Positions 1-41,173 of a stretch of 41,173 nt of DNA are shown piece by piece. Origin of the DNA: a virus; the IMG/VR virus record IMGVR_UViG_3300025118_000041, positions 1 through 41,173 of that record; one strand, given 5' to 3'. Within the stretch, counting starts at the first letter, position 1, and each line of letters begins with the position of its first letter. A model generated the notes under the pieces. It worked only from the letters and a program-made list of their open reading frames with translations, did no database searches and was not told the origin of the DNA. The position numbers and the translations under genes were made by a program.

Positions 1-1251
1 CTGTTAAAAGAAGTTAATGGCAGCGATGCTACCATTAGAGAAATTAAAGACGGGATTAAATCCGGTCTTAAAAAGGTAAATGATTACCTAGATAAGGTTT
101 CTGTCAAGATCGAGGGCGATATGCTGAAATCTGTTAGCTCAATTAGTTGTAACAATGATGCAGAGCTAGGAAAGATTATAGCAGAAGCTTATACTAAAGT
201 AGGTAAAGATGGTGTGGTATTAATGGAAGAGTCCCCAACTGAAGAAACATACGTTGAAGTAGTTGACGGAGTTCAGATAGATTCAGGACTCACATCTCCA
301 CATTTTATTACTGATAAGGACAAGCAAGTAGCTGAGCTTGATAACCCATTAGTATTAATAGTATCTTCGGAAATCCCTAATATAAGAAGAATTCAAACAA
401 TATTAGAGCATGTTATAAAGACTAAACGTCCTTTATTAATAGTAGCTCCGGTTGAACAACAAGTGAAAGCTGCTCTTCTTATGAATAAGGTAAAAGGTAA
501 TATTAAAGTAAATATAATTGATCTACCAGGTTTTGGACCAACAAAAGAGGATACTGTTGCGGATCTTGCTTTTTTAGTTGGAGCCAAAGCAATCAACGAG
601 CAACTAGGTGATGATTTAGATCTTATAGATATAGATTGCTTGGGAGAGGCTTACACGTCGATTACAGATGATAAAAATACAGTTCTAACTATAGAGCCGC
701 CAGAAAAAGAGCTTGAAGAAAGAATTCAAAGCATACAAAAACTAATAGACAAAGAAGATAAAAATCCTTTTATCCAAAGAAAACATAGGCAAAGACTAGC
801 TATGCTATCAGGTTCTGTTGGAATGGTAAAAGTAGGTGCTGATTCCAAAGTTGAACTTAAAGAAAAGAAAGATAGAATAGAAGATGCTATTTATGCTACA
901 AAAGCGGCCCTGAAAGAAGGTATCGTCCCAGGTGGTGGAATCGCACTTATGGATGCTTCTGTAAAAATCTCCGCTAAAGCGGTGGGTGAAGAGATACTTC
1001 TTAAAGCTATTCAGTCTCCTTTCTATACTATATTAGATAACGCAGGTATTACTTATCCAGATTATAATGATATAGAAGGCGAGGGAGTTAACGTTGTTAC
1101 TGGAGAAAATGTTGATATGATAGCAGCAGGAATAATAGATCCGGTTTTGGTTACAAAATCGGCGCTGAAAAACGCAGTGAGCGTAGTATCAACAATAATA
1201 TCTGCAGATTGTGTAATTTCAAATATGAGAATGAATGAAAGCAATCAATAG
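1..1251 (+). CDS. groEL: Phage chaperonin GroEL, 5'-truncated by window edge
   Basis: The reading frame is open from base 1, so the true start lies outside; 416 residues are present, roughly E. coli GroEL residue 103 to its end. Visible landmarks: the VGKDGVV segment after the first intermediate-domain stretch, an apical substrate-binding domain with SPHFI (E. coli SPYFI) and a DLPGFG turn, the ATPase aspartate in DRIEDAIYATK (nt 883-885, equivalent of D398), the nucleotide-binding GGG (nt 931-939) and the GIIDP aspartate (nt 1138-1140, equivalent of D495). The Gly-Gly-Met tail of bacterial GroEL is absent; the protein ends NESNQ. GroEL forms a double-ring ATP-driven folding chamber in the cytoplasm. 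It sits directly upstream of groES, the reverse of the bacterial order, among phage genes. Identity is certain; that it folds virion proteins is inference. Confidence 0.96.
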   Translation: MLKEVNGSDATIREIKDGIKSGLKKVNDYLDKVSVKIEGDMLKSVSSISCNNDAELGKIIAEAYTKVGKDGVVLMEESPTEETYVEVVDGVQIDSGLTSPHFITDKDKQVAELDNPLVLIVSSEIPNIRRIQTILEHVIKTKRPLLIVAPVEQQVKAALLMNKVKGNIKVNIIDLPGFGPTKEDTVADLAFLVGAKAINEQLGDDLDLIDIDCLGEAYTSITDDKNTVLTIEPPEKELEERIQSIQKLIDKEDKNPFIQRKHRQRLAMLSGSVGMVKVGADSKVELKEKKDRIEDAIYATKAALKEGIVPGGGIALMDASVKISAKAVGEEILLKAIQSPFYTILDNAGITYPDYNDIEGEGVNVVTGENVDMIAAGIIDPVLVTKSALKNAVSVVSTIISADCVISNMRMNESNQ

Positions 1252-1492
1252 ATATATAATAGTAGATAAAATAAAGACAGAGCCTAAAAAGGTTGCTGGT
1301 CTTATAATGACGGATGATACAGATGTAGATAACCGTTATATAAAAGCAAAAATAATATCAACCGGTAATTTAGTTGAAGGACTAAAAGATAACGATACGA
1401 TATATTATGATAAACATGCTGGACACGACATATCATGGAAAGATACTCTTTATAGAGTTATTCAAGATAGAGACGTAGTCTTAGTGGATTAA
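1235..1492 (+). CDS. groES: Co-chaperonin GroES, roof-less phage type
   Basis: An 85-aa GroES-like lid protein whose start overlaps the end of groEL by 17 nt (ATG at 1235), so the two are probably co-translated. The N-terminal strand (RYIIVDK) matches the GroES opening. A mobile loop follows at about residues 13-34, with the AGLIMT hydrophobic triad corresponding to GGIVLT, the GroEL-binding tripod. The DNDTIYYDKH segment corresponds to GDIVIFNDGY and the end RDVVLVD to ESDILAIVE. Between STGN and VEGL about ten residues that form the roof beta-hairpin in E. coli GroES (97 aa) are missing. T4 gp31 also lacks that hairpin, which is associated with a larger folding chamber for the capsid protein. 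Assignment is strong; the functional parallel to gp31 is inference. Confidence 0.9.
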   Translation: MKAINRYIIVDKIKTEPKKVAGLIMTDDTDVDNRYIKAKIISTGNLVEGLKDNDTIYYDKHAGHDISWKDTLYRVIQDRDVVLVD

Positions 1493-1561
1493 ACCTAAAC
1501 CATAATCCAAAACCCTCAAACCTAAAAACAAAAATAAATTATTAATTAAAAAAAAGAAAAA

Positions 1562-1915
1562 ATGACAAAATATTTGTATTTTGCAAGTGGAACTATTGAT
1601 GGCACAACTTCTACTGAAGAAGTAGCTTGTTTCCCAGCAGACAAATTATCTCACATGGAGATGAGTAACACAGGTGATCTTAGACTTTTCTTTGAATCAA
1701 GTCAAGAACTAACTAAAGATATTGACCAAGCAGTTGTTGCTCTTGATATCACTGTTGGTAAGCACAAAGAAGTTATGGAAGGAATAATAAATACTATTAA
1801 TACTCCTTATTCTAATAGCGCTTCAATGGTTGTAGTTGCTGATAGTGAAAACGGCGTATTTGCGCATCCAGATATTACAGCTTGTGCATCTATTGCAGTA
1901 GTTGAAGCAGCGTAA
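1562..1915 (+). CDS. Small conserved phage protein, possibly virion-associated
   Basis: A 117-aa acidic protein I cannot assign to a named family. It starts MTKYLYFAS, then alternates short beta-prone segments (LRLFFES, AVVALDITVG) with one helix (HKEVMEGIINTIN) and ends in an Ala/Val-rich DITACASIAVVEAA. No membrane segment, signal peptide or catalytic motif is visible. The ATG follows a 69-nt gap after groES made almost wholly of A and T with C-poor runs; I see no ribosome binding site there, only a poly-purine stretch (AAAAAAAAGAAAAA). The stop is followed immediately by a second stop and then by the next start. The beta-rich composition would fit a small decoration or accessory virion protein, but this is a guess from style and position. 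Confidence 0.7.
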   Translation: MTKYLYFASGTIDGTTSTEEVACFPADKLSHMEMSNTGDLRLFFESSQELTKDIDQAVVALDITVGKHKEVMEGIINTINTPYSNSASMVVVADSENGVFAHPDITACASIAVVEAA

Positions 1916-1918
1916 TAA

Positions 1919-2359
1919 ATGCGATTAACCGCGCAAGATTTGCGTGACATGAATATCCTTAAGTATTACAGGCTCACTAGAAAGTGGGTCTGTAAAACTT
2001 ACGGGTTAAAAGACGCAGACTTAGAATTATTAATTTATTTAGATTGTAAAGGAAGATTTACACGAAAAGACTTTATCGACGGTGTTTATACATATTCATG
2101 GGATAAAGCAAGATGGGAGAGATTAAAAAGAGAAGGTTGGATAGAAACTTGGAGACACAGAAATAGAACAACTATCATGTACTCTGTATTTAAGACTTCT
2201 TTTAAATGTTCTCAAATGATAAGTAGGATATATAGAATCCTATTAGGTGAGGAAGACTTACCCACTTCAGAACGAAGTGTATTTTACAATAATAAATCAT
2301 ATACAGATAAAGTTTACAATAAAGCTATAGATGATATGATTAAAGATAAAGACAGATAA
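1919..2359 (+). CDS. Winged-helix (MarR-like) DNA-binding protein
   Basis: A 146-aa basic protein. Residues 30-90 read as a winged-helix domain: LKDADLELLIYLD (helix 1), FTRKDFIDG (helix 2), YSWDKARWERLKREGWI (recognition helix) and a wing WRHRNRTTIMYSVF, followed by helices SQMISRIYRILLG. The recognition helix into a wing with many Arg/Lys residues is the pattern of MarR/PadR-type transcription regulators. The C-terminus (residues 125-146) is a charged helix ending KDKDR. It begins 3 nt after the previous stop. It is the only clear transcription-factor candidate in the window and may control the late operon, though the target is unknown. A packaging-related DNA-binding role (small-terminase type) is a possible alternative. 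Confidence 0.65.
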   Translation: MRLTAQDLRDMNILKYYRLTRKWVCKTYGLKDADLELLIYLDCKGRFTRKDFIDGVYTYSWDKARWERLKREGWIETWRHRNRTTIMYSVFKTSFKCSQMISRIYRILLGEEDLPTSERSVFYNNKSYTDKVYNKAIDDMIKDKDR

Positions 2360-2360
2360 T

Positions 2361-2540
2361 ATGGCATTTAAAATGAACAATGTTCCTTATCCAACGAATA
2401 GAAAGGGTAAAGTAAATCCAAATTCAGAAGGTAATACAGATCTAAAAGATGGAAGATCTAAATCATCTGCTTTCCAAAATCTATATAAAGGAGGTGTATA
2501 TAAAAAACCAGGTGCTGAAAAATCTAAAAAACTCTACTAG
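2361..2540 (+). CDS. 59-aa basic, Gly/Asn/Lys-rich protein
   Basis: A short frame from ATG 2361 to TAG 2538-2540, starting 1 nt after the previous stop and sharing its last base with the GTG start of the next gene. The product begins MAFKMNNVPYP and ends KPGAEKSKKLY; it is strongly basic, low in hydrophobic residues and probably disordered. There is no recognised domain. Support comes from its exact fit between two convincing genes (TAATATG upstream, TAGTG junction downstream) and phage-like small basic composition. Without it there would be a 180-nt hole in an otherwise gapless operon. Confidence 0.6.
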   Translation: MAFKMNNVPYPTNRKGKVNPNSEGNTDLKDGRSKSSAFQNLYKGGVYKKPGAEKSKKLY

Positions 2541-2965
2541 TGGGATTTAAACTAGGTAAAAATAGAGGATTTGAAGCTACAGCTGGTGAAATCAAAACAA
2601 AAATGCGTTTTGGTAAACAAGCTGGAGAAGAAGGTTCTGTACCTGGTACACCTGTTATTAGAGTACCATTAGAGGAGGGCGTAATGGGTGAAGCTAATAT
2701 GGATGGATCTATTTATATTAACGAAAATATAATACCTGGTAGTTTTGAAGATAGGCAAACTATTAGTCATGAAATGAGACATGCTACAGACATGAAGCTT
2801 GGTAAGTTGGCCTATGAAGATGATCATATTACATATAATGGAGAAAGATTTGAAAGAATGGATATTGATGGTGTAGATTCTATATTAGTAGATGGAGAAT
2901 GGAAAGAAGCTGGAGACACTGGTTTTCCTTGGGAGAACGATGCAAATAATGGTAATGATCAATAA
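2540..2965 (+). CDS. Small zinc metallopeptidase-like protein (HEMRH)
   Basis: A 141-aa protein starting at GTG 2540, which overlaps the preceding stop (TAGTG); the first in-frame residues GFKLGKNRGF are reasonable for the family and no nearer ATG precedes the core. The hallmark is TISHEMRHATDM: the HExxH zinc motif occupies residues 77-81, and D84 or a later Asp/His could be the third ligand. Before it, EANMDGSIYINENI resembles the strand that precedes the active-site helix in zincins. The C-terminus ends in an acidic DTGFPWENDANNGNDQ tail. No signal peptide is seen. It lies directly upstream of the holin, so it may act in lysis (peptidoglycan or protein cleavage), but virion maturation is equally possible. 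The substrate is unknown. Confidence 0.65.
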   Translation: MGFKLGKNRGFEATAGEIKTKMRFGKQAGEEGSVPGTPVIRVPLEEGVMGEANMDGSIYINENIIPGSFEDRQTISHEMRHATDMKLGKLAYEDDHITYNGERFERMDIDGVDSILVDGEWKEAGDTGFPWENDANNGNDQ

Positions 2966-2974
2966 AATAAAATT

Positions 2975-3361
2975 ATGTTAGGAAAATTATTTTCTGGAGG
3001 AGCCGCTGAACTTGTTAAAGGTATAGGTGGTGTTGTAGACAATCTACATACCTCTAAAGAAGAAAAATTAGAAGCAGAAAGAAGAATAAAAGAATTAATG
3101 GCTAACTACCAAGCTGAGATGGAGAAAAATATCACAAGCAGATGGGAAGCCGATTTAAAATCAGATTCATGGCTGAGTAAAAATGTTAGGCCATTAGTAA
3201 TGATTTTTTTAATAGTATGCACCATGCTATTAATATTTATTGATGCTGGTGCAATAAATTTCGAAGTAAAATCATCATGGGTGGATTTACTTCAATTAGT
3301 ATTAATAACCGTGATCGGTGCCTACTTCGGTGGACGATCACTAGAAAAAGTAAAAAAATAA
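2975..3361 (+). CDS. Holin-like membrane protein (3TM/GTA-type)
   Basis: A 128-aa protein with an N-terminal Gly-rich amphipathic segment (GKLFSGGAAELVKGIGGVVD), a charged coiled-coil stretch (residues 28-56) and two strongly hydrophobic helices at about 73-92 (PLVMIFLIVCTMLLIFIDAG) and 103-119 (VDLLQLVLITVIGAYFGG). It ends in the basic RSLEKVKK. The layout matches the holin family described from gene transfer agents and many marine phages, in which WLSKNxRPL precedes the first membrane helix and GAYFGGRSxEK closes the second. Holins permeabilise the inner membrane to time lysis. The neighbouring metallopeptidase could be the partner enzyme; no conventional lysozyme or amidase is visible in the window. 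Confidence 0.75.
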   Translation: MLGKLFSGGAAELVKGIGGVVDNLHTSKEEKLEAERRIKELMANYQAEMEKNITSRWEADLKSDSWLSKNVRPLVMIFLIVCTMLLIFIDAGAINFEVKSSWVDLLQLVLITVIGAYFGGRSLEKVKK

Positions 3362-3365
3362 AATT

Positions 3366-4037
3366 ATGGCAGGAATAAATTCAACAGAAGTGGCATATGG
3401 ATTTGGACAATTAGGTAGTGCATATTCTGACATTGCACAAACAATAGTACCACCGCAAGGCTTAGTTATAGTTGCTATTCAATTTTTAGCAGATAACACT
3501 CCAACAGTATTAACTCCAGAAATATTAGATGCTGAGGGACCTGGTTATGTTTCAATATCTGGATCAACAAGTGACGCTGTAGATACTACTGGTAATAACT
3601 ACTTTAACTTTAATGGCACGTGGTCAAGTGAAATACCTAATGTAAGTAAAGCATCTGGACTGGATGTTACTTTAGACACACCAGCGGTTCCAGTAGGTAG
3701 AATACAAGTAGGGCAATACGTATTATTAGTAAATGGTGATGCTACCGAATCTGGAGGGACAGCTATGACTATAGACGCTGAAACACCAATACCTATTTAT
3801 AGAGGACCAAACGCGCGAGGCGTTAAAGTTATAGAATATGATAATGTTAGTAGAGTTAAATTAAGCGCTGACATAACACCAACGAGTGATCAAGCATTAA
3901 TATTTCTTGATCCTAATCATGGTGCTGGTGGTATAACAAGTGCTTCGCAAGTATATCCAAAAGGAGTTACTATTTACGGTAGATGGACAGCATTTAAACC
4001 ATCAGCAGCTGGAGTAATCTGTTATTTCGGTAAGTAA
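3366..4037 (+). CDS. Accessory virion structural protein (beta-rich)
   Basis: A 223-aa protein, Gly/Thr/Ser-rich with frequent beta-prone segments and no membrane helix or catalytic motif. The start (MAGINSTEVAYGFGQLGSAY) and the ending (KGVTIYGRWTAFKPS...VICYFGK) are typical of small virion or decoration proteins in marine phages; the GVTIYGRW motif is the part I recognise from such families. It begins 4 nt after the holin stop and ends in a TAATG overlap with the lectin-like gene, suggesting coupled expression of the two. Probable exposed capsid or tail accessory protein; the exact place in the particle is unknown. Confidence 0.6.
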   Translation: MAGINSTEVAYGFGQLGSAYSDIAQTIVPPQGLVIVAIQFLADNTPTVLTPEILDAEGPGYVSISGSTSDAVDTTGNNYFNFNGTWSSEIPNVSKASGLDVTLDTPAVPVGRIQVGQYVLLVNGDATESGGTAMTIDAETPIPIYRGPNARGVKVIEYDNVSRVKLSADITPTSDQALIFLDPNHGAGGITSASQVYPKGVTIYGRWTAFKPSAAGVICYFGK

Positions 4038-4771
4038 TGTTAGGATTAGGAAATAGTTTAATTACCGGTGGAGTAGTTTCAGAATATTTACCGCATTTAG
4101 AAATTGGTGGTTGTAAATTAGCTTTTTACCCTGATAAAGGTATAACACTATCTGGAGATAAAGTTACTGAATGGGCGGATCAAGCGAATGCTTATGATGC
4201 AGCAGTAGTTGCTACCGCAGATGTTGATGAGCAACCAGTATATAATACCACCCATCTAACTTTTGATGGTGCTAATGATAGAATGGAACTTCACAAAGGA
4301 GGTTCTAATTTTGAAGTTGATCTTGATACTAGTGACGATGGTTGGACTATTGTTATGATTGTCACATGTGATGATTGGGATGCTAGTAATCAAGTTATTG
4401 TTGGAGTTGTGGGTAATTCTTCTTACTTTATAAGACATGCTAGTGGAAACGCTCGAATAACAGCAAAAATAGATGGAGAAACTAATCACATGGATACAGA
4501 TTCTCCGTTAACGAATGGACAATATTATTGCCTCGTGGTTACTTGTAACGCGGCTGGAAGCGCTTTGACTTTATATGTAGACAATGAGGCACAAGCAGAT
4601 ACAGAAAGTCTGAATACCAATGGAAATGATATGAAAATAGAATCATTTGGGCATAGAGGCGGTACTGATTTAATAGATGGAGGTTATAAAAGTATATTAG
4701 CTTGGGACAGAATATTAACTGATGATGAGTTAGGTGAAATAGATGATTGGGCTAAACAATATAAAGGATAA
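4037..4771 (+). CDS. LamG/concanavalin-like lectin-domain protein
   Basis: A 244-aa protein whose ATG overlaps the preceding stop by 1 nt. From residue ~25 it reads as a concanavalin A-like jelly roll: KLAFYPDKG and VTEWADQANAYDA (strand and loop), HLTFDGANDRMEL (the F-D-G-x-x-D signature), TIVMIVTCDDW, a QYYCLVVTCNAAGSALTLY strand pair, and the typical closing ILAWDRILTDDELGEIDDW helix. These are features of LamG/Laminin_G_3 modules that bind carbohydrates or proteins. No signal peptide is present, which fits a virion protein rather than a secreted one. Likely role: glycan adhesion on the particle surface, together with the preceding beta-rich protein. The ligand cannot be told from sequence. 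Confidence 0.75.
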   Translation: MLGLGNSLITGGVVSEYLPHLEIGGCKLAFYPDKGITLSGDKVTEWADQANAYDAAVVATADVDEQPVYNTTHLTFDGANDRMELHKGGSNFEVDLDTSDDGWTIVMIVTCDDWDASNQVIVGVVGNSSYFIRHASGNARITAKIDGETNHMDTDSPLTNGQYYCLVVTCNAAGSALTLYVDNEAQADTESLNTNGNDMKIESFGHRGGTDLIDGGYKSILAWDRILTDDELGEIDDWAKQYKG

Positions 4772-4802
4772 AAATAAATTAAATTAACTTAAATTAAATA
4801 AA

Positions 4803-5105
4803 ATGGGAGCAAAAGGAACAAACGCAAAAATTAAAGAACTTAGAGGTATTAAACCTGAAAAAATAACTGACGAGCAGTTAGCAAAAGTTCAAGATACAGT
4901 AAATAATATTAATAGAGCTCAATTAGAAATAGGTTCTATAGAATTAAAAAAACATGAGATGCTACATAATATTGCTGGTCTTAGAGATGAATTAACTTTA
5001 TTACAAACTGAGTTTGAAAAAGATTATGGTACATTCGATATTAATATTCAAGATGGTGTAATCAATTATCCAAAAGAAAATGGCAAGACTGATAAGAAAG
5101 ATTAG
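4803..5105 (+). CDS. 100-aa coiled-coil phage protein
   Basis: A mostly helical, charged protein. An N-terminal MGAKGTNAKIKELRGIKPEKITDE leads into heptad-like helices (LAKVQDTVNNINRAQLEIGSIELKKHEMLHNIAGLRDELTLL, residues 26-67), then a short beta stretch (FDINIQDGVINYP). No known catalytic motif. The start is preceded by a 31-nt leader of only A, T and one C. Similar small coiled-coil proteins are common in marine phage operons but I know no function for them. Its 3' end overlaps the next gene by 26 nt. Confidence 0.65.
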   Translation: MGAKGTNAKIKELRGIKPEKITDEQLAKVQDTVNNINRAQLEIGSIELKKHEMLHNIAGLRDELTLLQTEFEKDYGTFDINIQDGVINYPKENGKTDKKD

Positions 5106-5301
5106 TATTGGTAAAGATTATAAAAATGATGCCATGCATTATGCCGTAGGACAAGAGGTGTATGGTGGTCATACTATTTGCGATATTATAGAAGAAGATG
5201 ACAAATATTCTGTATATATCAAAAAAAATAAAGACGTACTACCATGGAAAGACTTTAATAAGAACATGGCAGTGTCTGTAGAATATAATCTTGAGTATTA
5301 A
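5080..5301 (+). CDS. 73-aa conserved phage protein, unknown function
   Basis: A small protein that starts inside the previous gene in another frame and whose stop shares its last base with the next ATG (TAATG). Segments RKISIGKDYKNDAMHYAVGQ, HTICDIIEEDDKYSVYIKK and AVSVEYNLEY suggest a compact beta-fold, with a repeated Tyr-Asn-Tyr flavour. There is no recognised domain. An alternative start exists slightly downstream, but the 5080 ATG gives the natural MARLIRKISIG strand. Position between a coiled-coil protein and the tandem GroES-like protein suggests a shared transcript only. Confidence 0.6.
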   Translation: MARLIRKISIGKDYKNDAMHYAVGQEVYGGHTICDIIEEDDKYSVYIKKNKDVLPWKDFNKNMAVSVEYNLEY

Positions 5302-5882
5302 TGAAAAGTGTTTACGACTTTGTTGTAAAACCAAAAGGAGAAAGATATAATAACACTAAAAAAGTTGGGGATTCAGAACTTATACTTAACACTGAAATCT
5401 TTAACCATCAATATGTTAATAGAGAAGCAGTGGTTATATCTACTCCAATGGTAGGACATACAGATATACAAGCAGGCGATACCGTTATAGTACATCATAA
5501 TGTTTTTAGAAGATGGCATAATATGAGAGGTATAGAAAAAAATAGTAGAAGTTTTTTCAATGAATCTACTTATTTTATAAACCATGATCAAATCTTTTTA
5601 TATAAAAGAGATGATAAATGGATAGCTCCAAAAGGTTATTGTTTTGTAAAACCTTTAAAAGCAATAGATCAATTTAATATTGAATCTGAAAAACCTTTAC
5701 AAGGTATTGTTAAATATTCAGACGGTACGGTCGGGGTTAACGAACTAATTGGTTTTAAACCAAAGAGCGAGTATGAATTTATTGTTGACAACGAAAGACT
5801 ATATCGAGTTTTATCTAATTTTATTACAATTAAATATGAATATCAAGGAGACGAAGAAGAATATAATCCAAGCTGGGCATAA
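5301..5882 (+). CDS. Putative tandem GroES-like co-chaperonin
   Basis: A 193-aa protein that appears to hold two GroES-fold copies. Copy 1 (residues 4-103): YDFVVKP (first strand), GDSELILNT (position of the mobile-loop GGIVLT), NREAVVISTP (RGEVLAVGN), IQAGDTVIVHHNV (VKVGDIVIFNDG) and NHDQIFLYKR (ESDILAIVE). Copy 2 (residues 112-180): GYCFVKPL, LQGIVKYSDG, IGFKPKSEYEFIVDNERLYR and LSNFITIKYE fall in the same order, with the mobile loop much reduced. A 20-residue basic insertion (RRWHNM...NSRSFF) decorates copy 1. The C-terminus is acidic (GDEEEYNPSW). It lies 3.8 kb from groEL/groES. I see these correspondences by eye, not by computed alignment; it could be another OB-like or beta-barrel protein. 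Confidence 0.55.
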   Translation: MKSVYDFVVKPKGERYNNTKKVGDSELILNTEIFNHQYVNREAVVISTPMVGHTDIQAGDTVIVHHNVFRRWHNMRGIEKNSRSFFNESTYFINHDQIFLYKRDDKWIAPKGYCFVKPLKAIDQFNIESEKPLQGIVKYSDGTVGVNELIGFKPKSEYEFIVDNERLYRVLSNFITIKYEYQGDEEEYNPSWA

Positions 5883-6111
5883 AGCAGTTGAAGAACTGAT
5901 TAAAGTTGCAAAAGAAGCTATCGTAGATTCAGACGATGATATATCGGCAGATAGATTAAAGAATGCCGCAGCTACTAAAAAGCTAGCTATATTTGACGCG
6001 TTTGAAATACTTAATAGAATTCAAGAAGAAGAAAACTTGCTTGAGGGTAAAGCACCCGAAGAGAAAAAAGAGAAAATCTTTAAAGGATTCGCAGAAGGTA
6101 GATCTAAGTAA
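5836..6111 (+). CDS. Small helical protein before TerL; possible small terminase
   Basis: A 91-aa helical protein ending in a TAATG overlap with terL. I chose ATG 5836 (MNIKETKKNIIQAG) over ATGs at 5749 and 5773: the extra N-terminal residues they would add overlap the coding sequence of the previous gene and look like frame-shadow translation. Even so, the overlap is 47 nt, unusually long for this operon. The core DDDISADRLKNAAATKKLAIFDAFEIL is highly patterned and followed by a charged EEENLLEGKAPEEKKEK linker and basic FKGFAEGRSK tail. Small, helical and immediately upstream of terL are traits of small terminase subunits, but no helix-turn-helix is evident, so this remains a positional guess. 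Confidence 0.55.
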   Translation: MNIKETKKNIIQAGHKAVEELIKVAKEAIVDSDDDISADRLKNAAATKKLAIFDAFEILNRIQEEENLLEGKAPEEKKEKIFKGFAEGRSK

Positions 6112-8324
6112 TGTACGAGCAAAATTTAGTTAAAACAATAGAACCTATTAAAAAGACAACTATTAGTCGTCTTAATAAATCTAAAAAATGGAAATATGGA
6201 TACGATAAAGAGCATGATATCATTGTTATCTCAAAAACTGGAAAAATCGGTGAAGTGGTTGAAATCCAAGGTTTGCGAATTGGCTTGCCGTTGGAACCAA
6301 AAGGAGTGTACATGCACCCCAAAAACAAATGGGTAAAATTTGAACAACCAAAAGATTTAGAGCGTTTAAAAAATATATTTGATTGGAGATCGTATCCTGA
6401 GGACCAAAAAGAACAGTGGTATGATTATATAGACGAAGAGTTTAAAAGAAGAGATGAGGGGTTTTGGTTTATGAACAATGGTAAACCAACTTATATAGTA
6501 GGAACTCACTATATGTATTTGCAATGGAGCAAGATAGATGTTGGAGCTCCAGATTTTAGAGAGGCAAACAGATTGTTCTTTATATTTTGGGAAGCATGTA
6601 AAGCAGATAAAAGATGTTATGGTATGTGTTACCTAAAGAACAGAAGATCAGGGTTTTCGTTCATGTCATCTGCAGAAACAGTTAATTTAGCCACTCTTGC
6701 AAGTGATAGTAGATATGGTATACTATCTAAGACTGGTTCAGATGCTAAAAAGATGTTTACTGATAAAGTAGTACCGATAAGTATAAACTACCCATTTTTC
6801 TTCAAACCTGTTCAAGATGGTATGGATAGACCAAAATCAGAGTTAGCATATAGAGTGCCAGCTAGTAAGTTCACAAGAAAAAAGATCACAGCTAACGAAA
6901 AGCTAGAAGATATACAAGGACTAGATACAACTATTGATTGGAAAAATACTGGAGACAATAGTTATGATGGTGAAAAATTAGCATTACTAGTACACGATGA
7001 AAGTGGTAAATGGGAAAGGCCAGATAATATATTGAACAACTGGAGAGTTACAAAAACATGTTTAAGATTAGGTAGTAGAATTGTTGGTAAATGTATGATG
7101 GGATCAACATCAAACGCTTTAGATAAAGGAGGTGATAACTTTAAAAAACTATACAATGCAAGCGATGTCACAAAAAGAAATAGAAACGGTCAGACAAAGT
7201 CTGGTTTATACTCTCTGTTCATCCCAATGGAATGGAACTACGAGGGATTTATTGACGAGTACGGAGTTCCAGTTTTCACTACTCCTGATATCGATGTCCT
7301 CGCCCCAGACGGTGAATTAATAGATGTAGGTGTAATAGACAACTGGCAGAACGAAGTAGATGGTTTAAAAGATGATCAAGATGCTTTAAACGAATTTTAT
7401 CGTCAATTCCCAAGAACTACAGAACATGCCTTTAGAGACGAGACTAAAAACAGTATATTTAACTTAGTGAAAATATACGAACAAATAGATTACAACGAGG
7501 AGATGTCTAGAACCTTAGGAATTACGACCGGTAATTTTCAATGGGTAAATGGCATTAAAGATTCTCAAGTAATATTTTACCCAGATCCAAAAGGTAGATT
7601 TAAAGTTAGCTGGGTTCCACCTCAGCAATTACAGAATAGAGTGGTACTTAAAAATGGTATAAAATATCCTGGTAACGAACATATGGGTGCATTTGGTTGT
7701 GACTCATATGATATATCGGGAACCGTAGATGGAGAAGGTTCTAAAGGTGCTTTGCATGGACTTACCAGGTTTAGCATGGAAGACGCGCCGGCCAATAGTT
7801 TCTTTTTAGAATACTTATCAAGACCACCTACGGCAGAGATATTCTTTGAAGATGTTTTAATGGCGTTAGTATTTTATGGGATGCCAATATTAGCGGAGAA
7901 TAACAAACCTAGACTATTGTACTATTTAAGAAGAAGAGGATATCGAGGATTTTCTATGAATCGACCGGATAAAGTGTGGAATAAATTATCTGTAGCAGAA
8001 AAAGAAGTTGGTGGAATACCTAACTCCTCAGAAGATATAAAACAAGCTCATGCGGCTGCGATCGAAATGTATATACAAGATCATGTTGGCATGAAGCAAG
8101 ATGGGACATTTGGAGACTTGTACTTTAATGATTTATTAAACGATTGGAGTAGATTCGACATAAATAAGCGAACAAAGTTTGACGCAACAATAAGTTCTGG
8201 GTTGGCCGTGATGGCTAACAATAGACATCTATACGCTCCAAATGCAAAGGTTGAGAAACCCAAACTAAACATAAATGTTTCTAAGTATAGTAATACTGGA
8301 ACTAATTCACAAATAATCAAATAA
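6111..8324 (+). CDS. terL: Terminase large subunit (TerL)
   Basis: A 737-aa packaging motor protein. ATPase half: an adenine-side region with TYIVGTHYMYLQWSKID (120-142), a P-loop position reading YLKNRRSGFSFMSS (174-187), Walker B ALLVHDES with D296-E297, and a coupling motif GSTSN (331-335). Nuclease half: acidic residues D531 in GAFGCDSYDISG, E596 in ILAENNKP and D691 in KFDATISSGLA, matching the three-acid RNase H-like site that cuts the concatemer at headful or cos. The P-loop lacks the canonical GxxxxGK[S/T] lysine-serine pair, using Arg-rich RRSGFS instead; deviant Walker A motifs of this kind occur in TerL families. It couples ATP hydrolysis to DNA translocation at the portal, whose gene follows after 5 nt. 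Confidence 0.92.
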   Translation: MYEQNLVKTIEPIKKTTISRLNKSKKWKYGYDKEHDIIVISKTGKIGEVVEIQGLRIGLPLEPKGVYMHPKNKWVKFEQPKDLERLKNIFDWRSYPEDQKEQWYDYIDEEFKRRDEGFWFMNNGKPTYIVGTHYMYLQWSKIDVGAPDFREANRLFFIFWEACKADKRCYGMCYLKNRRSGFSFMSSAETVNLATLASDSRYGILSKTGSDAKKMFTDKVVPISINYPFFFKPVQDGMDRPKSELAYRVPASKFTRKKITANEKLEDIQGLDTTIDWKNTGDNSYDGEKLALLVHDESGKWERPDNILNNWRVTKTCLRLGSRIVGKCMMGSTSNALDKGGDNFKKLYNASDVTKRNRNGQTKSGLYSLFIPMEWNYEGFIDEYGVPVFTTPDIDVLAPDGELIDVGVIDNWQNEVDGLKDDQDALNEFYRQFPRTTEHAFRDETKNSIFNLVKIYEQIDYNEEMSRTLGITTGNFQWVNGIKDSQVIFYPDPKGRFKVSWVPPQQLQNRVVLKNGIKYPGNEHMGAFGCDSYDISGTVDGEGSKGALHGLTRFSMEDAPANSFFLEYLSRPPTAEIFFEDVLMALVFYGMPILAENNKPRLLYYLRRRGYRGFSMNRPDKVWNKLSVAEKEVGGIPNSSEDIKQAHAAAIEMYIQDHVGMKQDGTFGDLYFNDLLNDWSRFDINKRTKFDATISSGLAVMANNRHLYAPNAKVEKPKLNINVSKYSNTGTNSQIIK

Positions 8325-8329
8325 TAAAT

Positions 8330-10750
8330 ATGGCAGAGTCTGGCATGCAAAGTTATTTTCCGAGTCAAACTGTAAGTGATGCTGAGAAGCTAAGTTACGA
8401 TTATGGTTTAAAAGTAGGTAAAGCTATAAAGCAAGAGTGGTTTAATAAAGATAATAACCACAATAGATATAAATCAAATCAAAATGATTTTCATAATTTA
8501 AGATTGTATGCAAGAGGCGAGCAATCTATACAAAAATATAAGGATGAGTTATCAATAAATGGTGATTTGTCCTATTTAAATTTAGACTGGAAACCAGTTC
8601 CGATTATTTCTAAATTTGTAGATATCGTTGTTAATGGTATATCAGAAAGAACTTATGATATAAAAGCTTTTTCTCAAGATCCTTATGGTATTTCTAAAAG
8701 AACTGAATACATGGAGTCTATATTGACAGATATGAGACTAGAAGAATTTAATCAAAAAGTACAGAATGAATTAAATTTAAACGTTAGAAAAAGCAATATA
8801 GAAGAGCTTCCAGACACAAAAGAGGAGTTAGAACTTCATATGCAATTAGCATATAAGCAATCTATAGAAATAGCAGAAGAACAAGCTATAAACACTTTGT
8901 TAGAAGGCAGTAAATATGAATTAATAAAAAAACAATTTTATTACGACTTAACAGTTCTGGGGATAGGCGCGATAAAAAGTTCTTTCAACACATCTGAAGG
9001 GGTTGTAGTAGACTACGTAGATCCAGCTAATCTTGTTTATTCTTATACAGATTCTCCTTATTTTGAAGATATATATTATGTTGGTGAGGTTAAATCCATT
9101 CCAGTAAACGAATTAGCAAAACAATTTCCTCATTTATCAGAAAGTGATTTAGAAGATATAATGAAGAATAAAACGTTTAATAGAAACAACAACAGTACTA
9201 GGTTTTCGTCTGATAAAGAAGACGAGAACACTATTCAAGTTTTATATTTTAATTATAAAACGTATATGAATGAAGTTTATAAAGTAAAGGAAACCGGTAG
9301 CGGTGCTGATAAAATTATACCAAAAGATGATTCATTTAACCCACCAGAAAATATGGAAGGTGGCTTTAGTAAAATGTTGAGATCTATAGAGTGCTTGTAT
9401 GACGGAGCTATGATCTTAGGTACTGATAAGTTATTGAAGTGGGAAATGGCTAAAAACATGATGCGCCCTAAGAGTGATTTTACCAAAGTAAAAATGAATT
9501 ATGCTATTGTAGCTCCTAGAATGTACGACGGAAGGATTGACTCTTTGGTAAAGCGTATAACTGGTTTTGCTGACATGATTCAGTTAACTCATTTAAAGCT
9601 TCAACAAGTGTTATCAAGAATGGTTCCAGATGGCGTTTATTTAGATGCTGATGGTTTGGCCGAGGTTGATTTAGGTAATGGAACAAACTATAATCCACAA
9701 GAAGCCTTAAATATGTTTTTTCAAACTGGTTCTGTTATAGGTAGATCATTCACCCAAGATGGTGATCAAAACCCAGGTAAAGTTCCTATTCAAGAAATAA
9801 CATCAGGATCTGGTGGAAATAAAATGCAAGCTCTTATTGGTAATTACAACTATTACTTACAAATGATAAGAGATGTAACCGGGCTTAATGAGGCTAGAGA
9901 TGGTAGTATGCCAGATAAAAACGCTTTAGTAGGAGTGCAAAAATTAGCAGCTGCTAATTCTAATACAGCAACTAGACATATACTACAATCTGGTTTATTT
10001 TTAACAGCTGAAGTTGCGGAGTGCTTATCACTTAGAATATCTGATATTATAGAATATTCTCCAACAAAAGACGCTTTTATACAGGCTATAGGTGTTCACA
10101 ATGCTGCTGTATTAGAAGAGTTAAAACAGTTACACCTGTATGATTTTGGTATATTTATAGAATTACAACCAGATGAAGAAGAAAAAATGATGTTAGAAAA
10201 TAATATTCAAATGGCAATACAACAGCAAATAATTGAACTTGCTGATGCTATAGATATTAGAGAGATTAAAAATGTAAAATTAGCAAATCAACTTCTTAAA
10301 ATACGTAGAAAAAAGAAATTAGATAGAGACCAAGCTTTGCAACAACAAAACATGCAGCAACAAGCTGAGTTAAATCAACAGTCTGCACAAGCCGCCGCTC
10401 AAGCTGAAGTACAAAAAAATCAAGCTGTAACACAAAGCCAAGCGCAATTAGAACAAGTAAAAGCGCAGATAGAGTCGCAAAGAATGATGCAGGAGGTTGA
10501 AATGAAAAAAGAATTAATGGGATTAGAATTTCAATATAACATGCAACTTAAAAGTGCCGAAGTTGAAAACGTAAAAGGAAGAGAAAAACAAAAAGAAGAT
10601 CGTAAAGACGAAAGAACAAAAATTCAAGCAACTCAACAAAGCGAGATGATTGAACAAAGAAATAGTGGAAAACCACCTAAAAACTTTGAGTCCGCAGGTA
10701 ATGATATATTAGGCGGGGGATTTGATTTAGGTGCGTTTGATCCTAGTTAA
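8330..10750 (+). CDS. Portal protein
   Basis: An 806-aa protein directly after terL and before scaffold and capsid genes, the standard portal position. The N-terminal half contains the clip/stem-like landmarks PVPIISKFVDIVVNGISER, FYYDLTVLGIGAIKSSF and VVDYVDPANLVYSYTDSP, typical of podovirus and HK97-type portals; VTGLNEARDGSMPDKNALVG falls where the stem and tunnel-loop region would be. From about residue 655 to 770 the chain becomes a Gln/Ala/Glu-rich coiled coil (QQQNMQQQAELNQQSAQ and following), compatible with an extended barrel or crown. The last residues are Gly-rich (GGGFDLGAFDPS). Twelve copies would form the DNA channel at one capsid vertex. Fold details are inferred from family style. 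Confidence 0.88.
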   Translation: MAESGMQSYFPSQTVSDAEKLSYDYGLKVGKAIKQEWFNKDNNHNRYKSNQNDFHNLRLYARGEQSIQKYKDELSINGDLSYLNLDWKPVPIISKFVDIVVNGISERTYDIKAFSQDPYGISKRTEYMESILTDMRLEEFNQKVQNELNLNVRKSNIEELPDTKEELELHMQLAYKQSIEIAEEQAINTLLEGSKYELIKKQFYYDLTVLGIGAIKSSFNTSEGVVVDYVDPANLVYSYTDSPYFEDIYYVGEVKSIPVNELAKQFPHLSESDLEDIMKNKTFNRNNNSTRFSSDKEDENTIQVLYFNYKTYMNEVYKVKETGSGADKIIPKDDSFNPPENMEGGFSKMLRSIECLYDGAMILGTDKLLKWEMAKNMMRPKSDFTKVKMNYAIVAPRMYDGRIDSLVKRITGFADMIQLTHLKLQQVLSRMVPDGVYLDADGLAEVDLGNGTNYNPQEALNMFFQTGSVIGRSFTQDGDQNPGKVPIQEITSGSGGNKMQALIGNYNYYLQMIRDVTGLNEARDGSMPDKNALVGVQKLAAANSNTATRHILQSGLFLTAEVAECLSLRISDIIEYSPTKDAFIQAIGVHNAAVLEELKQLHLYDFGIFIELQPDEEEKMMLENNIQMAIQQQIIELADAIDIREIKNVKLANQLLKIRRKKKLDRDQALQQQNMQQQAELNQQSAQAAAQAEVQKNQAVTQSQAQLEQVKAQIESQRMMQEVEMKKELMGLEFQYNMQLKSAEVENVKGREKQKEDRKDERTKIQATQQSEMIEQRNSGKPPKNFESAGNDILGGGFDLGAFDPS

Positions 10751-10753
10751 AAT

Positions 10754-10778
10754 TTATTAATTATTATTATATTATATT
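10754..10778 (+). promoter_or_regulatory. AT-only leader, near-copy of 13668-13693
   Basis: The 25 nt just before the scaffold start contain only A and T (TTATTAATT then repeated ATT/ATATT units up to ATG). Nearly the same string precedes the gene after the capsid terminator, differing by one indel and a few bases. Two like leaders flanking the scaffold-capsid cassette could be promoters or translation-enhancing leaders. A/T low complexity makes chance similarity easy, so this is weak. Confidence 0.3.
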
Positions 10779-12044
10779 ATGAAAGAAAAAGAACAAGAAG
10801 GGCCAGTGGTGGATAATACCGTAGAAAAAATTAAAGTTAAAAAGCCTAGAATGAAAAAGTTTAAAGCGCCAAAAGACGATATAGTTAAAGTTGATATTAA
10901 CAAAATTGATAGTGCTGAGGAAACTATTACTAAAGTAGACTTAGATAAACCAATAAAACCAGATACAAAAAATGAAGAACCAAAAGAAGACGCTGTGGTT
11001 GAAACAAGTTCAACTGACGACAGCGGAGTGGTTGCAAGCGCTGAAAATGCCGAGCCCACAGAAAAACAAGAAGAAGTACAGCCGGAAGCAGAAGCACAAG
11101 AAACCCCAGTATTAGAAGAAATTACCGAAGAAGGTGAAGATATTGAAGTTGAAATTGAAGCTACTCAAGAGCAGGTTGAAGAAGCTGTTGCAGAAGCTAA
11201 AGCTACCGGTGAACCGCTACCAGAAAATATTCAAAAGTTAATGGACTTTATGGAAGAAACTGGTGGAGATTTAAATGATTATGTTAAGCTCAATCAAGAT
11301 TATAGCAAGTTAGACAATCAAGATTTATTATATGAATATTATAAGCAAACAAAACCTCATTTAAACAATGAAGAAATTAACTTCCTTATGGAAGATGAAT
11401 TCTCTTTCGACGAAGATGCAGATGACGATAGAGATATACGAAGAAAAAAACTAGCGTTAAAAGAGCAAGTTGCCAACGCTAAAAGCCACTTAGACGGGCA
11501 AAAGTCTAAATACTATGAAGAAATCAAAGCTGGAAGCAAACTTACGGGTGAGCAACAGAAAGCAATTGATTTCTTTAATAGATATAACAAAGAGTCAGAA
11601 GCAACTCAAAAAACAGTTAAAAAGAACTCTGACATTTTTACACAGAAAACAAATAATGTTTTCAACGATAAGTTCAAAGGTTTTGAATATAACGTCGGTG
11701 ATAAAAAATACAGGTTTAATGTAAACAATGCTGAAGAGGTTAAGAATACCCAGAGTGATATAAGCAATTTTACCAAAAAGTTTTTGGATAAAAACTCTAC
11801 TTTAACAGATGCTAAGGGTTATCATAAATCTTTATATACAGCGATGAACGCAGATGCTGTTGCAAGACACTTTTACGAACAAGGAAAAGCTGATGCTATG
11901 AAAGATAGTGTTGCTAAAGCCAAGAATGTTAATATGGATCCAAGACAAACTCATGGAAAAATTGAAGCAGGTGGTTTAAAGTTTAAAGTGTTAGGTGAAG
12001 ATTCTTCTGATTTTAAGTTCAAAATTAAAAACAAAAATAAATAA
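10779..12044 (+). CDS. Capsid scaffolding protein
   Basis: A 421-aa hydrophilic protein between portal and major capsid genes. Residues 1-130 are a low-complexity Glu/Lys/Val/Thr-rich region (basic at KKPRMKKFKAPKDD, then very acidic, e.g. EEITEEGEDIEVEIEA). A helical middle follows (PENIQKLMDFMEETGGDLNDY, LLYEYYKQTKPHLNNEEINF), with a long coiled coil (RRKKLALKEQVANAKSHLDG) and a basic C-terminus (FKFKIKNKNK). Acidic-disordered plus coiled-coil design with a basic C-terminal capsid-binding end is the classic scaffold architecture. It would direct procapsid assembly and then leave. No protease motif is seen in it; the HEMRH peptidase upstream could in principle remove it, but that is speculative. 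Confidence 0.8.
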   Translation: MKEKEQEGPVVDNTVEKIKVKKPRMKKFKAPKDDIVKVDINKIDSAEETITKVDLDKPIKPDTKNEEPKEDAVVETSSTDDSGVVASAENAEPTEKQEEVQPEAEAQETPVLEEITEEGEDIEVEIEATQEQVEEAVAEAKATGEPLPENIQKLMDFMEETGGDLNDYVKLNQDYSKLDNQDLLYEYYKQTKPHLNNEEINFLMEDEFSFDEDADDDRDIRRKKLALKEQVANAKSHLDGQKSKYYEEIKAGSKLTGEQQKAIDFFNRYNKESEATQKTVKKNSDIFTQKTNNVFNDKFKGFEYNVGDKKYRFNVNNAEEVKNTQSDISNFTKKFLDKNSTLTDAKGYHKSLYTAMNADAVARHFYEQGKADAMKDSVAKAKNVNMDPRQTHGKIEAGGLKFKVLGEDSSDFKFKIKNKNK

Positions 12045-12064
12045 CAATTTAAAACAAATTAAAA

Positions 12065-13618
12065 ATGGCAATTACTGCAGGAAGTGTTCTAAATAGTACG
12101 CCAGCTGCTGCGCAAGCCGCGCTGAGCACAAACTATTTAGATCTAGCGACAACCGCGGGAGCGGGATGGGCGCAACAATATATGCCAGATCTTATGGAGA
12201 AAGAAGCTGAAGTTTTTGGAAACAGAACAATTTCAGGATTTCTTTCGCAAGTAGGAGCTGAAGAGGCTATGACAGCTGATCAAGTTGTATGGTCTGAACA
12301 AGGTAGATTACATCTATCGTATAAAGGAACAGTAGTAGATGATAATGGTGGTGCTACCGCGTTAGGTGGTATTCTAGCTATTACTCATGATATTGATGGT
12401 AACGCAATTACAGCTGGTGATGATGGTATTAGAGTTAATGATACTGTTATAGTAGCAAACTCTGGTGGTGTCGTAAAAGCGTTGGTAACAGCAGTTGATA
12501 TTGTAGCTGGTCAAATTCAAGTTTCTCCTTATGGAGTGGCTGACTTACAAACAGCTGGTATTACTGATGCTTCGGGTGCTGCTGCACAATCAGTTACTAT
12601 ATTAGTTTATGGTTCTGAATTTATGAAAGGTACAAGTTATAATACTAGTGCTGATGTTGGTAGTGGCGGTACAGCTACTGATCAAAGAGGTAAAAACGAG
12701 CCAACTTTTAAATCTTTCATGAATAAACCAATTATCTTAAAAGATTACTACGAGGTATCAGGTTCTGATGCGTCTAGAATTGGTTGGGTTGAAGTTGCTG
12801 CTGAAGATGGACAATCTGGATACTTATGGTATTTAAAAGCTGCATCTGACACAAGAGCACGTTTCACTGATTACTTAGAAATGTCTATGTTAGAAGGTAA
12901 AATGGGGGGTGCTGCTAATGCAGGTGCTACTGGTCATCCAGTTGTAAGTGCTGCAGATTTAACTGATGATTCTTTAGATTTAGCTGCAGGTACTGCTACT
13001 GGTACTCAAGGTTTATTTGATGCCGTAGAAACTAGAGGTAATGCTTCTTCTGGTATTACTGGTGGTGGTAGTGACTTACTTGAGTTTGACAATATCTTGG
13101 CTGAATTTGATTCTCAAGGTGCTATTGAAGAGAACATGATGTTCTTAGATAGAAATACTTCGCTAGCTGTTGATGACATGTTGGCTTCTATGAATTCTTA
13201 TGGGGCTCTGGGTACTTCTTACGGAGTATTCGACAACTCTGAAGATATGGCTCTTAACTTAGGTTTTTCTGGTTTTAGACGTGGATCTTATGATTTCTAC
13301 AAGTCTGATTTTAGATACTTAAACGATAAGTCAACTAGAGGTGGTATTAATGCTGCTAATTCTGCAAGTGCAATTAGAGGTATATTTGTACCTGCTGGTG
13401 TATCTTCGGTTTATGACCAAAACTTAGGATCAAATATTAAACGTCCTTTCTTACACGTTAGATATAGAGCTTCTCAAACTGACGATAGAAGACTGAAATC
13501 ATGGGTTACTGGTTCTGTTGGCGCTACTACATCTGCTTTAGATGCAATGCAAATACATATGCTATCTGAAAGATGTTTAGTTACACAAGCTGCTAATAAC
13601 TTCATGTTATTAAACTAA
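12065..13618 (+). CDS. Major capsid protein
   Basis: A 517-aa protein after the scaffold gene and before a strong terminator, as expected for the most abundant virion protein. The N-terminus is Ala-rich and helical (SVLNSTPAAAQAALSTNYLD), followed by PDLMEKEAEVFGNRTISGFL, an E-loop-like region and a Gly/Ala/Thr-rich beta domain (residues 85-190) that could be an inserted surface domain. The core resumes at KSFMNKPIILKDYYEVSGSDASRIGWVEV and continues through DTRARFTDYLEMSMLEGKM, MMFLDRNTSLAVDDML and RRGSYDFYKSDFRYLND. The ending VTQAANNFMLLN is a typical capsid-protein finish. Its codons are richer in G/C at the 5' end than those of its neighbours, perhaps reflecting high expression. HK97-type fold is inferred from gene order. 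Confidence 0.85.
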   Translation: MAITAGSVLNSTPAAAQAALSTNYLDLATTAGAGWAQQYMPDLMEKEAEVFGNRTISGFLSQVGAEEAMTADQVVWSEQGRLHLSYKGTVVDDNGGATALGGILAITHDIDGNAITAGDDGIRVNDTVIVANSGGVVKALVTAVDIVAGQIQVSPYGVADLQTAGITDASGAAAQSVTILVYGSEFMKGTSYNTSADVGSGGTATDQRGKNEPTFKSFMNKPIILKDYYEVSGSDASRIGWVEVAAEDGQSGYLWYLKAASDTRARFTDYLEMSMLEGKMGGAANAGATGHPVVSAADLTDDSLDLAAGTATGTQGLFDAVETRGNASSGITGGGSDLLEFDNILAEFDSQGAIEENMMFLDRNTSLAVDDMLASMNSYGALGTSYGVFDNSEDMALNLGFSGFRRGSYDFYKSDFRYLNDKSTRGGINAANSASAIRGIFVPAGVSSVYDQNLGSNIKRPFLHVRYRASQTDDRRLKSWVTGSVGATTSALDAMQIHMLSERCLVTQAANNFMLLN

Positions 13619-13630
13619 TCATTATATTTT

Positions 13631-13670
13631 AAAAGAGAGTGGGGCTAGTCTCCACTCCCTTTTATTTTTA
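13631..13670 (+). terminator. Rho-independent terminator after the capsid gene
   Basis: A 12-bp stem (13631-13642 with 13652-13663; AAAAGAGAGTGG pairs with CCACTCCCTTTT, one A-C mismatch) encloses a 9-nt loop and is followed by a T-rich run (TTTATTTTTATT). It starts 12 nt after the capsid stop. The GC-rich stem core stands out in a very AT-rich region. It would end or attenuate the packaging-capsid transcript, boosting relative capsid mRNA; the A-rich 5' arm also makes it usable on the opposite strand, but no gene is there. Confidence 0.85.
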
Positions 13671-13693
13671 TTAATTTTATTATATATTATATT
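13668..13693 (+). promoter_or_regulatory. AT-only leader after the terminator, possible promoter
   Basis: This 26-nt A/T-only stretch between the terminator and the next ATG closely resembles 10754-10778 (both open TTATTAATT and close TATTATATT). Genes after a working terminator need either readthrough or a new promoter, which gives this repeat a possible purpose. It does not contain the TAnnTTTG -7 element of Bacteroidota promoters, so a phage polymerase or a translational role would be needed. Confidence 0.3.
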
Positions 13694-14524
13694 ATGGCAA
13701 AAAAAACAAAAAAAACAGAAGTGGTAGAAACGCCACAGGTTGTAGAACAACCAAAAGTTGAAACACCGGTTATGGAAAAACCATTACCAAAAAAGAAAAA
13801 AGATACTTGGGAAATAAAAGATAGAACTTATTTTTTAAAAAATAGACAAAGACCTTTATCTAAAGCTATAAAGGCTTGTGATATTTATTATTTTGACGAA
13901 GAAAAAGGATATCAAAGAGAACTTAAGTATTGCAAAAACCAAACAACAGTTTTTGTAGACGAAATGAAAGGTGATCAAAGAATGGAGCATATTGTATTTA
14001 GAAATGGAGCATTACACGTTCCAAGAGAACACACTGTTTTGCAAAAACTACTTTCTATATATCACCCATTAAAAGATAAACTTTTTGAAGAGTATAAACC
14101 AGCTAAACAAGCTGAAAATCAAATTGAAGTTTTAGAGATGGAAGCTGACGCTATAATCGCAGCAAGAGGTTTAGACATTGACATGGCAGAAGCTATTATG
14201 CGCGTAGAGATTGGATCTAAAGTGGCACAGATGAGTTCTAAAGAGCTTAAAAGAGATTTGATGCTATTTGCTAGACAACAACCTGAATTGTTTTTAGATT
14301 TATTGGATGACGACAATGTTGTTCTTAGAAACTTTGGTATAAAAGCAGTTGAAGAAGGTTTATTAAGATTATCATCAGATCAAAGAACTTTTACTTGGGC
14401 TTCTAATAATAGAAAACTAATGAATGTTCCATTTGACGAGCACCCTTACTCAGCTTTAGCCGCTTGGTTTAAAACTGACGAAGGAATGGAGATTTACTCC
14501 AATATTGAAAAAAGATTAAATTAA
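13694..14524 (+). CDS. Putative head-neck protein, unknown function
   Basis: A 276-aa protein directly downstream of the capsid gene. Residues 1-37 are a Lys/Val/Pro/Thr-rich flexible arm (basic at both ends, MAKKTKKTEV and LPKKKKD). A compact domain follows (TWEIKDRTYFLKNRQRPLSKAI ... FRNGALHVPREHTVL), then a helical part (KQAENQIEVLEMEADAIIAARG, MSSKELKRDLMLFARQQPELFLDLLDD). It ends HPYSALAAWFKTDEGMEIYSNIEKRLN. I recognise no named family; the position between capsid and connector genes suggests head completion or capsid cementing. The all-helical second half resembles small DNA-end binding or assembly-factor proteins only in general style. Confidence 0.55.
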   Translation: MAKKTKKTEVVETPQVVEQPKVETPVMEKPLPKKKKDTWEIKDRTYFLKNRQRPLSKAIKACDIYYFDEEKGYQRELKYCKNQTTVFVDEMKGDQRMEHIVFRNGALHVPREHTVLQKLLSIYHPLKDKLFEEYKPAKQAENQIEVLEMEADAIIAARGLDIDMAEAIMRVEIGSKVAQMSSKELKRDLMLFARQQPELFLDLLDDDNVVLRNFGIKAVEEGLLRLSSDQRTFTWASNNRKLMNVPFDEHPYSALAAWFKTDEGMEIYSNIEKRLN

Positions 14525-14530
14525 TCTAAC

Positions 14531-14568
14531 TGTAGATGCAGTCGCTCTACGGAGCGATTGCAAACTAC
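14531..14568 (+). other. Stable RNA hairpin with UACG tetraloop
   Basis: Starting just after the previous stop, an 11-bp stem (TGCAGTCGCTC, 14537-14547, with GAGCGATTGCA, 14552-14562, one G-T pair) closes a C(TACG)G loop, the UNCG class of unusually stable tetraloops. After one A-A mismatch the stem continues with TGTAG (14531-14535) against CTACA (14564-14568). The downstream sequence is AAATTTAATTAT, not a T-run, so it is a poor intrinsic terminator. Its likely use is RNA processing, mRNA 3'-end protection or translational control of the 53-aa gene that starts 14 nt later. Confidence 0.7.
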
Positions 14569-14581
14569 AAAATTTAATTAT

Positions 14582-14743
14582 ATGAAAAAATCTAAAGGAT
14601 TAGGCGACTCAATAGAAAAAATTACAAAAGCAACTGGAATTAAAAAAGTTGTTGATACAGTTAGTAAGATAACTAAAAAACCTTGTAACTGTGGAGAAAG
14701 GAAAGATACTTTAAATAGATTGTTTCCTTATAATAATAAATAA
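14582..14743 (+). CDS. 53-aa basic protein with CNC motif
   Basis: The ATG at 14582 is preferred to an in-frame TTG inside the hairpin at 14558. The product is MKKSKGLGDSIEKITKATGI followed by an amphipathic helix (KKVVDTVSKITKK), a Cys-Asn-Cys pair and a conserved-looking ending RKDTLNRLFPYNNK. I have an impression of GLGDxIEKxTKATGIKK...ERxxxLNxLFPY as a recurring short family in Bacteroidota phages, but I know no function. The two cysteines could bind metal in a dimer or form a disulfide. Located between the neck candidate and the connector protein, it may be a small virion component or DNA-binding peptide. Confidence 0.65.
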   Translation: MKKSKGLGDSIEKITKATGIKKVVDTVSKITKKPCNCGERKDTLNRLFPYNNK

Positions 14744-14751
14744 AAGAAATT

Positions 14752-15423
14752 ATGGTTAGTATAGATACGGTATATCAAAAAGTTTTAGCATTTGCTAATA
14801 AAGAGCAAAGAGGTTATATAACGCCTCAAGAGTTCAATCTATTTGCTGACCAAGCACAAATGGAAATATTTGAACAATATTTTTATGATTTAAACCAACA
14901 TCAAAGAATTCATGGTAGCTCCGAAGAATATAGCGATATGTCACATAATTTAAATGAAAAGATTGCTTTTTTTGAAAGTGTCGCCGCTGTAACTCAAGGA
15001 GGATCAATAACCGCTACTGATTTGTATAGACTAGGTACTGTTGTTAACGCTATTGGCGTGGAAGTTGAAGAAGTGCAACAAAACGAACTTTTATATCTAA
15101 CAAAATCACCTCTTACAATACCAACTGCTAATAGACCTGTATATGTTAGAATAGGACCATTATCATTAAACATGACTCCTGCCGCGCCCGGTAATTGTAC
15201 TTACGTAAGAAAACCATTAAAACCTAGTTGGGGATATGTTGTAGTTAATGGAAAAGCTCTTTACAATCCTTCAACTGTAGTTAATTTCGAGTTACATCCA
15301 GCAGAAGAAAGTGAGTTGGTTTATAAAATATTAAAATTTGCAGGTATTTCAATGAAAAAAGATGATATTGCAAGAGCAGGGCAAGTACAAGAACAATTAC
15401 AAGTTCAACAAGAAAAACAATAA
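14752..15423 (+). CDS. Head-tail connector/adaptor-type virion protein
   Basis: A 223-aa protein. The helical N-terminus (TVYQKVLAFANKEQRGYITPQEFNLFADQAQMEIFEQYFYDLNQ) is a widespread signature in marine phage tail genes. A beta domain follows (GTVVNAIGVEVEEVQQNELLYL, RPVYVRIGPLSLNMTP, GNCTYVRKPLKPSWGYVVVN), and the C-terminus is a Gln-rich helix (GQVQEQLQVQQEKQ). Helical bundle first, then beta elements, precedes the ring protein and nozzle-like gene, the place held by adaptors in podoviruses. The next gene starts 4 nt after the stop. It is probably one layer of the neck; which layer cannot be told. Confidence 0.65.
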   Translation: MVSIDTVYQKVLAFANKEQRGYITPQEFNLFADQAQMEIFEQYFYDLNQHQRIHGSSEEYSDMSHNLNEKIAFFESVAAVTQGGSITATDLYRLGTVVNAIGVEVEEVQQNELLYLTKSPLTIPTANRPVYVRIGPLSLNMTPAAPGNCTYVRKPLKPSWGYVVVNGKALYNPSTVVNFELHPAEESELVYKILKFAGISMKKDDIARAGQVQEQLQVQQEKQ

Positions 15424-15427
15424 ATAA

Positions 15428-16807
15428 ATGGGATTAATAAATCAAACGCAAGAAAGTTATTACGATAGCAATAGTTTTGGGAACTACCAATTTACATCTT
15501 TAAACGATATAGTAAATCAATTTATTATTGCTTACGTGGGTGAGGGCAAAATAATATCTAAAATTAAAAGAACTGATGTTGCTTTTCACGCTCAAAGAGC
15601 GTTACAAGAATTATCTTTTGATACGTTTAAATCCTGTAAAGCACAAGAAATAACGGTACCGGCAACATTACAAATGGCACTTCCTCAGGATTATGTAAAC
15701 TATACTAAAGTTAGCTGGGTAGATTCTGCTGGTGTAAAACGTATATTATATCCTACTAGTAAATCTTCAAATCCAACAAGTCCTCAAATTGATTCAGATG
15801 GTGATTTAATGTTTGAAAGTAGTGGAGATTTAATATCTTCTGGCAATATGTTGGGTGGAGAAACTTTTGAAGGTGGTCCAAATAATTGGAATTTAAATGT
15901 TACCGCTAGAGATGGAGGAGCTCAAACAGGTATATTAATTAACTCAAATACTGGAGCAACTGGTCAAACAGATAACAACTTTACTACTTCTGTTGGTTGG
16001 CTTTGGCATAATAATAAATTAAAACTTTTTAATTCTGTTGGTAATAACGCTATAAGACAAACTAACGTGCCAATATATAGTGGTGAAACATATACACTTA
16101 CATTTACTATAAGCGATTATGTTGCTGGAAATTATACTTGGTATCTTGTAGATGAAGACGGTAAAAGATTTACAGGCACTACTGTTTCCGCTAATGGTAC
16201 GTATACACAAACTATTGACATGTCAACAGGTACTTTTCCAAACGCAACTTGGGGACCTCAAACTATAGCTTTTAGAAACGATAATACTGGTACTGGAACT
16301 GATAGTATTACTTTAGATAACGTTTCTTTAGTGAGAGTTGGTGATGAGGAAACATCTGCTGCTTGGAGCGGTTACAAGTCCAATGTTCCATCGGAAAATA
16401 ATAATGACGATTACGAAGATGATACATACTGGCCTATCGCTGGAAATAGATACGGATTAGATCCTCAACATGCCCAGGCTAATGGTTCGTTTTATATAGA
16501 TTGCATTTCTGGAAAAATACATTTTAGTTCTAATATTTCTGGTAAAAGCGTAATATTAGATTATATAAGTGATAGTCTTGGGACGGACGAAGAAATGCAA
16601 GTTCATAAATTTGCAGAAGAAGCTATGTATAAATGGATTGCTTACGCAATATTATCTACAAGGGGAAATACGCAAGAATATATAGTTCGAAGATATAAAC
16701 AAGAAAGATTTGCGGCTATTAGAAACGCAAAACTAAGACTATCTAATATTAAATTAGAAGAAATTACTCAAATTTTAAGAGGCAAATCAAAACAAATAAA
16801 ACACTAG
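15428..16807 (+). CDS. Ring/adaptor protein with inserted beta-sandwich domain
   Basis: A 459-aa protein with a conserved backbone in two parts: residues 20-130 (FTSLNDIVNQFIIAYVGEGKI, RTDVAFHAQRALQELSFDTF, LPQDYVNYTKVSWVDSAG) and 307-459 (RYGLDPQHAQANGSFYIDCISG, SVILDYISDSLG, MQVHKFAEEAMYKWIAYAIL, NIKLEEITQILRGKSKQIKH). The helical ends plus central strands suit a T7 gp11-type or crAss-like ring protein of the neck. Between them, about residues 136-305, lies a beta-sandwich of the carbohydrate-binding-module type: ETFEGGPNNWNL, SGETYTLTFTISDY and DSITLDNVSLVRV are hallmark strands of CBM4/9-like domains. The insert probably projects from the neck and could bind glycans. The backbone call is by family memory; the insert by motif. 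Confidence 0.7.
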   Translation: MGLINQTQESYYDSNSFGNYQFTSLNDIVNQFIIAYVGEGKIISKIKRTDVAFHAQRALQELSFDTFKSCKAQEITVPATLQMALPQDYVNYTKVSWVDSAGVKRILYPTSKSSNPTSPQIDSDGDLMFESSGDLISSGNMLGGETFEGGPNNWNLNVTARDGGAQTGILINSNTGATGQTDNNFTTSVGWLWHNNKLKLFNSVGNNAIRQTNVPIYSGETYTLTFTISDYVAGNYTWYLVDEDGKRFTGTTVSANGTYTQTIDMSTGTFPNATWGPQTIAFRNDNTGTGTDSITLDNVSLVRVGDEETSAAWSGYKSNVPSENNNDDYEDDTYWPIAGNRYGLDPQHAQANGSFYIDCISGKIHFSSNISGKSVILDYISDSLGTDEEMQVHKFAEEAMYKWIAYAILSTRGNTQEYIVRRYKQERFAAIRNAKLRLSNIKLEEITQILRGKSKQIKH

Positions 16808-16810
16808 TAC

Positions 16811-19800
16811 ATGCCAGAGATTAAGAATCAGTTTACCGGTGGTAAAATGAACAAGGATGTAGACGAAAGACTTGTTCCCAAAGGTGAATATAAAGATGCT
16901 ATGAATATACAAGTATCGACCTCAGAAGGATCTGATGTTGGTACTATTCAAAATATATTAGGAAATTTACCTGGATGCACTGCTGACTATATACAAAGCG
17001 GATCTTATACAGTGGGATCCATAGCTGATGAAAAAAATGATTCTTTATATTGGCTTGTTTCGGGTTCTGAAAACGTATCTGGACAAAGCTTGTTAGTTGA
17101 TGAAGATATTAGTTTTAAAGACATGATAATACGTCATGATGTCTCAGGGCAAACTTGTCAACCTGTCTTTGTTGATAAATATAAGTTTTGTATTGGTTTA
17201 TCAGGTCTTAGTGGAGTAGGAAATTCTATAATACTACCAGATAGTGATTTACTTTCGCAAATTGTAAATGGTATGAATGCTACTGGATATGGCAATAATA
17301 ATGTTATATTTGGACCAACACCAATAAATGGTATTGGAGCTGTAACTATGCTACCTCTTAATTACCAATCTGAAGCTATACCTGACCCTGGTGTTCCCTT
17401 TACGCCACCAGATATTCCTATTGGAGATATAAATAATACTAATATGTATATTAGAGGTTTTTGGGATGATACTACTAGTAAATATACTAATATTCATTAC
17501 GACCAATCTGTTGATACTACATTCGCGCCAATATCACAAGCAAATCTACCTCCAGATGGTGCGTCTCAATTCTGGATACCAGCTTCAGATTTACCAGCGC
17601 CACATAATATAACACCAGGTAGTCAAATTCAAAGCGTTTTAGCTCAATCTTATTATGGATGTCCAGGAGGGGGGAATTGCAACGCAAATGTTTTAAATGG
17701 ATTTGGCCACGTAACGGTTTATGATATTGTTTTAGGGCAAGTAACAAGTCATTTAGGAATCCCTATCCAAGCGTGGATAATAACCGTTGGAATTCCAGGC
17801 GGGCAGTATGACGGTGGTATAAATAGAGTTCATTATTGTTGGAGTGATCAAAGTGGAAATCAATATGGTTGTAGTTGGATGACTGGTATATGGCAAAAAG
17901 ATGCAAGTATTCTTGCTGGTTACCAAAACGCAGAGGCTTTTCCTTTTTATGAATTAGAAACTAATATTGCCCCAATTACTTTCACTCAATATACATATAC
18001 AGTAACTAATGTTATAAATATAGAACCTACTTCATCCGGGTGGTTAGATGAGGTTTACAATGTACTTTTTGATGAAAATGGTCAACCTACTGGTAGCGCA
18101 CTACAGATTACGTCTACAGGTGGTGGAAGTAATTTTCCACCTAACTCATGTATTGATCCTAACAGCGTTATTGACGCGGTTGGTTTTGATCCGGCAACAG
18201 GAAGTTATGATAATGAATTTGAAATAATTGATTGTAGTACCGGTGTAGCAATACCGGATGGGGTAATACTTCAAAATACTAACGGAGATCCTATTACTTT
18301 ATGGATAATTGGAGACGCTCTTGATGCTATTATACTAAGTGAAGATGTTGATTTCACCGGTGTAGATACTGTTTGTTTTGAATCAGACAGAATTTTAAAC
18401 TTTGACCAAAACAGATTAATTACTGGTATCGATATTATTGATGACATGTTATTTTGGACAGATAATTTTTCTGAACCAAAGAAAATAAACATATCACGAA
18501 GTATACAAGGTACAGATCCTTCGGGCGAAATACACACAGCTGTTATTAATCAAGATGCGGGATATAATTTAACGCCTAATTACAATCCTATTAAAGAAGA
18601 ACATATTACGGTTATTAAAAAAACGCCTAAAAATGCGTTGAATTTAGAACTTAGCGACGGTAGAGATCCTTCGTTAAGCTATGCAGGAATAACAGGCGTA
18701 GGATTAGATACAGCCACATCATCAATAATAAACTCTTCTAATCCTGCTGTGCAATATGATTTTTCAACTTTATCAATTGGAGATACTGTTAGTTTTTATA
18801 TACAAACAGATTATGATGGCTTAACGCAAATGGATTTTGCCTGGGAAGAAGGTGGTTATTTATTGTTAAGAGAATTTAATGAGGGTCCTCCCGCTTCCGC
18901 TCCAAACGTGCCTCTTGCTAATTGGACAATAAGAGGTTTGATAACAGAATGGCAATCTAATAAATTTGAGAATATTACAGGGGGCCTTGTTCAAGTGCAA
19001 ATACAAGTTGTGGGTTTAAATGGAACTCCATTAGATCCAGATCCAAATAATTTAGGAGGCTCGTTATATTATGTTGTTGATTACGAAGATACAGACCCCG
19101 TTATATTTGAAGATAAACTACCAAGATTTTCTTATAGGTATAAATATGAAGACGGTGAATATTCTACTTTTGCACCGTGGTCTGAAGTTGCGTTTTTACC
19201 TACTGGATTTGATTACGAACCAAAAAGGGGTTGGAATACTGGTATGTTAAATAATCTTAAATCTATAAAAGTTAAAGGTTTTAAACCAACAACTGCAATA
19301 TTACCAACAGGTAGAGATGTGGTTGAGATAGATATACTTTATAAAGAAGATACCTCTCCAAACGTATATCTTGTTCAATCTATTAGTCCTGTAGATATAC
19401 TTCCTGCTGGAATTTCTCAACTACCTTGGTATTCTGGTGAATATATAATAAAATCAGAAACAATAAAAGCCACGCTTCCCTCTAATCAACTTTTACGACC
19501 ATGGGATAACGTTCCTAAAAAAGCATTAGCACAAAGTATTAGTGGTAATAGAATGATATATGCTAATTACGAGCAAAATTATGATTTAAAAGTTAACGGT
19601 CAGAGTTACAAGCCAGACTTTAAAAATAGTTTAACTGCTTGGACAGCACCAATTCTTGGTGTTCCTGAAAAATCAATTAAATCTTTAAGAGATTACAAGT
19701 TAGGAGTTGTTTTCACAGATAAATACGGTAGAGAAACTCCAGTTTTAATTAGTGAAAATGGTGGTTTTAAAGTAGAGAAAAAAGATTCTTTAAACGCAAA

Positions 19801-22800
19801 TAGATTAAAAGTTGGATTAAGAGGTAGTGTGCCGCCAGAAATGACTTATTATAAGTTTTATATAAAAGAAACTTCTAGTGAGTATTATAACTTAGCTATG
19901 GATCGTTGGTATAATGCAGAGGATGGTAATCTGTGGTTGGCATTTCCATCTTCTGATAGAAACAAAGTAGACTTAGATACTTCTTTATATTTTAAAAGAG
20001 GAGTTGATGGGGATGAAAACGTTTTTGAAAACTCTACAAGATATAAAGTTTTAGCTATAGAAAACGAAGCTCCTGAATTTATTAAAACTAGAAGAATACG
20101 TATAGGTACAGTAGCACATTATGCGGGTACAAACCAGCTTTTTGGTAACACAACAGATAATCTTAGTGATGCTCCACGGGTAACCGGTGTGTCTTTTAAA
20201 ATGAATTATTATGATTTTTTTGGGACTAGTCTTTCTAAAATGGAAGATATCAAAGAAGATATATATATACAGTTTGTTAGTTCAGGTGATTATTCTAGTC
20301 AATATAAAGTTTCAGAGATAACATCTGACTTTGACGCAACAGCTACTCCAGCTGCCACCAACCCAGGCGAATACCATGTAACTCTCGACACTAATCTTAA
20401 AGATGATATAAACTTTATATTTGATGATGCTTCTGGGGCAAATTTTATACTAGATGACACTAAAGTTGTATTTACAAAAGCCGTTGTAGAAAATAAACCA
20501 AAGTTTGATGGTAGATTTTTTGCTAAAATTGAAAATGATGGTAAAATACAAACACAAATAACAGATGATTCCGTTGGCGTAAACTATTTAGAAGTAACAT
20601 CAAAAAAAGTTTATCTTTTAGAAGATGATTCCCAGCTTAAGGATATATCTAGAATAGCAGTTACGACACCAGGGATAAGTTTAGTGCAATTTGATTACAG
20701 TGGATATCAGTTTACTGGTGGTTACATGGATGGAAATACTGAAATGGATATTGAAAATCCTGGCGGTATTAACCAAAATTACCATGCCGCTAGAAACGCT
20801 TATTTTCAATTAGGAAGAGATTTTGAATCATGGGATTATTCAAATCCAGGTGGTGGTGGTGGTTTTAGTAATATTGAAGACTGGCACCATTGGACTAATA
20901 AATTATTTTATCCTGAGATGATAAATGAAAATTGGGCGGACAAGGGGTATAAAAGTGAAATCGACCAATCCCAAGTAGGGGTATGGTTTATAGATAGATC
21001 AACTAAAAAATACTCACTAAGTACGTCTGGCCCTGATGATAATGCGTTAGTTTGGCCAGGTGATTCGGATATTTGGCCATCTTCTTATGGTCCGCATAAC
21101 ATGAACCACGTTTCACCCGCATGTAATTTTGCAACTAATTCTGTACTAGGGGGATGCGGTTTTACAGGAGCAGCATGGTTTGATGACACTGGTGGTGGTA
21201 TCACACACACATCTACACATTCTCTAATAGATTTAGGTTTTGGAGGTTTTGGAGGGATAGAAAATTGGGCCGCTGATCTTAGTAATGATTTCGGTGATTG
21301 TGGTATAAACGGTTATGATTTAGATGACTCTATCACTGATACGGATAATTATTTTGGTGTTGGAAATGGTAATACTAATTGGAACGATTCACAGACGACT
21401 AAATTTGTTGAAGCATTAAGTGCTGGTTTTACTTTTAGATGGAGAGAGGATCCAACAGAAACGATATATAAAATTGAGGGACAGACTTCATACCAGAAAA
21501 ACTATCGTTTTGGTAGAGTTGATGATGGATTTTGTAATAATAGAACTCACCTAACCGGCGCCTTGTCATCTTACACTAAAACATTTAGTATAAAAGTAAC
21601 TCCATCTATGGTTGGATGGGATCCAGCAGCACCTCCAGGTACGTACATGACTAATGGGCTACATTTAGGTAACGGAGTGTTTCACGACACATTAGTGGTA
21701 ACCGGTATAACAGGTTCGCCATCCAGTCCCGCAAGTGTTTCAAGTGGCGACGCCACTATGATGTTACAAGACGTAAGTTCTATAAAAGTAGGTATGTCCG
21801 CGGGTACAAATACCAATATTCCTTTAGCTTCAAAAGTTGTTTCTGTAGATCCACTGACTAACATTATTGTATTAGACTTAGGCACAACCGGTACTATTGC
21901 TGCTGGTACTACGCTTTCGTTTGGATTTACAATAAGAATAGTATCTGCACACATGTATGGTATAGCTGGTAACCTTATACTTCCAAGAGAAAATTATATA
22001 ATAGTTGATAGGAAAACAACAGAATGTAGTAATGGGAATACTTTAAAACCCACATATACTCTTCATAAAGGAATGAAGCTTGATATGTATAATTTAGATA
22101 GCTCAAGCGATATTGCGGGGGATATGTGCATAAAAGAAATAGATGAGCATCCTAATGGATGGAAACTTACAATGGGTGGATATAACGGGCCAATAAATTA
22201 CTGGGGCGGTAGTGGTGGTGGAAATCTTAGTGTTAATTTTGCCGCGGATAATAGAATGGTTTTCAAGCAAGTATCTATGAATGGGGCAAGTAATTTTACG
22301 GAAGCCAACACTGATTTAGGCCAAGTAAATGCACCTCACCTTGAGGGATATCCTTCTTTTGCGTTAGGGCGACTATGTGCTGTTGGTTATGATATGGTAA
22401 TATTGGAACCTGTTGACGAATATAGTGACGGAGGAAATTTACCAGAAAATCCTTTTGTTTGGGAGACGGAACCTAAAGAAGATACTGATCTAGATATTTA
22501 CTATGAGATAAGTGAAAATAACCCAACCAAACTAAGTAGAGATACTATTAATACAGCAATACCGATAAATTCTATAGTAACGAGTAATTCTGGAGAAGGT
22601 GGAACATGGAATAATGTAACGGTAGTATTTAATTCATCTGCATCTGGACAGGAGATAGGTATATCCGAACTTATGTGGGTTGGTCCTGGTCTCGCGCCTA
22701 ATGGTACGTATCCATTAGAAGTGGGTAGTATTTTGCAAATAACAAAACCTAATGGCGTAGTATTCAGCGTAGAAATTGAGGAAATATTCCCATATGCTTC

Positions 22801-25800
22801 TTTTATGCTGAATGCTTCTAATCGATTCAAACTTAAGAATAGTTTACATCGTAGCAATTATCATTTAAATTGGCATAATTGTTATTCTTTTGGAAATGGT
22901 GTTGAATCTAATAGAATTAAAGATACTTTTAACTCACCTTTTATATCAAATGGAGTTAAAGTATCATCGACACTGGGGGAGGACTACAATCATGAACATA
23001 GAAAAAGCGGATTAATTTACTCTGGAATATACAATTCAACTTCTGGCGTTAATAATTTAAATCAATTTATAGCAGCTGAAAAAATAACTAAAGATATAAA
23101 TCCTATTTACGGTAGTATTCAAAAGTTACAAGCTGGATGGGGACAGGCTGGTGATTTAATAGCTCTTTGCGAGGATAGAATATTAAAAATACTAGCCAAT
23201 AAAGATGCTTTGTTTAACGCCGATGGAAACACTAACATTACTGCTACAAATAAGGTTTTAGGAACTGCGACTCCTTATTCGGGAGAATATGGAATATCTA
23301 AAAATCCAGAGTCATTTGCTTCAGAAGCCTATAGAGCATATTTTACTGATAAAGTTAGGGGCGCTGTAATGAGATTATCTATGGACGGTTTAACCGCTAT
23401 ATCCGATCACGGTATGAAAGATTGGTTTAGAAAAAATTTAAAATTAAGCAATAGATTAATTGGTAGTTATGATGATAAAAAAGATGAATATAATATAACT
23501 TTACCTGATGTAAATAAAACTGTTTCATTTAAAGAAGATGTAAGAGGTTGGGTTAGTTTTAAATCTTTTGTACCTGAAAATGGTATTAGTTGTGCTAATG
23601 AATATTTTACTTTTAAACAAGGAGAAATATGGAAGCATCATGACGAAACTCCATATTTACCTGGATCTGGAAATAGAAATACTTTTTACGGAACATTTTC
23701 TAATAGTGATTGGTCTAGTTTTACCGCTATTTTAAACGAAGCCCCTGGTAGCATTAAGACTTTTCATACTTTAAATTATGAGGGCACGCAGTCAAAAATA
23801 GACGCTTTAACAAATTATAATATATATATTCCAGGTACGGCTAACGCTCAAACTGGCACGCCTGGAGTTGTAGATGTAAATTATCCATTAGGAATATCTG
23901 ATGGTGAGTATTATAATTTAACAGCAAAGGAGGGTTGGTATGTTGAAGATATTCACACGGATTTAGAATCAGGTGGTTTAAATGAATTTATAGAAAAAGA
24001 AGGTAAGTGGTTTAATTATATAAAAGGTAAAGTAGGAAGCGTTACTGATGGTGGTAATATTATCAGTGGTTTTGACAATGCTGATTTTTCATTTCAAGGT
24101 CTAGGCATGATGGTGACAGCACCTACTATAAGCAGCGCATTTGGATGTACTGATGATTCAACTGGTACTACCCCTAGCGGAGTTGTATATAATATTTATG
24201 TTAATTATGATCCATTGGCGCAGGCAAATGATGGTTCTTGTATGTTAGCTGTACTTGGGTGCACTGATCCAAATGCGGATAATTATGATTGTGCAACTGC
24301 GGTTAACTCAAATTCAACATCGCCTTGTAGTGATTTTGTAACTGTAGATGATGGTTCTTGTAATATTTATGGTTGCTTAGACTCTAACGCTAACAATACA
24401 AATCTAACAGCGACGGTACATGATCAATCGCAGTGCACTTATGATATTTATGGCTGTATGAACTCAGACGAGTGGAATCAAAATTTACAAACTGGTAGTA
24501 TTTTAAATTACGATCCGCTTGCTACAGTTCCTTGTAATGGAATTAATGGTAATTACCCTAATTATACTCCAATTCCTTGTGAGCTAGATGATACAGAGTT
24601 AGGAACATATCAAACTGGGCTTGGAATTTCAGGACTTGGATGCTGTTGTCAGATTGCAATTCCTGGTTGTATGGATCCTACTGCAAGTAATTTTAACGAA
24701 TACGCTACTGTTTCATGTATTGGTTGTTGTTTATTTAATTTTCCAGGATGTACAATTAGTACGGCTTGTAATTATGATAACACAGCTAATAATAATGACG
24801 GTTCATGTACTTTTTGTAACGATCCTCTTGCTAATAACTTTGATGGTTATGACACTGATGGCGTAACCCCACTAGCTACTTGTGATATTGGTTGTGTTTA
24901 TTGCATGGCTCCTACAAATTTAGTAGTAGCTATTCCAGAGGCTCCAATAAGTCAGCAAACAAATGTAAATATAGTAATGGATACGCCACTTGTACCACCA
25001 GGTGCTCAAATAAGTAGTTTTACTGTTGAATATTCTAGTGATGGTGGCGCTACATTTACCACGTTTACTAATACTTGGGTTCCTTATGGAATCAACTCAT
25101 CAACAGGAACTATAGGTGTTTTTCTACAAATTAGTGGTTTAACAGCTGGCACAGACTATACGTTTCGAGTAACCTCAAATTGTAGTGCTGGGACATCATT
25201 ATTAAATCCAACTTGGAGTACTACTTCATCTACTACGGTTACAGGTAGCACCTCGCCTCCACCGCCACCTGGGTGTACTGATCCTTTAGCATGTAATTAT
25301 GATAACACGCCTGGGTTAGTAGATGATGGTTCTTGTATAGATGCTGTTAATTGCACAGGCTGTGGAACTATTGGTTATGATGAGTTTTGTGATACTTGTT
25401 GGGACCCAATATTATTAGTCGCGGTACCTCCTAACACTGTTGGTGGTGGCCCTTATGTATTTACAGATGGAGCGCTTTGTCAAACTCCAAATCTTGGTGG
25501 TTGTATGACTCAAGGTGCGTCAAATTATGATTCGACGGCCACATTTGATGATGGTTCGTGTTATTATGATATTTTTGGATGTTCTGATCCATTAGGAATA
25601 AATTATAACTCAGCTGTAACTATTGATGATGGGAGTTGTTTATACTGCGAGTATGGGTGTACAGATCCATTAGCATTCTTATACAGTCCAACCGCAACAT
25701 GTGATAATCAAACGTGTTTACATCCTGGATGTACAGATCCTACTGCTGATAATTACGGATGGGGTAATGTTCCTGGTGATGGCACAAACCCAAACCCTTG

Positions 25801-26926
25801 GCCAGCTAATTTTGCATACCCAGGAAATAACCAAATTGATTTTGGCGCAGGTACATTTCAGTATACAACTGCCACTGGTTATGAAGATAACTCATGTACT
25901 TACCCTGCAATTCCAGGTTGTACGTATGGCGATGACAACCCAATGATTCCATATGGCAGCATTTATTCTTCACCAGGGCAGTTATGGAACATGACTGCCC
26001 TCAACTACCCACTAACTTACGCGGTAATTTACGGCCAATATATTTATCCTGGAATGACTGAACCAGCTTATAGCGCTTTAAATTATGATCCTACCGCAAA
26101 CACCGAAGATGGTTCGTGTATGTGGGATTTAAACGTTTTTGGTACAACAGGTTGTACAGATCCTACAGCTATGAATTACAATCAAAATTGGACTAATCCA
26201 GACGATGGTAGTTGTTACGCACTTGAGTTTTTTAATGGTAGTGAGATTGGTAATAACACCACCATGAATTTACAGTTCCCAAATTTTACAGGTAGTAACG
26301 TGTATTGTGATACTAGTACTTGGACAGGTTGCCCAGCGCTCACTGCGCAAAATGACTCTGTGTTTATTATACCTATAGACGCGCTAAGTCAAGATCCAAT
26401 TCTCCTTAGCTCACAATATGCCCAAATGGACTTTTTATCTGAAATTACTTCCACTAACAACTTCCCCGGGCCAATTGATTTTCCAGCACTAAGTGCCCAA
26501 AGTGGAAGCATCAATTATTTAGATTTACAATCTAACGGCTTAAAGCATTTATGGAATATGTTAGGAGAAACAAATCAAACTGGCTTTAAAGATGCTGTGT
26601 TAGCTAATGCTTCTAATACACCAGTTGATGGCACGCCATGGAGTAGAGTGGTTGATATTGAATACTACAGCATGAATACAGCAGAAAATAGATTTTTAGG
26701 AACACATACTTTAACAATAGTACCTGGTTGTATGGATAATAATAACACAAATTTTGCCACTCCTTCTATTATAAACACAACAACTTATGGATCAGATCTA
26801 TCTATAAACGCAATGGATTTAGGTGGACCTTTAGATGACGATACAACACCTTTTGTTGTTAATGGTGTTATGGATGCAACTGTCCCTGGTTGCTGGAATC
26901 CTTGTAATCCACTTGGAGCATGTTAA
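16811..26926 (+). CDS. Giant tail nozzle/muzzle-like protein with Cys-rich repeat tail
   Basis: A 3371-aa protein. The N-terminus KNQFTGGKMNKDVDERLVP ... GEYKDAMNIQVSTSEGSD parallels the start of T7 gp12 (nozzle), where a gene product binds the ring and then marks the 'xN...SxxEG' loop; the same opening is common in marine phage stabilisation/muzzle proteins. Conserved core segments lie near residues 890-1100 (LRPWDNVPKKALAQSISGNR, LGVVFTDKYGRETPVL) and 2085-2300 (DINPIYGSIQKLQAGWGQ, SGEYGISKNPESFASEAYRA, RVNG-free GWVSFKSFVPENG). Middle regions are Gly/Asn/Trp-rich and may hold inserted domains. From residue 2445 the chain becomes Cys-rich repeats with an FnIII-like domain at about 2698-2815, then a last domain ending CWNPCNPLGAC. 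It starts 3 nt after the ring gene. Likely forms the tail tube and receptor-facing tip. Confidence 0.75.
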   Translation: MPEIKNQFTGGKMNKDVDERLVPKGEYKDAMNIQVSTSEGSDVGTIQNILGNLPGCTADYIQSGSYTVGSIADEKNDSLYWLVSGSENVSGQSLLVDEDISFKDMIIRHDVSGQTCQPVFVDKYKFCIGLSGLSGVGNSIILPDSDLLSQIVNGMNATGYGNNNVIFGPTPINGIGAVTMLPLNYQSEAIPDPGVPFTPPDIPIGDINNTNMYIRGFWDDTTSKYTNIHYDQSVDTTFAPISQANLPPDGASQFWIPASDLPAPHNITPGSQIQSVLAQSYYGCPGGGNCNANVLNGFGHVTVYDIVLGQVTSHLGIPIQAWIITVGIPGGQYDGGINRVHYCWSDQSGNQYGCSWMTGIWQKDASILAGYQNAEAFPFYELETNIAPITFTQYTYTVTNVINIEPTSSGWLDEVYNVLFDENGQPTGSALQITSTGGGSNFPPNSCIDPNSVIDAVGFDPATGSYDNEFEIIDCSTGVAIPDGVILQNTNGDPITLWIIGDALDAIILSEDVDFTGVDTVCFESDRILNFDQNRLITGIDIIDDMLFWTDNFSEPKKINISRSIQGTDPSGEIHTAVINQDAGYNLTPNYNPIKEEHITVIKKTPKNALNLELSDGRDPSLSYAGITGVGLDTATSSIINSSNPAVQYDFSTLSIGDTVSFYIQTDYDGLTQMDFAWEEGGYLLLREFNEGPPASAPNVPLANWTIRGLITEWQSNKFENITGGLVQVQIQVVGLNGTPLDPDPNNLGGSLYYVVDYEDTDPVIFEDKLPRFSYRYKYEDGEYSTFAPWSEVAFLPTGFDYEPKRGWNTGMLNNLKSIKVKGFKPTTAILPTGRDVVEIDILYKEDTSPNVYLVQSISPVDILPAGISQLPWYSGEYIIKSETIKATLPSNQLLRPWDNVPKKALAQSISGNRMIYANYEQNYDLKVNGQSYKPDFKNSLTAWTAPILGVPEKSIKSLRDYKLGVVFTDKYGRETPVLISENGGFKVEKKDSLNANRLKVGLRGSVPPEMTYYKFYIKETSSEYYNLAMDRWYNAEDGNLWLAFPSSDRNKVDLDTSLYFKRGVDGDENVFENSTRYKVLAIENEAPEFIKTRRIRIGTVAHYAGTNQLFGNTTDNLSDAPRVTGVSFKMNYYDFFGTSLSKMEDIKEDIYIQFVSSGDYSSQYKVSEITSDFDATATPAATNPGEYHVTLDTNLKDDINFIFDDASGANFILDDTKVVFTKAVVENKPKFDGRFFAKIENDGKIQTQITDDSVGVNYLEVTSKKVYLLEDDSQLKDISRIAVTTPGISLVQFDYSGYQFTGGYMDGNTEMDIENPGGINQNYHAARNAYFQLGRDFESWDYSNPGGGGGFSNIEDWHHWTNKLFYPEMINENWADKGYKSEIDQSQVGVWFIDRSTKKYSLSTSGPDDNALVWPGDSDIWPSSYGPHNMNHVSPACNFATNSVLGGCGFTGAAWFDDTGGGITHTSTHSLIDLGFGGFGGIENWAADLSNDFGDCGINGYDLDDSITDTDNYFGVGNGNTNWNDSQTTKFVEALSAGFTFRWREDPTETIYKIEGQTSYQKNYRFGRVDDGFCNNRTHLTGALSSYTKTFSIKVTPSMVGWDPAAPPGTYMTNGLHLGNGVFHDTLVVTGITGSPSSPASVSSGDATMMLQDVSSIKVGMSAGTNTNIPLASKVVSVDPLTNIIVLDLGTTGTIAAGTTLSFGFTIRIVSAHMYGIAGNLILPRENYIIVDRKTTECSNGNTLKPTYTLHKGMKLDMYNLDSSSDIAGDMCIKEIDEHPNGWKLTMGGYNGPINYWGGSGGGNLSVNFAADNRMVFKQVSMNGASNFTEANTDLGQVNAPHLEGYPSFALGRLCAVGYDMVILEPVDEYSDGGNLPENPFVWETEPKEDTDLDIYYEISENNPTKLSRDTINTAIPINSIVTSNSGEGGTWNNVTVVFNSSASGQEIGISELMWVGPGLAPNGTYPLEVGSILQITKPNGVVFSVEIEEIFPYASFMLNASNRFKLKNSLHRSNYHLNWHNCYSFGNGVESNRIKDTFNSPFISNGVKVSSTLGEDYNHEHRKSGLIYSGIYNSTSGVNNLNQFIAAEKITKDINPIYGSIQKLQAGWGQAGDLIALCEDRILKILANKDALFNADGNTNITATNKVLGTATPYSGEYGISKNPESFASEAYRAYFTDKVRGAVMRLSMDGLTAISDHGMKDWFRKNLKLSNRLIGSYDDKKDEYNITLPDVNKTVSFKEDVRGWVSFKSFVPENGISCANEYFTFKQGEIWKHHDETPYLPGSGNRNTFYGTFSNSDWSSFTAILNEAPGSIKTFHTLNYEGTQSKIDALTNYNIYIPGTANAQTGTPGVVDVNYPLGISDGEYYNLTAKEGWYVEDIHTDLESGGLNEFIEKEGKWFNYIKGKVGSVTDGGNIISGFDNADFSFQGLGMMVTAPTISSAFGCTDDSTGTTPSGVVYNIYVNYDPLAQANDGSCMLAVLGCTDPNADNYDCATAVNSNSTSPCSDFVTVDDGSCNIYGCLDSNANNTNLTATVHDQSQCTYDIYGCMNSDEWNQNLQTGSILNYDPLATVPCNGINGNYPNYTPIPCELDDTELGTYQTGLGISGLGCCCQIAIPGCMDPTASNFNEYATVSCIGCCLFNFPGCTISTACNYDNTANNNDGSCTFCNDPLANNFDGYDTDGVTPLATCDIGCVYCMAPTNLVVAIPEAPISQQTNVNIVMDTPLVPPGAQISSFTVEYSSDGGATFTTFTNTWVPYGINSSTGTIGVFLQISGLTAGTDYTFRVTSNCSAGTSLLNPTWSTTSSTTVTGSTSPPPPPGCTDPLACNYDNTPGLVDDGSCIDAVNCTGCGTIGYDEFCDTCWDPILLVAVPPNTVGGGPYVFTDGALCQTPNLGGCMTQGASNYDSTATFDDGSCYYDIFGCSDPLGINYNSAVTIDDGSCLYCEYGCTDPLAFLYSPTATCDNQTCLHPGCTDPTADNYGWGNVPGDGTNPNPWPANFAYPGNNQIDFGAGTFQYTTATGYEDNSCTYPAIPGCTYGDDNPMIPYGSIYSSPGQLWNMTALNYPLTYAVIYGQYIYPGMTEPAYSALNYDPTANTEDGSCMWDLNVFGTTGCTDPTAMNYNQNWTNPDDGSCYALEFFNGSEIGNNTTMNLQFPNFTGSNVYCDTSTWTGCPALTAQNDSVFIIPIDALSQDPILLSSQYAQMDFLSEITSTNNFPGPIDFPALSAQSGSINYLDLQSNGLKHLWNMLGETNQTGFKDAVLANASNTPVDGTPWSRVVDIEYYSMNTAENRFLGTHTLTIVPGCMDNNNTNFATPSIINTTTYGSDLSINAMDLGGPLDDDTTPFVVNGVMDATVPGCWNPCNPLGAC
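21735..21935 (+). repeat. Beta module shared with the 600-aa tail protein
   Basis: This segment of the giant protein encodes SSGDATMMLQDVSSIKVGM ... SVDPLTNIIVLDLGTTG ... AGTTLSFGF. The same plan (V-x-V-G-D/M, then T-x-V-x-x-x-x-P-x-T, then a strand and G-x-T-L-T/S-F) recurs in the neighbouring tail gene at about 28100-28310 and, more loosely, 28810-29015. It is a recognisable small beta repeat of phage tail proteins and likely moved between genes. Confidence 0.55.
24143..26229 (+). repeat. About 15 Cys-rich GCTDPxAxNYD...DDGSC repeat units
   Basis: In-frame protein repeats of the giant tail gene, residues 2445 to about 3139. Best units: GCTDPLACNYDNTPGLVDDG (25273), GCMTQGASNYDSTATFDDG (25501), GCSDPLGINYNSAVTIDDG (25579), GCTDPLAFLYSPTAT (25657) and GCTDPTAMNYNQNW (26150). 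Earlier units near 24143, 24259, 24370, 24450, 24664 and 24748 are more divergent, and several carry long inserts between the NYD and DGSC ends. An FnIII-like domain (about 24900-25250; ISGLTAGTDYTFRVTSNC) and a proline hinge (SPPPPPGC) interrupt the array. The repeats are diverged at DNA level, so they are old or under selection. Such units are typical of Flavobacteriia extracellular proteins. Confidence 0.85.
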
Positions 26927-26957
26927 AATTAATAAATAACATTAAATATAAATAATA

Positions 26958-27311
26958 ATGCAAGTAGCCACTCTTACTTTTGCGAATGATTTAAATTCTA
27001 GTCTTCAAATAGGTGATATAGTATACTATTCCTCTCTTGGATCTTCTGGTGGATTTTCAACTTCAACAGTTCAACTAACTACAATGTTTGGCGTTGTTAT
27101 TAGTATAGGTGCTAATACCGTTATGGTTTCTTATGATGAAACTGTAGTTTCACCTCCATTAGTTACTGATTATATTTCTTTTGAAAAAGACAAACAAGTA
27201 AATTCATCTAGTATAATAGGGTATTATGCTGAGGCAACATTTAAAAATAACTCCCGAGATAAAGTAGAATTGTTTGCAATTGGTTCAGAAATTTCAGAAA
27301 GTAGTAAATAA
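26958..27311 (+). CDS. Small tail-associated protein, unknown function
   Basis: A 117-aa beta-rich protein following the giant tail gene after 31 nt of A/T leader. Segments: VATLTFANDLNSSLQIGDIVYY, a Ser/Thr-rich loop (SSLGSSGGFSTSTVQ), FGVVISIGANTVMVSYDETVV, then YISFEKDKQVNSSSIIGYYA and EATFKNNSRDKVELFAIGSEISESSK. The SFEKDKQVNxSSxxGYYAxxxFxNxSxxKxELFxxGSEISxSSK end looks like a conserved phage family to me, without a known role. No catalytic residues stand out. Position between nozzle-like and beta-rich tail genes suggests a small tail component. Confidence 0.6.
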   Translation: MQVATLTFANDLNSSLQIGDIVYYSSLGSSGGFSTSTVQLTTMFGVVISIGANTVMVSYDETVVSPPLVTDYISFEKDKQVNSSSIIGYYAEATFKNNSRDKVELFAIGSEISESSK

Positions 27312-27317
27312 ATAAAT

Positions 27318-29120
27318 ATGAAAATAATAAATAATTTTAATTTAGATTTATCTAGTCTGCCAGCAACTATTGAGTCAAGATCATTTTCAATAATTGGTGA
27401 TAGTGGTGCGGGGTTTATTTTAGAAATAAAAAACGAAGATAATTATTATTACAATTTTACAACTCAACTATTTCAAGCTGCTGTAACTAAATTAGAAGGA
27501 GAGATAGGAAATGTCCCTTTTAAAGGTACAATTAAATTTCCAGCGGTTGGTGATGATGATCAGTATGATATTTTTCTTTATGCTGCCCCAGGAACAAAAC
27601 ACGCTGTATACAACGAGGTAAGATTTGGCGATGGGAGTATTGATATAAACTCATCAACAGGATCTAATTCTTTATTAATGCAAAAAGTTATATATCAATA
27701 TACGGCTTTAACATTAACACTATCTACATACAATCCAACAGCTGCTTTTACAATTAGCTCTTTAGTAAACGATACTTTAGAAATTTACCCTGGCAAAAGT
27801 AGTGGTAAAATTCCTTTCACTATATCCTGTAGTAGCGCGTCTGGAGCTTCATTTAAAATTATAAACCAACCTACGTCAAGCGATGTATTATCATTTGTAA
27901 CACCAACTGTTGGTTCAGATCCAGAAACTTTACCAGGAGAAAATATATATCCAACAGCTACAACTGCTTTTACTGGAGATGATATTAATGGTGCTGTTAC
28001 TAGTGGTAGTGTAGTTAGAATGGACAACACCGATTTATCTGCAGTAATTAAAGTTGGAGATAAAATAACTACCGCCGTGACGACAGACACTGTAGATGGC
28101 GCTGTTTCTAGTTCTAATAGAATCGTAATGGATAATAATGTTGCTACTAAGATGGCTGTTGGAGATCAAGTCACAGGTACTGGTATTTCGGATACATCAT
28201 TAGTAACGGTTACACACTTAAATCCAGATACTGATGATGCTAAAGAACTTCAAGTATCAGAAGCTGTTAGTATAAGTGACGGTGTTACTTTAACTTTTAG
28301 TTCTAAAATAAATAGAGATTTAACAACTGTAACTGTTGTTGAAACTAGTGGTGTTGCCACTGATTTTACAATGTCACGAGCTGTTCAATTTAGGGATAAT
28401 GCACCATTAACGTTTTATAATCAAAAAAATTACCAATGGCCTTTAGATAGTATTAATAAAATTACTAATGGAATGATTGTTGTGCCAGGTACTAATGTCA
28501 CAGCAGGAACAGCAGTTAGTGTATATAGCGATGCGATGACTATACTTGATGGTACTAGCGAAGAAAGAGTTATAATAAAAAATCAAGCGCCAGCTTTAAA
28601 TACAAAAGCTCAAAAACCAACAGTCGTAAAAGGTTTAGTGACAGTGCAACCTGGTAATATTATTTTTAATTATCAACAAGTTAAAGCTCTTGGTGGAGAT
28701 GCTTTAAAGATAGGTGGATATGGGACTAGTAAAATATTAGATATTCATGGATATGAAGTTAAATTTAGTGATCTTGCTATAGCGCTAACACCAATAACAA
28801 CAACAACAACAGCGGCTTCTTCTGCTAGCACTAGCGTTGTGGTAGCAGCTAGAGATGGTATATTGAATGGTACTAGTACAGTTAGTGGTATAGGTATAAA
28901 TCCAGCAATCGCGGATCCAATTGTAAATAGTGGGGCTAGCGCAGCGGGAGCTGGAACAATAGTTTTAAGCGCCGCTCAAACCCTAGAAAGTGGTATAACA
29001 TTAACTTTTCCTGGTGCTGGTAAAGTTGCTACTATAACTGGTAATATAGAAGTTATAAAAGCAGGCGCTGCTGATGCAACACTTAGATTTGATGTAGAAA
29101 AACTTCTAACATCAACGTAA
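27318..29120 (+). CDS. Beta-rich tail structural protein with repeat modules
   Basis: A 600-aa protein, Thr/Ser/Val/Gly-rich, 6 nt after the previous stop. The N-terminus (NNFNLDLSSLPATIESRSFS and GFILEIKNEDNYYYNF) begins a beta domain. Residues ~225-335 hold two related modules (SGSVVRMDNTDLSAVIKVGD and SSNRIVMDNNVATKMAVGDQ, the latter ending DGVTLTFSS), and residues ~497-565 a third (SASTSVVVAARDGILNGTS ... LESGITLTF). The sequence between them includes NPDTDDAKELQVSEAVS. The C-terminus GNIEVIKAGAADATLRFDVE is a typical strand pair. No enzyme motif is visible. It is probably an extended tail or fibre protein; its modules are shared with the giant tail protein. Confidence 0.65.
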   Translation: MKIINNFNLDLSSLPATIESRSFSIIGDSGAGFILEIKNEDNYYYNFTTQLFQAAVTKLEGEIGNVPFKGTIKFPAVGDDDQYDIFLYAAPGTKHAVYNEVRFGDGSIDINSSTGSNSLLMQKVIYQYTALTLTLSTYNPTAAFTISSLVNDTLEIYPGKSSGKIPFTISCSSASGASFKIINQPTSSDVLSFVTPTVGSDPETLPGENIYPTATTAFTGDDINGAVTSGSVVRMDNTDLSAVIKVGDKITTAVTTDTVDGAVSSSNRIVMDNNVATKMAVGDQVTGTGISDTSLVTVTHLNPDTDDAKELQVSEAVSISDGVTLTFSSKINRDLTTVTVVETSGVATDFTMSRAVQFRDNAPLTFYNQKNYQWPLDSINKITNGMIVVPGTNVTAGTAVSVYSDAMTILDGTSEERVIIKNQAPALNTKAQKPTVVKGLVTVQPGNIIFNYQQVKALGGDALKIGGYGTSKILDIHGYEVKFSDLAIALTPITTTTTAASSASTSVVVAARDGILNGTSTVSGIGINPAIADPIVNSGASAAGAGTIVLSAAQTLESGITLTFPGAGKVATITGNIEVIKAGAADATLRFDVEKLLTST

Positions 29121-29130
29121 TAGTAAAAAA

Positions 29131-29144
29131 ACAGTGAAAACTGT
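29131..29144 (+). other. Small GAAA-loop hairpin between tail and cupin genes
   Basis: ACAGT-GAAA-ACTGT forms a 5-bp hairpin with a GNRA-class tetraloop 10 nt after the tail-protein stop; an outer ATAGT/ACTAT pairing (29120-29124 with 29146-29150) could extend it across an uneven A-rich bulge. No T-run follows, so termination is unlikely. It may be chance in AT-rich DNA; the rest of the 54-nt gap is an AT-only leader (AATTAAATTAAATT). Confidence 0.3.
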
Positions 29145-29174
29145 GACTATATTAGATATAAATTAAATTAAATT

Positions 29175-29672
29175 ATGTCTAAAAATGAACTAGAGAAAAT
29201 ACTAGATAATACACCCGCAAAATCATATAGAGATAAAGTGAAGCAAATTGAAGATTATCTCATCAGTATAGCGGATGGGGTTGATATTATTGGTAATGGA
29301 AAAGAAATAACATACGGTGAGGGTTTGTGGGATTATAAACACTCTTTTGCAGATGGTATTTATATTAGAGAGATGAGGATGAAACAAGGTCAGTTAGGGT
29401 TCTCTGCAATACATAAACATAGTTATGGTTTCTTTTTGCTATCCGGAAGATTAGCATCATCAAAAGAAGAAGGTGTTGAAGAATTTATAGCACCATGTTA
29501 TATTATATCACCACAAGGCGCAAAACGAATAGTTTATGCCTTAGAAGATTGTGTTATAACTACAGTACATGCTAACCCTACTAACACGGAAAATCTAGAT
29601 GAGTTAGCAAAAATAAATATATTTTTCAACTGGGACGAGTACGATGAATATATAAAGAAACAAAAAGAATAG
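29175..29672 (+). CDS. Cupin-fold protein
   Basis: A 165-aa protein with a cupin core at residues 64-135: REMRMKQGQLGFSAIHKHSYG (strand and first metal motif with H80 and H82), FFLLSGRLASSK (second strand and Gly turn), FIAPCYIISPQGAKRIVYAL (entry to motif 2) and DCVITTVHANP (H132). The typical 2-His plus Glu plus His set is partly present: the Glu of motif 1 is not obvious. Cupins are beta-barrels used by metal-dependent dioxygenases, isomerases and also as non-catalytic structural barrels. Similar short cupins with an ISPQGAKR and TVHANPT pattern occur among virion genes of podoviruses. Here it sits between tail and ejection genes, so a structural or fibre-linked role is as plausible as catalysis. 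Confidence 0.7.
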   Translation: MSKNELEKILDNTPAKSYRDKVKQIEDYLISIADGVDIIGNGKEITYGEGLWDYKHSFADGIYIREMRMKQGQLGFSAIHKHSYGFFLLSGRLASSKEEGVEEFIAPCYIISPQGAKRIVYALEDCVITTVHANPTNTENLDELAKINIFFNWDEYDEYIKKQKE

Positions 29673-29706
29673 AAATGAATAAAGTATTAATTAAAAATAT
29701 AGAATT

Positions 29707-30474
29707 ATGGCTTGGGCAATAGTAGCAGTAACAGCTGCAACAGCTATTAAAAGCGGTTTGGATATTCACGCTAAAAATAAGGCTGCTGATAGAGCGGAGG
29801 ACAAAGCAAATGAAGCTCAAGCTGAAGAGCAAATCCAACAAGCTAAACTACAAAAAAGAATGGATAAGTATGAGTCTTTTGAATATAAAAATCCTTATGC
29901 TGATATGGAAAACGTGTACGAAGATTTAACAGTTAATCAACAGCAAGCTCAATTTCAAGCTCAACAAGGTTCTCAACAGAGAGCTAATATATTGCAAGGG
30001 CTTAGAGGTGCTGCTGGTGGTTCTGGTATCGCTGGTTTAGCGCAAGCTATGGCTAACCAAGGTCAGTTACAAACTCAACAAATATCAGCTTCTATAGGAC
30101 TACAAGAAGCTGCTAATCAAAGAGCGAAAGCTGCGGGCGCTAGTAGAGTGCAGTTTGCAGAAAGAAAAGGAGAAGGAATGGTTCAGTCTGCAGAAGCAGG
30201 TAGAGTAAAAACTCTTTTGGCATTTCAGCAAGGTGATACCGCGGCTGCTATGCAATACTCAAATCAAATGGATGCTAGGCAAATGCAAGCTGACAATGCT
30301 CTTACTCAAGCGTGGACTAGTGGAATAGGAAATACTGTAGGTGCCTTTGCAAACGCTTATGCTGGTGGTATGAGTACAGGTGGTGGTGGTACTGCTCCTG
30401 GTGGTGTACCGCTTGAGAACTGGGGAGGTGATACTTATAATCCAAATATAGATTATAGCAATGTTGGAGGTTAA
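29707..30474 (+). CDS. Internal virion (ejection) protein, T7 gp14-like by position
   Basis: A 255-aa protein with a hydrophobic N-terminus (MAWAIVAVTAATAIKSG), an Ala/Glu/Gln helix (NKAADRAEDKANEAQAEEQI) and a Gln/Ala-rich centre: NPYADMENVYEDLTVNQQQA, NILQGLRGAAGGSGIAGLAQ and QISASIGLQEAANQRAKAAG. The C-terminus is Gly-rich and low in order (STGGGGTAPGGVPLENWGGD). Membrane-active N-terminus plus Gln/Ala helices suits proteins that leave the capsid with DNA to build a channel in the outer membrane. It heads the three-gene group here. Match to T7 gp14 is by architecture and order, not by sequence. Confidence 0.7.
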   Translation: MAWAIVAVTAATAIKSGLDIHAKNKAADRAEDKANEAQAEEQIQQAKLQKRMDKYESFEYKNPYADMENVYEDLTVNQQQAQFQAQQGSQQRANILQGLRGAAGGSGIAGLAQAMANQGQLQTQQISASIGLQEAANQRAKAAGASRVQFAERKGEGMVQSAEAGRVKTLLAFQQGDTAAAMQYSNQMDARQMQADNALTQAWTSGIGNTVGAFANAYAGGMSTGGGGTAPGGVPLENWGGDTYNPNIDYSNVGG

Positions 30475-30492
30475 AATTAAACAAATATAAAT

Positions 30493-31893
30493 ATGGTAAT
30501 AAATTTAGGAGGTAGTGTTGATACGCAATTAGTACAAGGTGCTAAAGAAATATCTAGACATAAATATCATGATCCTGGGACTGAAGTAGATAGAACTACC
30601 GCTGTGGTTGGATCTAGCGTTGGAGCTGTAGTTGATGGCGTATTAACTATTTTTAATAAAAAACAAAGTTTAGAAGCAGAACACGATAAAAGAGTGAGTG
30701 AATTTCAAGATATTGCCGCTGAATGTCATGATAAACTAGCAAATCAAAACGAACCTTTACCACAAAAAGTAGTCGACGCTGTAGAAGGAGAGATTAATAG
30801 ATTACAAGGTGAGTACGAGAAAGTAAACGTTGTAGGTAAAGGAGACTCAAGGGAAAAAGAAAGAGCTAGAACTAAAATTATGGCTGAGTTAACTAGAGTT
30901 ACTAATCAAGCTATATCTACTAGGGCGGATTTTATGAAGATGGGACAGAGCTCTGGTAATTGGAATACTGCTTTAATAAAAAAAGGAGATATAGATCCAA
31001 TAAAATCTATTCTTAATATAGATGGTATGGATAAAAATGATAATATTTCTGCTAGATTTATAGATGGAAAATTAACATTTACAACAAGTAATTATAGTAC
31101 TGGTGGTGGTTTGCCTGCTTTTCAAAGTATAATGGGAGAGGCGGCTACACAAGAAGATATGGAGGCGTGGAAAAGCCAAACGCCAGAATGGGAGGATAAA
31201 CTTGCAGCTTCATATGGCGCTCCTATTTCTTTTACCTCAAACCAAATGGCCAAAGCTATACGAACTAAAAACCTAGATAACGATAGTATGGTTTTAGATG
31301 GTCAAATGGATTTTATCAAGCAGGGTAAAAACGATGGTAAAAATAGTAATCGTAATTATTTTCGTAACGATGATGGTAGTCTCGATGAATATGCCTATAA
31401 TGAAACTAAAGCAGCTTTTGCCGGAAACATCGCGGATGAAAAACAATTTCAAGACATGGCTACTAGGCGTATGTCTAAGCTGGGTGCACCTAGTTTTAAA
31501 ATGGGGTTAATAAAAAATATGAATATTCCAATACAAGTGCTTGATAATATGTTCATAGGTGAAGGCGGAAACCGAGTGCATTTTGCAGATGTGTTTGCTA
31601 GTATGGATTCCACTGGACCAAATGGAGAACCTGATGGATTTATAACAGCAGAAGACTTGGTTGATTATGAAGGTGGACAAACCGATTTTGAGAAAAACAT
31701 CGATGAGATAATAAATGCCTTAACAGACATTGAGCATCCAGCATTTAATTTTGAAACTTCTAAAGACATGTTAGCAGATTATTACACTAACTTTAAAATG
31801 CAAGCGTATGAGCATAAATATTACGCTAGTGGTGGAAAAAAGACTTGGGAAGAAAGCGAAGAAAAAGGCGAGGAGATAGATGACATTACCTAA
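30493..31893 (+). CDS. Putative ejection protein, T7 gp15-like by position
   Basis: A 466-aa protein. Residues 30-135 include a small hydrophobic stretch (VVGSSVGAVVDGVLTIF) and long charged helices (KKQSLEAEHDKRVSEFQDIA, DAVEGEINRLQGEYEKVN). Residues 150-260 are mixed, with a beta segment (NISARFIDGKLTFTTSNY). Later helices contain TKAAFAGNIADEKQFQDMA. At residues 377-388, NGEPDGFITAED fits the calcium-binding loop of EF-hand or dockerin motifs (N1, E3, D5, G6, I8, D12). The acidic C-terminus (EESEEKGEEIDDIT) is only 14 nt from the next gene. It would be the middle member of an ejected protein set; no enzyme signature is seen. Confidence 0.6.
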   Translation: MVINLGGSVDTQLVQGAKEISRHKYHDPGTEVDRTTAVVGSSVGAVVDGVLTIFNKKQSLEAEHDKRVSEFQDIAAECHDKLANQNEPLPQKVVDAVEGEINRLQGEYEKVNVVGKGDSREKERARTKIMAELTRVTNQAISTRADFMKMGQSSGNWNTALIKKGDIDPIKSILNIDGMDKNDNISARFIDGKLTFTTSNYSTGGGLPAFQSIMGEAATQEDMEAWKSQTPEWEDKLAASYGAPISFTSNQMAKAIRTKNLDNDSMVLDGQMDFIKQGKNDGKNSNRNYFRNDDGSLDEYAYNETKAAFAGNIADEKQFQDMATRRMSKLGAPSFKMGLIKNMNIPIQVLDNMFIGEGGNRVHFADVFASMDSTGPNGEPDGFITAEDLVDYEGGQTDFEKNIDEIINALTDIEHPAFNFETSKDMLADYYTNFKMQAYEHKYYASGGKKTWEESEEKGEEIDDIT

Positions 31894-31907
31894 AATTAAA
31901 ATTTAAT

Positions 31908-34900
31908 ATGAGCGAAGTATTTATAGATAATAAATATCAAGGTGGTTTTGTTGGAGATTTAGAAACTTTAACAAGTCAATTTCAACGTGGAGATATAAAC
32001 AATCCGTTAGATGAGCAGGATATTGCGGCGTTAGAGTCTTCTCAAAAAAATATTGATTTAATTATAGACAATAAAATACCACTAACTGATGAAGCTAAAT
32101 TTCAGTTAAACAGCTTGTTAAAATTTCACGACGAAGATTATGTCAATAAATTCAGATCTACTTATTTTACTCCAGAAGAAGTTGACTCGCTTTCAGTATC
32201 ACAACCTAGTTCAGAAATTACACCAAATGCTCACGAACGACTGTGGAAAGCGTTAGCGGATAAAGAGCTTTATAGTGGTGATTACAATAAATTTAAAGAA
32301 CAATTTTCTAAACCAGAAACACAAGAAAGATTATTCAAATCTCTTAAAGCTAAAAAATTATATAGTAAATCTGCCGGGGATTTCATGAACACATTTTTTC
32401 CAGCGGTTGATGAGCTCAAAGAAGAAGCTATTGAAGAAGTAAAAACCGAAGAAGTGGAAACTACAAAAGTACCACCTGGTTTATCAGGATCGTATTATGA
32501 AAAGCCTAAAAATTCTGAAGAAGTACAGCAATCTTTATTTAATATAAGAGATAATATTGATGGTAAAAATGAAATGGTTATCAACGGAACAGTTGAAGAG
32601 TATTTTAAAAAACCATTAAAAGGTTTCGATAAGTGGTTAGAAGATAACAATAAACAAACAATGAAAAAAGTTTGGAATCCAAGGATTAAAGGTTATCAAT
32701 ACGAAGGCGAGCCATTAACAAAATCTAAAAGAGAAGAATATTTAAAAGAGTATTTAGATAGATTTAGCGAAACTAGATACGATGAATATATAGAGTGGGC
32801 AAAAGGTGATGGAACACAAAATCTTCCTGTTGATAACGAAGATTATAAGAAAATACTAAACGAGCAAATAGAAAAAAGATCTAAGCAGGCGCAAGAGGAA
32901 TATTTGAGAGGTGTTCCTCAAAAGTTAAGACAGGATGCTTTAATTATGATGCCAGATATTTTTGGTGGAGCTATGAATCTTCAAGTTGAAGCTGAAAGTA
33001 ATGCTGATGTTGAAGAATGGAATGAGTTATACAATCCTAATGGCGATAATCCTTTAAGAGGTTTTAAACAAAGAAGAGCTAAGGGTAGAGATGGTGAATG
33101 GAAATTATTTACTCCTCCAATGGGTGAGGCTGGATCATTAGACGCGGGTAATAAAAAATATGATGAAAATTTAAAACTGCAAGAAAATTATATAAAAACA
33201 ACTTATGATAAATATATAGCTGATGCAAAGGCCTATGAAGATAGCGTTACCGCATGGAATAATAAAAATAATAAGTTTACAACCGAGCTTAATAACCTTG
33301 AGGCTGATTTCAAAAAACTTGGAAGCGTAACTAAAGATTCATCTAAACAATCTATAGAAGCTCATAACGCTTTAGTTAGAAAACATGAAGATTTAATGAG
33401 TCGTATGAAAGCCGCGGGACTTGATGAAAAAAGAAGCGTTGAGTTAACAAATCTACAAACATCTTTAAAACAAAGATATGATGATTTAATGGATAAATCA
33501 GAAAAGTTCCAAGATATATCATTAGCTTCAGCTGCTCTAGGTTTAAACTATAGCTTTGGTGAAAGACTTGCTTTAAATCTTGAATCTTCTTTGGCTGATA
33601 TAGGTGTTTTAGCTACAGGAACAATGTCCGCTTTAGCAGAAGCTAGTAGATTACTACCTGGTGATCAGCAAGAAATGGAATTTTACAAGCATATAAATGA
33701 TACCTATAAAGCTTCTATAAATTATAATGAAAGCGTAAAGAATGAAATGCAAACGTCTTTACCTGAATCAATTACTTGGGAGACTAGAAAAGGAAACTAT
33801 GGTGCTTATATAGCTGATATGTTTGCTAATAACTCCGCTAGTATTTTAACAGCTATTGGATCTGGTGGTTTTGGCGCGTTAGCAACAAGAGGTATGGTAA
33901 AGGCGGGTGCTAAAGGAGCTCAATTAGTTGCACAACAACAAGCAGCTATGCAAGTAAGGAAAAAACTAATGAAAGCACCTATGGCTATTTTCTTTGGTTT
34001 AGAAGGTGGGGCTAAGCTAGCAGATATGGAAATATCAAAAAAGAACGCTCCAAAAGCAATAGCATTTTTCAACCAAGAGCTTAAAAGAACAGATTTAACT
34101 CCTGCTGAAAGAGAAGAAATATTACAATTAAAAGATGAGCAAGAAAAAGCATTAAATATAAATCAATTTCAAAAAGCGTTTTCTACAATTGCTTATGGTG
34201 GTATAGCTATGTATGCTGAAAGATTTGGTACGTTAAGTTATGTTAACGGATTAAATCGCTTTGCCAAGACGACTGCTATTGAAGGTGTTGGAAAGAAAAT
34301 GCTTTATGGTAGCGCTAATAAAATATTTAACGTTGGTATTGAACTTTTTGAAGAAACAGCCACTCAACTGGGACATAACTTAATTGATATAACTCTTTTA
34401 GATCAAGATAAATCTATGATAGATGGTATTGATACTGATTTTCTTGTTAATGTAGCTTTTTCATCTTTAGCAATTCAAGGTCCAAGTATGGGTATGAATT
34501 CTTGGAATACTATAAAGGGAGAGGTTCAAAGTAGACAAGACAGAATTAAATCTGATAAACTAGCTGCGGAATTAAGCGATATACAATTAGTGTTAAACCA
34601 AAGTGTAGATTTAACTACTGCAGAAAGAAAAGAATTAGTAAAAAGAAAAAGAGAAATATTAAAAGAAGCTGCTCTTCAAGATGTTGTTAGTATGCAGCGT
34701 GTTTCCAGAATGGATTCTCAAGAAGTAACAGAGCTATTTGAAATAAATAGAGAAAATAGAAAAGATATAAAGCTATTAAGAGAGCTTGGTATATCTGGTG
34801 AAGAAGTTGATGCTATTAAAAAAAGAAAAGAAGAAATAGTTAATAGAATAAATAAAAGAAACGAAAAAAGAGAAACTTTATTATCAAGAGACGACCAAAG

Positions 34901-37900
34901 AAGAAGAGCTAAGTTAAAAAAGTTTCAAGAAAAAGGACAAATTACAGATGGTAAGTTAATAACTGATTTAAGTGGTAAGGATATAGCTCAAGATCTAAAA
35001 ACTGGTAAGATTGTTGGTACTCAAGAATATCTTGATCCAGACGCTGAATTTTGGTTAGCTAGGCATGAGTATAATGAAGGTATTGCTAGGGGATTAGGTA
35101 ATAGTGTGCTTAAGTTTGAAGGTGAAAATGCTAGAGAAAACGTTGTTAAATATTTAGACAATAAAGTTAAATCAGATATAACTTTAGAAGACGGTACTAT
35201 TTACACTGTTGAGCAACAAAAAGCAGATATTTTAGAGGGATATGATGATGGTGCCTATGGTACTAGTATTGGTAATGATGCTATATTATTTGAAAATAAT
35301 ATTATGACAGGTATTGGTGCTGGTGGATTTGCGGCTAAAATGGCAGCAACAACAGCGCTGCACGAGCTTTTACACATTCAAAATAGAAAAGCTGGCATTG
35401 TTAAAGATAGCAAAGTTGTTGAGGAAGCTAGAACAGCAGTTGATGAAATTAGAAACAGAATAAATGAATTAGCTGAACTTGGAGAAATAAACAAAAAAGA
35501 TAAAATTGCAATTGACAAAAGAATAGCATCTTATGATGGTATGACTGGCGTTGCGTTAGAAGAATTAATTAATTTAGCTGGTGATTTAAAAGCAGCGGGA
35601 ATTATGGGTAGAGAATCTGTATCTTTAGGTTTTGCTTTTAAATCGTTTTTAAACAGTGTTATAGAATCATATAATAAAATACCAAAATTAAAAAATCTAT
35701 CTACATTTTTTATGTTTGAAGATGTAGATGATGTACTTAGATATATAGATAGTTTTCAAGGTAAACTTGCGGAGGGTAAAATTGTTATACCGCCAGAGGA
35801 AGAAATAGGAGAAGATATTAGAGAATCTAAAGCAGTAACTCCACTTGAAGCTATTAACGATTTATTACCTAAAGATATTAAAACTAATGAGGATTATAAT
35901 AATTTCTTACAAGATCCTAGACGTTTTAGAGCTGTTTTTGAAGCTACAGTTGGTGATGGTGTTATTAGTAATTATGTTAAGTCAAAAGCTATAGGCGATG
36001 AATATAATGACGCTATTGAATCTGTTAGGGATAGATTAATTAATTTTAAACCCGAAGCAGAAAGAGCTGATGGAACAATTGTTGGTAAAAAAGGTTTTGG
36101 AGAATTTATATTTGCTAATACTAGATTTGGTAAGTTAGATGCTAAAAAAGCTTTAGCTATTAAAGCTGAAGAAACAAAAAGAACCAAAAGCATAGACACA
36201 AAAGAAGCTAGACAAATTGAAGATACCTCAACAGAAACTACTGATAGAGGTCCTGATACACGTAGAAAGAAAACAAATATTCTTAAAATTGGTAAGGTTG
36301 AAGGAAAAGCAGATGCTATAAGAAAAATAGTTAAAGTTAAACCAGGAGATACATTTAAAGAAGTTAGTGATAATAATACTGGAAAAGTTGCTGAAGAAAT
36401 ATTTGATGTACCAGCTAAAAAAATTACTGATCCAAAGAAAAACTTAACTTACGCTAAAAAAATAAAAGACGGTATACCAGAACCATCTGAAGCTGGTAAT
36501 ATACAAACTTTCTACGGAGACACTCAAACCGCGGAAAAGCTTATAAAAATACTACCTACAGAAAATGTTACTAGTAGCGATGCTGATATAAACGAAGTAG
36601 GAGAAAATATTGATGTTGATAGAGAAGTTTTAGGTCGAGGTTTAGGTTTAACTAATAGAATGTTAAACTACTTTTATAATAAAACAAATAGAAGATCTAA
36701 AGGTAAAAAATCACAACCTTTTATATGGGAATTAAAACCTGAGTTTAAAAACCCAACAGCTGAGGTTGTTGAACAGCTACAAAAAGATTTAGGTATAACG
36801 CCCCGTGGCGAATTAAACAATTATAATAGAAACATTGGACAACTGCTAAAAGGTGTGGCTAAATTTCAAGCTCAACAAACAGCTTTATCTACGGCTCAAA
36901 GAATTTTAACAGAACAAAAAGCTCCTAAAAAACAAATAGCTAGCGTTACAGCTGCGCAAAGTAAAGTTGCTTTTAGTAAAGCTGTAGATGTGGGTATTTT
37001 AAATAACGGTGTAGTTGAGCAAGAGTTTGAAATGGATGATATAACCCACATAGACAAACTACTTAAAATAAATAATCAAAAAGGTATATTTAGACATAGG
37101 ACATCGAACGAAATTGATAATTGGTTTGATGTTTTTGAAAAAGATATAATAGCTAATATGCCTGAATCTGTTTTACCAAAAAGTAGACTAAATACTATTT
37201 TAAGACCTAGTAAAAGAATTTTTGCTGGCAAAAAGTTTGGCCTAGAAGGCAAGGGTCAAGACAAAATAACAATTACAAAAGGCGAGTATAAAGGTCAAGA
37301 AATGACCATAGATGATTATTATAAAATAAAAAGAAAAGAACTTTTAGCAAAAGATTTAAAATATGGTCCACCATTTAAAGGTGAAGGAGCTAATTATACA
37401 TACGGAAAAACATATGCGGATCTTTTTGGTAAAACTGAACAAGAAATAAAAGAATCATTTGACAATGGCACTGTAGATGCTCAAAACAAGATAAATCTTA
37501 GTATGCACAAGCAAATGTGGGAAAGAATAGATAAATCTATTAAAGACACTAAAGGTAAGTCTCTTAGAGCTTGGGGTAGTTGGTTAAGTATGGTTGGTCA
37601 AGACACAGAGCATCCTCATAGAATGGGTGCTGAGTTATTAGGATATTCTAAAAATCCAAAAGGAGTTAAAAATAAAAAAGGAAAAGTAAAGCTTTACGAA
37701 TGGGAACATGCTATGCCCGCAACAAGAGCTTATTTATATTTATTGCATAACGCAGTTGATAAAAATCTTGATTTTAATACTTCTTATGGTCTTGTTTCTA
37801 ATAACTTTAAATTAATAGCTTTAGATGCTGCTGAAGATTTAAAACTAAAAGCAGCAGGTAGAACAACAAGCATGGGTCAAGATTGGAGTATAATAACAGA

Positions 37901-40900
37901 TTCTTGGTTAGACAGATACTTTAAAGGTAATATAGGTATAGACGCTAAATCAATAATTGGATTTGATAATAAAACTTTTGAAGATACATATAGTATACCA
38001 AAGTTAAAACCTAATCTTGATAAAACTAAAAAGCTGAACAAAGCATCGATGTTTTCTCGATCTGTAAACAAACCAAAAGGTATTACTGTTTTAGATTTTG
38101 ACGATACACTAGCCACAACTAAATCTTTAGTTAAGTACACAACTCCAGATGGTAAAACCGGTACTTTAAACGCTGAAGAATATGCTAGTACATACGAAGG
38201 TTTATTAGGACAAGGATATGTATTTGACTTTTCAGAATTTAATAAAGTTGTAAAAGGTAAAATCGCCCCACTATTTCAAAAAGCATTAAAGTTACAAGGT
38301 AAGTTTGGCCCTGAAAATATGTTTGTATTAACAGCTAGACCACCACAAGCCGCTAAAGCTATATTTGATTTTTTAAAAGCTAATGGTTTAAATATACCTA
38401 TGAAAAATATTACCGGCCTAGCTAATTCTACAGCTGAAGCTAAAGCGCTTTGGATAGCTGATAAAGTTGGTGAAGGATACAATGACTTTTATTTTGCGGA
38501 TGACGCTTTGCAAAACGTACAAGCTGTAGATAACATGCTAGAGCAATTTGATGTTAAGCGTAAAGTTCAACAAGCTAAAATTAAATTTAGTAAAAACGCT
38601 AATACTAATTTTAATAATATATTAGAAGAAGTAACTGGTATTGAAGCTAAGAAAAGATTTTCAGATGTTAAAGCTAGAAAACGTGGACAAAGTAAAGGTA
38701 AATTTAGATTTTTTATACCACCGTCACACGAGGACTTTGTAGGGTTATTATATAACTTTATGGGTAAGGGCAAGCAGGGGGATGGTCATAGAGATTTCTT
38801 TGAGCAAAATTTAATTAGACCACTAAATAGAGCGTATAGAGAAATAGATACAGCTAAACAGGCTATAGCTAATGATTATAAATCTTTAAATAAACAGTTT
38901 CCAGATGTTAAAAAGAAACTTACAAAGAAAACGCCTGATGGTGATTTTACTTTTCAAGACGCCATAAGAGTTTATTTATGGAATAAACATGGTTATGATA
39001 TACCTGGCTTATCACCAACAGATCAAGTTAAACTATCTGAGTTAGTAATGAATGCCGCTGAGCTACAAACTTATGCTGAAACATTAAACGTAATTTCTAA
39101 ACAAGATAATTATGTTAGTCCAGGTCAAGGCTGGGAAGGTGGTAATATTAAAATAGACTTAATAGATGCTACTGGTAGAGTTGGTAGAGCAGAATACTTT
39201 ACGGAGTTTCAAGAAAACGCTGATTTAATATTTTCTGAAGAAAATTTAAATAAAATCGAAGCTGCGTATGGCGCTAGCTTTAGAAGTGCATTAGAAGATA
39301 TGCTTCATAGAATTAAAACTGGTGTTAATAGACCAAAAGGACAAAGTGGTGTTGTTAATAAGTTTATGAATTACTTAAACGGTTCTGTTGGAGCAGTAAT
39401 GTTCTTTAACATGAGATCAGCTATACTACAGCAAATGTCCATTGTAAACTATTTAAACTTTGCTGATAATAATATGTTTGCAGCTGCTAAAGCTTTTGCA
39501 AATCAAAAACAATACTGGAAAGATTTTGCTTATATATTTAATTCAGATATGTTAAAGCAAAGAAGAGGTGGTATTGGTACAGATATAAACGGTGCTGAAC
39601 TTGCTGAAGCCGTTAGTAAATCAAAAAATCCTACAAGAGCCGTTATAGGTAAGTTGTTGCAATTTGGATTTACGCCTACACAAATTGGTGATAATATTGC
39701 AATTGCAATTGGTGGTTCTACGTTTTATAGAAATAGAATAAACAAATATTTAAAAGATGGGTTTAGCCAAAAAGAAGCTGAAACAAAAGCCTGGACAGAT
39801 TTTCAAGATATAACACAGTCTACTCAACAGTCAGCAAGACCTGATAAAACGTCACAACAACAAAGCATGTGGATTGGTAAGATGGTTTTAAACTTTCAGA
39901 ATATTACATCTCAGTATAATAGATTAATAAAAAGATCTGCACAAGATATATATAATAGAAGAATAACAAAACCTAATACTACTCAATCGCAGAGTGATAT
40001 ATCTAACATGTCTAGAATATTATACTATGGCGCAATACAAAACTTAATATTTTATAGTTTACAAACAGCATTATTTGCGGTTATGTTTGGGGATGAAGAC
40101 GAGGAAAATGAAAAATTTTTAAAGAAAAAAGAAAGAGTTATTAATGGTACTTTTGATTCCATATTAAGAGGATCTGGTATATATGGTGTTGCGGTGTCTA
40201 CATTAAAAAATATGGCTATTAAATGGCACGAGCAAAGAGAAAAGAAATATAATCCAGACGAAAGTGCTGTTTTGATGGAGGCTTTAAACTTCTCTCCTGT
40301 TGTTGGTATTAAAGCTAGAAAATTAGTTAATGCTGAAAAAACTATTAATTACAATGAAAGCGTTATAAGCGAAATGGAAACTCTTGATGCTGATAATCCA
40401 GGTTGGTCAGCTGCTACTAATTATATTGAAGCTTTAACAAACTTCCCAGCAAATAGATTATATCAAAAAAGTATAAACCTTAGAAACTCTTTAGATAATG
40501 ATTATAAAGCGTGGCAAAGAGCTTTATTTTTTAGTGGTTACACAACTTGGAGCCTTGGACTTGAAGATACTAAAAAAATGCAGGTAATTAAAGAAACTGT
40601 AAAAACTAAAAAGAAAGAGGCTTCTAAAGAAAAAGCTAAGATTAGACGGGAAGAAAAAAAGAAAATTGATTTAAAAGAGAAAGAAGCTAAAGGTATTGAA
40701 AAGCAAAAACAAGAAAAGAAAGAAGGTAAGCAAGTAACATGTCTTGTCTGCAAACTTCCTATTGAAAAAGGTAAAAAGTATTGTACTATTCACGAGAAAG
40801 TTGATCAAAGAAAAGATGGTAAAAAAAGACAATGCAGAAAGTACAAGAGCAATGGTAAAAGATGTAACATGCAAACAGCTAGTAAATCTGGTTATTGTTA

Positions 40901-40913
40901 TTACCATGATTAG
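31908..40913 (+). CDS. 3001-aa polyvalent ejection protein (HELLH, HAD, zinc tail)
   Basis: A giant protein, third of the ejection-type genes (T7 gp16 position). In order: two N-terminal ~30-residue repeats (RLWKALADKELYSGDYNKF at 111 and RLFKSLKAKKLYSKSAGDF at 141), Gly/Ala-rich hydrophobic segments around 545-720, Lys/Arg/Glu coiled coils (~880-1020), a zincin-type HELLH at 1152-1156, a basic central region, an EWEHAMPATRAYLYLL motif at 1931, a HAD-like phosphatase domain (2055-2225; DFDDT 2063, T2142, DD 2198-2199), a conserved helical region with weak membrane stretches (~2480-2780; VMFFNMRSAILQQMSIVNYL, IFYSLQTALFAVMFG), a Lys/Glu helix and a Cys/His tail. The multi-domain style is that of large polyvalent phage proteins injected with DNA. 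No lysozyme motif is seen. The next gene starts 34 nt downstream. Confidence 0.8.
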   Translation: MSEVFIDNKYQGGFVGDLETLTSQFQRGDINNPLDEQDIAALESSQKNIDLIIDNKIPLTDEAKFQLNSLLKFHDEDYVNKFRSTYFTPEEVDSLSVSQPSSEITPNAHERLWKALADKELYSGDYNKFKEQFSKPETQERLFKSLKAKKLYSKSAGDFMNTFFPAVDELKEEAIEEVKTEEVETTKVPPGLSGSYYEKPKNSEEVQQSLFNIRDNIDGKNEMVINGTVEEYFKKPLKGFDKWLEDNNKQTMKKVWNPRIKGYQYEGEPLTKSKREEYLKEYLDRFSETRYDEYIEWAKGDGTQNLPVDNEDYKKILNEQIEKRSKQAQEEYLRGVPQKLRQDALIMMPDIFGGAMNLQVEAESNADVEEWNELYNPNGDNPLRGFKQRRAKGRDGEWKLFTPPMGEAGSLDAGNKKYDENLKLQENYIKTTYDKYIADAKAYEDSVTAWNNKNNKFTTELNNLEADFKKLGSVTKDSSKQSIEAHNALVRKHEDLMSRMKAAGLDEKRSVELTNLQTSLKQRYDDLMDKSEKFQDISLASAALGLNYSFGERLALNLESSLADIGVLATGTMSALAEASRLLPGDQQEMEFYKHINDTYKASINYNESVKNEMQTSLPESITWETRKGNYGAYIADMFANNSASILTAIGSGGFGALATRGMVKAGAKGAQLVAQQQAAMQVRKKLMKAPMAIFFGLEGGAKLADMEISKKNAPKAIAFFNQELKRTDLTPAEREEILQLKDEQEKALNINQFQKAFSTIAYGGIAMYAERFGTLSYVNGLNRFAKTTAIEGVGKKMLYGSANKIFNVGIELFEETATQLGHNLIDITLLDQDKSMIDGIDTDFLVNVAFSSLAIQGPSMGMNSWNTIKGEVQSRQDRIKSDKLAAELSDIQLVLNQSVDLTTAERKELVKRKREILKEAALQDVVSMQRVSRMDSQEVTELFEINRENRKDIKLLRELGISGEEVDAIKKRKEEIVNRINKRNEKRETLLSRDDQRRRAKLKKFQEKGQITDGKLITDLSGKDIAQDLKTGKIVGTQEYLDPDAEFWLARHEYNEGIARGLGNSVLKFEGENARENVVKYLDNKVKSDITLEDGTIYTVEQQKADILEGYDDGAYGTSIGNDAILFENNIMTGIGAGGFAAKMAATTALHELLHIQNRKAGIVKDSKVVEEARTAVDEIRNRINELAELGEINKKDKIAIDKRIASYDGMTGVALEELINLAGDLKAAGIMGRESVSLGFAFKSFLNSVIESYNKIPKLKNLSTFFMFEDVDDVLRYIDSFQGKLAEGKIVIPPEEEIGEDIRESKAVTPLEAINDLLPKDIKTNEDYNNFLQDPRRFRAVFEATVGDGVISNYVKSKAIGDEYNDAIESVRDRLINFKPEAERADGTIVGKKGFGEFIFANTRFGKLDAKKALAIKAEETKRTKSIDTKEARQIEDTSTETTDRGPDTRRKKTNILKIGKVEGKADAIRKIVKVKPGDTFKEVSDNNTGKVAEEIFDVPAKKITDPKKNLTYAKKIKDGIPEPSEAGNIQTFYGDTQTAEKLIKILPTENVTSSDADINEVGENIDVDREVLGRGLGLTNRMLNYFYNKTNRRSKGKKSQPFIWELKPEFKNPTAEVVEQLQKDLGITPRGELNNYNRNIGQLLKGVAKFQAQQTALSTAQRILTEQKAPKKQIASVTAAQSKVAFSKAVDVGILNNGVVEQEFEMDDITHIDKLLKINNQKGIFRHRTSNEIDNWFDVFEKDIIANMPESVLPKSRLNTILRPSKRIFAGKKFGLEGKGQDKITITKGEYKGQEMTIDDYYKIKRKELLAKDLKYGPPFKGEGANYTYGKTYADLFGKTEQEIKESFDNGTVDAQNKINLSMHKQMWERIDKSIKDTKGKSLRAWGSWLSMVGQDTEHPHRMGAELLGYSKNPKGVKNKKGKVKLYEWEHAMPATRAYLYLLHNAVDKNLDFNTSYGLVSNNFKLIALDAAEDLKLKAAGRTTSMGQDWSIITDSWLDRYFKGNIGIDAKSIIGFDNKTFEDTYSIPKLKPNLDKTKKLNKASMFSRSVNKPKGITVLDFDDTLATTKSLVKYTTPDGKTGTLNAEEYASTYEGLLGQGYVFDFSEFNKVVKGKIAPLFQKALKLQGKFGPENMFVLTARPPQAAKAIFDFLKANGLNIPMKNITGLANSTAEAKALWIADKVGEGYNDFYFADDALQNVQAVDNMLEQFDVKRKVQQAKIKFSKNANTNFNNILEEVTGIEAKKRFSDVKARKRGQSKGKFRFFIPPSHEDFVGLLYNFMGKGKQGDGHRDFFEQNLIRPLNRAYREIDTAKQAIANDYKSLNKQFPDVKKKLTKKTPDGDFTFQDAIRVYLWNKHGYDIPGLSPTDQVKLSELVMNAAELQTYAETLNVISKQDNYVSPGQGWEGGNIKIDLIDATGRVGRAEYFTEFQENADLIFSEENLNKIEAAYGASFRSALEDMLHRIKTGVNRPKGQSGVVNKFMNYLNGSVGAVMFFNMRSAILQQMSIVNYLNFADNNMFAAAKAFANQKQYWKDFAYIFNSDMLKQRRGGIGTDINGAELAEAVSKSKNPTRAVIGKLLQFGFTPTQIGDNIAIAIGGSTFYRNRINKYLKDGFSQKEAETKAWTDFQDITQSTQQSARPDKTSQQQSMWIGKMVLNFQNITSQYNRLIKRSAQDIYNRRITKPNTTQSQSDISNMSRILYYGAIQNLIFYSLQTALFAVMFGDEDEENEKFLKKKERVINGTFDSILRGSGIYGVAVSTLKNMAIKWHEQREKKYNPDESAVLMEALNFSPVVGIKARKLVNAEKTINYNESVISEMETLDADNPGWSAATNYIEALTNFPANRLYQKSINLRNSLDNDYKAWQRALFFSGYTTWSLGLEDTKKMQVIKETVKTKKKEASKEKAKIRREEKKKIDLKEKEAKGIEKQKQEKKEGKQVTCLVCKLPIEKGKKYCTIHEKVDQRKDGKKRQCRKYKSNGKRCNMQTASKSGYCYYHD
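38070..38583 (+). other. HAD-like phosphatase domain inside the giant protein
   Basis: Residues about 2055-2225 carry a whole HAD-fold set. Motif I is TVLDFDDTLATT (nucleophile D2063 and D2065). Motif II is NMFVLTARPPQAA (T2142). A helical stretch ALWIADKVGEGY could supply the motif III lysine. Motif IV is YFADDALQNVQAVDNML (D2198, D2199). The cap insertion lies between motifs I and II (about 70 residues). All catalytic acids are present, so it could be an active phosphatase; substrates of HAD enzymes cannot be read from motifs. Confidence 0.8.
40740..40910 (+). other. Two Cys/His zinc-binding modules at the C-terminus
   Basis: The last ~57 residues of the giant protein hold C2945-x2-C2948-x10-C2959-x2-H2962 and C2976-x9-C2986-x10-C2997-x2-H3000, ending one residue before the stop. 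Both have the same spacing in their second half (C-x2-H after about 10 residues), with motifs YCTIHEK and YCYYHD. This suggests a tandem pair of short treble-clef-like zinc knuckles, joined by a basic linker, likely for nucleic-acid or protein contact. Confidence 0.75.
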
Positions 40914-40947
40914 GTAAAGAATTTAAAAAATAAGTGATAATATAAAG

Positions 40948-41173
40948 ATGGTGAAAAGACTAATAATACTGCTACTACTTATATCTAATATAACAGTAGC
41001 TCAAACGTTTGGAAAAGAAGAGGTTAAAGACTTATTAAAGTTCTCCACGTTCTATGCCGCTGTAAACGGTGGAACGTCTCTGTCTGATGTTGATGTATTT
41101 TCTGTAAATAACGGATTATCTACACAGACTATTTCAACTCCTTATGATTATAATTTTACCATAGGTTTACGTA
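40948..41173 (+). CDS. Secreted or outer-membrane-type phage protein, 3'-truncated
   Basis: An open frame of 75 codons that runs off the window end. The first 19 residues form a signal peptide: MVKRLIILLLLISNITVAQ has a basic start, a Leu/Ile-rich core and a V-A-Q end typical of Bacteroidota cleavage (A before Q). The mature part (KEEVKDLLKFSTFYAAVNGG, TSLSDVDVFSVNNG, TPYDYNFTIGLR) reads like the N-terminal strands of a beta-barrel or beta-sandwich; the ending resembles outer-membrane protein beginnings. A GTG start one codon downstream is possible. A secreted product is exceptional among these virion genes; it may alter the host surface or aid release. The function is unknown and only the first part is visible. 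Confidence 0.65.
   Translation, partial: MVKRLIILLLLISNITVAQTFGKEEVKDLLKFSTFYAAVNGGTSLSDVDVFSVNNGLSTQTISTPYDYNFTIGLR

Follow-up and report, generated by a model that had tools for sequence, protein, structure and literature searches.

The window, i.e. the whole 41,173-nt stretch of viral DNA analyzed here (IMG/VR record IMGVR_UViG_3300025118_000041, positions 1 to 41,173), contains on its plus strand an ORF of 3371 aa (16811-26926; nt 24143 corresponds to residue 2445), followed by a short ORF of 117 aa (Table 1). The profile HMM analysis matched the long ORF to the Pfam family crAss_MUZ (PF25731) above the cut-off (E=1.4e-10, 40.4 bits versus a cut-off of 27); a PHROG of virion structural proteins also matches its core, and crAss_MUZ_C (PF25729) gave a sub-threshold match (20.1 bits, compared with 66-72 bits in cultured relatives). 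By these sequence criteria the ORF is a crassvirus-type muzzle (tail-tip) protein. An earlier note on this DNA had correctly recognized a conserved tail core but called the protein a "nozzle", for which "crassvirus muzzle" is the better name, given the crAss_MUZ match above the cut-off. The core is closed by a conserved EKEGKWFNYIKG ... FSFQGLG strand and is followed by 939 aa, in good agreement with the same note, which had placed the core end near residue 2400 with about 900 residues beyond it.

The gene order of the window fits the crassvirus type (terminase, portal, capsid, ring proteins, muzzle, giant RNA-polymerase-like ORF), where the terminase, the portal and several virion structural proteins are named by PHROGs and the ring, capsid and RNA-polymerase roles are assigned by position only. 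Around the muzzle this order parallels that of elemoC (Elemovirus), phi38:1 (Pervagoviridae) and crAss001. Among annotated genomes, the closest are Podoviridae sp. ctfjg026 (63.5% identity in the terminase) and elemo-group Flavobacterium phages (45%). The giant virion protein, RNA-polymerase-like by position, is a 3001-aa ORF (31908-40913) whose last 28 residues weakly match the DUF5763 and GvpO N-terminal models, and models of type III secretion translocon proteins (SctB2, SseD) weakly match a 466-aa ORF (30493-31893), probably by chance. The window also encodes homologs of GroEL (1-1251, cut by the window edge; phrog_5725, E=8e-94) and GroES (5301-5882; phrog_13932, E=8e-15).

Table 1. Features of the putative split muzzle and its arm (positions in the window; residues of the 3371-aa ORF unless stated otherwise)
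Feature	Residues	Position	Strand	Support
Muzzle core	1-2432	16811..24106	+	crAss_MUZ; crAss_MUZ_C (weak); phrog_14478; phrog_18548 positions 2-96
Arm (Cys-rich units, FnIII, hinge, orphan tip)	2433-3371	24107..26923	+	core-frame
Units 1-4, partly degenerate	2445-2477, 2483-2517, 2521-2538, 2548-2573	24143..24529	+	unit HMM
Units 5-6, then CxxC segment	2619-2634, 2646-2666	24665..24808	+	unit HMM; alignment
Fibronectin type III (FnIII) domain	about 2701-2815	24911..25255	+	Pfam, AF2, Foldseek
Proline hinge PPPPP	2816-2820	25256..25270	+	
Units 7-11	2821-2842, 2897-2917, 2923-2943, 2949-2969, 2973-2982	25271..25756	+	unit HMM
Units 12-13	3088-3103, 3114-3135	26072..26215	+	unit HMM
Orphan tip	3136-3371	26216..26923	+	no detected relative; AF2 pLDDT about 30
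Severed muzzle C-terminal "GD" domain, SLQIGDxxY ... GYYAEATFKNNSRDKVELFAIGSEISESSK	117 aa, separate ORF	26958..27311	+	HMM E=8e-35; alignment

The 117-aa ORF starts 31 nt past the muzzle stop, in another frame, and several stops lie between the two ORFs. The HMM that identified it was built from fused relatives devoid of an arm. In these relatives (e.g. L033, L038, L040, L050, L057, L070), as well as in elemoC and phi38:1, the muzzle core runs straight into a domain of ~110 aa with the pattern SLQIGDxIY ... GYYAxxxFxNNS ... ELFAVxSEITESSK. Independent evidence comes from phrog_18548, which is matched at positions 2-96 by the end of the core and at positions 186-238 by the 117-aa ORF; this shared family shows that the two derive from one ancestral protein. 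The arm sits at the FQGxG/GD junction, where the muzzle is cut into two genes. A profile search of the PDB reported only chance matches for the C-terminal domain and none for the core end, and no description of split muzzles was found in the open-access literature. The gene split and the severed domain lie just outside the region considered in the earlier note, which missed them.

The arm features a Cys-rich unit of 21 residues (GCTDP/DDGSC), with Cys at positions 2 and 21, NY at 9-10 and DDGS at 17-20; the consensus of 239 exact 21-mers is G-C-T-D-P-x-A-x-N-Y-[DN]-x-x-A-[TN]-x-D-D-G-S-C. The unit HMM, which is slightly circular in that it was trained on relatives together with the window's own units, reported 13 units above 5 bits within residues 2445-3135, 12 of them at 12-30 bits, while the top score among 200 shuffles of the 927-aa region was 7.8 bits. 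Nine places in the arm end with a recognizable [DEN]..[ST]C motif, so that the previous count of about 15 GCTDP...DDGSC units was a fair estimate. The unit HMM detected no units in the other ORFs of the window. The first 2400 residues of the muzzle ORF contain 20 Cys, compared with 54 in the remainder. Of 526 distinct full units, 521 retain both Cys2 and Cys21, and Asp/Asn residues, which could matter for the Ca binding suggested in the earlier note, are conserved as well. We infer that disulfides would form within each unit, and a disulfide-beaded stalk is a plausible structure for the array; disulfides are present in the tail of the crAss001 virion (PMC10172136). The AF2 model of three consecutive units (residues 2890-2975) has a mean pLDDT of 89.3 and revealed no counterpart in the PDB. 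No Pfam, NCBIfam or PDB family was found for the unit, nor any description of the motif in the open-access literature.

The domain preceding the hinge was matched by Pfam fn3 with an E-value of 1.1e-4, slightly below the curated cut-off. AF2 modeled this region with pLDDT values of about 68-94, and the top Foldseek matches of the model are FnIII domains (titin Fn3-90, E=3e-4). The arm domain is predicted to adopt the FnIII β-sandwich fold, which bears out the FnIII-like domain proposed in the earlier note, and the proline hinge proposed there is found as an uninterrupted PPPPP. Of the Cys-rich end described in the same note less is left: Cys residues do occur there, but merely four in the last 65 residues. 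The AF2 model of the whole arm is poor except over the units and the FnIII domain. Searches with the arm gave no match above the cut-off in Pfam, NCBIfam, PHROGs and the PDB, and no match by tblastn in cultured phages and plasmids; for the orphan tip the searches found neither a relative nor a recognized binding domain.

In crAss001, the muzzle forms a ~1 MDa hexamer at the distal end of the tail, where it serves as a gate and probably makes contact with the cell (PMC10172136). The muzzle of the window occupies the same gene place as crAss001 gp44, after the ring genes and before the cargo/RNA-polymerase genes, but comprises 3371 aa instead of 1371 aa and includes the 939-aa Cys-bead arm. Muzzles are reported to vary in length where their crass and IG2 domains have received insertions, with no C-terminal arm or gene split described (PMC10172136). 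A standard crassvirus muzzle is a single chain with its own C-terminal domain, whereas in the window the GD domain is encoded by a separate ORF, and the window protein would accordingly be classified as a split muzzle variant, not a standard crassvirus muzzle. The GD domain was not detected by hhalign in the last 226 residues of crAss001 gp44. The muzzles of elemoC (1493 aa) and phi38:1 (1324 aa) share with the window both the core (31-35% identity) and the GD domain, but in them this domain is fused, and they have neither an arm nor Cys units.

A survey of 109 distinct loci identified the C-terminal domain in 93. It is fused to the core in 11 loci, none of which has an arm, while an in-frame arm with units is present in 61 loci, all with a separate C-terminal gene, which in 57 of them is adjacent (no more than about 35 nt from the muzzle stop). 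Three more loci (L012, L049, L195) carry the repeats in an in-between ORF, again with a separate C-terminal gene, so that in all 64 loci with repeats the C-terminal domain is a gene of its own; 16 loci have other ORFs in between and no repeat arm, and two have another tail without units. These 93 loci do not represent as many independent events, and the AU test does not reject a single clade of fused loci (p 0.58, 0.63). On the trees, the arm state changes about 3-5 times; a scenario of frequent gain and loss (at least 6 changes) was abandoned when better locus labels brought the count down to this range. In the 57 adjacent loci the arm measures 214-1296 aa (median 771) and contains 1-20 units (median 8). 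The frames of the muzzle ORF and the C-terminal ORF vary among loci, which makes one fixed recoding signal unlikely, and in 23 loci the core and the C-terminal domain are far apart, with other ORFs between them.

L012 and L049 appear armless at first sight, their repeat part being encoded by a separate downstream gene, and several other armless muzzles have a different tail or ORF at the junction. The arm of L012 consists of two tandem genes (844 and 849 aa; 11221-13755 and 13811-16360) located between the core and the C-terminal domain. Both begin with an F..FDNADSSFQGLG-like segment. A terminal Lcl_C region scores above the Pfam cut-off in the first gene (E=2.7e-12), and Lcl_C is matched below it in the second. 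FnIII-like domains recur among the arms of relatives. In L073, L074, L079 and L080 the junction is occupied by a different ORF of ~500 aa, in some of them with the motif APPGFHYMPDG; a 722-aa ORF of L018 combines a similar motif with three Cys units. In L009, one Cys unit lies inside the muzzle core (residues 322-342), far from the arm.

The muzzle is also broken at other sites. In gp120 of the cultured Cellulophaga phage phi13:2 (Pachyviridae), the core match ends at position 227 of the core HMM and is followed by an arm of 490 aa with a Big_9/cadherin-like domain (E=4e-21); the core resumes at position 230 in gp121, annotated as a structural protein, which ends with the GD domain. Thus, phi13:2 resembles the window in that a split muzzle carries an adhesion-type arm on its N-terminal piece and the GD domain on its second piece, but the cut is at 227/230 instead of FQGxG/GD and the arm is cadherin-like instead of Cys-beaded. 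The 227/230 cut was also found in ctfjg026, where it is accompanied by a Cys-rich tail and an intervening small ORF, and in the IMG/VR loci L247, L263, L265 and L276. Breakage of the muzzle gene is thus not confined to a single joint, and at least phi13:2 and ctfjg026 have arms attached at the break. It may even be a general habit of marine crassvirus-like phages, a proposition we regard as evenly poised, to break the muzzle recurrently at a small number of fixed joints, attach exchangeable adhesion arms there and complete the muzzle in trans, the arm sometimes being a free subunit or even two tandem paralogs, as in L012. If true, this would amount to a modular docking of host-contact parts on the tail gate, with beads that are those of host surface proteins. 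A further break, at about position 102 of the core HMM, is seen in Maribacter phage Panino (L128), where the ORFs are annotated as virion structural and hypothetical proteins.

Outside the split muzzles, clean units were found in 42 genome loci, which belong to Bacteroidota, mostly marine Flavobacteriales, apart from a few records titled only "bacterium". A three-unit profile matched all 52 genomes of a single family of marine Flavobacteriales (that of G001, a MAG from the FRAM Strait; genome sizes 0.8-2.1 Mb), in up to dozens of places per genome; at the level of the order it matched 67 of 196 genomes, and at that of the phylum 3 of 296. The repeats had been called typical of Flavobacteriia secreted or surface proteins; they are indeed of host type and often occur in exported proteins, but they are no general trait of Flavobacteriia. 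The Flavobacteriales proteins have the same 21-residue unit in tandem, sometimes beside FnIII-like sequence. Many of them (as judged by eye) exhibit signal peptides, lipoprotein signals directly before the unit, or T9SS-like C-terminal tails; they are exported or lipid-anchored, whereas the phage muzzle has neither signal peptide nor sorting tail. Searches with cleaner units taken from L068 also reached virion proteins of cyanophages (Kyanoviridae), namely the baseplate hub/tail lysozyme of S-CAM1 and proteins of S-CAM3, S-RIM44 and AG-345-P14. These are likewise phage structural or baseplate proteins, but they carry only 1-3 units in unrelated proteins, and both tail type and host are unrelated. 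The presence of the unit in cyanophages means that it is not exclusive to phages of Bacteroidota, which weakens a purely host-specific reading.

We propose, with a probability of roughly two in three, that the window encodes a split muzzle bearing a surface-binding arm of disulfide beads, with the GD domain supplied in trans by the 117-aa protein. The sequence shows a modular arm (beads, FnIII, variable tip) at the junction, with the chain stopping at the arm end and the last muzzle domain encoded as a separate protein by the next ORF. In the virion, this protein most likely associates with the muzzle again as its C-terminal domain. There would probably be six muzzle subunits, each with its arm free and directed away from the tail. 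The arm is most likely a flexible, disulfide-stabilized appendage that binds surfaces, in which the beads would act as a spacer or an adhesive stalk. The FnIII and tip parts, which change fast, would most likely contact the surface of a marine Flavobacteriales host with the same beads in its exported proteins. This offers a concrete model for host contact by uncultured ocean phages and for the broken tail-gate gene, and names the 117-aa partner as a protein expected in the virion.

Alternatively, the arm could be a structural spacer or protective whisker, with receptor binding left to separate tail fibers. Such fibers exist in crAss001, docked on hub proteins (PMC10172136); the tip in the window has no recognized binding domain, and some relatives lack any arm. 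However, fast divergence and the exchange of terminal modules (Lcl_C in L012, cadherin-like in phi13:2) fit host contact better, and we consider a mere whisker rather unlikely.

The order of events could also be the reverse, with a C-terminal domain that was ancestrally separate and became fused later in the armless lines. In the sampled clade, the branches that diverge deepest (L072, L051, L030, L034) carry arms or repeats, as this order would have it, but the GD domain is fused in the cultured Elemovirus and in phi38:1, and the outgroup branches of the tree exceed 4 changes per column, leaving the root unsafe; we find late fusion doubtful.

The same deep branches bear on the age of the arm, which the earlier note suggested may be a captured host module serving as a receptor-binding stalk or mimicking host surface polymers. 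Between the window and its relatives, the core is 71-75% identical and the arm 34-37%, and near-identical pairs follow the same trend (L004/L005: core 99.8% versus arm 92.8%). In 27 aligned relatives the arm elements follow one another in the same order (units, CxxC segment, FnIII, units), and the GC3 of the arm (0.22) is like that of the core (0.20). Because of this conserved order, the arms in the deepest lines, the similar GC3 and the identity gap between arm and core, the arm appears to be an old, fast-evolving appendage of the phage clade. Across relatives the extension is patchy and highly divergent, and is not the low-divergence part of all nozzles that the earlier note had pictured as the contrary case. 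Recent capture from Flavobacteriales is quite improbable. It would agree with the abundance of repeat arrays in one host family, often on exported proteins, and with the whole arm scoring equally high against host repeat proteins and phage arms, but the arm-versus-host score is dominated by repeat number, an in-frame arm is shared by 61 loci, and the host family yielded one weak FnIII match and no match of the window tip. The units are too short to tell whether the transfer went from host to phage or the other way. What stands of the receptor-binding stalk of host type is the host-type repeats and the plausibility of a disulfide-beaded stalk, but not its recent capture. The whisker, reversed-order and capture explanations are not mutually exclusive.

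That the split is an artefact of assembly or annotation (a frameshift or false stop in one real chain), as the adjacency of the two ORFs might suggest, is already contradicted by the 57 distinct loci with separate adjacent ORFs in varying frames, the several intervening stops in the window, the 23 loci with distant pieces and the comparable two-gene design of the cultured phi13:2, and can be practically dismissed.

The bead arrays may also serve as a sequence marker that points toward one small-genome marine Flavobacteriales family, that of G001, as a candidate host group. A further, weak hint to the host is a match of portal residues 1-96 of the window (67% identity) at the end of a stretch in a MAG of this family (L299; G305 contig 11, 11442-11729), which co-binning could explain. 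A host protein in G339 (contig 6, 16722-18920) contains more than a dozen bead arrays of equal score within one frame of 2826 aa, which suggests a recent tandem amplification.
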